From Tannerella sp. (GTDB lineage: Bacteria > Bacteroidota > Bacteroidia > Bacteroidales > Tannerellaceae): a stretch of 64,000 nt of DNA. How positions within the stretch are numbered: the stretch's first letter is position 1; the number at the start of each line of letters is the position of its first letter. The stretch spans positions 40,298 to 104,297 of the forward strand of contig JAITMM010000237.1 of the NCBI GenBank assembly GCA_031277335.1, given 5' to 3'. Below, piece by piece: positions 1-64,000 of this stretch. A model generated the notes under the pieces. It was not told where the DNA came from. It saw only the letters and a program-made list of their open reading frames with translations, and ran no database searches. A program made the position numbers and the translations under genes.

Positions 1-1
1 G

Positions 2-388
2 ATTTATGCCTATGGAGCAGTGGATTATAAGGGTAACAAAGTTTTGTATTATCTTGTTTCGCGGGGAGACTTGGAACATATAGATTCGGTGTCTTACGGA
101 ATCGGGGGTATCTTTATTTTTACGCATCCGCAGCATTACGAGACATTGTATGAGCCTGAAATTGTAGCGAAGATTCTGGAAGAGTATGCGGTAACGGAAT
201 GGTCTGCCAATATCGGTCTGTTTTATGTGCCTTTTATTTCGATTCCGATGCATCTGTCCAAGTTTCTGAAAATGTTCGAGAGTACGGTTTTCAACGAATC
301 CATTATGCGACGCAAGGAGGAACTGAAAAAGGAGTATGCCTTGAAAAACTTGACTATTAGGAGATTACTAAACTTTAATTCGTTTTAG
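2..388 (+). CDS. 3' end of an unrecognised protein (5' truncated)
   Basis: The reading frame is open from the first bases of the window and ends in TAG, so the start lies upstream. About 128 residues are visible. They are mixed hydrophobic and charged, with a basic, lysine- and arginine-rich tail that ends in NFNSF. I recognise no family motif and see no clear membrane segment or signal peptide. The next gene (holin-like) begins 4 bases after the stop, so the two are probably co-transcribed. The ATG at 20 in the ORF track is internal, because the frame continues upstream of it. Confidence 0.7.
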   Translation: MYAYGAVDYKGNKVLYYLVSRGDLEHIDSVSYGIGGIFIFTHPQHYETLYEPEIVAKILEEYAVTEWSANIGLFYVPFISIPMHLSKFLKMFESTVFNESIMRRKEELKKEYALKNLTIRRLLNFNSF

Positions 389-391
389 AAT

Positions 392-709
392 ATGAAATTG
401 AGTTGGCATGACATATATGGCTTTGTTGTAATGTTTATTCTGGGCGGTTTGGGGGCGTTGGTACGGTATATGAACCGGTATCGGGTTATCAAGTCGTGAT
501 GGCATTTTACGGGCGAGATTATGACTGGTTGCTTTGTCTCGTGGATTTGCGGTATCATAACACAGGAATATACGGAGTTTACGGATAAGATGGTCTTTGC
601 ACTTTGCGGTATCTATGGCTTTGCGGGTATTACGCTGTTCAATTTGATTATTGATGTGATTCGGCTTCGGCTGATGAAGGGAGAGGGGGAAGGCAAAGGT
701 AAAGGCTAA
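392..709 (+). CDS. Small membrane protein, probable holin
   Basis: This is a 105-aa protein with one in-frame TGA (497, read as Trp) that splits it in the ORF track. It has a hydrophobic segment near residues 9-25, and after it a second and third in a region with small residues and a GIYGFAG motif. This layout resembles LydA/phage_holin_3-type holins, which form inner-membrane lesions that let endolysin reach the cell wall. The C-terminus is charged (EGEGKGKG) and is encoded by the GGCAAA-type repeat that continues into the intergenic region. Position supports the call: the next gene is a peptidase endolysin. The holin assignment is inferred from size, topology and neighbour. Confidence 0.65.
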
Positions 710-777
710 GGCTAAGGCTAAGGCTAAGATAAGACGAGAGGTTAAGGATTAAAGAATAAAAAAGAAAGGAGATTTAT

Positions 778-1140
778 ATGATAACGGCAAATTTTTTTAA
801 AGAAAGTGAGTTTCAGCGGTGTGTACCTGCATGTTCTTTACAGGACATGGATCAGGAGTTGATGAATAGGCTGGACTTACTTCGGGAGAAGGCGGGGATT
901 CCGCTTGTTCTCAATAGCGCTTACCGTTCTGTGGCGCATGAGAAGAAAATGGGACGGGCAGGAACGAGCGCCCATACGTTGCGCGTGGCTGTGGATATTC
1001 GTTGCGGTACGGATGCTAATCGCTTTAAGATTGTCAAGGCGGCTATCGAGTTAGGATTTGCGCGGATAGGAATTGCAAAAACGTATTTGCACCTGGATAT
1101 CTCTACACGCCATACACAGGAAGTTGTTTGGCTTTATTAG
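778..1140 (+). CDS. Peptidase M15 family endolysin
   Basis: This 120-aa protein is the size of a single M15_3 (D-Ala-D-Ala carboxypeptidase/L,D-endopeptidase-like) domain. Visible zinc-site elements are the YRS motif near residue 50, SAH..RVAVDIR near residues 64-76 (matching SxHxxGxAxD with Arg in place of Gly) and HLDIS near the C-terminus. Such enzymes cut peptide cross-links in peptidoglycan to lyse the host. There is no signal peptide, so export would need the holin-like protein just upstream. The ATG at 778 follows an AAAGGAG ribosome-binding sequence. No TGA codon is used. Confidence 0.85.
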   Translation: MITANFFKESEFQRCVPACSLQDMDQELMNRLDLLREKAGIPLVLNSAYRSVAHEKKMGRAGTSAHTLRVAVDIRCGTDANRFKIVKAAIELGFARIGIAKTYLHLDISTRHTQEVVWLY

Positions 1141-1385
1141 AAGTGGAGGATTAGGCGAAAGGCAAAGGCAAGAGGCAATAGATTTCTAATTTTTACAGAA
1201 TTAACATAATTTACATATTTTGGGGATTTTGGTTTACAGATTTGGAAAGATAAGACAATTACGAATTAGGAAACAGGCAAAGGCTAAGACGATATGTGTA
1301 GAGTTTAGAGTATAATTGACAATTGACAATGAAACTTGTAACGATTAAACGATTTAACAGTTAAACGATTAAACAATTATAGAGT
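1141..1385 (+). repeat. Intergenic heptamer/octamer arrays
   Basis: This 245-base gap carries degenerate tandem units: AGGCAAA-type units, GTGTAGA/GTTTAGA, ATTGACA and RRYTAAAC octamers directly before the next ATG. No ORF, tRNA or terminator is seen. The same unit families recur, often in the same order, in nearly every other gap of the window. Confidence 0.8.
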
Positions 1386-2117
1386 ATGGATTTGAAGGAA
1401 TTTTCGGAAGGGTTTGATTCTTTGCTTGACAGTTACAAGTTGAAGAATACGTTTGGGGAGGATGAGAATCTTTTTACGCTCAAACTGGATGAGTATGAGA
1501 AATCTCTCTTTCTTACACAGACACAGGAAGAATTGGTTTATGCCTTTTATACGGGCAAGAATCCGTTGAATGAATCTTATGAGCGGACGGAAGAGATGCG
1601 GCGCTATCTGGCATCGTTGAACAGGACTATTATTGTCAGCGGTAAGGATTTGGTTGCTACCAGCAAGGGGGCTGCTCCTTCTTCCGTTATTGCCAATATC
1701 AAGGACGACAATATAAAACGTCTGATGTTTATTACGCTGGAACAGTGTCAGTTGGATGATCCAGAGGATGAGTGTACCGACGGTACGTGGGTGGATGTTA
1801 TTCCGGTTAAGCGGGATATTTATCCGAACTATCGCAGAAATCCTTTCCGTACTGTGAGGGTGTTCCGTATTGACGAGGCTTTTGACCGCGTCGAACTGAT
1901 TTATAAAAAGCCGATTAAGGCTTATAAGGTTTCGTTTCTGTCGCGTCCCACGCCTATCATACTGGAAGATTTGGATTATGTGAGCATTGACAGTTACTAT
2001 AAGGCTATGGAGTGTATGTTGCCCAAGATTTTGCATAACAAGATTTTGGAGGCTGCGGTTGCCAAGGCTTATGCTTATCTGGGAACGAGGAGTACGCAGG
2101 GGACTAAAGAGGAATAG
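1386..2117 (+). CDS. Connector/ring-type virion protein, paralogue of 15677-16444
   Basis: This 243-aa soluble protein ends in TAG and has no TGA codon. It shares two blocks with the gene at 15677: an N-terminal YEKS[LF]FLT..QEE block near residues 37-50, and a C-terminal block with PIILEDL followed by a helix-rich tail. In crAss-like phages proteins of this size with this N-terminal block sit among the head-tail connector (ring) genes. The conserved blocks suggest a duplicated structural subunit. Its place among lysis and accessory genes, away from the main connector cluster, is unusual. The connector role is inferred and unproven. Confidence 0.6.
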   Translation: MDLKEFSEGFDSLLDSYKLKNTFGEDENLFTLKLDEYEKSLFLTQTQEELVYAFYTGKNPLNESYERTEEMRRYLASLNRTIIVSGKDLVATSKGAAPSSVIANIKDDNIKRLMFITLEQCQLDDPEDECTDGTWVDVIPVKRDIYPNYRRNPFRTVRVFRIDEAFDRVELIYKKPIKAYKVSFLSRPTPIILEDLDYVSIDSYYKAMECMLPKILHNKILEAAVAKAYAYLGTRSTQGTKEE

Positions 2118-2238
2118 ATGAAGGCAAAGGCTTAGGCAAAGTGTTTAGTGTGTAGAGTATAATTGATAATGAATTTGAAGAACTAAACGGTTAGACAATT
2201 GAATTTTGAATTGATAATTATTTTAAAAATTTAGATAT
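2118..2238 (+). repeat. Intergenic heptamer arrays
   Basis: Short degenerate arrays of AGGCAAA, GTKTAGW, ATTGATA and RACTAAAC-type units fill this gap. No coding potential is seen. Confidence 0.65.
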
Positions 2239-3126
2239 ATGAAAAAAATTTTTGTTTTAGTGAGTTTGTTTATTGTCTTGATGTTTGCTTCGGGACAGAA
2301 TATTACGCAGTTTACCATGAATGGAACTGCACCTGCAACTACGGTACGGGAAGGAGATACCGTGGAAATTATTACCGGGATTAATCCGGGATTGCTGTTG
2401 TTTGATAGCGTGTACTACCTGATTGATGAACATTTAACCGACACGCCGGATACGCTGCTTGTGATGACGGGAGATACGGGTTATCTTGTTGCGGATTACG
2501 GGGTTTATGATTCTCTGTTTATCGTGGCTGTTGCACGGGATACTTCGCTGCTTTTAGACCCGGAAGTGTATGTTCGGAATTTTGTGCCGCGTGAATTGAC
2601 TGTCTATCCAAAAATCAAAATAACGGAATTTTATACCGGGTGAGCGCCACAGGGTCATTTGTGGGATACGGATACGGTTACTTTTATTGGAAACGAAGTT
2701 GTCCTGCATGTGGAGACAAATGAATCGGAGATTGTGCCCTACGGAACAGTTAATTATATATGGTACAGATTGCCTAAACTGTTTGGGGATTTGCCGGTAT
2801 CGTACTCATCTTTCATTGCGGAAGATTTTTCAGGATGGAACGGCGTGGATGTGGACTATGAAGTAACAGTTACGGATGGAATAGATACTGTCCGGCGTGT
2901 CTTTACTGTATCGCATACGGCGTTGTATAATGGTCATTATGTTGTTGGTAATAACTATGTTGCAGATGGTTCCGTTATCGGGGCTGTTGGCGGTATCCGG
3001 GTTAATGCGGACAATGTTGCTCTTTACAGTATAAATGGACAGTATCTGGGCATTTTCAAACGGGGATGGCATTCGCTTGGACGCGGGATTTATGTTTCTG
3101 CTTTTGGAAAAGTGGTAGTTCTTTAG
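2239..3126 (+). CDS. Secreted protein with signal peptide and T9SS-like C-terminus
   Basis: The ORF track splits this 295-aa protein at a TGA (2641, Trp). The N-terminus MKKIFVLVSLFIVLMFASGQ is a typical signal peptide without a lipobox Cys. The middle is beta-rich and Thr/Val/Asp-rich, like Ig-type or adhesin modules. The last ~40 residues (VALYSINGQYLG, then GRGIYVSAFG, then KVVVL) resemble the C-terminal sorting domain of type IX secretion cargo in Bacteroidetes (Y.l.G..v, GiYiv, kvvv). A phage protein with this layout could act at the host surface, for instance in superinfection exclusion, but no function is shown. The gene may have been acquired from a host. Confidence 0.6.
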
Positions 3127-3243
3127 TGTGTAGTGTTTAGAGTGTAGAGTTTAATGAATAATTGACAATTGACAATGAACATCTAAACGATAAAACAACT
3201 AAACGACTAAACATTTACAAATTAAACGATTAAACATTTTATT
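3127..3243 (+). repeat. Intergenic heptamer/octamer arrays
   Basis: GTGTAGT/GTTTAGA units are followed by ATTGACA units and then RRYTAAAC octamers up to the next start codon. No gene or terminator is seen. Confidence 0.8.
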
Positions 3244-3714
3244 ATGAAGTGGATTATTAAGTTTTTACTTTATTTGTGGCAACTGCCACAGATTTTATTG
3301 GGTGAGATTGTATGGTTTTTCTGTTTGTGGAAAAACCGTATTGTAGATTTGAAAGTTAAAAGTAAGGAATATCCATCTGTGGATGCTTCTGTTCACGTCT
3401 ATAATCTACGAAACAGTAACAATATTACTGGCTTCTCGATGGGACGGAGGATATTTCTATTCTATAATGAGGTACTCGCACGGGAAAAATGAAAGACGGA
3501 ATACAAGGCAATGCAGCGGAGATATATTACGCATGAATATGGTCATAGTATTCAGTCCTGTTATCTTGGTTTTTTCTATTTTATTGTCATAGGACTTCCT
3601 TCCCTGTTCTTTACGGGATTTAATAGCGCACAGGCTAAACGGATGTATATGGAACGATGGGCTGAAAGATTGATTCGGGATGTGGTATTGGAAGACGTTG
3701 AGGAACCGCCTTAA
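3244..3714 (+). CDS. Small membrane protein with HEYGH zinc-peptidase motif
   Basis: This 156-aa protein is read through one TGA (3490, Trp). There is a hydrophobic segment near residues 5-28 and a second after the motif (FFYFIVIGLPSLFF). Between them lies ITHEYGHSIQS, an HExxH zincin signature. A downstream RWAERL could supply a glutamate ligand. This suggests a membrane-bound metallopeptidase-like protein. Neighbours are the secreted protein upstream and the giant zincin-containing protein downstream. Substrate and role are unknown. The in-frame TGA precedes the active-site motif, so reading it as stop would remove the catalytic part. Confidence 0.65.
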
Positions 3715-3716
3715 CA

Positions 3717-3751
3717 CCTCTCCACCTACCCCTCTCCACAGGAGAGGGGAG
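3717..3751 (+). repeat. GC-rich palindromic element (family A)
   Basis: CCCCTCTCC-aca-GGAGAGGGG forms a 9-bp perfect stem with a 3-base loop, preceded by CCTCTCCACCTA. Three related copies lie at 5012, 57136 and 57188, all inside coding sequence. No T-tract follows, so it is not a Rho-independent terminator. Confidence 0.8.
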
Positions 3752-3818
3752 TAAGAGAAAGTTTATGGGATTTACAGGTTGGTAGTAAATGGATTAAGAA
3801 ATTTAGAGAGTTTAAGGT

Positions 3819-6800
3819 ATGAGTTTAGCGAGTGGAAAGTGTCCGAATAAATCTTCCAAGGAATGGAAGGATTTGATTGGGAAGCATGGCGAAAAGGTAA
3901 CGTGATTGCTTTATGTTTCCAATGGTTTTGATATTCCAAGTATGGAAGAGGCAGAGCGTATGTTGGAACGGGTGAGGGAAAGTAGTTCTCTGCCCGGTCG
4001 GGAATCGTCGTTTTCGGAAGAGAGGGAGGCGGAGTTTATGCGGCGTTTGGGCATTGCAGAGACTGAACTTTCAAAATACGGGGAACAGTATAATAACGCT
4101 AAAACGCTTGATGAGAAGCAGGAGGTTGCCAGAAGGATAGATGAAGTTCTTGGCTTTTTGACGGGTGAGATGCCTTTTGGAATGACAAAGGAAAGTATTA
4201 TGGCTTCGCCTTATTATGAAGAAGGAAATGAAGATTCAAAGGGTTTTTATGATCCGAAAGACAAATCTATGACTTTGAATATCGAAGAGAATGAAGGTTA
4301 TAAAGACTATTTGAACTCCTGATTGCATGAAATGACGCATTTTACATTTGACAATAGCGTTGTCAAGTTAAAACGTAAAATGTTTTACAATCTGCTTTCT
4401 GAAAAAACAAAAGTTAAAATGAAACAACTATTGGAAGAAATGGGGCATAAAAATCTAAGTTCTGAAATGGTTGTAGAAGAGTATTTTGCGCATACATTTG
4501 GAGAAAGTATGGAAATAAAATCTTTATCAGAAATATTTAATGAAAATAATTTCTTATCTTTGCTGGAAGAAAACATGCCAAATGAAATTAAAGATACATT
4601 TAGACAAATTATAAAAACGATAAAAAATGGAAATGGTAAAAAGATGTACTTGGATAAACGGGAAACAACGTTTAGAAGCAGTACCACGCAAAATGATAAT
4701 TATCCGCAACGAATTGTGGAAGAAGATGGAGAAGGAATTGGAACGTCCGTTAACAGAGGCGGAAATAGACGATTTGGAGAAACAGGCATGGGAACTGTAC
4801 CCGAAACAGTATCCGGAGGATTACAAGGAATATCAAGAGGGAAAGAGAAATTCCAAACCGGAAGTTCCCTGGAGAGAACAGTTGGCGGCTATTTTCAACG
4901 AGGATTAGAAGAAGAAGGTTTAGATCCCGACGATACTTTTTCGGATGATAATACGGTCATGGATGAGGCTGATTATCTGGAATTGGAACGGGAGTTTAAA
5001 GAAATATTTGACCTCTCCCCCTACCCCTCTCCACAAGAGAGGGGAGCAGTATCGGGTGAAAGTAGTTTTTATTATAATGTAGCAGCGCCTCAAAGACCTA
5101 TTCGGAATGATTTTGAAAATGAACTTGATTATCAAGAGGCTACAATTATTTACAATCGAAATCGTGAGATACAGAGAGAGATTGAACGATTGGATAGGGA
5201 AACAGGATTTGAAAGTGTATTCTATGAGACAATAGAGGACTACATAAAACAGAATAAAGATTATATTCATGTTCAAGAAAACAGCATAACAAATATTGCA
5301 GGGGCTTTTAATAGAAGAACTAAAAAAATAGAATTTATATTGCCAAATTTATATGATGATTATTTATCTAATCGAATAGAAGAAGTTTATATGCATGAAT
5401 TTGTTCATGCAGAATTATATTCAAGTCTATATATTGATTTGGTTGATCGTCTTAATAAAATGATTGAGGATTCTCCAATAGATATTCAAGTAAAATTTGG
5501 AGATTATCTTTCGGAAAAAGGATATAAAGTATTTACTACTTATATGATTGTCGATGAAATGTTAGCATTTTCAATATCCGAAACAGCATGAAGAAATGGA
5601 AATTCATTGCAGGATTTAATACAAGGTAAAATAAATCCTTTATCTTTGCACTCAAAATTAATAGAAGAATTTAAAGGATTAGAAAATCTTATAGAATTAT
5701 TTTTAAAATCAATAAAAAATGGAAACAGTAGGTATTTGGGTTTCATACAAAGAGGGAGATCATTATTATATGAGAATCCCAAAGAAGGAAATGGAGATAG
5801 GAACAGAGTTGCAACGAGAACACAGACCTCAGACGGATGAGGAACTCAATATGATTATGCAAAAAGCACAGGAAATTTACAAGGAACGTTATCCGGAAGA
5901 AGCAATACCTTATTATGAAGAGAGGGAGCGGAGGAACAAACTTCTATCGAGGATGAGCAATCGTCAATAGAAAATGGAAACAGTAAATACAACAGTCAGC
6001 TTTATGAACGGAGAACGTTATTGGATAACTCTTCCGAAGAAACAGGACGAAATAACCCGGCGCCTTATGGGTGAAAAATTGCCGGAAACAGACGAAGCGC
6101 TCAGTTCAATAATGAAGGAGGAACTGAGGTTTTACAAGGAACAGTATCCGGAAGAAGCGTCAAGTTTTTACAAGAATCGGGCATAGATACAAATAATAAA
6201 ATGGAAAAGGTTTTGAACTCCCCGACCAACAGCAGAAATCCCGCTGACGTGGCTTTCGGCTTACCTGAAAATCAGGCGCAACAGGAAAATTCAAAACCTA
6301 AAAATGAATCCAATTCAGACATCAAAAGTACAAATAATTTCTCGAATGAGGAAGTAAAAGCCACAAGAAAACTTCGGGATAGCATTATTGGTATCTTGAA
6401 GGAATTGGGTGTGGGCGTTGGTACATTGGAACGTTTTGAGGAGTTTATCGGGGGTGCTGCCATCACGGGTTTATTCGATCCGGATGCTACCAAGCGCACG
6501 GCTAACGGTCTATTGGAACTGATTCGCGTTGCACAGGGAGAAGCCGGTGAACAGGCGTTGCCGGAAGAATTTGCGCATCTGTTAGACATGATTCTTTCGG
6601 ACAAGTCGAATCCGCTCTACAATCGCCTGACCAATCTGATTAACGGAAGTCCCGAACTGGTTGAACAGATATTGAATGAAGAAGAGGGCGGCTTTGAACG
6701 GTATAACAATCTGTATGGCGGCGATACTATCCGTTTGGCAGCCGAAGCGCGTACCAAACTGATTGCACGTCATCTTGTCAATAATCAGTCCATCAGCAAG

Positions 6801-9800
6801 GCTCCGGAGATAACGCGCTCGCTATTGTCGCGTATCCTTCAATGATTCGAGCAACTGTTTTCCAAAATACTTAAAACGCAACTGGAACGGGACAGGATGG
6901 AGGCTGACGAAGCTGCCAATCGCTTTACGCTTGAACTGATGGACAGGAAAGTGAAATTGGAGATTGATTTAAATGATCTTAAAGGCAAAGGCAGAGGGAT
7001 TATGTATCAGGCTAAGAAATCATTGGACAAGGCTTATGTGATGCTGGAAAAACTGCGCTCCGGAGAGTTGAAAAAGGAGAAAATAGCAAGAGCCAGCGGC
7101 AGGGCTAATCCGACGGATACGGCACGCCGCAAAGTGATGGTTACGGATATAATGAAAACCATTGAAGATTGAAGGACACTCGGTCGGGAAGATGGTACTA
7201 ACGGGATGATTGTCCTTGCTTTTGAAGGCGCCATAGAAGAACTGAACGATGTTATCAGCCGTCTCGAAGAAATAGCCCGGAATTATGAAAACGAAATAGA
7301 CCCGCAAGTGATGAACGAAATTGCGGGTATATTGAGGGATATGTATCAGTATGTCAATTACTACAAGGATTTAATCAGGGATATGAACGACTATATCGCT
7401 ACGACGGAATTTGACGATCCGGAAACAAAGCAGGATTTGGAAAATGTCAGGGACAATCTCCTCATTATGACAAACAGCGTCGAATCGAAATACAACAATA
7501 TGGGAAAGCCGCTTTTCAAGCAGTTTATCAAGCCTTATCTTGCAGAGATGGCGAGACAACAAAACATGAATGACGATAAGTTGGAGGCATACATGGAAAA
7601 GATATTGACAACCGCAGAACGGGACGAGAGTTTCTATGGCACGATGTGTACGGCAATGGCAAATTCCCGGAACGATATTCTGCGCATATTCGATTTGCCT
7701 GTCAAGCAGATGAAAGACAAGGCGCGGATGGAAATAGAAAATATCATGCACCGGCTGGCAAAAGCGCAGCAGGACTTGGAAGAAGCGGGAGAAAATACCG
7801 GTTTTCTTGCGGAACGGGACAAGAACGGTTTGCGTACAGGACGCCATATTCAAAGAGTTGATACCAAACGATATAATGATGATCTGACAAAATACGGGAC
7901 GTCTCTTATAAATGGAAAAAAGACTTATGAAGAACGGCAGGAACTTGAAAACGGGTGAATTGCGGAACATACAGACGAGAATGGAGAACCGCGTACCGAT
8001 TTATATGCAACCGAAGAATATAAAAGACTGAGTGCAGCGCAAAAGGCATATTACGACGCATGAGTGGAAGTGAAGGACAAGATGGATTCCTACCTGCCGG
8101 ACAGTCGCATTCTGAAAGGCTGGGATGATAAAAATAAGCGTATGCAAAAAGGCTTTTTACCTCAAAAGAGAAAGAGCAAATACGAACGGTTAAAAGGAAA
8201 TCCGCTTCGGAACATGAAGGAAAATATTCGGGAAGATTTCAGTTTTATGGAGGATGAGGATCAATACGGCGACGCCAGCGGAATAGAAGATTTTGCCGGA
8301 CAGGAATATCATTTGTTGCCCGTTTATTACAACAGCAGGCTTGGAAGGAACAAGGACGGTAAAGTTGTTCCGGAACTGATAGAGCAGAATTTGTCCGAAG
8401 ACTACACGACCATGCTGATGGAATATGCGAACATGGCTGTGATGTACAACAAGATGGGCATGATAAACAATCTGATGGAACTGGGCGGCAACCTTGTCAG
8501 GAATATCAGGGTAAATGTTCGGTGAGGAAACAGGAATATTTCGGAAAGACTTTCGGAACTGGGGCAGTCGGCTATCCGTAACCTAACCAAAAATGATGAT
8601 ACCAATATCAATAGGAAGTATCAGCATTTCCTACGGATGCAGGTTTACGGGAAAATGATAAAGCAGGAGACTATTGGTAAATTCAATCTGACCAAGAGCG
8701 GAGACTTGCTGATGAAATATACGGCTTTGAATACTTTTGCACTCAACTTCCTGGGTGGCAGCGCGAATATTCTCATGGGTCGCGTGCAGCAACGTATCGA
8801 AGGTTTTTCCGGCAAGTATTTTACAAACAAGAATCTATATAACGCTTCCTATCAGTACAAGAAGTTTCTGGCTGACTTTATGAAGGAGACAGCATCGCGT
8901 CGTCCCCATACGTTTGCCGGTTTATTGATGCGTAAGTTTGACGTAATGCAGAATTTTGGCGAACAGGCGCGCATGACGGAAATGAATAGGCGTGGTGCAT
9001 GGCGATTGCTGAACAGCCGCAATCTTTTCTTCCTGAATACGATGGGCGAACATTTTCTCTATACACGCACGTTTCTTGCATACGCGGATACCATCAAACT
9101 AACGCTGAACGGTAATCCAATCAAACTTGTAGATGCTTTCGAGATGAAAAAGATAAACGGTATTGAAGAACTGGCGATTAAGAAAGGGGTCAAGAATGAG
9201 GACGGGAGCGATTTCACGGACGCCAATATCAACGATATTTCCCGTACCGCCGCGGACATCAACCAGAAACTGAACGGTATCTATAACCGGGATGACGTGG
9301 CTGCCGCACAGTATTATGTGCTTGGACGCATGACGGCTATGTTTCGCAAGTGGATACCGACTGCGCTGCAACGTCGGTTTGGAAAGGAACATTACAATTA
9401 TATTACCAATGAAGTAGAAAAGGGATTTTACAACAGTTTCTTCAATGACTTTATCTGGCAGAGTATCAGGGATATGAAGAACGGACAGTTTAGACTTGCA
9501 TCTGCATGGAGCAGGTTGGACGACAATACGAAAGCAGGCGTCCGGGCGGCTCTTGCGGAGATGGGTATCTGGGCGTTTGCAGGGTTGTTAATGCCGGTTA
9601 TCTTTGGGGCTTTGGGATGGGATGACGATGATGACAATGATTCCTGAATAAGGAATTATGTTGTCTATCTGTCCACGCGACTGACCAACGAAATTGGCGT
9701 AATGATGCCACTGGGTTTTCTAAGGGGAGATTCGATGTATTCGGAATTGAAGAATATAAGACAGTCTGCCATGGCGCCAATCAGTTACATGGATAAATTA

Positions 9801-9965
9801 GTTAAAATATTCTCTATCGGAGACTGGTCTAAGGAGTATGTGCAGGGCACGTGGAAAGGTTGGAACAAAGGGGTTGTGAATACTATCAAGGCTATGCCTT
9901 ATGTCAATCCTATCAAGAGGGCTATGGATCCGGAACAGGCAGCGTCGTTCTATCGGGCGTATTAA
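3819..9965 (+). CDS. Giant multidomain virion-type protein with two zincin domains
   Basis: With TGA as Trp this is one frame of 2048 aa from ATG 3819 to TAA, read through about a dozen TGAs. The N-terminus (CPNKSSKEWKDL, then SNGFDIPS) resembles the opening segment of polyvalent phage proteins. LHEMTH near residue 170 and MHEFVHAEL near 525 are HExxH zincin motifs. Residues from about 800 are long helical segments, and the region around 1920-1935 is hydrophobic (FAGLLMPVIFGALGW) followed by an Asp run. The C-terminus (NPIKRAMDPEQ) is typical of long internal virion proteins. A role as ejected virion cargo is inferred. Three small ORFs overlap it in the +1 frame after each zincin domain, and a palindromic element lies inside it. 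An alternative reading is that it is two or more genes with starts such as ATG 6201, but no TAA or TAG interrupts the frame. Confidence 0.75.
4627..4908 (+). CDS. Overlapping +1-frame small ORF, copy A
   Basis: This 93-aa ORF lies wholly inside the giant gene, shifted +1, and ends in TAG. It is acidic and helix-prone: PRKM, then ELERPLTEAEID, then YPKQYPEDYKEY. The ORFs at 5719 and 5974 share this pattern (ME.V start, P.K, (L)P.TD/TE.E, YK..YPE). Homology between three ORFs in the same alternative frame argues that they are or were real genes. It follows directly on the first zincin domain (HEMTH), as the other two follow the second. A modulator of the peptidase domain is possible but speculative. 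Confidence 0.5.
   Translation: MEMVKRCTWINGKQRLEAVPRKMIIIRNELWKKMEKELERPLTEAEIDDLEKQAWELYPKQYPEDYKEYQEGKRNSKPEVPWREQLAAIFNED
5012..5046 (+). repeat. GC-rich palindromic element (family A) inside a gene
   Basis: CCCCTCTC-cacaa-GAGAGGGG with the leading CCTCTCCCCCTA matches the copy at 3717 closely. It lies in frame within the giant gene and encodes a low-complexity LSPYPSPQERG linker between the two zincin domains. Confidence 0.8.
5719..5970 (+). CDS. Overlapping +1-frame small ORF, copy B
   Basis: This 83-aa ORF is in the +1 frame of the giant gene and ends in TAG. It begins METVGIWVSY and continues with GDHYYMRIPKKE, TDEEL and YKERYPEEA. It aligns along its length with copy C (METV.....GE/D.Y..., PKK, EI, TDE.L..IM, YKE.YPEEA). 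It is located just after the second zincin domain. Three bases separate its stop from the start of copy C, as in a tandem operon. Frame 0 over the same DNA is open only because TGAs (5838, 5916) are read as Trp. Confidence 0.55.
   Translation: METVGIWVSYKEGDHYYMRIPKKEMEIGTELQREHRPQTDEELNMIMQKAQEIYKERYPEEAIPYYEERERRNKLLSRMSNRQ
5974..6186 (+). CDS. Overlapping +1-frame small ORF, copy C
   Basis: This 70-aa ORF ends in TAG and is clearly paralogous to copy B (METV, GERYW, LPKK, PETDEAL, YKEQYPEEAS). It lies wholly within the giant gene in the +1 frame. After its stop, frame 0 has an ATG at 6201 that could serve as a fresh start for the downstream part. No signal peptide, membrane segment or known family motif is seen. 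Confidence 0.55.
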   Translation: METVNTTVSFMNGERYWITLPKKQDEITRRLMGEKLPETDEALSSIMKEELRFYKEQYPEEASSFYKNRA

Positions 9966-10274
9966 TTTTAGTTTGTAGTTTGTAGTGTGTAGAGTTTAGA
10001 GTTTAGTGGAAAGGCGAAGGCTTAGGCGAGAGGCTAAGAATTTTGAACTTATTTCTGAAAATATTACAGCGATTGTAATGATGGTACGGGATTAGCGGGG
10101 TTGGCGTAACTTTGCAGCCCGGAAGAGGTTTATTTAATTGACAATGGACAATTAGGCGGAGACTTAGGCAAAGAGTATGGAGTTTAGTGGATAATTAACA
10201 ACTAAACAATTAAACGACTTAACGGCTAAACAATTAAAGACGATTAAACAATAATAAAGATAGGAGATTGGGAT
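9966..10274 (+). other. Intergenic region before the scaffold/capsid genes
   Basis: The 309 bases hold GTKTAGW and AGGC-type repeats, then about 100 bases of unrepeated sequence containing a TAACTTTGC box, then ATTGACA units and RRYTAAAC octamers. It ends in a leader AATAATAAAGATAGGAGATT before the ATG. Almost the same leader precedes the gene at 14591. No ORF is seen. Confidence 0.7.
10107..10115 (+). promoter_or_regulatory. Possible Bacteroidetes-type -7 box
   Basis: TAACTTTGC matches the Bacteroidetes -7 consensus TAnnTTTG and lies in the only non-repetitive part of this gap. No TTTG is found at the usual 19-21 base distance upstream, so the call rests on the -7 box alone. It would drive the scaffold and capsid genes. 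Confidence 0.4.
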
Positions 10275-11489
10275 ATGGACGAATTTGACGACAATTTCGG
10301 TATCAGTATAGTTACCGAAGGAGGCGAACCGAATAACGATTCGGCGCCGGTAGAAAAGGAAAAGGATAATTTTTCGGTATTGATGGATACTTCTTCCTGA
10401 AAAATGGAGGATGAGACGGAACAGCCGGAAGAGAAAGAGGAAACAGGGTCGGATAGCGATGAGACGGAAGATAGTCCGGACGCTTCGGAAAGTGCAGAGA
10501 ATGCAGTATCTACGGAGCAGGACGATAAAAAAACTCAGGAGAAAGTAGCTAACACACAGGGTGAAGATAAAGGCGAACAATCTCCTAAAACAAATTTATA
10601 TTCTTCCATCGCCAAAGCCCTCAAGGAGGACGATATTTTCACCCTGGAAGACCTTGATACTGAAAAAATACAGAGCGCGGACGATTTTGCAGATACTTTT
10701 AACCGTGAGATTGAAAAGAAGGTGCAGGAGCGTTTTGACGAGACGCAGAAGAAGATTTACGAGGCTATGAATGCCGGAATGACCGGCGATAGCATCCGTG
10801 AGTTTGAAGGCATGATCAATCAGTTGAATGCCATTAGCGATGAAACTCTTGCAGGTGAAGACTCACAGGCTGAAAAATTGAGAACGGATTTGATTTTTAC
10901 GTATTTTTACACCAAGGGATTTGACCAGGCAAAGGCGCAAAAAATGACCCGCAAAAGTATAGACGCGGGAACGGATGTGGAAGACGCCAGGGATGCGCTC
11001 GAAGAACTCAAAACACATTACCGTGGCGAATATGACAGGAAGATTGAGGAGACACGCAAGGCTACGGAAGATAGACGCGCAAGAGAGCGCGACATGAGCA
11101 AAAATATAGAAAAGAAAATTTTGGAAACGGAAGAGCCTGTAAAAGGCGTTAAACTGACGGCTACGGAACGGAAGGCTGTACTGTCCCAATTCAAGGATTA
11201 TGTGGATAAGACGGACGGGAAGGAAAACAGCGTTCCGCTGAATGCAATTGGCAAATACGCAAAGGAGAATCCGATAGACTTTCAATATAACCTGAATATC
11301 CTGTATTATCTGACTAATGGATTCAAAGATTTGTCAAAGGTTTTATCGAAGGAGAAGGCGAATGTTAAGAAGAGTGCGCTGTCGGACTTGGAACGTATCA
11401 TACGGAATCCGGCTTCGGGTAATGGTGCGGAACTCGACTTTGGCAATGACAGGTCTGCGGAATCGAAGTATAACGTTGTATTCGATTAG
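10275..11489 (+). CDS. Acidic, helical protein, probable capsid scaffold
   Basis: This 404-aa protein starts at ATG 10275, after AGGAG, and is read through a TGA at 10398. The first ~110 residues are highly acidic and disordered (runs of E, D, S and T). The rest is mainly charged helix with coiled-coil character (EIEKKVQERFDETQKKIYE). It lies directly upstream of the major capsid protein, the usual place for a scaffolding protein, and its composition fits. No protease motif is visible. Scaffolding function is inferred from position and composition. Some crAss-like annotations list the equivalent gene only as structural. Confidence 0.7.
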
Positions 11490-11686
11490 GCGGAAGGCTA
11501 AGGCAAAGGCGAAAGGTGAAAGGCGAAGTGTTTAGTGTTTAGAGTGTAGAGTTCAATTGAACTTGGCACATTAAACTTTAAACTTTGAACATCGAACCTT
11601 GAATTTTTAATTCGTAATTGTCAATTATTCTGTTGTTTCCAAAGTGTTAAGTTATTGATTTTGAACCCAATTAAAATATATTGAAA
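11490..11686 (+). repeat. Intergenic heptamer arrays
   Basis: AGGC-type, GTKTAGW, AACYTTG and AATTGTC-type units lead to an AT-rich stretch before the capsid ATG. The RRYTAAAC octamers seen in most gaps are absent here. There is no clear promoter. Confidence 0.65.
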
Positions 11687-14345
11687 ATGAGTTTAGGAAA
11701 ATTTCAAATGCGGGACGCAACGTCCTGAAAAGGTTTGACCACGTCGAACCACTTGAATGCTGTTTACAGGACAAGTCCACAGCAAGCAACACAGACTTAT
11801 ATCCGTCTGTTGGAACATAACTATGGCAGGAGTATGGAGAGTTTCCTGATGAGATTCCCCATCAAATACTTTGAAAACGATGAGGACATGGTGTGAAAAC
11901 TGATCGGCAGCGCCAGAAAAAACATACCTTTATATGAAGCGCGGGACTGCGACGGTAACGTTATTGGCGTAAACGATATGGCAGGAATAAACACGGAACC
12001 GTTCTATCTTGTATTTCAGGAAGATTACTTTGCGGACGGCAATTGGCTCGTAGGAGAATTGAATGAGGAATATCTGCTTATTGTTAAGGATGATCCAAAA
12101 ATTGAAGGTTCGCTTTACGTCTATCAGGTAGAATTGGCAGGCGGTAACGTTAGCGGTATGCCGGGTAGTGAATTGCAACCGGGCAAGAGATTCTCGGATG
12201 AATATTCGGCAGTCGAGAAAGATTTATCAAGAAAAGTTGGCGATAGAATGGAATGTCGCCTCGCAGCGTAATCTGCGATAAATAAACTGGGCAAAAACGG
12301 TGGAGTTCAAAAAGAGTTTTGATAATACCGTGCTAACTTGCCACTAACGATGGCAAGTAGTGTAGAGAGTAGAACATGAGGATAAGATAGTAAAAGATGA
12401 AAGGATATATCTATAAAATTACCAATAAGGTAAATGGAACGTCCTATATAGGACAAACAAGATATACAGTAGAATTTCGATGGAAACAGCATTGATTTAA
12501 AAAAGATGACAATACTAAATTCCATAATGCCATAAAATATTACGGCGTCGAGAATTTCACTGTGGAAACATTAGAAGAATGTAATGTTGATGATTTGGAC
12601 AGCAGAGAGATTTTCTATATTGCTAAATACAATACTTTTGAAAAAGGGTATAATTTAACAATAGGAGGAGGAGGAAAACGCAAGATAATTTCAGACAGTC
12701 AGTATGAAGAAATAGAAGGTTTGTATTTATCAGGTTTTACAACCTATAAAATCGCTGCTTTATTTAGAGTTGATAAGGCAACAATAACCAAGATATTAAA
12801 AGTCATGGGGGTTAAGATGCGCAGCGATAAAATACAAATGAATCATCAAGAATTTCTGGAACTGGTTAGTGATTATAAAAGTGGCTATTCATTAAGAGAA
12901 TTAGCCAAAAGATATGATTGCTCTGCACCCGGATTAAAAGAATACTTAAAAAGAAAAGGTGTTGATATTCAAGAAAAGTATTCAATTCTGGAAGATGAAG
13001 AATCTCAACAGGCTCTAATAAAAGATTATTTGGATAAAGATGTAATGACAAAAGACATTTTTGAAAAATATCATGTAAGTTGAGCAACATTCTATAAAAT
13101 TCTTTCATTGCATGGTATAAGTAAAAGTCATAGAAAACATTTTAAACTTACCGAAAAAGAATGTTTGGAAGCAATATCATTATTCAATTCAGGAATGATG
13201 ATACCCAATATAGCAAGAAGGTTTAAGGTTGATAAAACGACCATATATTCAATGTTTAAAAGATACCATGTTAACTATCTGACAGTATAATTGTTCCAAG
13301 AGTGTCCACTCCCTATTATTAAGTTAAGGGAGAAAATGTACTCCAAAACACTTCGTAAGAAGTTCGCAGGATAAAGAGCCTGCGATGAAAAGTTTAGATT
13401 CGATTTAGTGCACCTATCACTATGCGTAACGAATTTTCGCGCATTCGTCTGCAACACAAAGTTCCGGGCAGGATGCTGAATCGCAGAGTTGAATGCGGAA
13501 TCCCCTGTAAGGATCCGAAAACGAATCAGGTAAAAGTAGAGACGCTGTGGATGTATCACGTCGAATGGGTTTTTGAACAGCAATTTTCGCAGGACAAGAA
13601 CTATTGTTTGATGTATGCACGTTCCAATAGAAGTTCCAATGGGGAAGTGAGAAACTACGGTAAATCGGGTAATATCCTTTCTACCGGTAGCGGTATCCGC
13701 GAACAGATGTCGGTAGGTCATGTTACCTACTATAATCAGTTCAGTTTGAAGATGTTGGAGAACGCCTTGTTTGAATTGAGCACGGGAGTGCTGGGATATA
13801 ACATGCGTAATTTCGTTCTGGAAACGGGCGAACGCGGAGCTGCGAAGTTCAGCGAAGAAGCGCTGAAAACTACTTCCGGATGGCAGTCGAATATTTGGAT
13901 GGATGCTGAACGCCTGGGTATGGTAGGCAAGACAACTTCCGAACTGTCGAGCAACGCTTTAAAAGCGGGCTTCCAGTTTACGGAGTTTCTGTTTGCCAAT
14001 AACATTCGCGTTACCATTAAGGTGAATCCGTTCTATGATGATGTGGTGAGAAATAAACTCATCCATCCGGTCTTCGGAGGGCCTGCGGAATCTTACCGCT
14101 ACGATATTTACTATATCGGAAACACGGACGAACCGAACATTCAATTGTGCAAGATCAACGGTATGGAAGAGCAAAGAGGTTTCCAAGCCGGGCCATTTGG
14201 CAATCCGTTCACGGGCGAAGCGAACACGAATTTTGCTTCCTTTGACGAGGATGCGGCTGTAATCCATAAGATGGCTACGTTGGGTGCTATTGTGCTTGAC
14301 CCGCTGCGGACGATGAGCTTTATTCCTTCGGTGTTGGCGGCTTAG
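11687..14345 (+). CDS. crAss-like major capsid protein, split by a group I intron
   Basis: Exon 1 is 11687-12244 (186 codons) and exon 2 is 13398-14345 (315 codons plus TAG), joining to a 501-aa protein of the usual size for crAss-like capsid proteins (HK97 fold). The N-terminus (MSLGKFQMRDATSW) and the stretch MRNEFSRIR..HKVPGRML are hallmark sequences of this family. Exon 1 uses TGA for Trp. Splice sites were set from base pairing: GGCGAT at the end of exon 1 pairs with GTCGCC in the intron, including the expected U.G pair, and ATTC at the start of exon 2 pairs with GAAT. The joined frame reads KVGD-IRFSAPITMRNEF. A strong terminator follows the gene. Confidence 0.9.
12245..13397 (+). other. 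Group I self-splicing intron in the capsid gene
   Basis: This 1153-base insertion puts exon 2 in a different frame. Seen directly: P1 (GGCGAT/GTCGCC with U.G at the 5' splice site), P10 (GAAT with ATTC of exon 2), a terminal G, and a core segment AATACCGTGCTAACTTG that closely resembles the conserved core of the T4 td intron. Near the 3' end, TCGCAGG...CCTGCGA forms another hairpin. Established knowledge: group I introns splice with guanosine and often carry a homing endonuclease gene, as here. Confidence 0.85.
12397..13290 (+). CDS. GIY-YIG homing endonuclease in the capsid intron
   Basis: This 297-aa protein opens with GYIYKITN...SYIGQT, the GIY-YIG nuclease signature, followed by FRWKQH. 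KYYGVENFTVE and DLDSREIFYIAKYNT are the later motifs of the domain, including the catalytic Glu region. The remainder has four helix-turn-helix-like units (for example TYKIAALFRVDKATITKIL and MIPNIARRFKVDKTTIYSMF) that would recognise DNA. Two in-frame TGAs encode Trp, so the gene is adapted to this genetic code. It would cut intron-less capsid alleles to spread the intron. It ends in TAA 107 bases before the 3' splice site. Confidence 0.9.
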
Positions 14346-14425
14346 AATTTAAAGGCTTAGGCAAGAGGCTAAGGCGAAGGCGAAAGTTTGGAGTTTAAGG
14401 TTCAAAGTTCGTCATTCGTAATTGT

Positions 14426-14467
14426 AAAGGGGTTAGGGATTCTAACCGGTTTCTGACCCCTTTTTTT
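14426..14467 (+). terminator. Rho-independent terminator after the capsid gene
   Basis: AAAGGGGTTAG pairs with CTGACCCCTTT over 11 bp (one G.U), with a 16-base loop and seven Ts. It would end transcripts of the scaffold and capsid genes. Confidence 0.85.
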
Positions 14468-14575
14468 AAATTGATAATTGATAATTGATAATTGACAATT
14501 GACAGTTAAGAATTAAGAGTTTTTGAACTGAACGATTAAACGAATTAACAACTAAACGGTTAAACAATAATAAAA
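14468..14575 (+). repeat. Intergenic heptamer/octamer arrays
   Basis: ATTGATA/ATTGACA units, then RRYTAAAC octamers, lead into the AATAATAAAAATAGGAGATT leader of the next gene. Confidence 0.75.
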
Positions 14576-14590
14576 ATAGGAGATTGGAGT

Positions 14591-15523
14591 ATGGAAGAGA
14601 AAGAAGGGACGGCAAGAGGGTCGTCCAAAAAAGAAACATTGACAGAGGGATTGAATCGCTTGGCGAGCAGAAAACTTATATCGTGTCTTACAGACAAGGT
14701 TATTTATGTTCGATGGATCCCCAAAGAGGGCGGTATCATAACAGATCCCAAGCATGTGCTGGCAGGCGGTATGGCGCCAACGGCAAAGCGTACTTATACG
14801 GTACCGATGCTGAAAAGCGGTACATATGCGAATCCGCTTACCAACGAGGAGAAAGCCTTTTTGGAAGCGTATATGGGATTGGAGCCTAACGCGCTCTCGG
14901 TGTATAAAAAGGATGATAACTACTGGGATAACAGACAGGTGGAACTTGGGAAGGGGACAACGACCCTGCATCTGTCAGACCCGAATGATTACATCCGTTA
15001 CAAAATCCTGTTGATGAACAAGGATTTTATCGCTCCGGACGAGATTACGTTGAAGAACGCACGCAAGGCTACGTATCAGTATGTTATCACCGGAAACAAT
15101 GAGGACGACGTAACTGAAAGTCTTGACAAGAAAAGTAGGGCATACAAGAAATATGCAGACTTGAAGAATGAGATTGAAAAACTGGCTCTGATCGTGGAAG
15201 AAACAACGGGGCGTTCGGTAGCGAAACTGAAAAAGGAAACGATCTACAGGGAAGTGGAGAAGGCAATAGATAATCATCTTGATGCGTTTCTCAAGTATGC
15301 CGAAGACTTGTATTTGGATACGAAACTGTTGCTGTATCGCTCACTTGATATTGGTACGGTACGCAGAAAGGGAACTTACTTCTATTTGACGGATGGTATG
15401 CGTCCGCTTTGCACCGGTAATCAGGAACCGACATTGCAGTCGGCTTGCGAGATGCTGAACAATCCGCGGTACCAGGAGATTAAGTTTACGCTTGAGGCGA
15501 AATTGAACAATACGAATCAGTAG
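14591..15523 (+). CDS. Conserved head protein downstream of the capsid gene
   Basis: This 310-aa protein has no TGA and is preceded by AGGAG. The first 80 residues are basic and polar. The middle is mixed, with a long charged helix (KKYADLKNEIEKLALIVEETTG). The position directly after the capsid gene is that of an auxiliary capsid or head protein conserved in crAss-like phages. I cannot name the fold. The start is favoured over the frame-2 ORF at 14584 because this frame is long, and its leader nearly repeats the leader of the scaffold gene. Confidence 0.65.
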   Translation: MEEKEGTARGSSKKETLTEGLNRLASRKLISCLTDKVIYVRWIPKEGGIITDPKHVLAGGMAPTAKRTYTVPMLKSGTYANPLTNEEKAFLEAYMGLEPNALSVYKKDDNYWDNRQVELGKGTTTLHLSDPNDYIRYKILLMNKDFIAPDEITLKNARKATYQYVITGNNEDDVTESLDKKSRAYKKYADLKNEIEKLALIVEETTGRSVAKLKKETIYREVEKAIDNHLDAFLKYAEDLYLDTKLLLYRSLDIGTVRRKGTYFYLTDGMRPLCTGNQEPTLQSACEMLNNPRYQEIKFTLEAKLNNTNQ

Positions 15524-15676
15524 TGTGCAGTGTTTAGAGTGTAGAGTGTAGTTATTTAATTGACAATTGACAATTGATAATGGACAATGAATTTTGAACC
15601 TTGAACTTTGAATATTGAACTTTAAACAATTAAACGACTAAACGATTAAACAATTGAACGACTAAACAATTTAGGC
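15524..15676 (+). repeat. Intergenic heptamer/octamer arrays
   Basis: This gap has one of the clearest full series: GTGTAGA/GTTTAGA, ATTGACA/ATTGATA, AACYTTG-type, then RRYTAAAC octamers up to the start codon region. Confidence 0.85.
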
Positions 15677-16444
15677 ATGAGTAATTCTGAATTTGAGAAT
15701 GGATTTAACATATTGTATAACAACATCCTGTCGGGACAGTCGCCGGGGATTAATTCTTACGAGAAATCGTTCTTTCTGACAAAAGCACAGGAGGAGATTG
15801 TCAAGAATTATTTTAATCCCTTGGGCAACAAGTATCAGGATGGGGTTGAAGGTTCCCCGAAAAGGAACATTGATTTTTCATCCATTATCAGGGAACGTTC
15901 AATAACCGGCTCTTTTATCCCGTTCGGAAGGATATATGATAACATGCTTGTTTATGAACTCCCGGAAGATTACTTTTTGGAGTTGTCGTTGCGATTGCGA
16001 AGCGTCCCTCAACAGGGTCAGCAACTCTTGCACAGGGTGATAAAAAATGTAACGTCCATGGAGATGGACAGATTGCAGTCAAAACCTTATAGGGAGCCAT
16101 TTCGCGCACAGGCTTGAAAGGTTCATACGCTTGCCTATAACGGCAAGGATAGCGAGTTTAACATTGTAATTAACAAGAATGACGTTGCTATAACGTGGCT
16201 GCTTGACGTGCGTTACGTGAAACGCCTAAAACCGATTATACTCGAAGATTTGAGTATCACGGAAAACGAGTTTGGATTATCGGCGGGAACGCTTACGATA
16301 GAGGGCGAATCACAGGCTATGGCTTGCGAATTGGACAGTCAGATTCATCAGGAGGTATTGAACAGGGCGGTCGAATTGGCTGCGCTTTCGATGACGAATG
16401 ATAAACTGGCGCCGATGTTGCAGGTTAATGCGAGGAGTGAATAA
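15677..16444 (+). CDS. Connector/ring-type virion protein
   Basis: This 255-aa protein is read through TGA 16115 (Trp). It shares the YEKSFFLTKAQEE and PIILEDL blocks with the gene at 1386, which makes the two paralogues. A short cysteine-containing segment precedes a helical C-terminus (HQEVLNRAVELAALSM). In crAss-like phages proteins with this N-terminal block lie between the capsid gene and the tail genes and are considered head-tail connector (ring) proteins. The assignment rests on context and size. Confidence 0.65.
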
Positions 16445-16565
16445 GGCTGAGGCGAAAGGCGAGAGGCAAAGTGTGTAGTGTTTAGAGTTTAATTGACAAT
16501 GAACATGAAACCTTGAACATTGAACTTTAAAATTTTAACGACTAAACGGTTAAACGATTAAACAA
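16445..16565 (+). repeat. Intergenic heptamer/octamer arrays
   Basis: AGGC-type, GTKTAGW, AATTGAC, AACYTTG and RRYTAAAC units appear in that order. About 60 bases of AT-rich unrepeated sequence follow before the next ATG. Confidence 0.8.
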
Positions 16566-16625
16566 TGAAAGTAAACATTTTTTTTGTAGATATATTTTTA
16601 GTATTCATTTAATATTTAAGAGATT

Positions 16626-17669
16626 ATGGCAGCATTTTCACAAGATCAATTCCGGCAGTTTTATGCCGTATTAAAATTTAACAACACGGATCCCAAGGTA
16701 GATACCTGGGTTACGGCGGGAGACGCCGGTTTTGGCAAAAACGCAACCAACACGCAGTTCTGGCTTAACTATGCCAGTCCGAATGGCGTTTGGGAACCCA
16801 ATGCTACGGGTTCGAGAGTACAGGTTACGAGGGGAGACATCATCCACAAGGACAGAATTGTTTATGCGAAGATGTCCACGGCGGGAGACCGTCCCCTGCA
16901 ACGCATGGAGGTGGTATTGAATCCTACTTTGAACAGCGGTGCGCCGATTATAGGACAGGACTATTTGCTGAATTTCGTATTCACCAATCTGAATATCGGT
17001 GGCCCGGAAAATCAGTATTTCAAGACGGGCGCTTCTTACAGGGCAAGAACGGGAGACACGGCTGCCATCGTTTATAACGAACTGGCTGACAGTGCGAAGA
17101 GAAATTTCTCTCGCGAGAGTTATCCCTATGTTCATGTCTATACGGATACGTGGGATCCGTGGACTACGCCGAAACCGGCTACTTCGACTTCTACCAAGAT
17201 CATCGTTGAAGAGGTATTGCAACCTTATGCCCGTGGCAAACGTTCCGGCAATCAGGTGCCGTTCTCCATGGTCGCGGCTCCCGTTATTGACAACGGCAGT
17301 TATGTAGCGTGGGGTAACATCACGAATACTACGGCTACGAATGCGAAATATTCGCCTTCGGGACGTATCGTGGCTGATATGGAATGGTTCTATCTTGGAC
17401 AAAGGGCTGAACAGTTCCGGTTTGACGGATATAACAATTTCGAGACTGTTTATCTTACCGATCCTACTGCGTCTTACGATTCATTGGACATAGAATTCTA
17501 TTGAGCAGGAAACAATGAAGATATTCAAAAGTCCACGCGCTGGCTTTCCATTTTTGTTCCGCGTATTCCGGCTACTGCGCCTGCTACGGGTCTTGTCAAG
17601 AATCCGATACTGGATAGTTTGGCGGGACAATTGACGGGGGTTACGGTGTTGGATAACAGGAAGCCGTAG
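16626..17669 (+). CDS. Conserved structural protein, beta-rich
   Basis: This 347-aa protein, with one TGA near the C-terminus (17502), has a Gly/Thr/Asn-rich, beta-type composition and no membrane segment. It has an AT-rich leader without repeats and its own strong terminator downstream, which suggests abundant expression, like the capsid protein. In crAss-like phages a protein of this size follows the capsid and connector genes. A tail or head-decoration subunit is likely, but I recognise no named family. The C-terminal 50 residues (STRWLSIFVPRIPATAP) exist only if TGA is read as Trp. Confidence 0.6.
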
Positions 17670-17703
17670 TCAATTGACAATGGACAATTGATAATGGATA
17701 ATT

Positions 17704-17756
17704 AAAGGGTGATGGCATTCTTGGCAGGTTTGCCATTGGTCATCATCCTTTTTTTT
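17704..17756 (+). terminator. Rho-independent terminator
   Basis: AAAGGGTGATGGCA pairs with TGCCATTGGTCATCATCCTTT, with an inner TGGCA/TGCCA hairpin, and eight Ts follow. It ends the preceding structural-gene transcript. Confidence 0.85.
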
Positions 17757-17851
17757 AGAGGGTAAAATTTAGAGTTTAGAGGCGATAGGCATTAGGCGAA
17801 AGGCTAACGCCTAAACAACTAAACAATTAAACAGTTAAACAATTATAGGAC
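17757..17851 (+). repeat. Intergenic heptamer/octamer arrays
   Basis: GTTTAGA, AGGCGAA and RRYTAAAC units run up to the ATG at 17852. Confidence 0.75.
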
Positions 17852-18562
17852 ATGGATATAATCAATTTCAGGGTGGCGCCTACTGCCGATGCGTTGGAGT
17901 TATGGGTCGAGGTTCCGGACGGGCCTAATTACGAAGGAATAACGATTGACAAGATTGCTATTCAGGATGACAAGCACTGAACGGTGGGTTATCCGGAACA
18001 TCCGCAATTCGAGATGAAGTATAATCCGATGTTTCTTCCACAGGGATCGCCTGCATTACCGACTGATTTCTACAACAATAAAAAGGTTTCCAAGATTTTA
18101 ACGTTCAAGGATTTGAAGAAGTTATCCCGCACTGGCAAGTGCCCGGACACCAAGTGTTCGCACAAGTTTACCAATTCGGGCTTGTTTTTCATGTATGTGC
18201 ATCAGGTAGATGACGGTACGAATCCATTAACGGAGGCTATTCCCTGTTGCTGCAACAAGGAAACGACTGTTGCCGTGGCTGCCAATCTGTATCCTATCTA
18301 TAATACGGTTGCGAAGTTGATTGACGGATGGAATGCCACATGCAACGATAATAAAAATCAGGACTTGTTGATTGATTTGTATTTGAAGAAACAGATTTTT
18401 CTGGATGCTATCGAAATGGAAGATTATTGTACTGCCATCAAGATTTGGCATTCGTCGCTGTTTAAAGATGTGCGGACGGGAGACTGTCTGAATGGTTGCA
18501 ATAACAGCGGGTATTCGGGCGGGTCTTATGATGTGGGAAGAGGGTGTAGGACTTGCGGTTAG
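17852..18562 (+). CDS. Cysteine-rich phage protein of unknown function
   Basis: This 236-aa protein starts at ATG 17852 and is read through TGA 17978. Cysteines are clustered: CPDTKCSH near residue 90, PCCC near 130, a CNDN stretch, and a C-terminal Gly/Cys/Ser tail (CLNGCNN, CRTCG). The clustering suggests a metal-binding or zinc-ribbon-like site. No signal peptide is present. It sits between structural proteins and the repeat-rich adhesins and may be a tail or fibre-base protein. I do not recognise a named family. Confidence 0.6.
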
Positions 18563-18701
18563 GTATTAGGCGAAAGGCAAGAGGCAAAGTGTGTAGTGTT
18601 TAGAGTTTAATTGATAATTGACAATAAAACTTTAAACCTTGAACTTTGAACATCGAACTTTTAACGACTAAACAACTAAACGAATAAACAATAATTTAGG
18701 T
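18563..18701 (+). repeat. Intergenic heptamer/octamer arrays
   Basis: AGGCGAA, GTKTAGW, ATTGATA/ATTGACA, AACYTTG and RRYTAAAC arrays occur in series. Confidence 0.85.
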
Positions 18702-21296
18702 ATGGAGAATTTGGGAAAGGCGAATATTATCAATGCGTTGAATCTGTACGATTATCTGGCTTTGTACGGATTTGACAAGTATCATACCAAGGATGACTTG
18801 ATTGTCCTTGCGATGATTAATGATTTTTTGTCGAATAACTGCCATTACAATATCCTGGATGATTGTCTATACCGTAAATTGCTTTGTATCGTTGAAAAAA
18901 TTATGAACGGTAATCCTATGATGAAGTATTGCCGTATCTTCTTTACCGAATATAAAAATCTGGACGGTTCTCAAAATATACGCGATTATCAGAAAGTTAA
19001 GGATGAAACGGGTATTGATTATTCGATACCGGCGTTTAAATACACGATAGATCAAAGTCCCCCAGCCCAAATCCCTTCTCAAGGGGGAGGCGTGGTACTT
19101 GACGGTTCGCCAACGGGATTTTATCAGGTAGGGAAAAAGATTGTAATTCCTACGGTTGTTCCAATTGCTACGGGTTATACTTTTGATTATTGATTGCGGA
19201 ATGATACGGGATTGCCTGTTTCGGGCAGTTTTGTTATGCCGGAAAATGATGTTACCGTTGAAGCGCAATGGATTGCTAATTCCTATACATTGACGATAGA
19301 CTTGAATGGGGGAAGCCCCTCCTCTTCCCCCCAAGGGGGGACTCCTGACGGGGTATATGCTTACGGGACGGTTATTGAATTGATGAATCCCGATCCTGTC
19401 CGGACTAATTATACGTTTGCGGGTTGGATACGGTTGGATACAAATGAGAATGTTACGGCATCGTTTATCATGCCTGCTTCCGATTTGACGTTGCAGGCGC
19501 AATGAATTGAGAATCAGAAATATTTATATAAGATAGATTTAAGCGGAGGCACAGGCAGTTCGGGCGGAACGGATCCCGGTAATTACTATGAGGGAACTAC
19601 CATTAGTTTACCTTCGGTTTCTCCTTCCAAGGCGGAGTATAACTTTACCGGTTGGAAGAGAAGTGATACAAATACGGCTGTCAGCGGCAGTTTTGTAATG
19701 CCTGACAATGACGTTACCATTATTGCACAGTGGGAACTGATTCCTAAATATGCTTTCAGCATAGATTTGAATAGCGGTTCGGGTGGTTTGGGCGGTACTG
19801 TTCCGGGAAACTACTATGCGGGAACTGTTATTGATTTGATGACAACAAATCCTTCGCGTACCGGTTATATTTTTGACGGTTGGATACGCTTGGACACGAA
19901 TCAGGCTGTAACAGGTTCTTTTGCCATGCCTGCCAATAATATTGTTTTGCAAGCACAATGGGAGTTGGCTCCGGTTACGGTTACGTTTAACGGTAATGGC
20001 GGCGTTTTACAGTCGGGACAGGAACAGGTTACTGTACCTTATGGAACGTTGTGGATAGATGTGGCAAAACCTTCGTATAAGAGACCTCAACTGGCGTCGC
20101 AGCAAGGCGGATTTACGTATATAAAAGACGATGACAGTACACTTGTCAATGATACGGATATTCTTACGGCAGATATTACGGTATATGCTTCATTTACAGT
20201 CATAGAAATAGGCGTGATTACGCATGACGGAGAGATACTTTCGGCGCAGGGGTGGATCGAGAAGTATGGAGTGAATTTATATTCGATTTACGATTCGGGA
20301 AGTGGAAATTTGCGTGTATTTTTCAAAAATGACGACGACAGTTTAAAAGATCATCTTGTCGAATATATTTATTTTAAGGACGGCGATTTTGCGTTCGGTA
20401 TTGCGTGCGATCATCTGGATGACGGTTCGAGCCGAAACATGCTTTCGGGCGGAACCGATTTTTTCAACATGCAGCAAGTATTGACGTCTCCTGACTCGGT
20501 ACTGAATGGCAAAGCCTATCAGATTTCAGCGTTTATCAATCAGCAGGGAATAGGGATTGGCGGTTACAATAGCGGTATTTATCCGCGGATGTTGGATCCG
20601 ATGATGACTTTTGCAGATGCACTGCAGTTTACACAGACGGGCGTCAATGAGGCGGCGGTTGAAGCGATTCTAAACAATAAAAACGGGAAACAACTGACGG
20701 CGGAGATTATCGCCGTGGGACAAAGCACGGAACTTACCGGTATGCAGACGTGGGCAATTGATACTCCGGCTTTGCAGAATGAGAAGTTTTATGTGGGCAC
20801 GCCTTACGAGTATAGTATCCTGTCTAAAAATCTTCCGCGTTTGTGGGATTTGATAGACATTCTGGATAATTGAGGCAGTACGGCATTTCCAAATCCCAAT
20901 GTTCCGGGAGCGTATATACCTTTCGAGGATCCACGCCAGACACCGGAGCCTACATATAAGCAATGGATTCCCTATACGTATTTTGCAGGCTCTTATGCGG
21001 TGGGATTTTATCCCGGTGATGGCAAGGTCTGTAGTCAGGGATTTCAACGGATTGACCGGAATCAAATTATTTGGAGTATGAATAACTTTTACACTACATC
21101 CATACCTCTTGTTACCGGATATGTGAGCAATACACAGGGAAACGAGGATTATGCGAATTGCAATCTGATACACATGGATATTTTGAACAATCAGTTATTG
21201 GACGGCGAAGGAAAGTTTGAACGGAGTAATGGAGGTTTGGGCAGGGCTATTCCGTTGATTGATGTTATGGCTTTGTTTTTGGAACGGGGTTATTAG
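18702..21296 (+). CDS. Adhesin-like fibre protein with InlB/Listeria-Bacteroides repeats
   Basis: This 864-aa protein is read through three TGAs. Residues 1-130 form an alpha-helical head that may attach to the virion. Residues ~130-430 hold at least four repeats of the Flg_new/InlB B-repeat type (Y.F.GW, SFVMP..DVT, AQW). A C-terminal ~400-residue domain follows, beta-rich with FFKNDDDSLKDHLVEY and a final ALFLERGY. Such repeats form stalks in surface adhesins, so a host-binding tail protein is likely. Two palindromic GC-rich elements (19058 and 19315) encode PPAQIPSQGGG and SSSPQGGTP insertions inside the repeats. TGA often encodes the conserved W of these repeats. Confidence 0.8.
19058..19090 (+). 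repeat. Palindromic element (family B) inside the adhesin gene
   Basis: TCCCCCAGCCC...CAAGGGGGAGG has imperfect inverted arms. It encodes a proline/glycine linker at the start of the first InlB repeat. Related copies lie at 19316, 22028 and 33471. Confidence 0.65.
19316..19342 (+). repeat. Palindromic element (family B) inside the adhesin gene
   Basis: CCCCTCCTCTTCCCCCCAAGGGGGG has inverted CCCCC/GGGGG arms. It lies in frame within an InlB repeat loop (SPSSSPQGGTP). Confidence 0.6.
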
Positions 21297-21420
21297 GAAT
21301 TAGGCTATAGGCGAAGGCTTAGGCAATTACGAATTATGAATCAGGAAAAGGCGAAGGCTTAGGCAGAGGCGAACTATGAACAATTAAACAACTAAACGAT
21401 TAAACGATTAAACAGGATAG
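21297..21420 (+). repeat. Intergenic arrays
   Basis: AGGCGAAGGCTTAGGC-type units and AATTACG units lead to RRYTAAAC octamers. Confidence 0.75.
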
Positions 21421-21423
21421 ACT

Positions 21424-23811
21424 ATGGCAAACAATAACATAAGAAAGAGCGTGGGTTGCGATTCGGGAATAACCGGAGGCAATACATATAACGCACGGTA
21501 TCAATATACGCTGGATTTGGATGGCGGAAACTTTGTTCTGGATACGCCGGAGATTGACGGGACTGTTAGCGGGGCTTATCCTGCCGGTCAGACGATTTAT
21601 ATTCCGTCCGTTAAGCCCGTCAAGGAGGGTTATACCTTCAAACAGTGATGCAGAACGGATACGAATACGGAAGTAACGGATGAGTTCTCGATGCCCGACC
21701 ATGATACTACCGTTATTGCGATATGGGAACCCAACGCGGTCTATGCCTATACGTTGGATTTGGCAGGAGGAACATTCGGGATTCCGGGTTCGGGGTTACA
21801 GATTCAAGGTTCGCCTTTCGGTACGCCTAACGGGAATTATGAGGAGGGGACTGAAATTGTGCTTCCATTATTCGATCCCGTGAAACAGGGATTTGTCTTT
21901 GTTGAATGATTGCGAAGCGATACGGGACTTGCTGTTACGGATGGTTTTTCCATGCCTGCCAATGACGTTACGGTTACGGCTGTCTATAAGGGTATTTATC
22001 AATATACGTTGGATTTGGATGGAGGACACCTCCCACCTGCTTCCTCCCAAGGAGGGGCTGATGGTACGCCAAGTGGGAGTTACGTTGAGGGTGAGACTAT
22101 TTGAATGCCTTCTTATATTCCTGAAAAATTAGGTTATAATTTTGTGAAATGGGTTCGGTTGGATATGGATACGGAGGTTATCATCAGTATGGTGATGCCT
22201 GCAAACGATGTTACTGTCAAGGCTGTATGGGAATCGAATCCCTATCAATATGTATTGGATTTCGATGGTGGAAGCCTTCCCAATCCTCCAAGCGGGACTA
22301 TAGGAACTCCGAACGGGATGTATTTGCCGGGTACTGTTATTACTTTGCCTGTTGATATTCCCGTGCGAATGGATTATGATTTCAACGGATGGCAGCGAAA
22401 CGATACGAATGTAATTGTTGCAGGCTCTTTCGTGATGCCTGCAAACGATGTTATAGTCAAGGCTTCGTGAACTTATGCTCCCTACTATAACTATACGATT
22501 GACTTGGGCGGCGGTTCGGGTGTTACGGGTGGTACGCCGGGAGGAAAGTATAAGGCGGGAGATACGATAACCCTTCCAAACGGAACTCCAACAAAACAGG
22601 GATGTGTCTTTATGTATTGACAGCGTAGCGATACGGCGACGCAAGTTACGGGCAGTTTTGTCATGCCTTCGCACGACGTTACTGTAACTGCTGTTTTTGA
22701 TTGCAGTACGTACAGTGTTTCTTTTAACGGGAATGGCGGAAACAATATTCCAGGAACTGTGAGTAATGTTTCGATGGGCAGTACTTTCAATATTCCGACC
22801 GTGATTCCGACCAAGGATTCATCTACTTTCCTGGGATGGAAAGACAAGAATGGCAGTCCGGTATTTAGCGGGTACAAGAATCCCGGCGATACGTTTACGA
22901 TGCCGCAGCGGAATGTTACATTGGACGCTTCATGGGCTACGATATACTGGAAATCTACGGCTATTAATGCTATTGTTCCTTTGATTAATTCGGATACGCT
23001 GGAAATATTGGGTACGAATAACTTGGCGGGAACGGTATATTCAAACCTTGATGGCGGCGGAAAGGGATGGACGGCGGTATCGAACAATTCATGGATTACG
23101 ATTACCAACAATGGTTCCGGAACGATGGACAACAACGGAAATATTGCAGCCGATATATGGAGTTGCGATATAAAACTTGATCCGAATACGACGACTTCTT
23201 CCCGCACGGGATCGGTAACATTTACGCAAAAGGATAGCGGTCTTGTTTTTGTACAGTCGTTTGAACAGGAAGGACAGAACAATCAGGTATTTGTCGTATT
23301 CCAGAGTAAAGACCCCGGTTCCATGTATGACGGATTTGCCATTCATAGCGTTACGGTACCATTAAACGATCCGGGTTCCACGCCAAGTATTTTGCCGGGC
23401 GCCAGTTACAAGGCAACGGTAGATAGCAGTGTTATTACTTCTTCTACTTTTGGTTTTGGACGGATGTGGGAAGTTGCGGTAGGAGGTCAAAACGAGAATG
23501 TCCATGTATGAATGGGTTATTATATCGGAGGCGCGGCTTATATACCCGCAGTGCAGACACAGACGCTTACGCAGATTGAAGTGATTCCGCCTACGGGATA
23601 TGGTTTTATTTATACATTGACAATGCAAAATGTAATGGCTGAAATAGAGTATAACGGAGTTGTCAAGGCGGTCAGTTTCTCCTATTCGACAAACGGACAG
23701 TCCCTTATATTTACTTTCGACCCGATTGTTATTGATTCGTCCCTGAACAAATCTGTTATGATTCGTTTATCCAAGAACGGGACGGGACATTTTGGGTTTT
23801 ATAAGATTTAG
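21424..23811 (+). CDS. Adhesin-like protein with InlB-type repeats and BACON domain
   Basis: This 795-aa protein is read through six or more TGAs, most of them at the conserved Trp of the repeats. Residues ~25-490 carry six to seven Listeria-Bacteroides repeats (YTLDLDGG, then GY.F..W, then MPANDVTV.A.W). Residues ~530-620 match a BACON domain (WTAVSNNSWITITNNGSG, then SRTGSVTFTQ), a Bacteroidetes-associated module that may bind glycans or mucin. The C-terminal 190 residues are beta-rich. BACON-containing tail proteins are known from other crAss-like phages. It is the second in a row of surface-binding genes and probably mediates attachment. A palindromic element lies inside repeat 3. Confidence 0.82.
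22028..22060 (+). repeat. Palindromic element (family B) inside the BACON adhesin gene
   Basis: CCTCCCACCTGCTTCCTCCCAAGGAGGGG has CCTCC/GGAGG arms. It encodes LPPASSQGGA at the same loop position of an InlB-type repeat as the element at 19316. Confidence 0.6.
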
Positions 23812-23950
23812 GCGAAAGGCATTAGGCTAAAGGCTAAGTATTTAGTGTGTAGTGTGTAGAGTTTAGAGTTTAATGGACAATTGATAATTGACAATTGACA
23901 ATGAATCTTGGAACGATTAAACAACTTAACAGTTAAACGATTAAACAGAA
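23812..23950 (+). repeat. Intergenic heptamer/octamer arrays
   Basis: The full series AGGC, GTKTAGW, ATTGAYA and RRYTAAAC is present. Confidence 0.8.
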
Positions 23951-23956
23951 TATGAT

Positions 23957-25093
23957 ATGGCTAAAAATTTGGAACTAATAGATACACAGGATGATGCGAT
24001 AACACTGGCGGATATTCGCCAGATCATTCAGAATTGCGGCAAGGGTTTGACCGCACAGGATTTCAGGGATTTGATTGACTGAATCTTGCAGGAGTTGGGC
24101 GACGTTTACGAGTATATCAAGAATACGGGCGGCGGTAGCGTTACGTGGGATAGCATTTACAATTTTTTGAGCGATCCCGATTATTTTGACAATACTGACC
24201 CGATTACGATAGACGTATCCGGCAAAAAGATTGTGATTGGATTGGACGCCAATAAACTGGCTGACTTTATCAATACGCATAATCTGTTTGTAGGGGCTGT
24301 TACATATGACAATACTACGCATCAGTTTACTTTTACGGGTGGAGGCGGAGGCGGAATTTCAGACGCTCCTTCGGACAGTAAAATTTATGGTCGCAAGGAT
24401 GGTATCTGGGTAGAGATACAAACGGGCGGAGGTGGAACGGGTAATACCGATTGGTCTGACTTGAATGACCATGTTAAAGCAGGTTACGGTATCAATATTA
24501 ATGACGATCCGCTAATTCCCGATACGATTGTCATTAATGCACGACCGTCTAAGGCTTACAATATTGATTATTTACTGACCAAGAACCCTGCCATTTATTC
24601 GGAGACATTGTTGCTTGACGGTAATGTTGAAGCCATATTGCATAATAATGTATTTACTGTTGAAGTTACGGGATGGACGCAGAGCGCTCTTGTTTCCGGT
24701 TCTCTTCCGGAAGCTGCCTTACTGAATCTGGATTTCAATGCCCTCATCAATGCTACGGATATTCTTTCCAAGAATGAAGGCGTTAGAACTGTGTTGAGGA
24801 TTAAGAATTTGGGAACGGAGGATTTGAATGTTGATACGGTTTGTTCTACTCCATCGAATAACAAGTTTATTCCGGTTGATACCTTACAGTATATTCCTGC
24901 CAATCATACGGCTGACTATGAACTGTATGTAGGTAAGGAGAGTGACGGTACGGTTGTGAAATGTACGTTTCTAAACAGTTATGACAGCGATACCGGACAA
25001 TTGTACTCTTTTACGGGATATAGCGCAATCGCTAATATTGAGCGGGTTATTGCCAATGCGCTTTCGCGGCATGAGGTGCAGATTAACCCTTAA
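23957..25093 (+). CDS. Tail-fibre-like protein
   Basis: This 378-aa protein starts at ATG 23957 and is read through TGA 24080. The N-terminal ~100 residues are helical with a LADIRQIIQNCG segment, likely for trimerisation or attachment. SDAPSDSKIYGRKDGIWVEI at residues ~135-155 is a fibre motif (DG..YGR..G.WV) common in phage tail-fibre shafts. Two glycine runs (GGGGGG, GGGG) act as hinges. The C-terminal half is a beta-rich, jelly-roll-like domain. It lies between the BACON adhesin and the BspA-like proteins, all probable receptor-binding parts. The fibre call is made from the motif and context. Confidence 0.7.
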
Positions 25094-25160
25094 TTCAATT
25101 GACAATTGATAATTGACAATTGACAATGAAGATCTAAACGATTAAACAACTAAACAGTAA
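25094..25160 (+). repeat. Intergenic heptamer/octamer arrays
   Basis: ATTGACA/ATTGATA units are followed by RRYTAAAC octamers. Confidence 0.75.
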
Positions 25161-25164
25161 TTAC

Positions 25165-27255
25165 ATGAAGAAACAGCGGTGGATAAACAATTATAATACG
25201 GTTGGGGATTTTGATGGGGCTAAACCGTCTTTTATCGAATGTCATGTGGGAGGTATTGGGGCTTTTCAGAAGAGTTCTACTTTTCCGGCTATTGTGGATG
25301 ATGCTCCGGTAAATGATGGCACATATTCGGCTGCATGGGACGCTATTTTTAATCTGAACCGTCCCTGGCGAAACACGCCGCCGGATGACTGGGTTGGAGA
25401 GTTTGACGATATTGTTTACTGGATGGCGCTGGAAATCAAATGGGGTATGCGGGGATTTGCGATTGCTTATGATAACGGCAATAAAAACAGGGTGTCAGGC
25501 AATTTTGACAATACAAATCCGTTGAATGTATTTACAAAATTACCTTCCATTGACGACGGGAACAGACTTGTAAGCCTTTCCAATTTTTTAAGCGGGAATT
25601 ATAATTGCAAGGAAATCTCTTATTTTGACATGTCTAATGTAACTTCATTGAGTAACGCTTTTTCAAATTCAGTTGTAGAAACGTTCCCGTCCATCAAATA
25701 CAATACATTGAAAGTTGAGAATATATCCGGTATTTTTGCCAATTGAAAACCTCAAAATATTTACCTTGATTCGGGGAATTTTCCTCTAAGTACTGTAAGT
25801 AACGTAACAGATTTCTCCAATGCGTTTTACAGTTCAAATGTAAGATTTATGCCTTTGGACATAACCAAGGCAATTACTATTGAAAATATATATTACGCAT
25901 CAAAAAATGATGGTCAGATTCTAAACAGCAGCAATATCATCAACATATCAAGTGCTCCCGATTTGACAACAGCCAGGCAGGCTTATTATTTCATATCCAA
26001 CTTAACGGTAGATTTGTCTTCGCCTTATGAATTTCCATCAAGAATCAATTGCCAAAATTTCTTTGGAGTCAGTCCCGATACCGTTATTCCTTCCGGAAAG
26101 TTATCTATAAAATTAACGGTAGATTCAAGTCATCCCGATTGGAACTGGACATCATCTACCGTTCCGGCAAGTTTTAACAATAAATCATATTATCTTGACA
26201 TACAGGGAAGCGATACATTGAAAACTGTTACGGCGCCTCTGTCGTCAGTGCAAAAGGGATATTCAAATCTTGATTTGTCAAACTGCACCACAGTCAATAA
26301 ATTATACAATACAGTTTATCTTGGCAGTACGGATAATATGCCTACTTATGATTTAAGCAGTTGTACGGACTGTTCAAACATACTTAACGGTTTGACGGTA
26401 AAAGATGCACCAACCGATACAATTATTGAGGGAGGTATCCTTGACACGAATATTCCAATCCTTACAAATACAGGCAATATAAAGAATGCGGCAAATGCTT
26501 TTTACGGTATTAAGGCTGCATGGATCAACAATCCATTTACCAATCCGGAAACGTCGCTTAACAATACTTTTGCCGCTTGCGATAAACTGGTTACGTTTGC
26601 AAACAAGAGCGGTGATTTCCATTTGATAAGCGGTAATCAGACGGGAGTTTTCAATGGCTGCACTTCCTTAAAGTATTTCAAGAATTATACAAACAATGAC
26701 ATCGAGATTCATATAGAGGCTACAACAACCGGGCAGTCAAGTTCTATAGATTGCAGTTCGTTTTTTAACAGTTGCAGTTCCCTGGAAAGTGTTACGATAT
26801 ATATGGACAATATTTTACCGTGATACAGAACAAGTTCGGACATAGACGCAACGTGAACTCCGGGTACAAATTCAAGAAAAATAAATTCAGCCGGCATGTT
26901 TAACGGCTGTACCAACTTGAAAGAAATTCATGGCAGCATATATACGCCTACGTTGAATAATTGATATGGATCTTTTCCCACGATGAGTTTTGACGGATGC
27001 GACAGTCTTGAATATGTTGATTTTACCGAAATATGCAGCAATCTTGACATGAGAAATTGCAAGAATCTGAATCAGGCTTGCATTGACAAAATCATATCCG
27101 CCCTTTGCGATTTTGCTTCAAAACCTTATTCCAATGCAATTCCGTCCTTGACTTTCAATGCCTATATCGGGCCTCAACAAACCAATATCATAGACAATGC
27201 AAGAGTTGCGGCAATGCAGGCGAAAGGATTTACGGTTAGTTTCCTGAATGTTTAA
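25165..27255 (+). CDS. BspA-like surface-binding protein, first of a pair
   Basis: This 696-aa protein is read through several TGAs (25744, 26821, 26854 and 26962 among them). The N-terminal ~130 residues (RPWRNTPPDDWVGEFDDIVYW) are unique. From about 140 the protein has BspA/DUF285-like leucine-rich repeats with the signature F.[NS]C.SL and MFNGCTNLKEI. Such repeats form solenoids in surface adhesins and are found in phage tail fibres of Bacteroidetes phages. The next gene, at 27273, has the same architecture and nearly the same length, so the two arose by duplication. A receptor-binding fibre role is inferred. Confidence 0.75.
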
Positions 27256-27272
27256 CCTTAAAATGACAGGTT

Positions 27273-29366
27273 ATGAGTTTTATAAATAGACATTTAACAG
27301 TATTTGATACTTATGATGAATGAGTTAGCGCTTCCAATAAATTTGTAAGACCCAACGTGTCCTATTTGTTGGACAAAATCGTTGTGGTATATTGATTGAA
27401 CATAGAATCCATTTGAGGATTGACTATTGGCGGAAGTTGATCTTCGGGCGTATTTAAACTTGCTGCCAATCCTGCAATAACAGGGATTCCATCCGTGCCC
27501 GACGGAGAAAGATTGACGAGCCTTAATAATTTTGCAACGGCATTAGCAAATTTAACGGAAGTTGCGGGATTCAACATATCGAATGTAACCGTATCGGATT
27601 ATGCATTCAGCAATAATTCATTGCTTGAGACTGTATTTGCCGATAACGCAATCGAATCCGATCATATAACGTCTGCCCAATATATGTTTAGCGGATGTTC
27701 GTCCCTGCAATCCATGGAACTTGATTTTCCCAGTTGCAAAAATTTTGCCGGTATATTTAGCGGATGTTCGTCTTTGAATGATATTAAACTGGTTTGCGAC
27801 AGCGGAACAAATTTTGGCGCTTCCTTTCAGGGCGTAAAAATGTTGATTGAAGATATATTGAATCCTTCCGACCCAAAATATTTTAATTTTGATAATGCCC
27901 AGAATGTTTCACTGTTATTCGACAAATGTTCCACGAATGAAAATCTGAATCTTGATTTAAGCGCCAAATTCCCAAATACAATAAGCGGCGACAGCATGTT
28001 TTCAAACGTCAAGTTTAATCTTGCCAAGCCGGAAGTGCATGTAACGGGATTCTATTCGGCGTTTGCCAAAATGTTTTCGGGGGCTACCGGTATTGACGGC
28101 AGTAATAATATACAGCCCATGCATTTGATAGAATATACCCTGAATAAGGATACTTCACTTGCGGAAGAATTTCAGAATATGCTTCTTGAATCTGTTATTA
28201 TCCATGAGAACGGTTATAAGGTTACAAGTTATGCCGGTACATTCAAGGGTACAAAACATTTGCTGGAAATTCCGGATTTACCTGCATCGAATGCTACAAC
28301 GATGTATCAAATGTTTAACGGCGCAGTCCTTGATATACAGGATTCCATGAATTATGTAAATCCATATACTTATGACTTGTCGAATTGCACTACAATAGAA
28401 AACATGTTTAGAGATACGGCAGCAACGGAAAATATTGCAAACGACATGATTACAAGTGAATTTTTTCCAAAGTTCATAAATACGGACAAATTGGTCAATT
28501 GCAATTTTGCATTTCAATCGGCATCGCTTGTTACAGGCGTATGGAACAGACCGGTTACGGACAATCTTGTCGAATACGGTCATACGTTTGGAAATCAACG
28601 GTTTATTACTTCTTTTGACAACAGTGTCAAGTTTAACGTCTATAAAACAATGAACAGTTTTATCGGCGTCGGCGAACAGCTTCCGCAGGAAAGCGGGCCT
28701 ACATACGCTTTTACGGGAGCAGGATATACAACTCCGATAGATGTATATATGAAAAAGGATTCAAATGATTCCAACAACTCCATTAACTGCGGCGGATTGT
28801 TTAGCAGATGTACATCCATGACTGAATCTCCGACTATTAACCTGTGACTGTATCCCGGGCAGTCATTGAATACGGATTGCGTTAAAAATAAACTTTTATC
28901 AAATGATGCAATTGTGAACATGAGTTCCGTATGCATTGGTGGATTGTCAAACAATCCTCAAATAACAGCATGAAAAGGTAATTTTGTTATCGTCGGCGAG
29001 GACGTGTGCAAAAATATGTTTGAGACTTATCCGGCAGGTGCAGCAAAAATAGCAGACATAACCTTTTCGCTTGTAAGAGGCGGTGTGAGTTTGAATACGT
29101 TAAACAATCTTACCGATGCAACACTGATATCGTTTATAGAGGCTCTTGTTCCCGTCAATCCTGCCAATACGGATACCGATTATGCGGGTACAGGGCTATC
29201 GAGTTATACAGCGCCATTGATTATAATGCTGAACAATGCGCAATATACCAATCCGGCTATCATACCGAGTTTGGGTATAAGCATTCAGAATTTCTGGCTT
29301 GACCTGTCGAATGACCTGGGCGGGTCGCGGAGCGATTGGGGGTATCATGTGCTTTGGATGGCGTAA
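27273..29366 (+). CDS. BspA-like surface-binding protein, second of a pair
   Basis: This 697-aa protein is read through many TGAs clustered in the first 70 codons, so the ORF track only shows it from 27495. FSGCSSLQSMELDFPSC, IFSGCSSLNDIKL and GLFSRCTSMTESP are BspA-type repeats. It follows the previous gene by 17 bases, one of the few gaps without heptamer arrays, which suggests a tandem duplication or tight co-expression. The C-terminus ends in LGGSRSDWGYHVLWMA. The gene closes the fibre cluster and is convergent with the minus-strand GYF gene. Confidence 0.75.
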
Positions 29367-29449
29367 GTTATTAGAGTTGTTTAATCGTTTAGTTGTTTAA
29401 TCGTTTAGTTGTTTAGTTGTTCAAAGTTCAATGTTCAAAGTTCAAGGCA
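29367..29449. repeat. Octamer and heptamer arrays in reverse orientation
   Basis: GTTTAATC/GTTTAGTT octamers and GTTCAAA heptamers are the reverse complements of the RRYTAAAC and AACYTTG units seen elsewhere. They lie between convergent genes. No T-tract terminator is found. Confidence 0.75.
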
Positions 29450-30328
29450 TTAGGTTGAGGATTTGAGATTTTTACTTATCCATTTTCCGAATAGAAAGAG
29501 GTATCTTCCTAAAATTAAAACAATTAAAGATATTTTTAGACAAAGTATTCCTTTCTCTTCCATTTCGCTTTTAAAACCGTCCATTCTCATATTTTTCAGA
29601 CTGCGCTCGCCGGACATAACCTCTCTGATGTGCATGGGATCGTCATACTTACTTTCGCCCCATCCAGGAGGGATCTCGTCTGGGGTCGTCCACATATCCT
29701 CTTCCTTAATCAACTCTCGTTGTGGCTTCAGTGTGTTCGGGGCGATTTTTTGTAGCATTTCAGCCTTATAATCATCTTTTGAAATAACGATTGATTTTTC
29801 TTCTTTGGGAAATGTATCCTTCGATAATTCATCCTTTATATCATTGATTTCCATAGAGGATTTATCTAATGGAGAATATCTCGATTTATAACGATTTAAA
29901 TCAGTAAGATTACTTATAGGCGGTTTCATTATAAAATAAAAACCTGTCAGAAACACCAGAGTTATTGATATGGCTATACCGATCAGTTTCAAGTTTTGTA
30001 TGAATTCCGATGCTATAACTTTTGAGGCGTCATTTTTGAAATTTTCTCTATTTTCTTCTCTGGTCGTGTTTCTAATATCTACGTTAATCGGTGATGAAGT
30101 ATTTACATTGGCATTTTGAGACGGGTTTGTAAATTGTTTCGGTATGGGTGGCGGCATTTCATCGAAAAATGATTTTAGACGTTCAATGTTTTCAGCCTTA
30201 TCCCAATCTTTCATACCTTGATGCCACACAAAGGAATCTCTTTTTAATGATAGTGATTTCAGTTCATCGTAAGTGTATGGCCCGGATTGTTCCCCGTTTA
30301 TGATAATATAAAAAACATTGTTTGTCAT
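29450..30328 (-). CDS. GYF_2-domain membrane protein sharing a motif with the giant RNAP protein
   Basis: This 292-aa protein is the only minus-strand gene. The start is taken at ATG 30328 (MTNNVFYIII), because a perfect promoter lies at 30350-30380 and the track's ATG at 30379 would fall inside it. Residues 3-55 are a GYF_2 domain (GEQSGPYTYDELKSL, then FVWHQGMKDWDKAE), a Bacteroidetes peptide-binding or adaptor module. Transmembrane helices lie near residues 114-133 and 262-281. Between them PPGWGESKYDDP...EVMSGERSL matches residues 75-100 of the giant ORF at 44990. Trp is coded only by TGG. An early, membrane-located role is possible. Confidence 0.8.
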   Translation of the reverse strand: MTNNVFYIIINGEQSGPYTYDELKSLSLKRDSFVWHQGMKDWDKAENIERLKSFFDEMPPPIPKQFTNPSQNANVNTSSPINVDIRNTTREENRENFKNDASKVIASEFIQNLKLIGIAISITLVFLTGFYFIMKPPISNLTDLNRYKSRYSPLDKSSMEINDIKDELSKDTFPKEEKSIVISKDDYKAEMLQKIAPNTLKPQRELIKEEDMWTTPDEIPPGWGESKYDDPMHIREVMSGERSLKNMRMDGFKSEMEEKGILCLKISLIVLILGRYLFLFGKWISKNLKSST

Positions 30329-30349
30329 TTCATTTATTATTGAATATTG

Positions 30350-30380
30350 CAAAGGTACTTGATTTTTTTCCCTTAACAAA
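30350..30380 (-). promoter_or_regulatory. Bacteroidetes-type promoter for the GYF gene
   Basis: On the minus strand TTTG and TACCTTTG are separated by exactly 19 bases, matching the primary sigma-factor consensus (TTTG-N19-TAnnTTTG). Transcription would start about 15 bases before ATG 30328. Confidence 0.8.
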
Positions 30381-30397
30381 ATATTTTAAGTTTTTTT

Positions 30398-30430
30398 AAG
30401 AAAAAAAAGAAGCGCTTCACAGCGCCCCCT
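30398..30430 (-). terminator. Minus-strand Rho-independent terminator
   Basis: GGGGCGCT-gtga-AGCGCTTC (two G.U pairs) is followed by eight Ts on the minus strand. It lies upstream of the GYF-gene promoter, so it ends the small transcript and not the GYF gene. Confidence 0.7.
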
Positions 30431-30510
30431 GGTTTTGTTTATTCTTTTGTACAATTTATATGCCTTACGGCACTGTTAAATGTCTACATACAAAAAAATT
30501 TATTTTTACA
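30398..30510 (-). ncRNA. Candidate small RNA of about 110 nt
   Basis: A perfect minus-strand promoter (30517-30547) is followed within 115 bases by a hairpin with a T-tract. Between them no ORF longer than a few codons exists. The transcript would contain an internal TGCC-GTAA-GGCA hairpin with a GNRA-type tetraloop and AU-rich single-stranded parts. A regulatory RNA is the simplest reading, but no RNA family is recognised. Confidence 0.6.
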
Positions 30511-30516
30511 TTGGGG

Positions 30517-30547
30517 CAAAGGTAAACATTCTTTTCCTATTTACAAA
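30517..30547 (-). promoter_or_regulatory. Bacteroidetes-type promoter for the small RNA
   Basis: On the minus strand TTTG-N19-TACCTTTG is a perfect match in sequence and spacing. The start would be near 30510. Confidence 0.8.
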
Positions 30548-30625
30548 GAAATCTTTCTTTTTTTCTTTCGGAGGATATGATTACGGGTTTTGTAATGCTG
30601 TATTACGGAGCGTGTAATGACTGTA

Positions 30626-30653
30626 TTGACATTGAAATAATGTCTTACCTTTG
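30626..30653 (+). promoter_or_regulatory. Plus-strand promoter with a dyad between the boxes
   Basis: TTG-N17-TACCTTTG points toward the connector genes at 30790. The spacer contains GACATT-gaaat-AATGTC, a perfect 6-bp inverted repeat that could be an operator. Confidence 0.65.
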
Positions 30654-30659
30654 CCACGT

Positions 30660-30789
30660 ATTTAGAATTTAGTTATTAGAGTGTAGAGTTTAATTGACAA
30701 TTGACAATGAAAGAATGAACGGCTGTTCATCTCAACAACTCAACAACTAAACGATTTAACGATTAAACAATTTAAAAACAAGTATTTAC
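30660..30789 (+). repeat. Intergenic heptamer/octamer arrays
   Basis: GTGTAGA, ATTGACA, CAACTCAA and RRYTAAAC units run between the plus-strand promoter and ATG 30790, so they would be transcribed as the leader. Confidence 0.75.
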
Positions 30790-31458
30790 ATGAGCAAATT
30801 TGCAGAAATTGGATATTTAGTTTACGATAAACTTGGATTGGGTTCCGACGATGAAAGATTCACGATAGACCATATCCTGTATCTCTGTGGCGTATGGCGC
30901 GCCGCGCTAATCAAACAGTATTACAGGGATGCGAAACGTGAATTGTCGTCGTCGAACTATCAAACCATTTGCGTTAATCTGGCGTATAACGGGGACTGTC
31001 TTTCCGGTTCCGAAATGAAGTCGGTAGAGAAGATTCCGAATTTTATAGGCATCGGTACGGACAATATCAATATTGTGCCGATGGGCGACCGTTTCAATAA
31101 CAATCGCTGGACGATGGTTTCGGAAGACCGGTTTAACTTTGTGGGCGATAACAAGTGGTTGCGCAAGATTATCTATTTCACACGGGCTACAGACGGGAAA
31201 CTGTATGTCAAGTCAGCGTCTCCGGATTTCAAGTATCTGCAAAAGGTGAAGATAGAGGGTATCTTCGAGGATCCGGCGGAGGCTGCCAAACTTGCGTGCG
31301 ACAAGGACTGCAATCCGTGTGGCGACGTGATGGAACAGCATTTTCCATTGGAAGATATTCTGGTGCCGAATCTGATAGATATTGTTTACAGCAGGCTGGC
31401 TAACGATCTCTATCGTCCGGAAGATAAGAAGAATGATGCAGACAGTCTTAGTTTGTAG
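30790..31458 (+). CDS. Conserved head-tail connector/ring protein
   Basis: This 222-aa protein has no TGA. The N-terminal block FTIDHILYLCGVWRAALIKQYYRD followed by SNYQTICVNL is a strongly conserved signature of a structural protein in crAss-like and related Bacteroidetes phages. The C-terminus includes a short Cys cluster (CDKDCNPCGDV). It opens the tail-assembly group with the IHF-like, connector and tube genes and lies downstream of the dyad promoter. A neck-ring role is inferred from gene order. The exact subunit identity is not resolved here. Confidence 0.7.
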   Translation: MSKFAEIGYLVYDKLGLGSDDERFTIDHILYLCGVWRAALIKQYYRDAKRELSSSNYQTICVNLAYNGDCLSGSEMKSVEKIPNFIGIGTDNINIVPMGDRFNNNRWTMVSEDRFNFVGDNKWLRKIIYFTRATDGKLYVKSASPDFKYLQKVKIEGIFEDPAEAAKLACDKDCNPCGDVMEQHFPLEDILVPNLIDIVYSRLANDLYRPEDKKNDADSLSL

Positions 31459-31560
31459 TGTGTAATGTGTAGAGTTTAGAGTTTAATGGACAATTGATAA
31501 TTGACAATTGAGAATGAATCTTGGAACGATTAAATGACTTAACAGTTAAACGATTAAACA
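31459..31560 (+). repeat. Intergenic heptamer/octamer arrays
   Basis: GTKTAGW, ATTGATA/ATTGACA and RRYTAAAC series. Confidence 0.8.
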
Positions 31561-31569
31561 ATTAATTTT

Positions 31570-32232
31570 ATGCCTTTAAATCATACAATGACAAGGATGT
31601 CGAGAGCGGGTTGGACAGAAATTCCCAGAGGTAGCCGTGGCAAGAGGTCTGATTGACCCGAATGTTACGGGTTGCACCGGTTTAAGTGGAATCTAAAATT
31701 CAGATGGCATATCTCTCCACAATTGCTGCCAAAGGTGATCAATGATGTATTCAAGCATATGGCGGAACATTTGTGGGAACGTGGCACGCTGACGCTTCCC
31801 GGTAATTTCGGACGGTTGTACATTCAGGGATTTAAAAAGCAACCGCTAATGACGAAGGACAGAAAGATGATATATGAACAGTATGTAGATTGGGGTTCGT
31901 CGCTGAAAATGTGGCAAACGGATGAGGAAGCGAGACAGGAAGGTTTACTGGTACGGTATAATCCGGGTATTACCTATAAGATTGGATTCAATCTTAGGAC
32001 GGATAGAAGTAACAGAACGCTTGTACCGAACCTTTCGTTTTTTAAGTTTCACAGTCAGACTTCTCTTCGCAAACTGGGTGCAGAGATTATACGTGCTGGA
32101 GAACCTCCGCCTATAGAAAGGAGTTCCATGTTCCGGAACAAGCGGGGTAGCGTTTTGGCTCCGCGTAATTATAAGGAAGTGAAAGAGATGGATAAAAGGA
32201 GAAATAATCCGTGGGCGGATTTTGTGTATTAG
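31570..32232 (+). CDS. IHF-like subunit of crAss-like phages
   Basis: This 220-aa protein starts at ATG 31570 and includes TGA 31654 (Trp), so the ORF-track start at 31672 is too late. Residues ~45-110 follow the HU/IHF pattern: a helical part (LLPKVINDVFKHMAEHLWERG), LPGNFGRLYIQGF, and basic arms. The C-terminus is basic and disordered (RRNNPWADF). IHF-like subunits placed beside connector genes are a hallmark of crAss-like phages, where they may bend DNA at the portal or be structural. DNA binding is likely but not shown. Confidence 0.78.
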
Positions 32233-32335
32233 TGTTTAGAGTGTAGAGTTTAGAGTTTAATTGATAATTGACAATTGACAATTGACAATGAAACTTGGAA
32301 CAACTAAACGATTTAACAACTAAACGACTAAACAA
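32233..32335 (+). repeat. Intergenic heptamer/octamer arrays
   Basis: GTTTAGA/GTGTAGA, ATTGATA, three ATTGACA units and RRYTAAAC octamers form one of the cleanest series in the window. Confidence 0.85.
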
Positions 32336-32346
32336 ATATTTAAGTT

Positions 32347-32388
32347 ATGAAAAAGTTTTTGATAAATAAGAAAGTATTGTATGAATAA
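32347..32388 (+). CDS. Possible 13-codon leader peptide
   Basis: MKKFLINKKVLYE ends in TAA overlapping the ATG of the next gene (ATGAATAAG). The ATG sits where other genes begin after the arrays. It may couple translation or be chance. Confidence 0.25.
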   Translation: MKKFLINKKVLYE

Positions 32389-33091
32389 GGGGAATGTGTC
32401 AATAACAGTTATTCTTGACCGCCTGTTGCGTAACAGCGTCATGGAGGGTATATCGCTGGAAACGGTGATTGATTATACGATTGATTTTATCGGTATCTCC
32501 GGCGTACCGCAGAACTTTGAGCAGAAACTGTTCAAGGGTGTTATCAATGAGTTTCGCTGCGAATTGCCGTGTGATTATGTCGATATTATACAGGTGTTGT
32601 TCCGGAACCGTCATTCAAGACGTTTTATTCCGGCACGGTATGCTACGGATACGTTTCATCAACATTACAATTGTGCCGACGTGCATCCTTCGCATGACTT
32701 TACCTATACGGTGAACAGGGATTACCTCTTTGCCAATATCGAGCATGGAGAGTTGGAGATGTCCTATCTGGCTGTGCCGGTGGATGATGACGGTTTCCCG
32801 CTTATCTCTGCGGACAATGATTTTCTCATGGCTTTAGAATGGTATATCAAATATACGCATTTTACGAAACTGTGGGAGGAAGGTAAGTTGGAGGACAAGC
32901 GTCTGGAAAATGCAAAACAGGAATATGCGTGGGCTATTGCGCGGTACAGTTCGCATGTGAAAGTACCAGATATGGGGCAGACGGAATCCATATTGAATAT
33001 GTTCCGTACCATGGTGGGGACGCAAAACGAGTTTCGGAAGAGGTTTCGGGATACGGGAGTTAAGGAGATTTTTAGACGGCACCCGTCTTAA
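32381..33091 (+). CDS. Tail stabilisation/connector protein
   Basis: This 236-aa protein has no TGA. LLRNSVMEGISLETVIDYTIDFIGI followed by LPCDYVDIIQV is a conserved opening of a crAss-like structural protein. STDTFH-type residues (ATDTFHQHY) and a helical C-terminus with WAIARYSSH follow. It lies between the IHF-like gene and the large tube/muzzle gene, as in other crAss-like phages, where this position is assigned to a tail stabilisation or neck-ring protein. The role is inferred from gene order. Confidence 0.7.
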   Translation: MNKGNVSITVILDRLLRNSVMEGISLETVIDYTIDFIGISGVPQNFEQKLFKGVINEFRCELPCDYVDIIQVLFRNRHSRRFIPARYATDTFHQHYNCADVHPSHDFTYTVNRDYLFANIEHGELEMSYLAVPVDDDGFPLISADNDFLMALEWYIKYTHFTKLWEEGKLEDKRLENAKQEYAWAIARYSSHVKVPDMGQTESILNMFRTMVGTQNEFRKRFRDTGVKEIFRRHPS

Positions 33092-33195
33092 TCAATTACG
33101 AATTACGAATTTTCAATTACGAATTAGGCGAAGAACAAGGCTAAGGCTAAGGCAAAAAGGAACTTTGAACTTTGAACAAATAAACAGTTAAACAA
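33092..33195 (+). repeat. Intergenic arrays
   Basis: AATTACG units (four), AGGC units, AACTTTG and RRYTAAAC units are present. Confidence 0.75.
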
Positions 33196-33202
33196 TAATT
33201 AG

Positions 33203-36200
33203 ATGAGAAAACAAGCAGCGTTTAATAATATTAATGGAATGAATCAGGATGTAAGTATCTCGAAGTTCAATCCCAAAATGATTTACGAAGGAATGAATAT
33301 TCGTATCAATTCTTCGGAGGATGGTACTTTGTTTTCCATTACGAATGAGAAGGGTAACAAAAAGTGTATTATCTGGAATTTTGACCGTACACAGACTGTT
33401 GAACTGAATTATGTGGTCGGGCATTGCGTGCTGAATGACTGGCTGGTTATTTTTGATACGACCTTTCAAAGTTCTCCTAATTCTCCTCAAGGGGGAACCG
33501 GAGACGAGCCACGGGTGGATCGGATTTTGAGGTTGGAAGGGATTAATGACTATGAGTTTACGGCTTATGTATTATATGAAAGTGACGGTTCCGATACGGG
33601 ACTTAATTTTCGGGCTTCGGAACTGATAGAGTGTTTTGGATTGTATGAATCTGATGACAATCAGAAAGTGTATTTCTGCGACCGGAATAATCCAATCCGT
33701 TTCATCAATATTATGAAAGATGTTACGGAAGTAGATAGTAACGGACAGTTGGTTTATGATTCAGACCGCGTGCGTAACAACTTGAATTTTTGTCCGGTTT
33801 TGAAGTTGGAAGAGACGTATGACATTCAAAAACGCAATTATGGCGGTACGTTTCATTCCGGCGTTATCCAATATGCTTTCAGTTATTGGAATCTGAACGG
33901 GCAGGAAACGCACATTCACTATGTTACGCCACTTTATTATATTTCTTTTGAGGATAGAGCCGGCAGTCCGGAACAGACTTGCAGCAACAGTTTCCGTATC
34001 GAGATAGACCATCTTGATTCCAATTTTGATTACTTGCGCATTTACTGTATCCACCGGACTACGGAAGACGCGATGCCCAATGCCCGTATTGTGAGCGATA
34101 TATATTTGCGGGATGAGGATGACAATCCCTTGACTTTTGCCGATATTATTGATGACGGGATAATTGGACGGACATTTGATTCCAATCTGTTGCCTGTATT
34201 GGGTGGAGACGAGATATTCGCGGAGACGATGGCGACAAAAGAGGGTGTTTTGTTTGCGGGAAATATTCGCATGTTTAATGAAAATTTGGAAGCGGTCAAG
34301 GATATTATCCGCAATAATGATCCGGATAATCCTGTATTCAGAGTTGAAATTATCCGGAGCGGAGAAGAGAAGGACGCTCAAGGAAATAATCTTTTTGAAG
34401 ACGTGGAAATCTTCAATGAAGATATCAAGAATCCCCAGAATGATTATTACATGTATTATCCCTATACGTTAAACAAACCCAGCGATACCGTAAAGCATTG
34501 AAAATTCAAGGAGACGTACCGGCTTGGATTGCAATTTCAGCACGAAAACGGATTATGAAGTTCATCCGTATTTTTATCGGATATTGTTATTGACAAGCCC
34601 ATGAGTGTATGGGGGAAAAATGATTCCGTTACCGGACGTCTGATCGGTTCCATTATCCGTTACAACCGTATAAAAGTGGAATTGACACAGACTTTATTAA
34701 ATGCCATACCTGCATTTTATAAAAAGGTCAGGCTGGTTTATGTTAAAATGACACCTGACATGCGGACTGTCATCACACAAGGTATATTGATGAATACCCT
34801 TTACAGAAACGGCGCCCGTGAATCCAATTCTCCCTTTGCAGTTCCTGACTGATATATCAGACCGAACAGAGAATTGTGCATCAATTACGCATACAATACA
34901 AGCAATATTGGTGATATTTTAGATCCGTCAGTCGAACCGGCATTGCCAATCATATCAACTTCTGCCCTGTTAAACATGATGTACAGTAAATGGCTTGGAA
35001 CCACGAACATTTTCAGTCAAAATTTATATCCATTGCCATCGTTGCATGGAATGCCGACTGCCCTGCGTGATAGCATGGGATATCCTCTTCTGTATATGTC
35101 CAATTCCGAAACATGACAGTCCAAAATGTTTACCTGACCTTCCATGCCTGCTATTGATATTAAGACAAGGTTAAGAAACAGCACGGAAATATCGAAATTT
35201 TTCCAGTACACGGGTAGTGCAGATACAAGTAACGACATCATATATTACAATAATTCCTATTATACAAACGATTATTTGAGACATGATCCCTGGTATAGCA
35301 ATTTCAATATCCGTTACAGTTCTCTCGAATACGAAACGTATCGTGGCGGATTCAATGCAACCGGCGGTATTGAATATCATAATGAACACAGTTTGGAAAA
35401 AGATACGGATTGAGTGATAGACAAGGGTATTATTAACATGTTCAGTCCCGAAATCATGTATGATCCGAACTTTGCCAATATAGATTTGTCAAATACCGGC
35501 TTGCGATTCAGAATGGCCGCCATGATAACTCACCAGTCCTGAAATCAAAAAGCAAATGTAAACGGGTCGCCCGGTCTTGAATCTTTTCTTTCCTGACTGA
35601 TTATGCGCAGAAATGAACCCTATAAATCATTTAATTACAGTTACAATCAATCTTCGATGCCGCTCGCGGACTATTTTCCCAAAAGAATATACCGTATATT
35701 TACAGATGGAACCGATATAATCGAGCGATCCGAAGAGGCAACATACAGCGCCTTATGACATGCTCAAAATTCATATACCGTTAATACAAATCTCGATCCG
35801 AGCGTTCCCGGCGCCGTTTGCAATTCGCAGGATACTTCATTATGATATTCGTCTGCATTTGCCATGACTTTATATCGAAAGGAATCTGTCATTGATTGGG
35901 GAAATAACCGGATAACCGCGGAAAACATATCGCCGGAAATATCCATTTATACTCCCAAATATATGGGATTGACGGATGACAAATATATTGTCTATAAAGG
36001 TTCGGATATTCACAAGAGACCATTCAATTATGGACGGGAAGTTTTCGAGATTATTTCTACCATGTCCGATAATGGAACACATGGGGAAGGCGATAATCCC
36101 GTAATGGTTTATCCCGTGAAATACAGAACCAACAACCATTTGGTTATGGAACTGAAATATATGGCGCGTCCCAAGGATAAACTTGTCCGGGATCATGTCA

Positions 36201-37969
36201 TCCTGCCTGAATTTGCTTCCAAATCCGAAACGACATATCCTGTTTACATGGAATATATTGATAAAAAGGAAGATACGTTGCATACGTCCATCATTCAACC
36301 GGAATATTATTTTCAAAATCCGGACAATTCCAATAAGGAAGTAACGATGGATGATATACAAGGCAGCATCATGGAATTAGACCTTGCCAATTATCCGGAA
36401 AATAACGGACACTGGATTCTGAAAAGCGGATATCCGTATGTATGAATAGCCGATTTGGTGCGTACCAATGAAACAAACCCGGACGGTACTTTCAATACTT
36501 ACAATCAGTATGGCAACAATACGGAAGAAAATCTGATGAATCACTTATGGATACCGGCAGGAGAGAAAAGGGATATTGGAGATATGGATGTCAATACAGG
36601 CGTTTTAACATTGTTCGGAAGCGAAGGAGATACATTTATTCAACGGTTTGACTTATTGAAAACTGCTCCGTTCGATACAGACAGCGAAGGAACGGAAGAG
36701 AATAACAGCGACTGGAACAAATTGTGGGTTGGCATATCGGTATGGATAGAATCGTTTATCAATATGGATGGCCGCTATGACAACAAGCGCGGAATGACGA
36801 ATCTTTACGATACGAAATTTGAAACATTTACGGCTCTCAATCCGGTTTATAGCCAAAAAAATAATTTCTTCGAGTATAATACGCTCAATACAAATTTATT
36901 GAATGATTATGAGGCAAAAAGTACTTTTGCATGGTCGTCTCCGAAAACGGTTAATGAATTGATAGACAGTTGAACAAGTATGTATTTGACAAATTCACAT
37001 ACCGTACTTAGCGATTACGGGAATATCAACAAACTGATTAATTTTAATAATGAAATTATCGGTTTTCAGGACAAGAACATATTCAGGGTACTGTACAATT
37101 CACGTGTGCAGGTTCCGGCTTCGGACGGATTGCCCATCGAACTGATGCAGGGTGTGAAAGTACCGGAGGTCAATTACATCAATTCCCTTTCCGGAACTAC
37201 CAACAAATGATCTGTCTTGAATACGGAAACGGGTTTATGGTTTATGGATACACATAATCGCAGTATCAATGTTTTGTCGCAGGACTATACGGATATTACG
37301 GAACAGTTGGGCATGTCAAGTTGGGCAAAGAGAAATATTTCGGACTTGTTAAAATACAGTCCGGCTATCAATGATTCCTACATGGGACATTATGACCAGA
37401 TAAGAGGCGATATATATTATTCAAGCAGCAGAAATAGTCTGTCATTCAGCGAACGGTTGAAACAGTATGAATCGTTTTTCAGTTATGAAAATGTGATTGG
37501 AGGAACAAACTATCGGAACAGATATTATATGTTAGCCCCCTCCAACGAAAAGACTTCAACGGATTTGTGATTGCATCACGGAGGTAAAACCGGCGAGTAT
37601 TTTGGAGAGGTAAAGGATTCATATATAGAATATTATGTAAATCCGGAATATCCTTTTGATAAAGTATTTGACAATATATCGTATCGTGGAGACGTGTTTG
37701 ACACGACCGGCGATTATCTGCCAAAGGAAACTTTTGAAAAAATGATTGTGTCGAACGAATTTCAGACGGGAGAGCGGTTGTTGAAGGGAGTAACGGGTAC
37801 GTCGGACTGGCGCGCCAAGAAATATCGGATTTGGGAGTTTGCGTTTCCGCGACAGATTAGTTCGCTGAACAGGATTCGGAATCCGTGGGTGAAATTGAAA
37901 TTGCTGTTTAACAATGAGCATGGATATTCATTTGTCTTGCATGACCTTGTTGTTAAGTACAGTGTTTAG
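33203..37969 (+). CDS. Large tail tube/muzzle-type protein
   Basis: This is one frame of 1588 aa, read through about fourteen TGAs between 34499 and 37570. The first 430 and last 130 codons have none. The N-terminus (QAAFNNINGMNQDVSISKFNPKMIYEGMNIRI) is a conserved opening in crAss-like phages of the large tail protein that forms the muzzle of the short tail. The sequence is beta-rich, with repeated Y.LDI and GTDI segments that suggest propeller-like modules. No signal peptide or membrane segment is seen. It is preceded by connector genes and followed by the cargo genes. A family B palindromic element is inserted near codon 90 (NSPQGGTGDE). Confidence 0.75.
33471..33497 (+). repeat. Palindromic element (family B) inside the tube/muzzle gene
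   Basis: GTTCTCCTAATTCTCCTCAAGGGGGAACC has GGTTC-type outer arms and encodes a Pro/Gly insertion. Confidence 0.5.
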
Positions 37970-38040
37970 AGTGTAGTTGTGTAATTGTTTAGTTGATAAT
38001 TGACAATTATTTTGGATTATAATTAAAAGATTGGTATATG

Positions 38041-41000
38041 GCAGAGTTAAAGAAAATAAGAAGATATTATACTCCGGGTTATTTTACTCCGAGACTGTTT
38101 GCTTCGGGTGGTCAGGCAGGCGGTTACGGATATTATTACGGGAATAACGCCGGTATCGGAAATACGGGCAGTAATGTATCGGGTGGCGCTTCGGGAGGCG
38201 GCTCTTTCATGTCTAATTTCGGATCGAATTTTGGCAGTATTGGAAGTGCTGCTATGGGTACAATCGGTCAATGGACTGATGCTGCCGATATTAATGCAGA
38301 ACAGCAGATCGGCACTCAATCTCTTGAAGATATACGGAATGCTAAAAGTAAAGACCAGTTATATGGAAATTCCATAGATGCAAGTACCATTCACTTTAAA
38401 CGTCCGGGTTTGGGAGCTTCCTTGATGGAGGGTACAATGTATGGCGTTCAGGGTGGTACGGCTATATCTCCGGGGTGAGGTTGCGTATGTGCAGGTACAA
38501 TAGTTTATACTAAAGATGGACAATGTAAAAAAATAGAAGATTTATGTAAAGAAGACGGTATTCTTGGTTTTTCTGACGGGGAAATTATTCCACAGAATAT
38601 TATACAGATGCAGAAACCCGGATATAAAGAATGTGTTAAAATAGAAGCCGAATCCGGTTTGATTTTGGAATGTAGCGCAGACCATCCTATTATGTGCAGT
38701 AATTCAGATAATAACAAATGGTATTGAAAGGAAGCAAAAGACATTTTACCCAATGAAAAAATTGCTCATCTTGACATGTCTTTCGTATTCGGAGAAAAAG
38801 ATATTAATTGAAGAATTGTTGAATCTGTAACGCCTATCGGAGTCAAACAAATATATAATTTGGAAGCATCAGATTCCCATACCTATATTGCCAATAACAT
38901 TGTTACACATAATACTCTGATAGGAGGAGCTGCGGGATTCCTTTCGGGTTTGTTTTCCAACCAATATGCGAATCGCCGTATTGACGGATATGAAAGACAA
39001 TTGAAACGCAACATCGGTGAAATGACCAATAATCAAAACCTGTATTTGACAAATAAAGATATGGGACATTCTTTAAGTAATCAGATTGCTTTGGGCGGGT
39101 GATTGAATAACGGATATAATCAAAGCAAAGAAGCAAATAAAACAGAATATGCTATGGGTGGATTGATGAAAGGATACGGTATGAATCCTCCGGCGTGGTA
39201 TCCCAATACCTTCGGAGCGGGAGGAACACATGAAGAAATGTCCGAGAAATGAGGCGTTGAAGGAATATTGCAGGGATATGACGCCAATGGCGCTCCCAAT
39301 CTGGTGGAAGAGAATGAGGTAAAATGGAATGATTATATCTTCTCGAACCGTTTAGTAATTCCCAAAGGCGTTAAGGATGCGGCATTGCCGACCAATATAC
39401 AGGATAAGACGTTTGCAGAAGCGGCACAAGTATTGTCTGCGGATACGGAAGAAAGACCTTTCGATCCTGTTGCCAAACGGGGACTGGAAGTGATGCTTGG
39501 AAGACTGGCTCAATTGCAGGAGGTTGTTCGGATGGAACAGGCGGAGATGGAGGCTAAGGCGGAGGCAGAGGCGGAAGATGAGGAAATGATGGAGGCGGCT
39601 CGATATTTTGCCTTTGGCGGTGATATACGCGATAGCGATGAGTATAAGTTAAGGATACAGTCTTTGTTGGACAGGAACAAGCGTGAATGGCAACGGTATA
39701 AGAAACAGTATCCCGATTCCGACGATGAGGAAGTGGCTCGCTATCTGTATCGGAGAGATAACCGATGGAATCCGTTGAATACGGAATTTGTTTCGGGCGA
39801 CAAGCGGCTTCAACAGTTTGTCAATGAGGAGGCTGCGCGAAATGGCGTACCGGCAAGTGTACTGTACAATCAAATATCCAATTCAGGTATGATAGACCGT
39901 CATGTGGCTGCCGTTAAGGATGGCTGACCGTTGGTTGATGAAAAGACTTCCTTGATTGATTACAAGCCGGGTGATTATAATGATTTTCGCAGTGAAATAT
40001 CGAATATTGCACAAGGTATTGCGGTTCAGAAAAATGAATTGCAGCAATTGGGATTGAAAGGTACAGCGAAGGAATTGAATGCGGCGTATAATCTGGGCGT
40101 TGATCATCCGGATTTGTTGAGCGGTCGCATTGACGGATACGAGATTGGAGATAAATGGGATGGATTTGTTTTTCCGGTTTCCAATTCAAAGTCGGGAGTT
40201 CAAAGTTCAAAGTTCAAGATTCAAGGTTCGATGGATAATCTGTATGCCAAGGGCGGGGATATTAAAATCAATCCGAAGAACAAAGGACTGTTTACTGCTG
40301 CCGCCAAGAGAGCGGGTATGGGCGTTCAGGAGTATGCACGCCATATTCTTGCCAACAAGGAACGGTATAGTCCTACCATGCGTAAAAGGGCTAACTTTGC
40401 CAGGAACTTTGGCGGCAGTCATGCGGATGGAGGGTCTTTAATTGACAATGGACAATTGACAATTGATAATGAGAGTCTTGGAAATATTTTTGCAGGAGGC
40501 GGTTATGCCGATTATAATGATTTTATGCGTTATGTTCAGGGAAGAATGAAGACCGGAAAAATGGCGGAAGGAATTTATCCGACATTATTGCCTACGTATC
40601 TGAAAAATAAGGGATATGCGGATTACTATGTATGAAAAGCACTTGAAAACACGGATACGAATCCTTTCAAAAACAGGGATGGCATTATGCAGGCACTGGC
40701 GCAGATAGGCAGTGTTGATCCTCAAACGACGTGACCGAACTACAGGAAAAAAGTTGTTCCCGATGTTGTCAGAGCCGGTAACATAAATCCTGTCATGCAG
40801 GAACAGGTTTTGAAGTCTTATCCGAATGACAGGGCGTATATACCGCCTTCCATTAATGTTCCCGTTGAAAAATACAATTATGATCCGGATATGATTTTCT
40901 TGGAGGAAACGGATACGGGTGAGAGAATTGTCGGGAAACTGGATGATAACGGGAATATTGTTTATAATGATGGACACACATATCCGGGAAGGAATCTGTT

Positions 41001-42747
41001 TGATGGTGGAGGTGAATTGGAAGGATTCAAAAAGTATCTTAAGAAAGGACAGCCACAATCGAATTGAGAATATATTGATAAAATCGATGATATAGAAAAT
41101 CTAAAAAATTCTTATCCAAATTCATATAAAAATTGAATAAAAGAAGTTACTATGGCAAGAGAAAATCTGGCGGCAGCAGCACAAAGAGTAGATGAAGTTA
41201 CTAAAAATCTTATTCAACGATCACAGGAGATACAGGCTAAGGAAAAGAATAAGAATGATAAAGATATTATAAATTTGGATAATGGAATGTTTGAGTTACC
41301 CGGAAGAAAAATCAAAAACGGTGCAAACTTTCAAAATTCGGAACGGGGACTTGTAGAATGGGTTCGGGATTATCTACCCGAAGACATAATCATTACAGCA
41401 GGAGGCGATAGGGAAAATGAACATGCTTCGGGTAGGCGGAATATTGATTTGCGGAGCAGAGATAACAAATTCTGGGCATGAGCGAAAACCGAAGACGGTA
41501 AAAAAGCGCGTGAAAAGTTGAGAACGTTAGGTTATGACTGGTATTTTGAACAGGGGAAAAAGGGCAAAAACAGCGGTGATCATATAACCATCAATTCCAT
41601 AGACATGCCCAAAAATGTGTTTGAGGCTGATTACTTTTATGCGATTACCGAAGAGGGAAAAAAAGGCGAAAAGTTGAAAGGCGCGAATCCTAAAGTTACT
41701 TCCTTAACACGGGGTGCAGTTCCCAATACAACTGAAAGTGAATCCAATATAACATTAAGTACGATGGGTATTGATCCTAAAACAGGAACAATCGGGGTTC
41801 AAGGATTAGGCATAGGCAACGTAGATAATGAAAAGTTAGACGAGAAAAAACCTGCATTTGCGCGGTATATAAATAGAGTAAAAGCAAATGACTTGGATTA
41901 TGGAGATAACGTGTATTCTCTTCGGGTGGACGGTGATCCGGGAAAATTTGAACTTGAAAAGAATGGATTGGGATGAACTGTTTTACCTGATGGAACGACC
42001 GGATGAATATTGACGGATCCGAATGGTAATAAGGTATTTAGAAAATATGATACGGAAAATCCGGAGAATAATTTTGTTACGATGGATACGGAGTATTATC
42101 GGGAGAAAGAGGCGGAGACAGAGAATCAGGCGAAGGTAGAGGCAAAGGCACAAGTGGAGGCTAAAATGCCTTGGGAGCGTTATGCGCCTGTATTTACGAA
42201 TCTGGCTTTGATGGCTAAAACAATGGCTTCCAAGCCGGATACCATGCGTTTGCCGCGGATCTCGGCTCCGCATGTGAATGATTACATGTCCTATACGCCG
42301 ATTGATAGCGATTATATCGCCAATCAGCAACGTCAGATGGCAGCGGCTACGAATAATGCGCTAATTGATCAGTCGGGTGGTAATCCTGCCATTGCGCGTT
42401 CCATGTTGCTTTCGGCAAACAGGAACAACCAGACGGCAATTGCGGATTCTTTATTTAAGGCTTCGGAATATAACAGGGGATTGAAGGAAAGAGCCATTCA
42501 GTTTAATGCGAATATCAATGCCTACAATGCAGGACTTGACTGGGACGCCATTCAGCGTAATGCGCAGATGAAGGCTGCCGAAGTACAGTACGAAACACAG
42601 GCAAATGCTTTACGGCAACAGGCTATCAATGACTATCTGGCTGGTATCGGAACACAACTTGGACAGATTGGTATGGAAAAGTTTGAGGCTAAGAGGATTA
42701 ATCAGGTTGGATATGATATTTACGGAAATCCGATTAACAGGACGTAG
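38041..42747 (+). CDS. Large virion cargo-type protein interrupted by a mini-intein
   Basis: This is one frame of 1568 aa (about 1424 after intein removal). Residues ~25-60 are glycine-rich. The intein occupies residues 148-291. From ~740, KINPKNKGLFTAAAKRAG followed by ANKERYSPTMRKRANFARNFG is a conserved motif of crAss-like internal virion proteins. Residues ~1100-1200 contain NEHASGRRNIDL, GYDWYF and GDHITI, resembling the zinc site of M15 peptidases, so a virion peptidoglycan hydrolase is possible. Heptamer arrays encode in-frame linkers at 40198 and 40441. Many TGAs lie in the 38.4-42 kb part. It is followed by a second cargo-type gene and the giant RNAP gene, which suggests packaging as ejected cargo. 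Confidence 0.75.
38482..38913 (+). other. Mini-intein (144 aa, no homing endonuclease)
   Basis: Block A is CVCAGTIVYTKDG with Cys1 at 38482. Block B is CSADHP with the conserved His. Block F/G is IYNLEASDSHTYIANNIVTHN, here ending VTHN followed by a Thr +1 extein residue. The extein joins as ISPGWG-TLIGGAAG. There is no LAGLIDADG or HNH domain between the blocks. TGA is read as Trp inside the intein (38725, 38809). Confidence 0.9.
40198..40230 (+). repeat. GTTCAAR heptamer array inside a gene
   Basis: Four to five units GTTCAAA/GTTCAAG/ATTCAAG are in frame and encode VQSSKFKIQGS in the cargo protein. They are the reverse complement of the intergenic AACYTTG units. Confidence 0.8.
40441..40472 (+). 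repeat. ATTGACA heptamer array inside a gene
   Basis: ATTGACA-ATGGACA-ATTGACA-ATTGATA is read as LIDNGQLTIDNE within the cargo protein. The unit is the same as in the intergenic arrays. Confidence 0.8.
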
Positions 42748-42800
42748 AGACGAAGACAAAGGCAAGAGGCAAAGGCGAAAGGCTTAGGCGTAGAGATTGG
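42748..42800 (+). repeat. AGGCAAA-type array
   Basis: GGCAAGAGGCAAAGGCGAAAGGC units fill the short gap between the two cargo-type genes. Confidence 0.7.
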
Positions 42801-42832
42801 AGTTTAGAATTTGGTTTTTAAAGAATTATTGT

Positions 42833-44971
42833 ATGGCAAATACTTTTTCGCCCTATCAGAGGGCATCATTAGCACAGTTTACACCCATATCGGCACAGCA
42901 GATGTGGGCGCCCATTACTTTTGCGATAGAGCAGGAACAGAAGGGCATGGATATGCTTTCGACTTTGGATGGAGATTTGAACAGGGCAGCTATCATGGCA
43001 GTAGGCGATCCGGATGGTGAACGCATTATCAATCAGTACCGGGAGAAATTGAAAAGCGCCGGACAGAACCTGTATGTAAACGGGGTAACGCCGCGTACCA
43101 TGCAGGATGTACGTTCCCTGCAAAACATGTTCTCACAGGCTGTAACGCCTCTTATGGTTGGTTTTGCCAACAGGGATGCGTATTACAAACGGGAACTGGC
43201 AAAAGCCGATGCGGATCCGACTTTCCGTTTCAATCATCCCAAGATGTCCCTAACGGAATGGGCTACTTCCGATGTTGCCAATATGCCTGTCCAGGGCGCA
43301 AGCGCGGCTATGGTTCAGGCACAGGTTGCCAATGCTTTGGCTCCATTTGCCAAGAAGACTTTCTTTGATGGAGAAACCTTGAAAAATTTGAAGGGATTTC
43401 TTCCTGTCAGGATTGGAGATCAAGATGTCGATACTTATCTTTCTTATATTGAACGGAAGGGTTACGATCCGGATTCGCCGGAAGGACAGATACTCTTCAA
43501 TGCTGCAAAAGCTAACGTCTATGAGATGTTGAAGATAACGCAGAATGGCGCACGCAATCCTATCTTCACGGATACGGACATGTTTGCCTTTGATTCGGCT
43601 GCCAATCTTGCTAAAACGGCAATGACGGGTGAGACGCAGATGAATACGATAAAGAATCCGGAGTTTGAAATGGCATATCAGGATTATAAGGATAAGAGAG
43701 ATTTCGATCAGGCTATGGCGTTGGCACAGATGAGGATTGATGCTGCTGGAAAAGGTACTGGAACAGGCGGAAGCAAGGGAGAAGGCAAAGGCAAAGATGG
43801 AGAAGTAACCGGTTATAATCCGGCAAATCTATCCAGATCTTATAATGAACCCGCTTCGACTACTGCCATCAGGAATGAAGAAAAAATAGCGGAAGCCAAC
43901 GACGTGATATCGAGAGGCAAAACTCTTGACAATACTGTTTACAGTAAAATGAAAAATGGTCTTGAAAGTCGTATAAATTTGGTAGCCCAATATACATATG
44001 AAGACAGGAATAAGGATGGGATACCGGAAACGGGATTCAATCCTGAAAATAAGAAGAAACTGATAAGTCGTGTCAAGGACATTGTGGGAAATATGGAAAG
44101 CGGAAAATATGTTTCGATAGATGACATGATAGAGGATTATGATAGAAGTGAAGCTCCCTACGAAGGTTGAGATTCCAAAGCATGAAATATAAAAACATAT
44201 CTTTCAGATGTATGGGACGCATGAAATGGCAGTATTAACGAGTATTTAAAGAATGGCGAATACGGCGATTTATCCAAACTCACGTCGGAGGAACGGTTGG
44301 AGATTGTTAATGGCGTCAGTCAGGAGGGGATGGATTATAAAACAGTAAAATTCAATCATTCTTCCGTACAGGAAGCGTTAAAACAATATGTTGTCAATGA
44401 TACTTCAAATCCCTTCTTTATGGTAGAAAAAGGAAAAAAGGTTAATGCAAAAGATAAATTGAAGGAACTGTATAGGATAAACAATAAAGATGTCAAGCCG
44501 ACTGACGATGAAACAATATTAATCAAGGACGCATTAAAACATCTTACTCCCGCAGATATAAGTTTACAGACGTATAATACTATTGCCGGAAAACCTGTTA
44601 TCGAGATAACTACGGCTGTCGGTACATTTTATCGCAAGGCTCCGAACGAAATCCAGAACGCGCTTACTTTCTTTACGGAAGTCAATAAACAGATAAACGC
44701 TCTTAGAAAAGGGAAAAAGAAAATGCAAGTCGTAACATATAAAGACGGGGAAGGAAATACTTGAGAATATAATGTTGGAAAGAAAGATGGGAAATATTAT
44801 GTTGAATCGGTTATTTCATCCGGAAAGACTAATGAAGCAGGCAAACCGGAATGAATCAAAACGGGAGTATTCGATATGACCGAAATAGAAAACTGAACAA
44901 ATGACGGTATGGATCATGTCCTGACAGAACTGTTGAAAACGGATACCAAATTAATAGACCAATACGGATAA
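42833..44971 (+). CDS. Second virion cargo-type protein
   Basis: This 712-aa protein starts at ATG 42833 (MANTFSPYQRASLAQF). The track's upstream ATG (42797) lies in array-derived sequence. Four to seven TGAs in the last 270 codons are read as Trp. The sequence is largely alpha-helical, with MQDVRSLQNMFSQAV and a glycine/lysine linker (GKGTGTGGSKGEGKGKDGE) near residue 320 encoded by AGGC-type repeats. It lies 18 bases before the giant RNAP gene. The same MAN.. start and position suggest an internal virion protein acting with it. No enzyme motif is recognised. Confidence 0.65.
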
Positions 44972-44989
44972 TAAAAAGCAGATAAGATT

Positions 44990-47900
44990 ATGGCAAATAC
45001 ATCAATTTCAGAGTTATACAGAGGAATCAATAATATAAAGGCGGGACGTCCCGAAGACGCTCTTCCCGAAACCGAAGATATGAAAATAAGCGCTCCGAGC
45101 GATGAAGAATTTCTTCAATCCGTCCGGTCATTTGTCGCTCCCATGTCATACGTACCGCAAAGCGCTTTTCATACATGGGAAGATACCGTAAGAATCGCAG
45201 AGGAATATCCTGTCGGATGGGGTCAAAGCAAATACGATAATCCCTTATACCTTGATGAAGTTATCGAAGGTCAGCGCAGTCTGGAAGACTTGAGGGCGCA
45301 GGAACAGGGCGCTGCCATGGGTGGATGGGCGAGCCTTTGGAATACTGTGTTGAAGGCAGGTACTACAGTTGCTGAACTTTTTCCTCTTGCCGAAGGAGCC
45401 ATAAGGGCGCCTCTTGGCGCTGCGGGTATAGGTACGGAAAAATCGGGATGGGAAGGCGCCTGGGAAGGATTTATGAATACCTGAACGGGAGATTTACTGG
45501 GACAGCTTGAAGGGTGAGCCAGAGCAGACAACTATCGCACGGACGAATCGCGAAGGGCGACGGCTATTGGCAAGTGATATACCAATTTGGACAGCGATTT
45601 TTGGCAGCAGGATGTTATGGAAAATCTGGGATTTGCCGGAGGTATGATCTTGCAGGGATATTTAACCGGCGGTCTCGGTACTTTATTGAAAGGAACATCC
45701 CTGTATGGAAAATTACCGGCTGCGCTTAAACTCTTTGGCGCTACCGACGATGCGATGAAGGCTTTCAAAGCATCAAACGAAGCGAGCAAAGCCTTTAAAC
45801 TTGCCAAGGCGCTCAAGGCTGACGGATTAGCCGATGATGCTATCGGTAATGTATTGAGTGGAAAAGTGAATTTGAAAGGGACAAGTTGGTTTTCAAAATT
45901 GGCTCCCGAACTTCAAGCGGAAGCCAACATGCTTAAAAATTCACAACGTTTGCAAATGTTCGCAAGGATGGCGCCCGGCGTTGTTACGGAGTCGTCTCTC
46001 GAAGCACAGGATTATAAGGATAATGCACTCAAAACTTTCGAGGAGGATTTGTATTCAATGGAGAATACTGTTGATTACATGGAAAGGGCCATGATGGAAA
46101 TGGGTTATGACGGTTCTACCGAAATAAAACCCGGAAGTCCCGAATATCAGGCTCTGGAACGGAGAGTGGGCGAACTGCGACAGGAAGATTATGCGCGGAT
46201 GAAAAGTGAAATCAACAAAAGTTCGTTTTTACAATTCGGTCTTAACGTGGCTTTGCTTGCCGCTACGGATGGTTTCTCGTGGGGACGGCTGTTCAATAAA
46301 AACAAAACGTCCGGCGTGGGAGCATCCATGAGGAGATGGTTCAAGGGCAGTCTGGAAGACGGCATGAAAGTGAAAAGTCTGTTGGGCGAAAAGGCGATAG
46401 ACCTGGCAAAGGGAGTTGTGGCGGAAGGCGGACAGGAAATGGCGCAAAGCGGACTGGCAAAATTTGCCGAAATGTCTTCGGAACGGGGATACGATAAACA
46501 ACTGTACCGGGATTTGGGATTGGATAATGATCCGGCAAACTTGCGGAATAAACAGGTATTTGAGGATTTTGCCATGAACCCGAATAATGTGAAAAAGACT
46601 GCCAACATTTTTGGAATGCTTGGCGAATCGCTTTTGGATACGATAGGAGACCCAAACAGTTGGATGGAATTTACAATCGGCGGTTTGACGGGCGGCATAT
46701 TTCCGTTCTTTTCCATCAAAAGCGACGTCAATCAGAGAGGTATCGCGAAAAAAATTGCGAATGATTTTAATACAAGATGAAACACTCCGGAAGCGAAAGC
46801 CAAATTCAGATATATCAATAATAGTTTGTATCTGGATGATTTGCAAAAGATAGAGATTGACAAGGATAAGCCTTCGGATACGGTATTGTTCTCGGCGGAT
46901 GCGCTTTCGTTTGTCAATGAAGTCAATCTTGTTCATTCGATGGGCAGGACGGAAGAATATATCAATACATTCAAGGATGCTGCGAAGGAATGGCAAAAGA
47001 CACTGTCGAGCGGAGACAGGGATGCCATCAGGACAGCCGCCGACGACGTTAGAAAGGCTACGATGAATAACAGCGGCAAAAGCATGTATGAAAACATGAC
47101 GGACGAGGAAGCGCTTGTCTCCGTTATCAAAAACAATGAGGACAATATAAAGGCTGTCAATAAACTGAATGAGATAAAACGGAATATGGAAACGCTTGTT
47201 CCCTTGGACATGTCCCGACGGGGCATGGAGGAATTGGAGGCTTTGTATTTTACAGCGGATCATCTGGGAGAAAAGGCGGACGCCATTTTGGGTAACATGA
47301 TTGAATCCATGAAGGGATATGCCGCGAAGGAAGACGCGCAGAAATTCAAGATCGGAAAGGACGAGATGACAATGCAGGAGATTCTTACAGCAATGCAGGA
47401 AAAGAAACTCAATGAGAGGGATATTGTGAAGGCTATTTTTACCAATGTTAAAGACCTTGAACAGGTTAATGCGTGAACTATGGCGCTGGGATATGGTAAT
47501 AATAAGATGTGAAAAACGGCGTCGGAATTTGAATCGTTTGTAAACGGTTCGTTGAATAATAATCCTGCGGCTACGAGCGTTGACAAGATAAGATTTAAGG
47601 AAGATTTGATTAATCTTGCAAAAATGGCGATTATCCAAGATAAGATGCAGAAGCAGATTGAAGAATATCTGAAAACTCCGACCAAATTGAAAGAGAATGT
47701 TGACAATACTGCCAGGAATATGGCAGACGATGCGAAGGAAGGCGCTAAAAAAGTCAGAAATGAACAGGTTGAAAAAGTTAAGAAGGAAATGGAGAATATC
47801 CATACGGTAGATGATTTGATTACCGAAATGGATCGCAGACCAGAGTTTAAAAGGGATGTGTTGAATAACAAGGATGATTTGCAGGATGTTCCATTGATTT

Positions 47901-50900
47901 ATGAATATGATAAACTTTTAGCCAAGAGCGACGTTCTAATGGATGATGTTAAAAATGATATTCATGCTGTTTTCGGAGACGAGGCAAGCGACGCCGTTTT
48001 GAAAACGGTTAAGGGTATTGTTGATCGGAAGTTAAGGGCTTTTAACAGTCTGGATGAAGCCAACCGTAATCTCCGTTTTACCAAAAGCGATTTTCTGCAA
48101 GTCGGATTTCAGGATGAAAATGCAGAAAAGTTGCTGAACATTTTAAGTAAAAAATGGAATGACACAAATAAATACTCGAAATTCAAAAAGAGACCGGCAG
48201 AAAACAACAATGTTTCTTCTCCGGTACAGAAAGCGGAAATAGATACGGAGAATATACCGCAATCCGTTATTGATGCGGCGAAGAATATGCCCAGGGGAGA
48301 CGTGGACGATTTAGTAACTGACAATGAAAATACAACGTATGAAGCGCCGGAATATCTGAAATCCGAAAACGACGATTCCAACAATGAAGTTATCGGGATG
48401 AGCAAATCCAAAATGGAATTAATTGTCAGAAATATCCAGCAAATAGGAAGAGGAAATGATTCAAGTCCCGGTATCTGAAATAGTGGTATTAATGAAATAC
48501 CCTATCTATACGATACGCGCAAAAAAAATAGACCACCTATGCAGGAAGACAATGGCATCAAGGCTGCTCGTGATTTTTTACAATCACAGGGCGCTTATGA
48601 TTATATGAATCATGGAAATATCCAAAGAGATGACAAGGTGTATTTAATGGTTTCACAGGAATACTGGGATGCTATTGTCAATAATCCGCGCAATGATGCT
48701 TTGCAACGGAAAGATGCTGTTAAATGGATCAATGAAAACAAACCGTTACTGTTGGTTGTCAAAGATAAGCGAAATAAAAACAGAATGCAGATTGTCGGTG
48801 TTTATAGAAGCGATTTGGATAATCGTTTGGCTGATGCCGGTCAGGAACGGTTACATGATCGGGCTTTGGAAGACGCCGGTATTCCGAAAAACGCAACTGT
48901 TGTTGGAACCGGCGCAATGGATACCGGCTCTCAAAACAATTTTGTTTACCGGAAATCGTATTTGAAAGTTGAATCTCTTGCACAGAATTATGATTCTACG
49001 CCTATCGATTATGGCGATGAAAAGAATCTAAAATCCGCCCTGTCGGATGAAGATATAAAGAATGCGAAATTGGGCGTTGATATTGGTAAATCATCTCCTT
49101 TGCAGACGAATGACGGGATTTCCGTACCAAGGGTTGATAACGTCAATACGGGTTTTACCTATTTCCTGATACCGGATAGGGACGGAAACAAAAGCGATGG
49201 AAGAATCTATACACGTGTGCCTTTGAAATACAAGGACTTGAAAGATACGGATTATAAGAACAGGGGAAAAAAATTATTTGACAAACTGCATTACATTTTA
49301 GAAGAGGCGCTGAAACTTCCAGGTAACGAAAGAGGAAAATTCGACTTGTTCTATCTGGATTTGAGTTCGATTTTATTTGTCGGAGAAAAGCCGAAGATTG
49401 GACTGCATTTGCGTCAGGATGGCATTCAGATAACAAAGGACGGTAAAATTGTAAAAGTATCTGAAAACAAGGATGAAATATTGGATGCCTTGGCTGATTT
49501 GGGCGTTCGCGTCAATGTCTTTGCCAAAGATGTGAATACGAGATGGCATCTTGACAAGAGAGAAAATTATAACGATGTAATCATTGACGCTGATGTGCTG
49601 ACTACGAACATGAACAGTACGAGAAAACAGGGTCGGTTTTTCTTCATGTATGAACGCGGCGTTTTCAATTCTACCGAACCGGAAGCAAAGGAAAGCGAAG
49701 AATCTGTTGCAACGGCTCCGGAAACAAAGTCCGTATTGGGTACGTCCGTACATGTGGATGCTACTTTTGAAACGCCGGAATCGGTTAAGGAATTGCAGGC
49801 GGATGATCAGTCGCTGGTTGTTAAGGCAGAAGCGTTAGGCGAAAGGCAGGAGGCGAAGACGGGATATGTGGAATATGTTGATTATCTGAACGATGGAGAT
49901 TATGTCGTAGTAGGTAATGCAAATACTATTGAGGATAATGGTTTAGTTGAAGGTTTATTGGAAGATAAATTAAATGAGGGGAAATTTACTTTCGCCATCA
50001 TAAAAAACAGAAAAACCGGAAAATATGGTCTGGTTCCTACCGAACTTGGTAAGAAGCAGATACAGCACAACGCTGATTATGCAACAGGTACGAATGTTCA
50101 GCGATTTGAAAATTACCGGGAAGAAGGCGTTAATGTCATTGATATGGGAGAGATTCAATTTGACGCTGTACTTGGACGTTATAAAGTATTAACAAAGCCC
50201 AGAATACATATTGGTAATTATAACAGGATTCTGGAAGAAATGAATCGAACCAACGACAATAAGAATGTTCAATTTGTTGCCGATACTTTTGCCGACAGTA
50301 AATCGGTCAGTGTAGTTTCTATTAATCCTGCTGAAATTATTGATGATACGGGTAAGGCTATTGATTTAAGAGATACAAGAGAACTAACAAAATGACTTTT
50401 GCTAAAATATAAAGGTAAAGAAGTTGAAATAAATGACGATGAACAGATAATATCGTTTACAAGAACAGGTCTTGAATCAAGTACTAAAAAGCGTGGTATC
50501 GTACAAAGACAAGTTTATGCGGATCTTGAAAATGTAATTAAGAATGGTATTTATGTCGGTTACGAAAAAGGCGATGAGAAACATCCATTAATTGATAGAC
50601 AAAATATTTATTATTCTGCAATAAAGATAAGTGATAAGTTATTTGGAGTTAGATTTAAAATAGATATTCCTAAAGGTGTAGAAAAAGGAAATTATAAAGA
50701 TCATATTATTGTTGAAATAGAAATAGAAAAATCGCCGCTCCTGTACATAGGGCCTCGACAAAGCGATGTATCCTATCAGCAAAACAGCGATTTAACTATT
50801 ACCGTGCCTGAAATAAAACAGGCATTTGCCGGCAAAGGTACGACAAATATACCGGAAAACAAAACAAGTCAGGAGAATAATGTTCAGGAACCTTCTCAAC

Positions 50901-53900
50901 GTGTTCGTCGTTTTAATGCAGATACAAGTAAGGTGAAGAAGGGAAGATGAACGGGTAATGGTGAAATGGTTGGTGATAATGATGGTAGTCCATTATTGCT
51001 TCGGGAATATAACAGATTGTACAGTCGTAAAATTGCCGAATTGGAAAGACTTGGAAAAGTAATTGTACATGAGGAAGAAAGATGGTCAGACCTGGCGCAG
51101 CTGTTATCGGAAGAAGGCAAGAATCCCGATGACTTTGGCGCTTATACCGTACTGGATGAAAATACGGGTGTGGTGCATGTCTTTGTTAATCCGAAACGCA
51201 AAACTACTTTCAGCAAGGAACATGAGTTTATACACGTGCTTACGGCACAGGCTTTGGAAAATCCGAAAACAAAAGATGACTGGGAGTTGCATGATAAAAT
51301 GCAGGAACTCTATGACGAGTTTGTCAGCGATTATCAGGCTGACAGTCGTTTTGATCAATACCGTATTAGCAATTTGAAGGAGTTTGTGGCATATGCCCTG
51401 ACGAATCGGGAGTTTCAGATGCTTTTGGAGCAGAGGGAATCGGTTCAAGGTTCGGGAGTTCAAAATTCAAGGTTGAGAGAAGAGAAGGAATTGGAGAAGG
51501 CTAATGAGCGTTGGAATCGGGAATTGGATGATTTTAAGAATAAGATACACAATAATATATTACATTTGGGAAAACCACTTTCCATTTTAAAAGCATCCGG
51601 CGTAAATGCAAGAGAATTAACCATATCACCCACTGTTTTAAATCGTAAAATGAGACAACACAATCTTGTTACAGATGATTTGAAAAATCTTGCGGAAGCC
51701 ATCCAGAATCCCATGTTTGTTTATGAACATGGAACTGTTCATCCAAATATTGTAGTTATCACCAATATTAATGTAAAGGATAAAAAATTATCTATTGCCA
51801 TAAAATTAGACAATCAAGGAAATGTTGTTGAAATAAGTAATATATCAAGTGTACATGGTAAAGATGCTGTTACTGAATTAGAAAGATTAAGTACAGGAGC
51901 TTTTAGTGGAATAGGATTTACACCAAAATGAATATCCAATAAACAAAATGTTTTGAATTGGTTAGGTATCGCCCACCTAAATGTAGGCAGTCATACCGCC
52001 AATTCAAAACATATTTCGCTGGCAAAGGTAATACAAAATTTTGAAAATCCAAAACTTCCGGTTGAAAAAACCCCGGAAGTAAAAAGTGAATCCTTGTTTA
52101 GACGGATAATGAATGCCATCAGGAAGTTTTTGGGATTGACTTCCAAATTACCAGAAACAATGCTTGATGATGTTGTATCGGCTGTTGAACGATATGTGGA
52201 AAACAAGGACTACGAAATCGAACGTTTTCACAGGGAAGAAATGCTACGCCGAAAAACGAAACAGGCATGGGAAAACATCAGACAGATTACACGGACTGTA
52301 AAAGGCGGCGTTACCGGATTGAACACGTTGAAAACGAATCTTGGCAATTTGTTGGAGATTGTCAATGATGGCAACCGTATTCAGTTGCTGGATGAGAAAA
52401 AGACATTGTCTCTGTTGAAACAGGTATTGAATGACGCTGACTATAACAGTGTTGAAAAATTATGGAACGATTTTGACAAAACGATTCCGGACAGTTTTCA
52501 GGCGTGGGCTATTCACCGGCTTGGAAAGGCAAAGGATATTGTAAGGAAATTAAGAACTGTAAGCGAGCATTTGAATAATACTGAAACGCTTGGCATGGTT
52601 TCGGAATTTCTGGCTGACAAGTCGAAGATTGAATATACGGACGCAGAGATGCAGGCTTGGAACCGGTGGAATAAACTGGCTGCTTCACACAATCTTTTGG
52701 AAGGAAACAAGCCTTTCTTCAAGATTGGTATCATTGGAGTATTCAAGACCCGCAAACAGGCATTGAGTATAGCAAAGGAGTATCGTTCGATATATCCCGA
52801 TATTTCAGTACATTACAACAATTTTAACAATTCATGGGTTGTAAATGTCAATGATAATCAGATTAATGCTATACGCGATAAGATAAACAGTTACAGATTG
52901 CTTGACGGAGAAGAAGTGCAGGAAAATGAAACCGTATTGAAAAACAATGATGAGATTGTAAAGCATGAAAGAGTTTTGAAGAATGTTAATACCCTGTTTC
53001 CCAACCCTGTTGACGTTAATGATATTACAGACGAGATTATCCGTTTATGGGATGAAAGCGTGTTTTCTCTGGAAGAAGCAGAACCCGACAGGGACAGAAA
53101 AAAAATAATCATCGAACATGGCGTGAATGAGATAAAAAATATCATCGGTTCATTGTTTGAAGACATGGCAGAAGAGCATCCTCAACATGCTTATTCCATT
53201 GACAAGATATTGGACAATCTGGAGGACTTTCTGTATCTTGCCATGCCGGGAATCAGTAAAATGGAAGGTCTGACCATTAAGCAGGATGTTTTTGCCGTCA
53301 GGGACAATATGACCGAAACGCTGAAAGACCTTGAAGATGGCATGGAAGAAACGGATAAGGATGGTTGGATGATTAACAATGACGAAGTTACGCTGGAAGA
53401 CAGCATGACTGAAAAAACAATGCGACTGTTACGGAATATGCGCATGATGGATAGCCGGACAACAGTCATGGGTACTCCTGCCCGTATTCCGATGGATATT
53501 GTTAAAAACGGTTTGATAGATGTTATCTGTAACAAGGCTACAAGCAGCGAAGACTTTATGGACGCTCTGGAAAGTGGCGTTAAAAAATATCCGTTCATCG
53601 GGCAATTGATAAAAAACATCCAAGCCGAACCGGAATACCAGACTTCCCTTTACAAGACATTCCGAAGGGATTATGTTGAATTGCAGGCTGTTATTTATCA
53701 AAACGGCAAAACGACGATGAAAAATCTTTCCAGACGCTATGATGCGGAAGATAAACTGGAAGAGATTCAAAAGACGCTTGAATCCGGTATTAATTTACGG
53801 GAAGACATGCGGCTATTCAGAAATACTGTTCCGGTAAGTGAAAGCGGAAAGAATGATGTGCAGGACGCTGATCAATATGCCAATCTTCCCCGCTACGATG

Positions 53901-56900
53901 TTGATAGTGGTTTGGAGAGTACGGCTTCTCCGGAAACATCCGGCGAATACTATGTGGATATTGAAACGTTGAACGGGATTATGAAGCCCGGTAGCGAGTG
54001 GAAAAAATTGGTAGATATTACAAGAGACGGAAATGGGAATTTGGACGCTATCGGTATAAATATCGCCGACGACGTTGATAGGGGTTTGAAAGGATTTAAG
54101 CGTAAATATCAATGGGATACGATTGAAGATTATATTGATGTGGTTGCCAAATATCTGAATATTATCGGCGTAAAAACGAATGAACGGTTAAAAAACATTC
54201 TGCAAAAGAATGGAGATATAAACGATTTGCTTACTTATACCGGATGAGTATATGAGAGCATTCAGAAAGATTACGAAAAATTGCAGAAGGGTAAAAATCC
54301 AAGAATCATGCAAGCGCGGGAAGTATTCAGTAGCGAAAATGGCGAAGGTGGAAACAGGGGAAATTTTGAAAGAATAGCCAATTATCTGTTGCCCGATCCG
54401 TCTTTTAAAACGTCCGTGTATCACATGAACAAGACATATCCGACTGTCCGGTATGCCTCTGCTCTGGCTACGCTTGTCAAGAAACTGAAAGGCGTTCGAC
54501 AGACAAGTGAGAATGCAAATGGGAAAAAGACATTTGATTCCGATAAATATAGGGAAATGATTCGGGAGTTATATGGTTTTGAGGATTCCCTCTATAATAT
54601 AAATGTGGATGAAAAGACAGGCAATACAGAGGAGATATTCAGAATCGGATGAATTAACGATTTGTACAACAATCCGGCAGAACGGGAACAACTCAAACAT
54701 TACCAGACAATCAGTTCCAAGAATAAGGTATATCAGGAATGGACGGAACAGGATTTGTGCATCATGCAACTTGCCAATTATTTTACACAGGGCGACTATG
54801 CCGGTTACATGATACCGATTCTTGGCGACGCCATGTCTGCGGAATTTATCCGGAACAAACGGTTTAAAGGTAGCGGATATGATACCGAGATTATAAACAG
54901 ATTGCTTGAAACGACATTCATGTATGAATTGAACCGTATTCAATTGGTTAGGGATCGTCAAAAATTACCCGATACCGAAAAGATTGAAAACTTTGACAAG
55001 AGAGGAGGAAAGTTTGTTTATTTCCCGTTCCTGAATGATCATCTGGAAGAGATACTTGAAAAATATAAGGCAGACGATCCCCGTTTTGATGACTATATGA
55101 AAGGCTTATTTTCCACCCATCTGGAAAAGGTATCGGAAGACAACTATAATCATCTGGTCAAAATCGGTGTTATCGTGAATGACGCCATACCGGAATTTGG
55201 TATTGACAAGGGATTTGCCAGGGAAAAGATTCGGGAATTTACCTATAACAATTATTATGCAACGGCAAATATCATCGCCATGACGGTTATTGATCCTGCC
55301 TATATGAAAGATGCGGTGGATTTTCAGAAACGTTACAAACAGGTACACTCTTCCGGTACAAAACCCTATACAAAAGCCAAATACAAGAGCGAAGACGTCG
55401 GTAGGGAAAAGGAACGTTATGTTGTCATATCGGATGTAAAACAGAAAACGGAAAAGAAATTGCTCGACGCCATCGTCGGGATTATTGACGGATACAAACA
55501 TTTAACCGATGACGAAAAGGCGAGAATCAAAGCCAATTACGGATGGAGTAACCATGAGGAAAACGGCAAGAAATATGCGAAAAGCAAAACGGGTTCCGTC
55601 ATGTATCCCGTCAAGGAACATAACTTGACGGACGGACAGGCTTACCGTTTCTTAGAGAGTTTTCGCCGGTTGATGGTTATGACCGACCAGTGGAATGATG
55701 CACTCGAAGATTCCTATAAAAGACTGAACAGCAAGAAATGGAAGATGAAGGACTGGGAGTTTATCCAGCAGGCAGTAAAGGGATTTGTCTATTCTCAAAC
55801 GGAACAGGGATACACGAATCCCGTAACCGGGGAAAATGTCAGAATCAAGATGCCTACGCAGCATAAATATTCGGAAACGATACTGATGCCGATGACGGGC
55901 GAACAGTTCAATTCTCCGGAACTGAATGCGTTCAATGAACTGTTTAACAGGAATGACCTTGATCTTGTTGTTTTTGAATCGAGCGTAAAGGTCGGCAAAA
56001 CAAAAGTTGTTGATGCAAGGGATATTGCTTCGCCGGAACCGGCATTGGAAAAAGTAACGCCGGACAGGATACAGGAGATACCCTATGAAGATTACATGAT
56101 ACAGAATACGGTACCGGAACATCTTCAAGATACCGACATCTCACTGTCAAGTCAAATGATGACGGAATTGTTTTCGGATATTGATGAAAGGGGAACGTAT
56201 GAAATTGGCGCCATGAAGATGACCGGAGAAGAAGTGAAAAATACATGGTTCAGGATTGTAAACAATCATTTGGACAAGAAACTCTCGGAATTGACGGAAC
56301 TGTTCGGTAATATTGAAAATGTACAGTCTTTGGTTATTGACCACATCAAAAACAGCGACCGCTATCCGCAGGACTTGCTCAATTATATCAGAATTGAAAA
56401 TGGCAAATTCAGGATACCGCTGTACGATCCTTCCATTATGAATAATGTGATGGAACTGTTTAACAGTGTGTGGGCAAAGCGTCTTGACTATAAGATGCAC
56501 GGCGGATGGGCGGTGAATGTTTCGTCCTACGGCTTGAGTGATGACTTGAAACTGCATATTGACAATAATAATGTGCTCTATCTGGATTGCTATTTGCCCT
56601 GGTGGTCGAATGCATTGACTAAGGATATGCGGACGATGCTGAAAAAGAATAAGGGTATATTGGACGTTAAAAAATTGGTAGAAGACGGCATTATAGACCC
56701 CGAATTACTGGAAGGTATCGCATACAGAACGCCGACGGAAAATAAATATTCAGCCATTATATTCAGGGTGAAGGGGTTTCTGCCACGCGGTTCCGGTGGT
56801 AATATCGTATTGCCCAAGGAGATTACAACACTTACAGGACTTGACTTTGATATTGACAAGATGGCTATCCTATTGAAGGAATTTCGGAAAACTCCTGCCG

Positions 56901-59900
56901 AATATGACAGGGAACAGGCATGGAAGGATTTTGCCGATTCTTATGATTATGAGATTAAGGCTCTTAGAAAGGAAGTGGAAGATATGGGATTATCCAGAGA
57001 AGAATTTGCGGATGCTTTGGAGAACTTAATGATAGAACGTGGCTTGAATGACGCATTTGAGGAATGGATTGAGGATAATAGCGATGATTATTATATTTCC
57101 GGATCGGAGCGTTTTGAGACGATAGATTGGGATCACCTCACCCCCAGCCCCTCTCCAAAAGAGAGGGGAGAAATTCAAAGTTCAACACCTCTCCCCCTGC
57201 CCCTCTCCACAAGAGAGGGGAGTTCAATGTCGAATTTGGTTGATAACTTGACATCGGAAGAGGAGAATAATCTTGTCATTGACTTGTATAAGGGCGTATG
57301 GAAAAACTCCAATACGGCAGCTAATATATTGAATGGCGGTTCCTTTGAAAATCTTCGCGATATTGTAAATATTATTGTTGAGTTGGAAGGCGTGCAGGAA
57401 CAGTCGGAAGACTTGCTTGACGCCATGACACAGACCGGATTTCAGCAACAGAATATTACCGGTAAGAATATGATCGGTATTTATGCCAATGCCAAGAGTA
57501 ATCACGGTATCCGAAATCTGATCAAGAGTGATATAACGGTAAATCCGATTGAAGAAAAAGGCGGAGACTTAGGCGAAGGCAAATCGTGGAGACCTGCAAT
57601 TTCCCTGAATGGAAAGAATTATACCAAGTTGAATAACATGTTCAATGAAAAGGGGCTTATCAGCCGTCTCTATACGAATTTCCTTTCGGCTGTTGTGGAT
57701 TCAGTGAAAGACCCCTTGCTGCGTACCATTAATTGTACGATGGCTACAGCCGATTCGTATGCCACGCTTATCGGACTGGGTTATGACATTGAAACAATTG
57801 CCCTGTTTATGAATCATCCGGCGTTGAAAGAGTTATCCCTGCAAGTGAACAAACCTTTCGATCTGAAAAAGAAGATAGATGAACGGTTGAAAAAAGCGCC
57901 GGGAACATTCAGATATTCACAGGCTTTGATTACCAATGCGAATTTGAAAAAGGCTATCAAGAACAGGGAAATTAATGATGATTTGGCGTATAGCGTGCTC
58001 CAACAGATGAGTGATATTATCAATGTATCGAAGGAATTGACGGACTTTACTCTCATATCCAAGGCATACGCGAAAAGCGGTCGGGCACGCGGCAATTTCT
58101 CCAAACTGTTGCAGAAATCAAATAATATCCGCAAGTTTAATGCAAAGAAAACTCCGTTGATTAACGGATTACGGATATATAATTTTAATGATGGGAGCGA
58201 CAGGCATGAACATGAAACGGGTTTTATTCACAACTATATCTATGCGGGTATTGTGCAAAATATGGATACCATGCGAAAATGGTTTCCGTTCCTGAATGCA
58301 AATTATGAAATGTTAATCAGCGAGTTTCAGAAACTGTATGGAGACGACGCCTTGAGCGCTCACTATATCAATCGCTTTATCATGTCTTACATGTTTTATG
58401 TAATGAACGGTTCCAACGAATTCAGATTTGACTATAACTTTTTACGTGATTTTCCACGCCGGTATGAAGATTTTTTTGCCGGTCATGCAAACTTGAAAGG
58501 TACTTACCTGTATATGAATCTTTATACGATGGGTATAGACAGGGAACTGTCCAAGATACGGTTGAGAAGTATGGACAGCATGGATAAGGAGAGAATTACG
58601 ATGGAATGGGACAGCCTTGTCCGCAATCCGGAAACACGCAATTTTGCACTCGACCTGTTTAAGTATAGTGTTATGGCATACGGTTTCAAGTTTGGCGACG
58701 GTTCGTTTTTTGATCTGGCTCCTTCGAGCGTCAAAACGGAATCTCTGACTTATCTACATCAACTTCAATCCGTTAATACGGCTCCCGTTAAAACAAATGA
58801 GCCTGATATTGAAGATTTCATGCAACAGTTCTTTATCAACAATTACAAGTCTAACGGTTTTACCGTTGAAGTGGAAACGGATCAGAACGCCGATTTAGTT
58901 GTTGTTACTCCGGACAGTAAAGATATATCGGAAATTAAACTTTACAAGTTTATACATCCGAAGACGAAAAAATTAACCTATTATCAGTTTATAGTCATAA
59001 GGTCTGGGAAAGTTCTTTTGAAAAAGTTGAATCTGAATGAAAAACTGGTGGATAATTTTCCTGTGTACGGGAATTTTGAACTGCTGGGAGATTTTATGAG
59101 AGAGAAGATAAAGGCACAAGCGGAAGCGGAGGCTAAAAGAGAAGGATGGAAGTTGAAGCAGGAGACTAAGGCGGAGGAAGAGATTGAGGATGTTGATTAT
59201 GAGGATGTAACATGGCAGGGAAGAGTGCTTGAGGCTGGACGCGATGATAGTAATGATGGGGATGGCGTTCAGGATAACATACGGAAATCGGGCGCTGATA
59301 TGGAATATGAGGAAGATAGGGAACGGTTTGAGACGGATGATTCGGAGGTTCAAGGTTCGGGGTTCAATGTTCAAGATTCAAAGTTCAAGGTTCAAGGTTC
59401 AATATTTCCGAAAAGGAATCTGTTCAGCGTTAAACCGAAACAGAGTAATGATTCAAAGGCTAAGGCCAAGGCTTCGATTGCTACGCAGTATATCGGTTTT
59501 GGCGAAGGATTGCCTAATTCTTCCACACAGATGTATGCCAATCAGATTGCCAAACAGAACCCCGGTCTTGTCAATTCGGGTAAATATGGTGTTAAAGATG
59601 TTGTTTTTGTATCTGTTCCCGGTAAAAGAGGCGATAAAAAAATACGGAAAGAGCAGCAGGACAAAACTATAAAACTGGCGCTGGATGCTATAAAGGCAGG
59701 CGCTACACTCATTACCGACAGTCAGGAATATATCAAGTACAATCCTGAAAACGACACTTATGAAGAGGATTATAACACGGGCGAACAGCGGCTTGCGAAG
59801 AATTTGAGACATGCAGGGTATTCTTATTCGGAGGTTGTTGTTGATGGAAATAAGTTGGGGGTTTGGAAAGGCAAAGGCGAAAGGCTAAGGCAAGAGGCGG

Positions 59901-62900
59901 AGGCGAAAGGCGAAAGGCGGGAGGTGGATGATGTTGAGAAACAGAGTATCAGCCGAATATTGAAGCCTGTTTCGAGACGGGTATTTAACCGTTTTCTGGA
60001 TTTGTTGAAACGGTCGGGATTGGCACGGAATATTATTTTGGATAAGGCGGCGATGATAAAACGTTTAGCCGAAGGCGGATCATTGGAACAAAACAGAGTA
60101 TCTGAAATACGGAAGAAATATACGATGCCGCGAACGGCTAAGAGTGTTTCGGAAGCGCAGCGATTGATAAGACCGCTTGTCAATAAACCTCTTACCAATA
60201 AGACGCTTGGGATTACGGCTACGATTTCGGGAAAAAGCATAAGTAAATTTGGAAGTTCAGAAGCCACCGGTAAATCAATAAATCCAAGACTTCATGCAAA
60301 GGCTATTGTCAATATTGATAAATTATTTACAAATGCAGAAATAGATATTGTTCAAAATGACAGTAAAAAAAGAAAAGAAGTAGAAAAAGTACATAGAATA
60401 GGAACATTAATGTTTGATGAACAGACAAATATCTATGTTCCTGTCTTGATAACTGCCATTGAATATTTAAAAGATGGTAACAGAATTTATTCAGTTGAAG
60501 CAATAGATTTAATAAAAAAAGAAAACTCCGCAGGGCTGATTACTGCCTCCGACCTTAACGCCGTGCGACAAGTACCGAGTACGGAGTTTTCCGATAAAAG
60601 GCTTGCAGGGCAACCGACTCGCTTTCAAGATGAAAGGGAAGTCTCGATTACGAGCCTTGATTCCGCAGGGCAACCGACTGACGATATTAAAAACCCTCAA
60701 GTCCCGATTACAGAATTTTCCGCAAAGATACAACAATTATTGGATTGAGTAAACAGAGAAGATGAAAATTTGCAGAAACTGGCAACCTCTACCGGCGAAG
60801 TATATGGTTTTGTAACGCCGGAAGGAGACGTTTATATTGATCCTGACCGGTTAAATGTCAATACTCCGGTACACGAACTGGGGCATCTGTGAATAAAATC
60901 GATTAAAAATGACAATACTGCCCTGTATAAACAAGGTATTGACCTGATACGGAACAGTAGTTATTATACCGATGTGAAAAACAATCCGGCTTATTCCGGT
61001 CTTTCGGAAGAACGGCTTCTGGAAGAGGCTCTGGCAACGGCTATCGGCGACAAGGGCGAAACCATGTTCCGGAAGGGCGACATTATGAAATATAATAAGT
61101 TCGGCGACTGGCTTTCGAGAATGTGGGAATGGATTGCGGAGCAGTTTAGAAATCTTGCAAGGGCTATGACCGGCAAGAACAGTACGGGAAGTCCGGATTT
61201 TGCTTCGGACAAGATTTCGTTCGACAATTTGTTGCTGATGGTCAAGAATGATTTGAAGGATGACCGGAAACTGTTCAATCTTTCGGAGAAATTCTATAAT
61301 GACCTTGCAAAAGAAATTAACGGAGTGAAAAATATCGATCAACTAAACGAAAGACTGGATAAACTTTCGGATGAGATATATGATAAATATGTTGAAAAAA
61401 GAGCGTTTATTTCCAATTCAAGAACGAGGGGACAGATAGCAGCCTTGCAGGGGACGAATCCTCGGGAAATGGCTGCACAGATTGGACGTCTCGGTATAAT
61501 TTATCGGGAAGACGCTGCCGATTATACGGAAGAGGAAGTAGCGAAAATAAAGAAACCGGCGGAAGACATATTGACCAATTCGAGAAGGGAAATCGGAGAG
61601 AAATGGATTAGCGTACTGAAAAACAGAAAGCCTGTTGAAAAATATTTAGTATTGCGTTCCCTGTATCAGTTTATTGGCAAGGAAAGCGAAGCCTATCCGA
61701 TAGGATACATGAAAGAGGCATACGACAGGACAATGGAAGAGTTTGAAACTTCGGAGAATCCCGTCAATTTCAACTGGTACAATATGTATAACAATAATAT
61801 ATTGGAAATGCTTGGCGATGATCCCGATGCTGTTATCAAGGTAAATCCGCAGAATGGCGTATCAGGAACGTGGGTGAAGATGAACAAGGCGAGCCAAAGC
61901 AAAAATGTGGAACAAACCAAGATGAGGGTAGCGGCTGCAAGCAACGGTACACAGTGGTGTACAAAATATACCGACACTTCGGGTACAGGAGCTAAAAGAG
62001 TTATCGAGGAAGACGACCATGACTTTTACGTATTTTTCCCTGAAAATTCCACACAGGCACAACTGGCTATCGTTCCGATACGTCCGGGAGAAGAAAGGCA
62101 ATTAACTCATAATCCCTGATATACGGGTATCTTCAAACTGTCGAACGGAAGCGATAACAGCATCAATCCCAATATGTATGACAGCGTCAATGAACTGGCT
62201 AAGAAGACAAACGATCCGGATTTGGCGTTTACACTGGAAAAGATTGGATATGCCGGATTGACGAAAGAGGAATTAAAGGTATTGCAGGAACAAAAAGACA
62301 GAGCCAAAATAGATTGAGTAAATAATCATACAGCGAAAACATTCAGTTCCGATGAAGATTTGAACAGTATCCGGGGGTTGTTTAATATATCCTTAACCCG
62401 AAATGGGGACGAAATACGTTTGCATGAATATAATCGTGGTATAGAGGAACAGATACCTGTTTCGGTTCGGGATAAATTTATTAGGAAGTTATTTAATACG
62501 ATTTCGGTAATTGAAGAAGATGCTAATTTTTCTAATAGTCAGATAACAAGTTTGGGGAATCTGCAACGTATTGGGGGAAATGCTTATTTTAGAAACAGTC
62601 AAGTAACGGATTTGGGAAATCTTAAACGTATTGGAGGAGATGCTTATTTTACAAGCAGTCAAGTAACGGATTTAGGGAATTTGCAAAGCATTGAAGGAGA
62701 TGCTTATTTTAGAAACAGTCAAGTAACGGATTTGGGAAATCTTAAACGTATTGGAAGAGATGCTTATTTCTGAAACAGTCAAGTAACGGATTTAGGGAAT
62801 TTGCAAAGCATTGGAAGAAATGCTGATTTTTCTTACAGTCAAATAACAGATTTAGGTAATTTACAACGTATTGGAAGAAATGCTAATTTTTCTTACAGTC

Positions 62901-64000
62901 AAATAACAGATTTAGGTAATTTACAACGTATTGGAGGATCTGCTGACATTAATGATTCCACGCCAAAAAATATTCAATCTCAATTGAAACATATTTCTTT
63001 TATGGTTAGAAATATGGATTTACTGATAACTGATAAACCGGATTGATATTATCAATCTATTACAGACAATAATTCCAATTATAGAATTGAAGATGCTTCC
63101 CTTGACGGATTTCTGAAAAATGCCGTGCGGGAAATAACGGGCAGCGAACAGGATTTGGCTGATAGCACAAAAATCCGTACCTTTGCACCTTTGGATATTA
63201 TGGACAATCAAAACAGAATAGACTATGACAGACTTGAAAAGGAAACAGACGAACTCTTACAGGGACGGTTACGGAATGACGGAATCTTTTCTGGAGAGAA
63301 GGGCGAAGGCTTTGCGGGAAGTAGAAGAAATGCGCAAACATCCCTTGTCCTCGCAGCAGTTCGCGGATCAGATAAACAGACGCAAGAAAACGTCCTAAAG
63401 GAATGGGCGCAGCATAACGGCATATTTATTTATCCCGCAGCAATTGAGGGACGAATTAACGAAATTTTCAATTCCGAAACTGTTAAAGGATGGAATTATC
63501 AAACGTCCGGCATGGAAGCACGGATATATCAGGACAATGACAGGGTATTGAAAGTCGGATACAATTATCTGAATTTCTTTGAAGATCCTTTCGATTATCT
63601 TAACCGTAAAATTTTACTTCACAATCTATTATTCCCGGAAACGGCTCTTGAAATTGTAGGCTTCACAGAAACTTACGGCGCTACTCCGGAAGTAAAAGGC
63701 AGGTTCTTTGCTCCTGTTCTGTCGCAGCCTTTGATTCAGGGTGAACTTGTGCCGGAAGGGAGACAGGATATTGTTGATGAGATAATGAAAAATCTTGGTT
63801 TTGAAAAGACCGGCAAAGATTCTTATTCCAATGGACGGTATATCTTGAAGGATATGCACCCGGATAATATTATCATATCGAAAGAGGGTACTCCTTTCTT
63901 TATTGATACGGTGATTGAGGAGGATGAAGACTGAGACGGAAGGCAGGAGACGGAGGCTAAGATTGAGGAAACGGATCGAATAAAAGAAACTGCCGTTGCT
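44990..64000 (+). CDS. Giant virion RNA polymerase polyvalent protein (3' truncated)
   Basis: One frame of at least 6,337 codons runs past the window end, read through about 19 TGAs. Segments: residues 76-102 carry GWGQSKYDNP...RSL, shared with the GYF protein. A zincin motif HEFIH lies at 2078. A MuF-like nuclease-type domain spans ~2187-2330 (HLGKPLSILKASGV, then SVHGK). A KVGK segment near 3660 and DFDID at 3952 match the two-barrel RNA polymerase core of crAss-like virion RNAPs. A Rossmann-like segment spans ~4835-4960 (GATLITDSQ), and HELGHLW lies at 5295. A GTQWCTKYTD segment follows near 5650, then seven 20-residue repeats at ~5842-5984, and a polyvalent-type kinase domain at ~6167-6310 (DMHPDNIII, FIDT). 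It is probably packaged, ejected and used to transcribe early genes. It may be processed. Several separate genes cannot be excluded, but no TAA or TAG breaks the frame. Confidence 0.8.
51443..51474 (+). repeat. GTTCAAG heptamer array inside the giant gene
   Basis: GTTCAAG-GTTCGGG-a-GTTCAAA-ATTCAAG encodes a VQGSGVQNSRL linker between the HEFIH zincin and the MuF-like domain. Confidence 0.75.
56843..56857 (+). other. RNA polymerase DFDID catalytic motif
   Basis: GACTTTGATATTGAC encodes DFDID in the context LTGLDFDIDKMAI. In crAss-like virion RNAPs this loop holds the catalytic Mg ions. It lies in a 6.1-kb stretch free of TGA. Confidence 0.85.
57136..57222 (+). repeat. Two family A palindromes flanking a heptamer remnant, inside the RNAP segment
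   Basis: Copies at 57136-57170 and 57188-57222 (CCCCTCTCC...GAGAGGGG) are separated by ATTCAAA-GTTCAA. They add about 30 residues (LTPSPSPKERGE, LPLPLSTREG) roughly 100 codons after DFDID. Confidence 0.85.
59348..59403 (+). repeat. Eight-unit GTTCAAG heptamer array inside the giant gene
   Basis: Eight consecutive 7-base units (GTTCAAG, GTTCGGG, GTTCAAT, ATTCAAA and so on) encode VQGSGFNVQDSKFKVQGS. The linker separates the RNAP segment from the Rossmann-like segment. Confidence 0.85.
59867..59924 (+). repeat. AGGCGAA-type array inside the giant gene
   Basis: AGGCAAA/AGGCGAA/AGGCTAA units encode a KGKGERLRQEAEAKGER linker. The unit is the same as in many intergenic gaps. Confidence 0.8.
62514..62940 (+). 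repeat. Seven 60-base repeats encoding a 20-residue unit
   Basis: The units follow the pattern AYFRNSQVTDLGNLKRIGGD. They are nearly identical at DNA level in the middle copies, which indicates recent expansion. The protein would form a leucine-rich or beta-solenoid-like rod before the kinase domain. One unit has TGA as Trp in place of Arg or Thr. Confidence 0.85.

Follow-up and report, generated by a model that had tools for sequence, protein, structure and literature searches.

A diverged second copy of the leading segment of a polymerase cargo protein within a predicted membrane protein of a crass-like phage

A membrane protein gene beside the late operon

The window, by which we mean the whole 64,000-nucleotide stretch analysed here, makes up the right-hand 64 kb of a contig of 104,297 bases from a bacterial assembly and carries the late genes of a crass-like phage. 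Assignment to Crassvirales comes from Pfam matches to crassviral ring proteins 1 and 2, the auxiliary capsid protein and cargo protein 1 (C1), from a PHROGs match to a virion structural protein at the muzzle position, and from the MCP. The gene order of ring 2, ring 1, muzzle, C1, C2 and a giant gene is that of crAss001 gp40 to gp47. All of the following lie on the plus strand: tail ring protein 2 (30790-31458; Pfam CrAss_Ring_2, E=4e-42), ring protein 1 (32381-33091; CrAss_Ring_1, E=2e-52), an intein-interrupted orthologue of cargo protein C1 (38038-42747; crAss_CARG1), an orthologue of cargo protein C2 (gp46) recognised by its position and synteny with crAss001 (42797-44971), and, just downstream of the latter, a giant virion polyprotein gene (44990-64000) of at least 6337 codons that is open to the contig end. 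In these late genes TGA stands for Trp, and the tRNA with anticodon TCA found upstream (L004:6804-6877) is probably the UGA suppressor.

Adjoining the ring protein 2 gene and close to that of ring protein 1, a gene for a predicted membrane protein runs antisense to the late operon (29450-30328, minus strand). It probably starts at the ATG at 30328 and would then encode 292 aa; the ORF is open from a TTG at 30379, and residues are numbered here on that 309-aa ORF. Residues 24-68 (30176-30310, minus strand) match the GYF_2 domain (Pfam PF14237, E=3e-14), and the score of 52.9 bits against a gathering cut-off of 25.8 places the protein in this family. Two membrane helices are predicted from hydropathy, the first at residues 130-152 (29924-29992, minus strand; hydropathy up to 2.3) and the second at residues 278-298 (29486-29548, minus strand). 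Between them lies a loop of about 125 residues, which contains the block that is the subject of this report (residues 178-265; 29585-29848, minus strand). GYF_2 domains are usually cytoplasmic. The charges flanking the predicted helices are weak, so that the predicted topology follows from hydropathy and the placement of the GYF_2 domain, and a structure model of the protein (mean pLDDT 56) is uninformative on this point. The GYF_2 domain is also what the phage protein has in common with bacterial GYF_2 membrane proteins (PF14237; GltJ-like). GYF_2 domains are frequent in Bacteroidales genomes, with matches in 64 of 149 relatives, and the bacterial matches to the phage protein cover the GYF domain, with none spanning the block.

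The signals upstream of this gene are of the host type. Two perfect matches to the Bacteroidetes promoter consensus TTTG-N19-TACCTTTG lie upstream on the strand of the GYF gene: P1 at 30350-30380, about 20 nt before the ATG, and P2 at 30517-30547. Strict matches number 6 on the contig where 0.7 are expected, and among local shuffles none had two promoters and 0.1% had one. A SieA-like exclusion protein would be a membrane protein made early or from the prophage, without the late-gene machinery; what the sequence offers here is two predicted membrane helices and two host-type promoters. Most of its late neighbours need TGA recoding and the GYF gene does not: its five Trp codons are all TGG with no TGA, a count that is not significant taken alone. 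The layout is that of a moron that the host would be able to read with neither phage polymerase nor suppressor tRNA. The first-pass annotation had described the gene in much the same terms, as a minus-strand gene with host promoters and two membrane helices, and this description stands with the helices and promoters as predictions. A search for anti-phage defence gave no PADLOC model match to the GYF protein at E<=0.1. A terminator-like hairpin at 30407-30430 (minus strand) falls between P2 and P1, where 1 was found against 0.9 expected by chance; P2, about 110 nt and then this hairpin, all upstream of P1 (30400-30547, minus strand), could form a leader or small RNA. Other strict host-type promoter matches occur within the giant gene, at 50863 and 52053 (minus strand, antisense) and at 63154 (plus strand).

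At the other end of the contig, the leftmost 7.6 kb is bacterial DNA. The host/phage junction (contig 7692-7760) holds a 50-base 3' fragment of tRNA-Arg(TCT) that is 100% identical to the gene in related genomes, and phage-type early genes come next, among them one for a DUF2201 protein that matches hundreds of phage records. Host DNA together with a partial tRNA-Arg gene at the phage flank suggests integration. The junction looks like an attachment site, and the phage is likely to be a lysogen whose right junction would lie outside the contig. A search for an integrase of the PF00589 type found none on the contig, whose sequence stops before the right end of the phage. Among epsilon crass-like phages, incomplete prophages are already on record (PMC11054128). 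One candidate for the right attachment site, C266, was rejected because host-like genes lie on both sides of it, although its tRNA-Arg(TCT) is intact and shares 88% identity with the fragment.

Homology between the block and the giant protein

The GYF protein contains the peptide GWGESKYDDPMHIREVMSGERSLKNMR, encoded on the minus strand at 29585-29665, and the giant protein contains GWGQSKYDNPLYLDEVIEGQRSLEDLR, encoded on the plus strand at 45215-45295 and corresponding to residues 76-102 of the ORF that starts at 44990. Both peptides are exactly where the first-pass annotation had placed a shared motif of 27 residues. They agree at 15 of 27 residues and at 54 of 81 bases. Homology extends over about 90 residues, from INNIK (giant residue 13) and INDIK (GYF residue 178) to the end of the 27-mer, so that giant residues 13-102 (45026-45295, plus strand) align with GYF residues 178-265 with a single 2-residue gap and an identity of about 37%. 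Aligned locally with the complete giant protein of 6336 residues, the GYF protein gave a Smith-Waterman score of 148. When the GYF protein was shuffled 2000 times and aligned to the whole giant in the same way, the mean score was 53 and the best was 83, which rules out chance similarity. The portion upstream of the 27-mer scored 51 when aligned alone, a value reached by 2 of the 2000 shuffles, and alignment of the flanking sequence found no similarity between the two proteins downstream of the 27-mer. The earlier remark that the proteins otherwise look unrelated is thus correct outside the block of about 90 residues and needs amending within it. In an independent whole-genome search the two loci were each other's match, second-best in the genome, with E of about 1e-11, and a self-search of the contig, which served as a positive control, recovered the GYF copy at E 2e-13. 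By these alignments the GYF block and the N-terminal segment of the giant protein are homologous. The block resembles only the giant protein of its own phage, and none of the gp47 proteins of other crassviruses with which it was compared gave a match.

Base composition gives an indication of where the block came from. Its GC3 is 0.47 against 0.29 in the remainder of the GYF gene (p=0.005), and the giant gene, at 0.39-0.48, is close to the value of the block. Such a patch is what a transplanted segment in the GYF gene would look like, and the simplest history would be one of copying from the giant gene of the phage's own lineage into an AT-rich GYF membrane-protein gene. This raises the question of whether the fusion does anything. 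A fragment of a related giant gene may have been fused into the membrane protein gene by chance recombination and have no function yet, and the deviating base composition, the derivation of the block from its own lineage only and the failure to find orthologues all agree with such an accident. We consider it unlikely. With an identity of only about 37% between the copies in this block, either the fusion or its donor must be old, and yet the reading frame is intact. The part of the block that is best conserved is the motif, with its 15 of 27 identities including positions conserved throughout the family, and the gene that houses it has two consensus promoters. The divergence between the copies could have accumulated in the lineage of the giant protein.

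The cargo signature and its distribution

The 27-mer of the giant protein turns out to be the beginning of a longer N-terminal signature (45215-45394, plus strand) that is common to other crassviruses and consists of GxGxSx[YF]D, a variable stretch of 15-20 residues, L..R[AG]xxQ and then a hydrophobic AGTT segment. The same N-terminal pattern is found in crAss001 gp47, cr111, cr128, cr108 and phi14:2 g067. An HMM built from eight seed sequences and used in a six-frame search of virus records gave one strong match per record in several further crass-like records, at the start of a long ORF; the signature occurs once per phage (examples are L032:29047, L132, L146, L156 and L188:5998). Cellulophaga phage phi17:2 (L187) has a weaker match in its giant structural protein. 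The giant protein here has GxGxSx[YF]D followed by R[AG]xxQ near its N-terminus and is encoded directly downstream of C1 and C2, as expected of the gp47 type. Given this shared pattern and the HMM matches, the motif in the giant protein is, on sequence grounds, the N-terminal signature of a gp47-type, virion-packaged, RNAP-associated cargo. In crAss001, gp47 was identified as virion cargo by mass spectrometry (PMC10172136), and phi14:2 g067 is annotated in its record as a virion protein by the same technique. The literature that was searched contained no prior description of this N-terminal motif or of its conservation across crassviruses.

The resemblance to crAss001 gp47 and phi14:2 g067 takes in both the signature and the place in the cargo operon (ring 1, muzzle, C1, C2, gp47). 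In phi14:2 the gp47 type and the RNAP are separate genes, g067 and g066, whereas here they share one frame of at least 6337 codons. The domains recognised in it are the gp47-type N-terminus, MuF_C and two LPD3, and a DFDID motif at 56843 (giant residue 3952) is of the DxDxD type reported as catalytic in crassviral RNAP (PMC7886860). The N-terminus and the DFDID motif bear out the earlier identification of this ORF as a fused RNAP cargo. The ORF also has a HELGH metallopeptidase-like site and tandem 60-bp repeats (62513-62938) that code for 20-residue repeats (LGNLQRIGGNAYFRNSQVTD). A further idea is a transcription switch: in lysogens, or late during infection, the membrane protein would sequester the phage's own RNAP polyprotein at the membrane, because it presents a rival N-terminal segment to the polyprotein's assembly partner. 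The same homology would serve this idea, as would host-type promoters running antisense to the late operon. Nevertheless, the N-terminus of the gp47 type lies far from the DFDID motif and its role in transcription is unsupported, which makes such a switch very improbable.

Within the overlap the GYF copy retains every position conserved in the family (G, S, Y, D and R), and it ends at the R of RAxxQ. The R[AG]xxQ element is the most conserved part of the signature, and its first residue is the last of the 27-mer; in the giant protein it reads RAQEQ (45293-45307), and the remainder is absent from the copy. The signature HMM accordingly scores 7 bits (E=12) on the GYF protein and matches its first half only, so that the protein does not carry the full signature. 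Truncation bears on the suggestion of the first-pass annotation that the motif may be a shared docking, packaging or membrane-delivery signal. If the block were a packaging or ejection signal, the GYF protein would itself be loaded into the virion and delivered to the membrane of the next host. In the phages examined the segment does lie close to the start of a cargo protein that is packaged, and a membrane helix is predicted in C1 of crAss001, which is ejected too (PMC10172136). Against this, the signature was found once per phage and not in the other cargo proteins, C1 and C2, where a tag for cargo in general would be expected. The copy is also internal, between two predicted membrane helices, and truncated, and its gene has host promoters and stands outside the late operon. 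Because the copy lacks RAxxQ, the packaging part of the suggestion becomes the less likely one, and we regard it as improbable. Docking or competition at the membrane is still the best class of explanation.

Searches for a second copy elsewhere came back empty. Second copies were seen in neither the tblastn search with crAss001 gp47 (50 places in 50 records) nor that with cr111 gp47 (9 places in 9 records), nor when 16 crass-like records, of which several are partial, were searched against themselves; run on the present contig, this self-search does recover the GYF copy. Distant relatives keep the motif in their gp47 orthologue, and the membrane-protein copy was not seen in them. The notion of a general crAss-phage signal that the cargo shares with a membrane protein is therefore not borne out in the crass-like records examined, several of which are partial. 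A degenerate DNA pattern for GWG[EQ]SKYD had no matches in IMG/VR and 9 in GTDB. Eight of these nine could be read in register, and each meets a stop inside the motif or shortly after it; the ninth (L197) is too near the end of its locus for such a reading, and all nine look like chance. These scans rule out a motif that is widespread in unrelated proteins, the outcome that would have counted against a specific link between the two genes. Searches with the giant N-terminus, the GYF protein, ring 1, the MCP and the block found no near relatives or orthologues of the chimeric gene and no second copy in other crassvirus or bacterial genomes; the best MCP identity to any phage found was 57%. The chimeric GYF protein is known from one case, and because no orthologue was found, selection on it cannot be shown.

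A possible membrane decoy

The homology is certain, and what follows on function is our best guess. We tentatively propose, with a probability of roughly 0.4, that the GYF protein may be a decoy, anchored in the membrane, that imitates the protein which the phage itself ejects and, like P22 SieA, excludes superinfecting relatives. The minus-strand gene would be a phage moron for an inner-membrane protein expressed by the host, with the order of cytoplasmic GYF_2 domain, membrane helix, loop of about 125 residues and membrane helix. This loop, which is most likely periplasmic, would have received a copy of the ~90 N-terminal residues of the RNAP cargo that the phage itself ejects. During ejection of cargo from a related virion, the loop would compete with the incoming giant N-terminus for the normal partner of the latter, putatively an ejected channel protein such as C1 or C2 or a host membrane protein. 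Since the copy stops just before RAxxQ, it would hold the partner without letting delivery go on, and the entry of relatives would be blocked. Superinfection exclusion would thus work by self-mimicry, with a truncated copy displayed by the prophage jamming delivery of the polymerase and genome of relatives, a scheme we put forward as tentatively as the decoy itself. The direction of copying, the membrane topology, expression before late infection or in the lysogen, and decoy action are all things that we infer.

Several lines of evidence lead us to favour the decoy. The block is homologous to the conserved signature of an ejected cargo, and its match is to the phage's own giant protein only. 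The GC3 patch, the two host promoters, the lack of TGA, the flanking helices and the tRNA-Arg junction point in the same direction. In addition, two inner-membrane proteins that engage ejected proteins provide precedents. P22 SieA is a phage-encoded inner-membrane protein thought to block entry by acting on the ejected conduit proteins of relatives (PMC10883804), which is the role proposed here, and SNIPE is an inner-membrane protein that acts at the injection site and blocks entry through contact with ejected tape measure proteins (PMC13190303). SieA has no described copy of an ejected protein, whereas the GYF protein has one, together with a putative exclusion role. SNIPE has a DUF4041 domain and a GIY-YIG nuclease on the cytoplasmic side, and the GYF protein has no Pfam match to either. 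We know of no copy of a virion protein within SieA or SNIPE. The HK97 gp15 moron, cited in two papers (PMC10883804, PMC13190303), codes for a phage membrane protein that prevents injection of the genome and has a link to the tape measure protein. It belongs to a siphovirus system, and its likeness to the GYF protein is one of description. For the self-mimicry step itself, no precedent was found. Neither a GYF domain nor a virion-derived block is known to us in gp15.

The opposite role, a shared docking element that aids infection, would have both proteins bind the same partner through the block, the membrane protein serving as the adaptor by which an ejected polymerase is received or held in place, or by which late complexes are anchored to the membrane. 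Retention of the family-conserved G, S, Y, D and R is what would be expected if binding were retained, and host-type promoters permit early expression. However, a protein made after infection comes too late to aid the entry of its own polymerase and could do so only for later virions. No such membrane protein was seen in the other crassviruses examined that have this cargo signature, and the most conserved part, RAxxQ, is missing from the copy. We therefore judge a helper of this kind to be unlikely and, within the earlier idea of docking at the membrane, an antagonist to be more likely than a helper.

On sequence comparison, then, a second, diverged copy of the first ~90 residues of the polymerase protein is housed in a separate, predicted membrane protein with host-type promoters, and this speaks to how crassviruses deliver a megadalton polymerase cargo through the tail and both membranes. 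That a membrane protein bears the leading segment of the cargo suggests that contact with the membrane machinery is made by the N-terminal ~100 residues, and the loop offers a simple reagent for probing this contact. If the decoy reading is true, exclusion would have been made specific to the phage's own kind through the copying of part of the virion.

Other genes of this phage have features of their own. An ORF at contig 32095-36129, likely the terminase by its position, contains an intein with a LAGLIDADG domain, and the MCP gene (11681-14345) is apparently split by a GIY-YIG endonuclease-like ORF (12397-13290) that is likely part of an intron. Among the early genes, two adjacent ones on the minus strand (L003:13039-13906) encode retropepsin-like aspartyl proteases with a DTGA motif.

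Follow-up and report, generated by a model that had tools for sequence, protein, structure and literature searches.

A predicted self-splicing mini-intein in the cargo protein 1 gene of a crAss-like phage

We propose that the cargo protein 1 gene of a crAss-like phage encodes a non-mobile mini-intein of class 1 type, which would splice itself out of the cargo protein precursor and which likely stems from the intein lineage at the G|TGG site of the phage packaging ATPase, TerL; we put the probability of this reading at about 0.88. The gene lies in a 64-kb stretch of DNA (the window), the final part of contig C190 (104,297 bp) of a bacterial metagenome-assembled genome, on which crAss-like phage genes encode a muzzle protein, cargo protein 1, ring protein 2 and a major capsid protein whose gene is split. 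The original prediction had placed a 144-residue intein at 38482-38913, coordinates that proved right to the base. Family models, the predicted fold, base composition and homologues in which the site is empty all support the assignment of this interval to a class-1-type mini-intein in a cargo protein (Table 1).

The interval codes for residues 149-292 of the open reading frame when TGA is read as Trp, and its frame reads in outline CVCAGTIVYTKDG...SADHP...THTYIANNIVTHN|T. It scored above the curated cut-offs of Pfam PF14890 (Intein_splicing, 41.8 bits against 35.8) and NCBIfam TIGR01445 (intein_Nterm, 26.2 bits against 24.5), and slightly below that of TIGR01443, a 24-residue model of the C-terminal block (14.3 bits against 15.6). 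Blocks A, B, F and G and a Thr at +1 had all been anticipated and were all found (Cys1, SADH, His143-Asn144 and Thr+1), with block F/G reading SHTYIANNIVTHN. The features of a class 1 intein are thus present, namely the block A Cys, a block B T/S-x-x-H and a C-terminal His-Asn followed by Thr; block B has Ser where Thr is usual, and the TerL relatives also have Ser. The expected lack of an endonuclease domain was borne out as well, since LAGLIDADG_3 (PF14528) was matched only in the contig's own TerL homologue, which carries about 150 extra residues with this domain at a point where the 144-residue cargo intein has none. A sequence search of solved structures gave a full-length match to the Mtu RecA mini-intein (E 3.6e-05). 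The AlphaFold model of the intein (mean pLDDT 89.4, pTM 0.85) predicts a HINT fold, and in Foldseek the model matched best the inteins of Ssp DnaB, Npu DnaB and Mtu RecA (TM about 0.76-0.80; E 7.5e-10 to 1e-8). These mini-inteins (PDB 1mi8, 4o1r and 2in0, respectively) resemble the cargo intein in fold and size but share only about 20% identity with it, and their hosts are replication or repair enzymes. The intein is also poorer in G and C than the rest of the gene (32.9% vs 43.1%), including at third codon positions (GC3 23.6% vs 40.0%).

Table 1. Features of the cargo protein 1 locus (window coordinates)
Feature	Position	Strand	Evidence
Muzzle protein gene, directly 5' of the cargo gene	33203..37969	+	PF25731, E 4.6e-184
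Crassvirales cargo protein 1 gene, relative of crAss001 gp45, 1,569 codons	38038..42747	+	PF25725; tblastn to crAss-like phages
N-extein, 148 residues, Gly-rich	38038..38481	+	Translation; alignment
5' half of the intein-interrupted Gly-rich motif, GTMYGVQGGTAISPGWG	38431..38481	+	Motif alignment
TGA as Trp147, extein position -2	38476..38478	+	TGA codon also in the L050 empty site
Mini-intein, 144 residues, no endonuclease domain	38482..38913	+	PF14890; TIGR01445; AlphaFold/Foldseek; boundary scan; GC
Cys1, first nucleophile, block A CVCAGT	38482..38484	+	Invariant in 16 aligned inteins
Block B SADH, Ser65..His68	38674..38685	+	D and H invariant in 16 aligned inteins
TGA as Trp, intein residue 82	38725..38727	+	Frame reading; codon count
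TGA as Trp, intein residue 110	38809..38811	+	Frame reading; codon count
Block G, penultimate His143 and terminal Asn144	38908..38913	+	Both invariant in 16 aligned inteins
Thr+1, C-extein residue 1	38914..38916	+	Thr also at empty sites of relatives
3' half of the Gly-rich motif, TLIGGAAGFLSGLFS	38914..38958	+	Motif alignment; equivalent to part of the transmembrane helix predicted for crAss001 gp45
crAss_CARG1 domain, residues 390-505	39205..39552	+	PF25725, E 1.6e-33

Removal of the intein rebuilt from its flanks a Gly-rich motif that is uninterrupted in the aligned cargo proteins of related crAss-like phages, in keeping with the Gly-rich N-terminal location given in the original prediction. 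Empty sites were seen in cr108_1 (AAAGPWG-ALAGGVAGL), crAss001 (VGGPIG-AIVGGVVGL) and Dulem virus 41 (PGIG-TAIGAAAG), and the nearest one in L050, a TGA-recoded phage from IMG/VR, which has ISPG-W-G-TLIGAAAG where the window has ISPG-W-G|TLIGGAAG. The joined DNA, TGAGGT|ACT, with W encoded by TGA, is identical in L050 and the window. Thr stands at +1 of the empty site in L050, three further relatives (L057, L087 and L088) and Dulem virus 41, so that the intein could use a residue already resident there. We scanned the boundaries with a motif HMM built from the uninterrupted sites of relatives, leaving out the window and L050. The predicted deletion was the best of 340 deletions of 144 residues and of neighbouring lengths near the junction, scoring 16.9 bits when spliced, compared to 15.5 bits for the next best (a shift by one residue) and 7.9 bits for the unspliced protein.

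The search of the same site in related phages, which had been suggested as a check, returned empty sites and no occupied one among the loci scanned. Neither the whole cargo protein nor the muzzle protein gave matches when used as a single query sequence against IMG/VR; cargo loci were recovered there only by an alignment search with the CARG1 domain, and none of these 80 loci had an intein in the cargo gene. Ten cargo regions of named phages and four bacterial-genome contigs scanned alongside gave no significant intein match. These four contigs came from a CARG1 scan of genome contigs, and 393 genomes from the order of the host, searched for CARG1, yielded one further relative, all without the intein; a single phage is known with an intein at this cargo site. 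The empty sites, the absence from relatives and the low GC together make up a pattern of sporadic insertion.

The host gene is a cargo protein 1 gene by its score with PF25725 (crAss_CARG1, 116 bits against a cut-off of 27), and the order of muzzle and cargo genes is that of crAss001 gp44-gp45. The cargo-type identity given in the original prediction therefore held on the PF25725 match, while its gene size, written as '1.5-kb-codon', is corrected to 1,569 codons. The gene is a single open frame only if TGA is read as Trp (13 TGA and 12 TGG codons), and a tRNA with anticodon TCA upstream on the same contig (L006:6804-6877) supports this reading. The first part of the contig (L005:1-8760, equal to C190 1-8760) starts with bacterial genes for an AraC regulator, an FGGY kinase and GidB, followed by a tRNA-like match on the minus strand (L005:7694-7759), which fits poorly in its 5' half and has by eye the anticodon UCU (Arg), and then by phage genes. 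Contig C190 thus looks as if a crAss-like prophage had integrated at a tRNA gene, or else as if it were chimeric; a search for PF00589 gave no integrase on it. The phage-like part also contains a tmRNA gene on the minus strand (L006:3449-3900, C190 23449-23900; Rfam 97.6 bits), with the tag ASQFRTFCEHIRKQDRAIIALPD by ARAGORN and an IS605 OrfB/TnpB gene nearby. Within the window, an 864-residue frame at 18702-21296, in which List_Bact_rpt (TIGR02543, E 2.7e-28) is repeated several times, is possibly a tail or adhesion protein.

An unbiased search with the intein alone gave MT835482 and Dulem virus 41 (PP511520) as the best matches among phage records. Both have their intein in TerL immediately ahead of TGG, and the same holds for the best matches in IMG/VR (L130-L137 and others). 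These G|TGG-site inteins share the fold family, a CVCAGT.. block A and Thr+1 with the cargo intein, at no more than 46% identity over the splicing domain. They differ in residing in a packaging ATPase, in being mostly 360-390 residues long and in usually keeping the endonuclease, whereas the cargo intein has 144 residues, no endonuclease and a virion gene as host. The contig's own TerL gene, outside the window, has two inteins. Intein 1 (C190:32737-33516, L006:12737-13516), with Ala at position 1, interrupts the P-loop region at KGK|S; intein 2 (C190:33946-34824, L006:13946-14824) is full-length, occupies the G|TGG site and keeps LAGLIDADG. A TerL with two mini-inteins, one in the P-loop just before TGKT, was seen in another IMG/VR phage (L099, IMGVR_UViG_3300031603_000257). 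In a small tree whose sampling was partly seeded with TerL inteins, the cargo intein was separated from other viral inteins together with those of the TerL G|TGG site (support 92.4/88), but stood beside and not within the G|TGG clade (support 89.9/92), so that descent from TerL is not proved. We rejected a recent copy of the contig's own TerL intein 2, which is 33% identical to the cargo intein, whereas the closest of the other TerL inteins reach 43-46%. The DNA around the cargo and TerL sites has little in common beyond a GGN|AC junction, and we therefore infer ectopic homing only tentatively. The likely history is that an intein of this phage lineage moved between genes and then lost its endonuclease, though which way it moved is not proved.

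Splicing of the cargo intein is predicted with high confidence. The intein would be translated within a cargo protein 1 precursor of 1,569 residues, fold as a HINT domain and excise itself. Cys1 would form a thioester with Gly148, attack of Thr+1 on the thioester would give the branched intermediate, and Asn144 would cyclise with the assistance of His143. The expected product is a cargo protein of 1,425 residues in which the Gly-rich hydrophobic segment runs on without a break (...ISPGWG-TLIGGAAGFLSG...), and the junction peptide expected in this product is ...ISPGWGTLIGGAAG... The intein itself would have come from the lineage at the phage TerL G|TGG site, its homing endonuclease lost, or never carried, at the new site.

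By alignment, the insertion point corresponds to residues 141|142 of crAss001 gp45. In the cryo-EM structure of crAss001, gp45 is cargo protein C1, parts of which occupy the tail barrel and others the capsid; a transmembrane helix is predicted at its residues 136-158, and it has been proposed to be ejected first and to help in channel formation (PMC10172136). The intein thus breaks the segment homologous to this helix. It is reasonable to expect that a folded 16-kDa HINT domain at this point would be incompatible with function, in which case splicing should be required, presumably before the cargo protein can pass the tail.

A domain of this fold might instead cleave at one or both of its ends without ligating, as bacterial intein-like domains do, so that cargo protein 1 would mature into two pieces, the N-terminal one 148 residues long. 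Solved structures of such domains have a HINT fold like that of the cargo intein, and a two-piece protein is imaginable given that parts of crAss001 gp45 are found in both tail and capsid (PMC10172136). We consider this improbable, because Cys1, the His-Asn pair and Thr+1 are all intact, the cut would fall in the N-terminal motif best conserved across the family, and the tail segments and capsid domains in crAss001 were taken as one continuous chain. Least probable of all is an artefact: the assembly may be chimeric, or the insertion may be dead and left unspliced in a gene that is decaying. The contig is metagenome-assembled and joins bacterial to phage genes; against this, a single frame of 1,569 codons with one genetic code runs across both junctions, the splice residues are typical of the family, the motif is restored exactly, and the intein itself uses the phage code with TGA as Trp.

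Splicing that is slowed or gated, by redox through the CVC motif or by assembly, would make the intein a timing device that joins the membrane-active segment late. The position within the segment homologous to a predicted transmembrane helix, the Cys3 beside Cys1 and the two internal TGA codons, which tie translation to the phage suppressor tRNA, would all fit such regulation. However, CVC is common to many TerL inteins and hence not specific to the cargo site, a single occupied site is known, and the hydropathy peak is no lower in the precursor (1.23 unspliced, 1.03 spliced). The simple idea that the intein keeps the hydrophobic peak apart is accordingly not supported, the absence of a drop being due to the hydrophobic end of the intein itself. 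We regard regulated splicing as about as improbable as cleavage alone. Retention of the intein as a maturation switch, with the Gly-rich membrane helix of the first-ejected cargo protein kept in two halves until splicing, seems to us an unlikely idea with slightly better odds; if it were true, the cargo protein could not enter the membrane of the producing cell before being packed into the tail. Self-splicing of a mini-intein, most likely of the TerL G|TGG-site lineage, is the reading that we prefer.

The original prediction had counted two self-splicing elements in structural genes of this phage, the second being an intron in the capsid gene. The intein half of this claim stands as a prediction of splicing, and the capsid gene is indeed split: positions 3-190 of the Crass_capsid profile matched at 11681-12271 and positions 199-495 at 13422-14345 in a different frame, with a GIY-YIG endonuclease frame at 12397-13290 between the halves. 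This arrangement fits an RNA intron, but the claim of a second self-splicing element is only partly borne out. Across the window no Rfam intron model reached its gathering score, a search over 12150-13550 gave no intron family up to E=5, and no group I core was found.

The insertion site in cargo protein 1 appears to be new, the type of element being known. Delta and Zeta crAss-like phages have been described with stop recoding, introns in the major capsid protein and inteins in TerL (Yutin et al. 2021, PMC7886860). In the main-text passages of that report TerL is the typical intein host of the Delta phages and a cargo protein 1 intein is not mentioned; nor is one described in the main-text passages of the other literature, although this does not prove its absence. 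TerL is also the commonest intein host gene in mycobacteriophages, where portal proteins (PORT) carry inteins too (PMC5050341). The portal inteins share a virion structural protein as host with the cargo intein, in another protein and another phage group, and inteins in structural genes are as such not new. It was therefore fair to remark, as the original prediction did, that this intein does not lie in a replication enzyme as is usual, with the qualification that inteins of packaging and virion proteins were already on record.

The finding adds an intein site in a phage protein outside the nucleic-acid enzymes, one that needs to pass through a narrow tail, which is why splicing should be essential and easily testable by virion proteomics. 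It also carries a caution for annotation, in that stop recoding together with inteins can hide the cargo genes of crAss-like phages. With the empty site in L050, the TerL lineage and the endonuclease-bearing homologue in TerL of the same contig, this locus may serve as a small case study of how an intein might pass to another gene and cease to be mobile.
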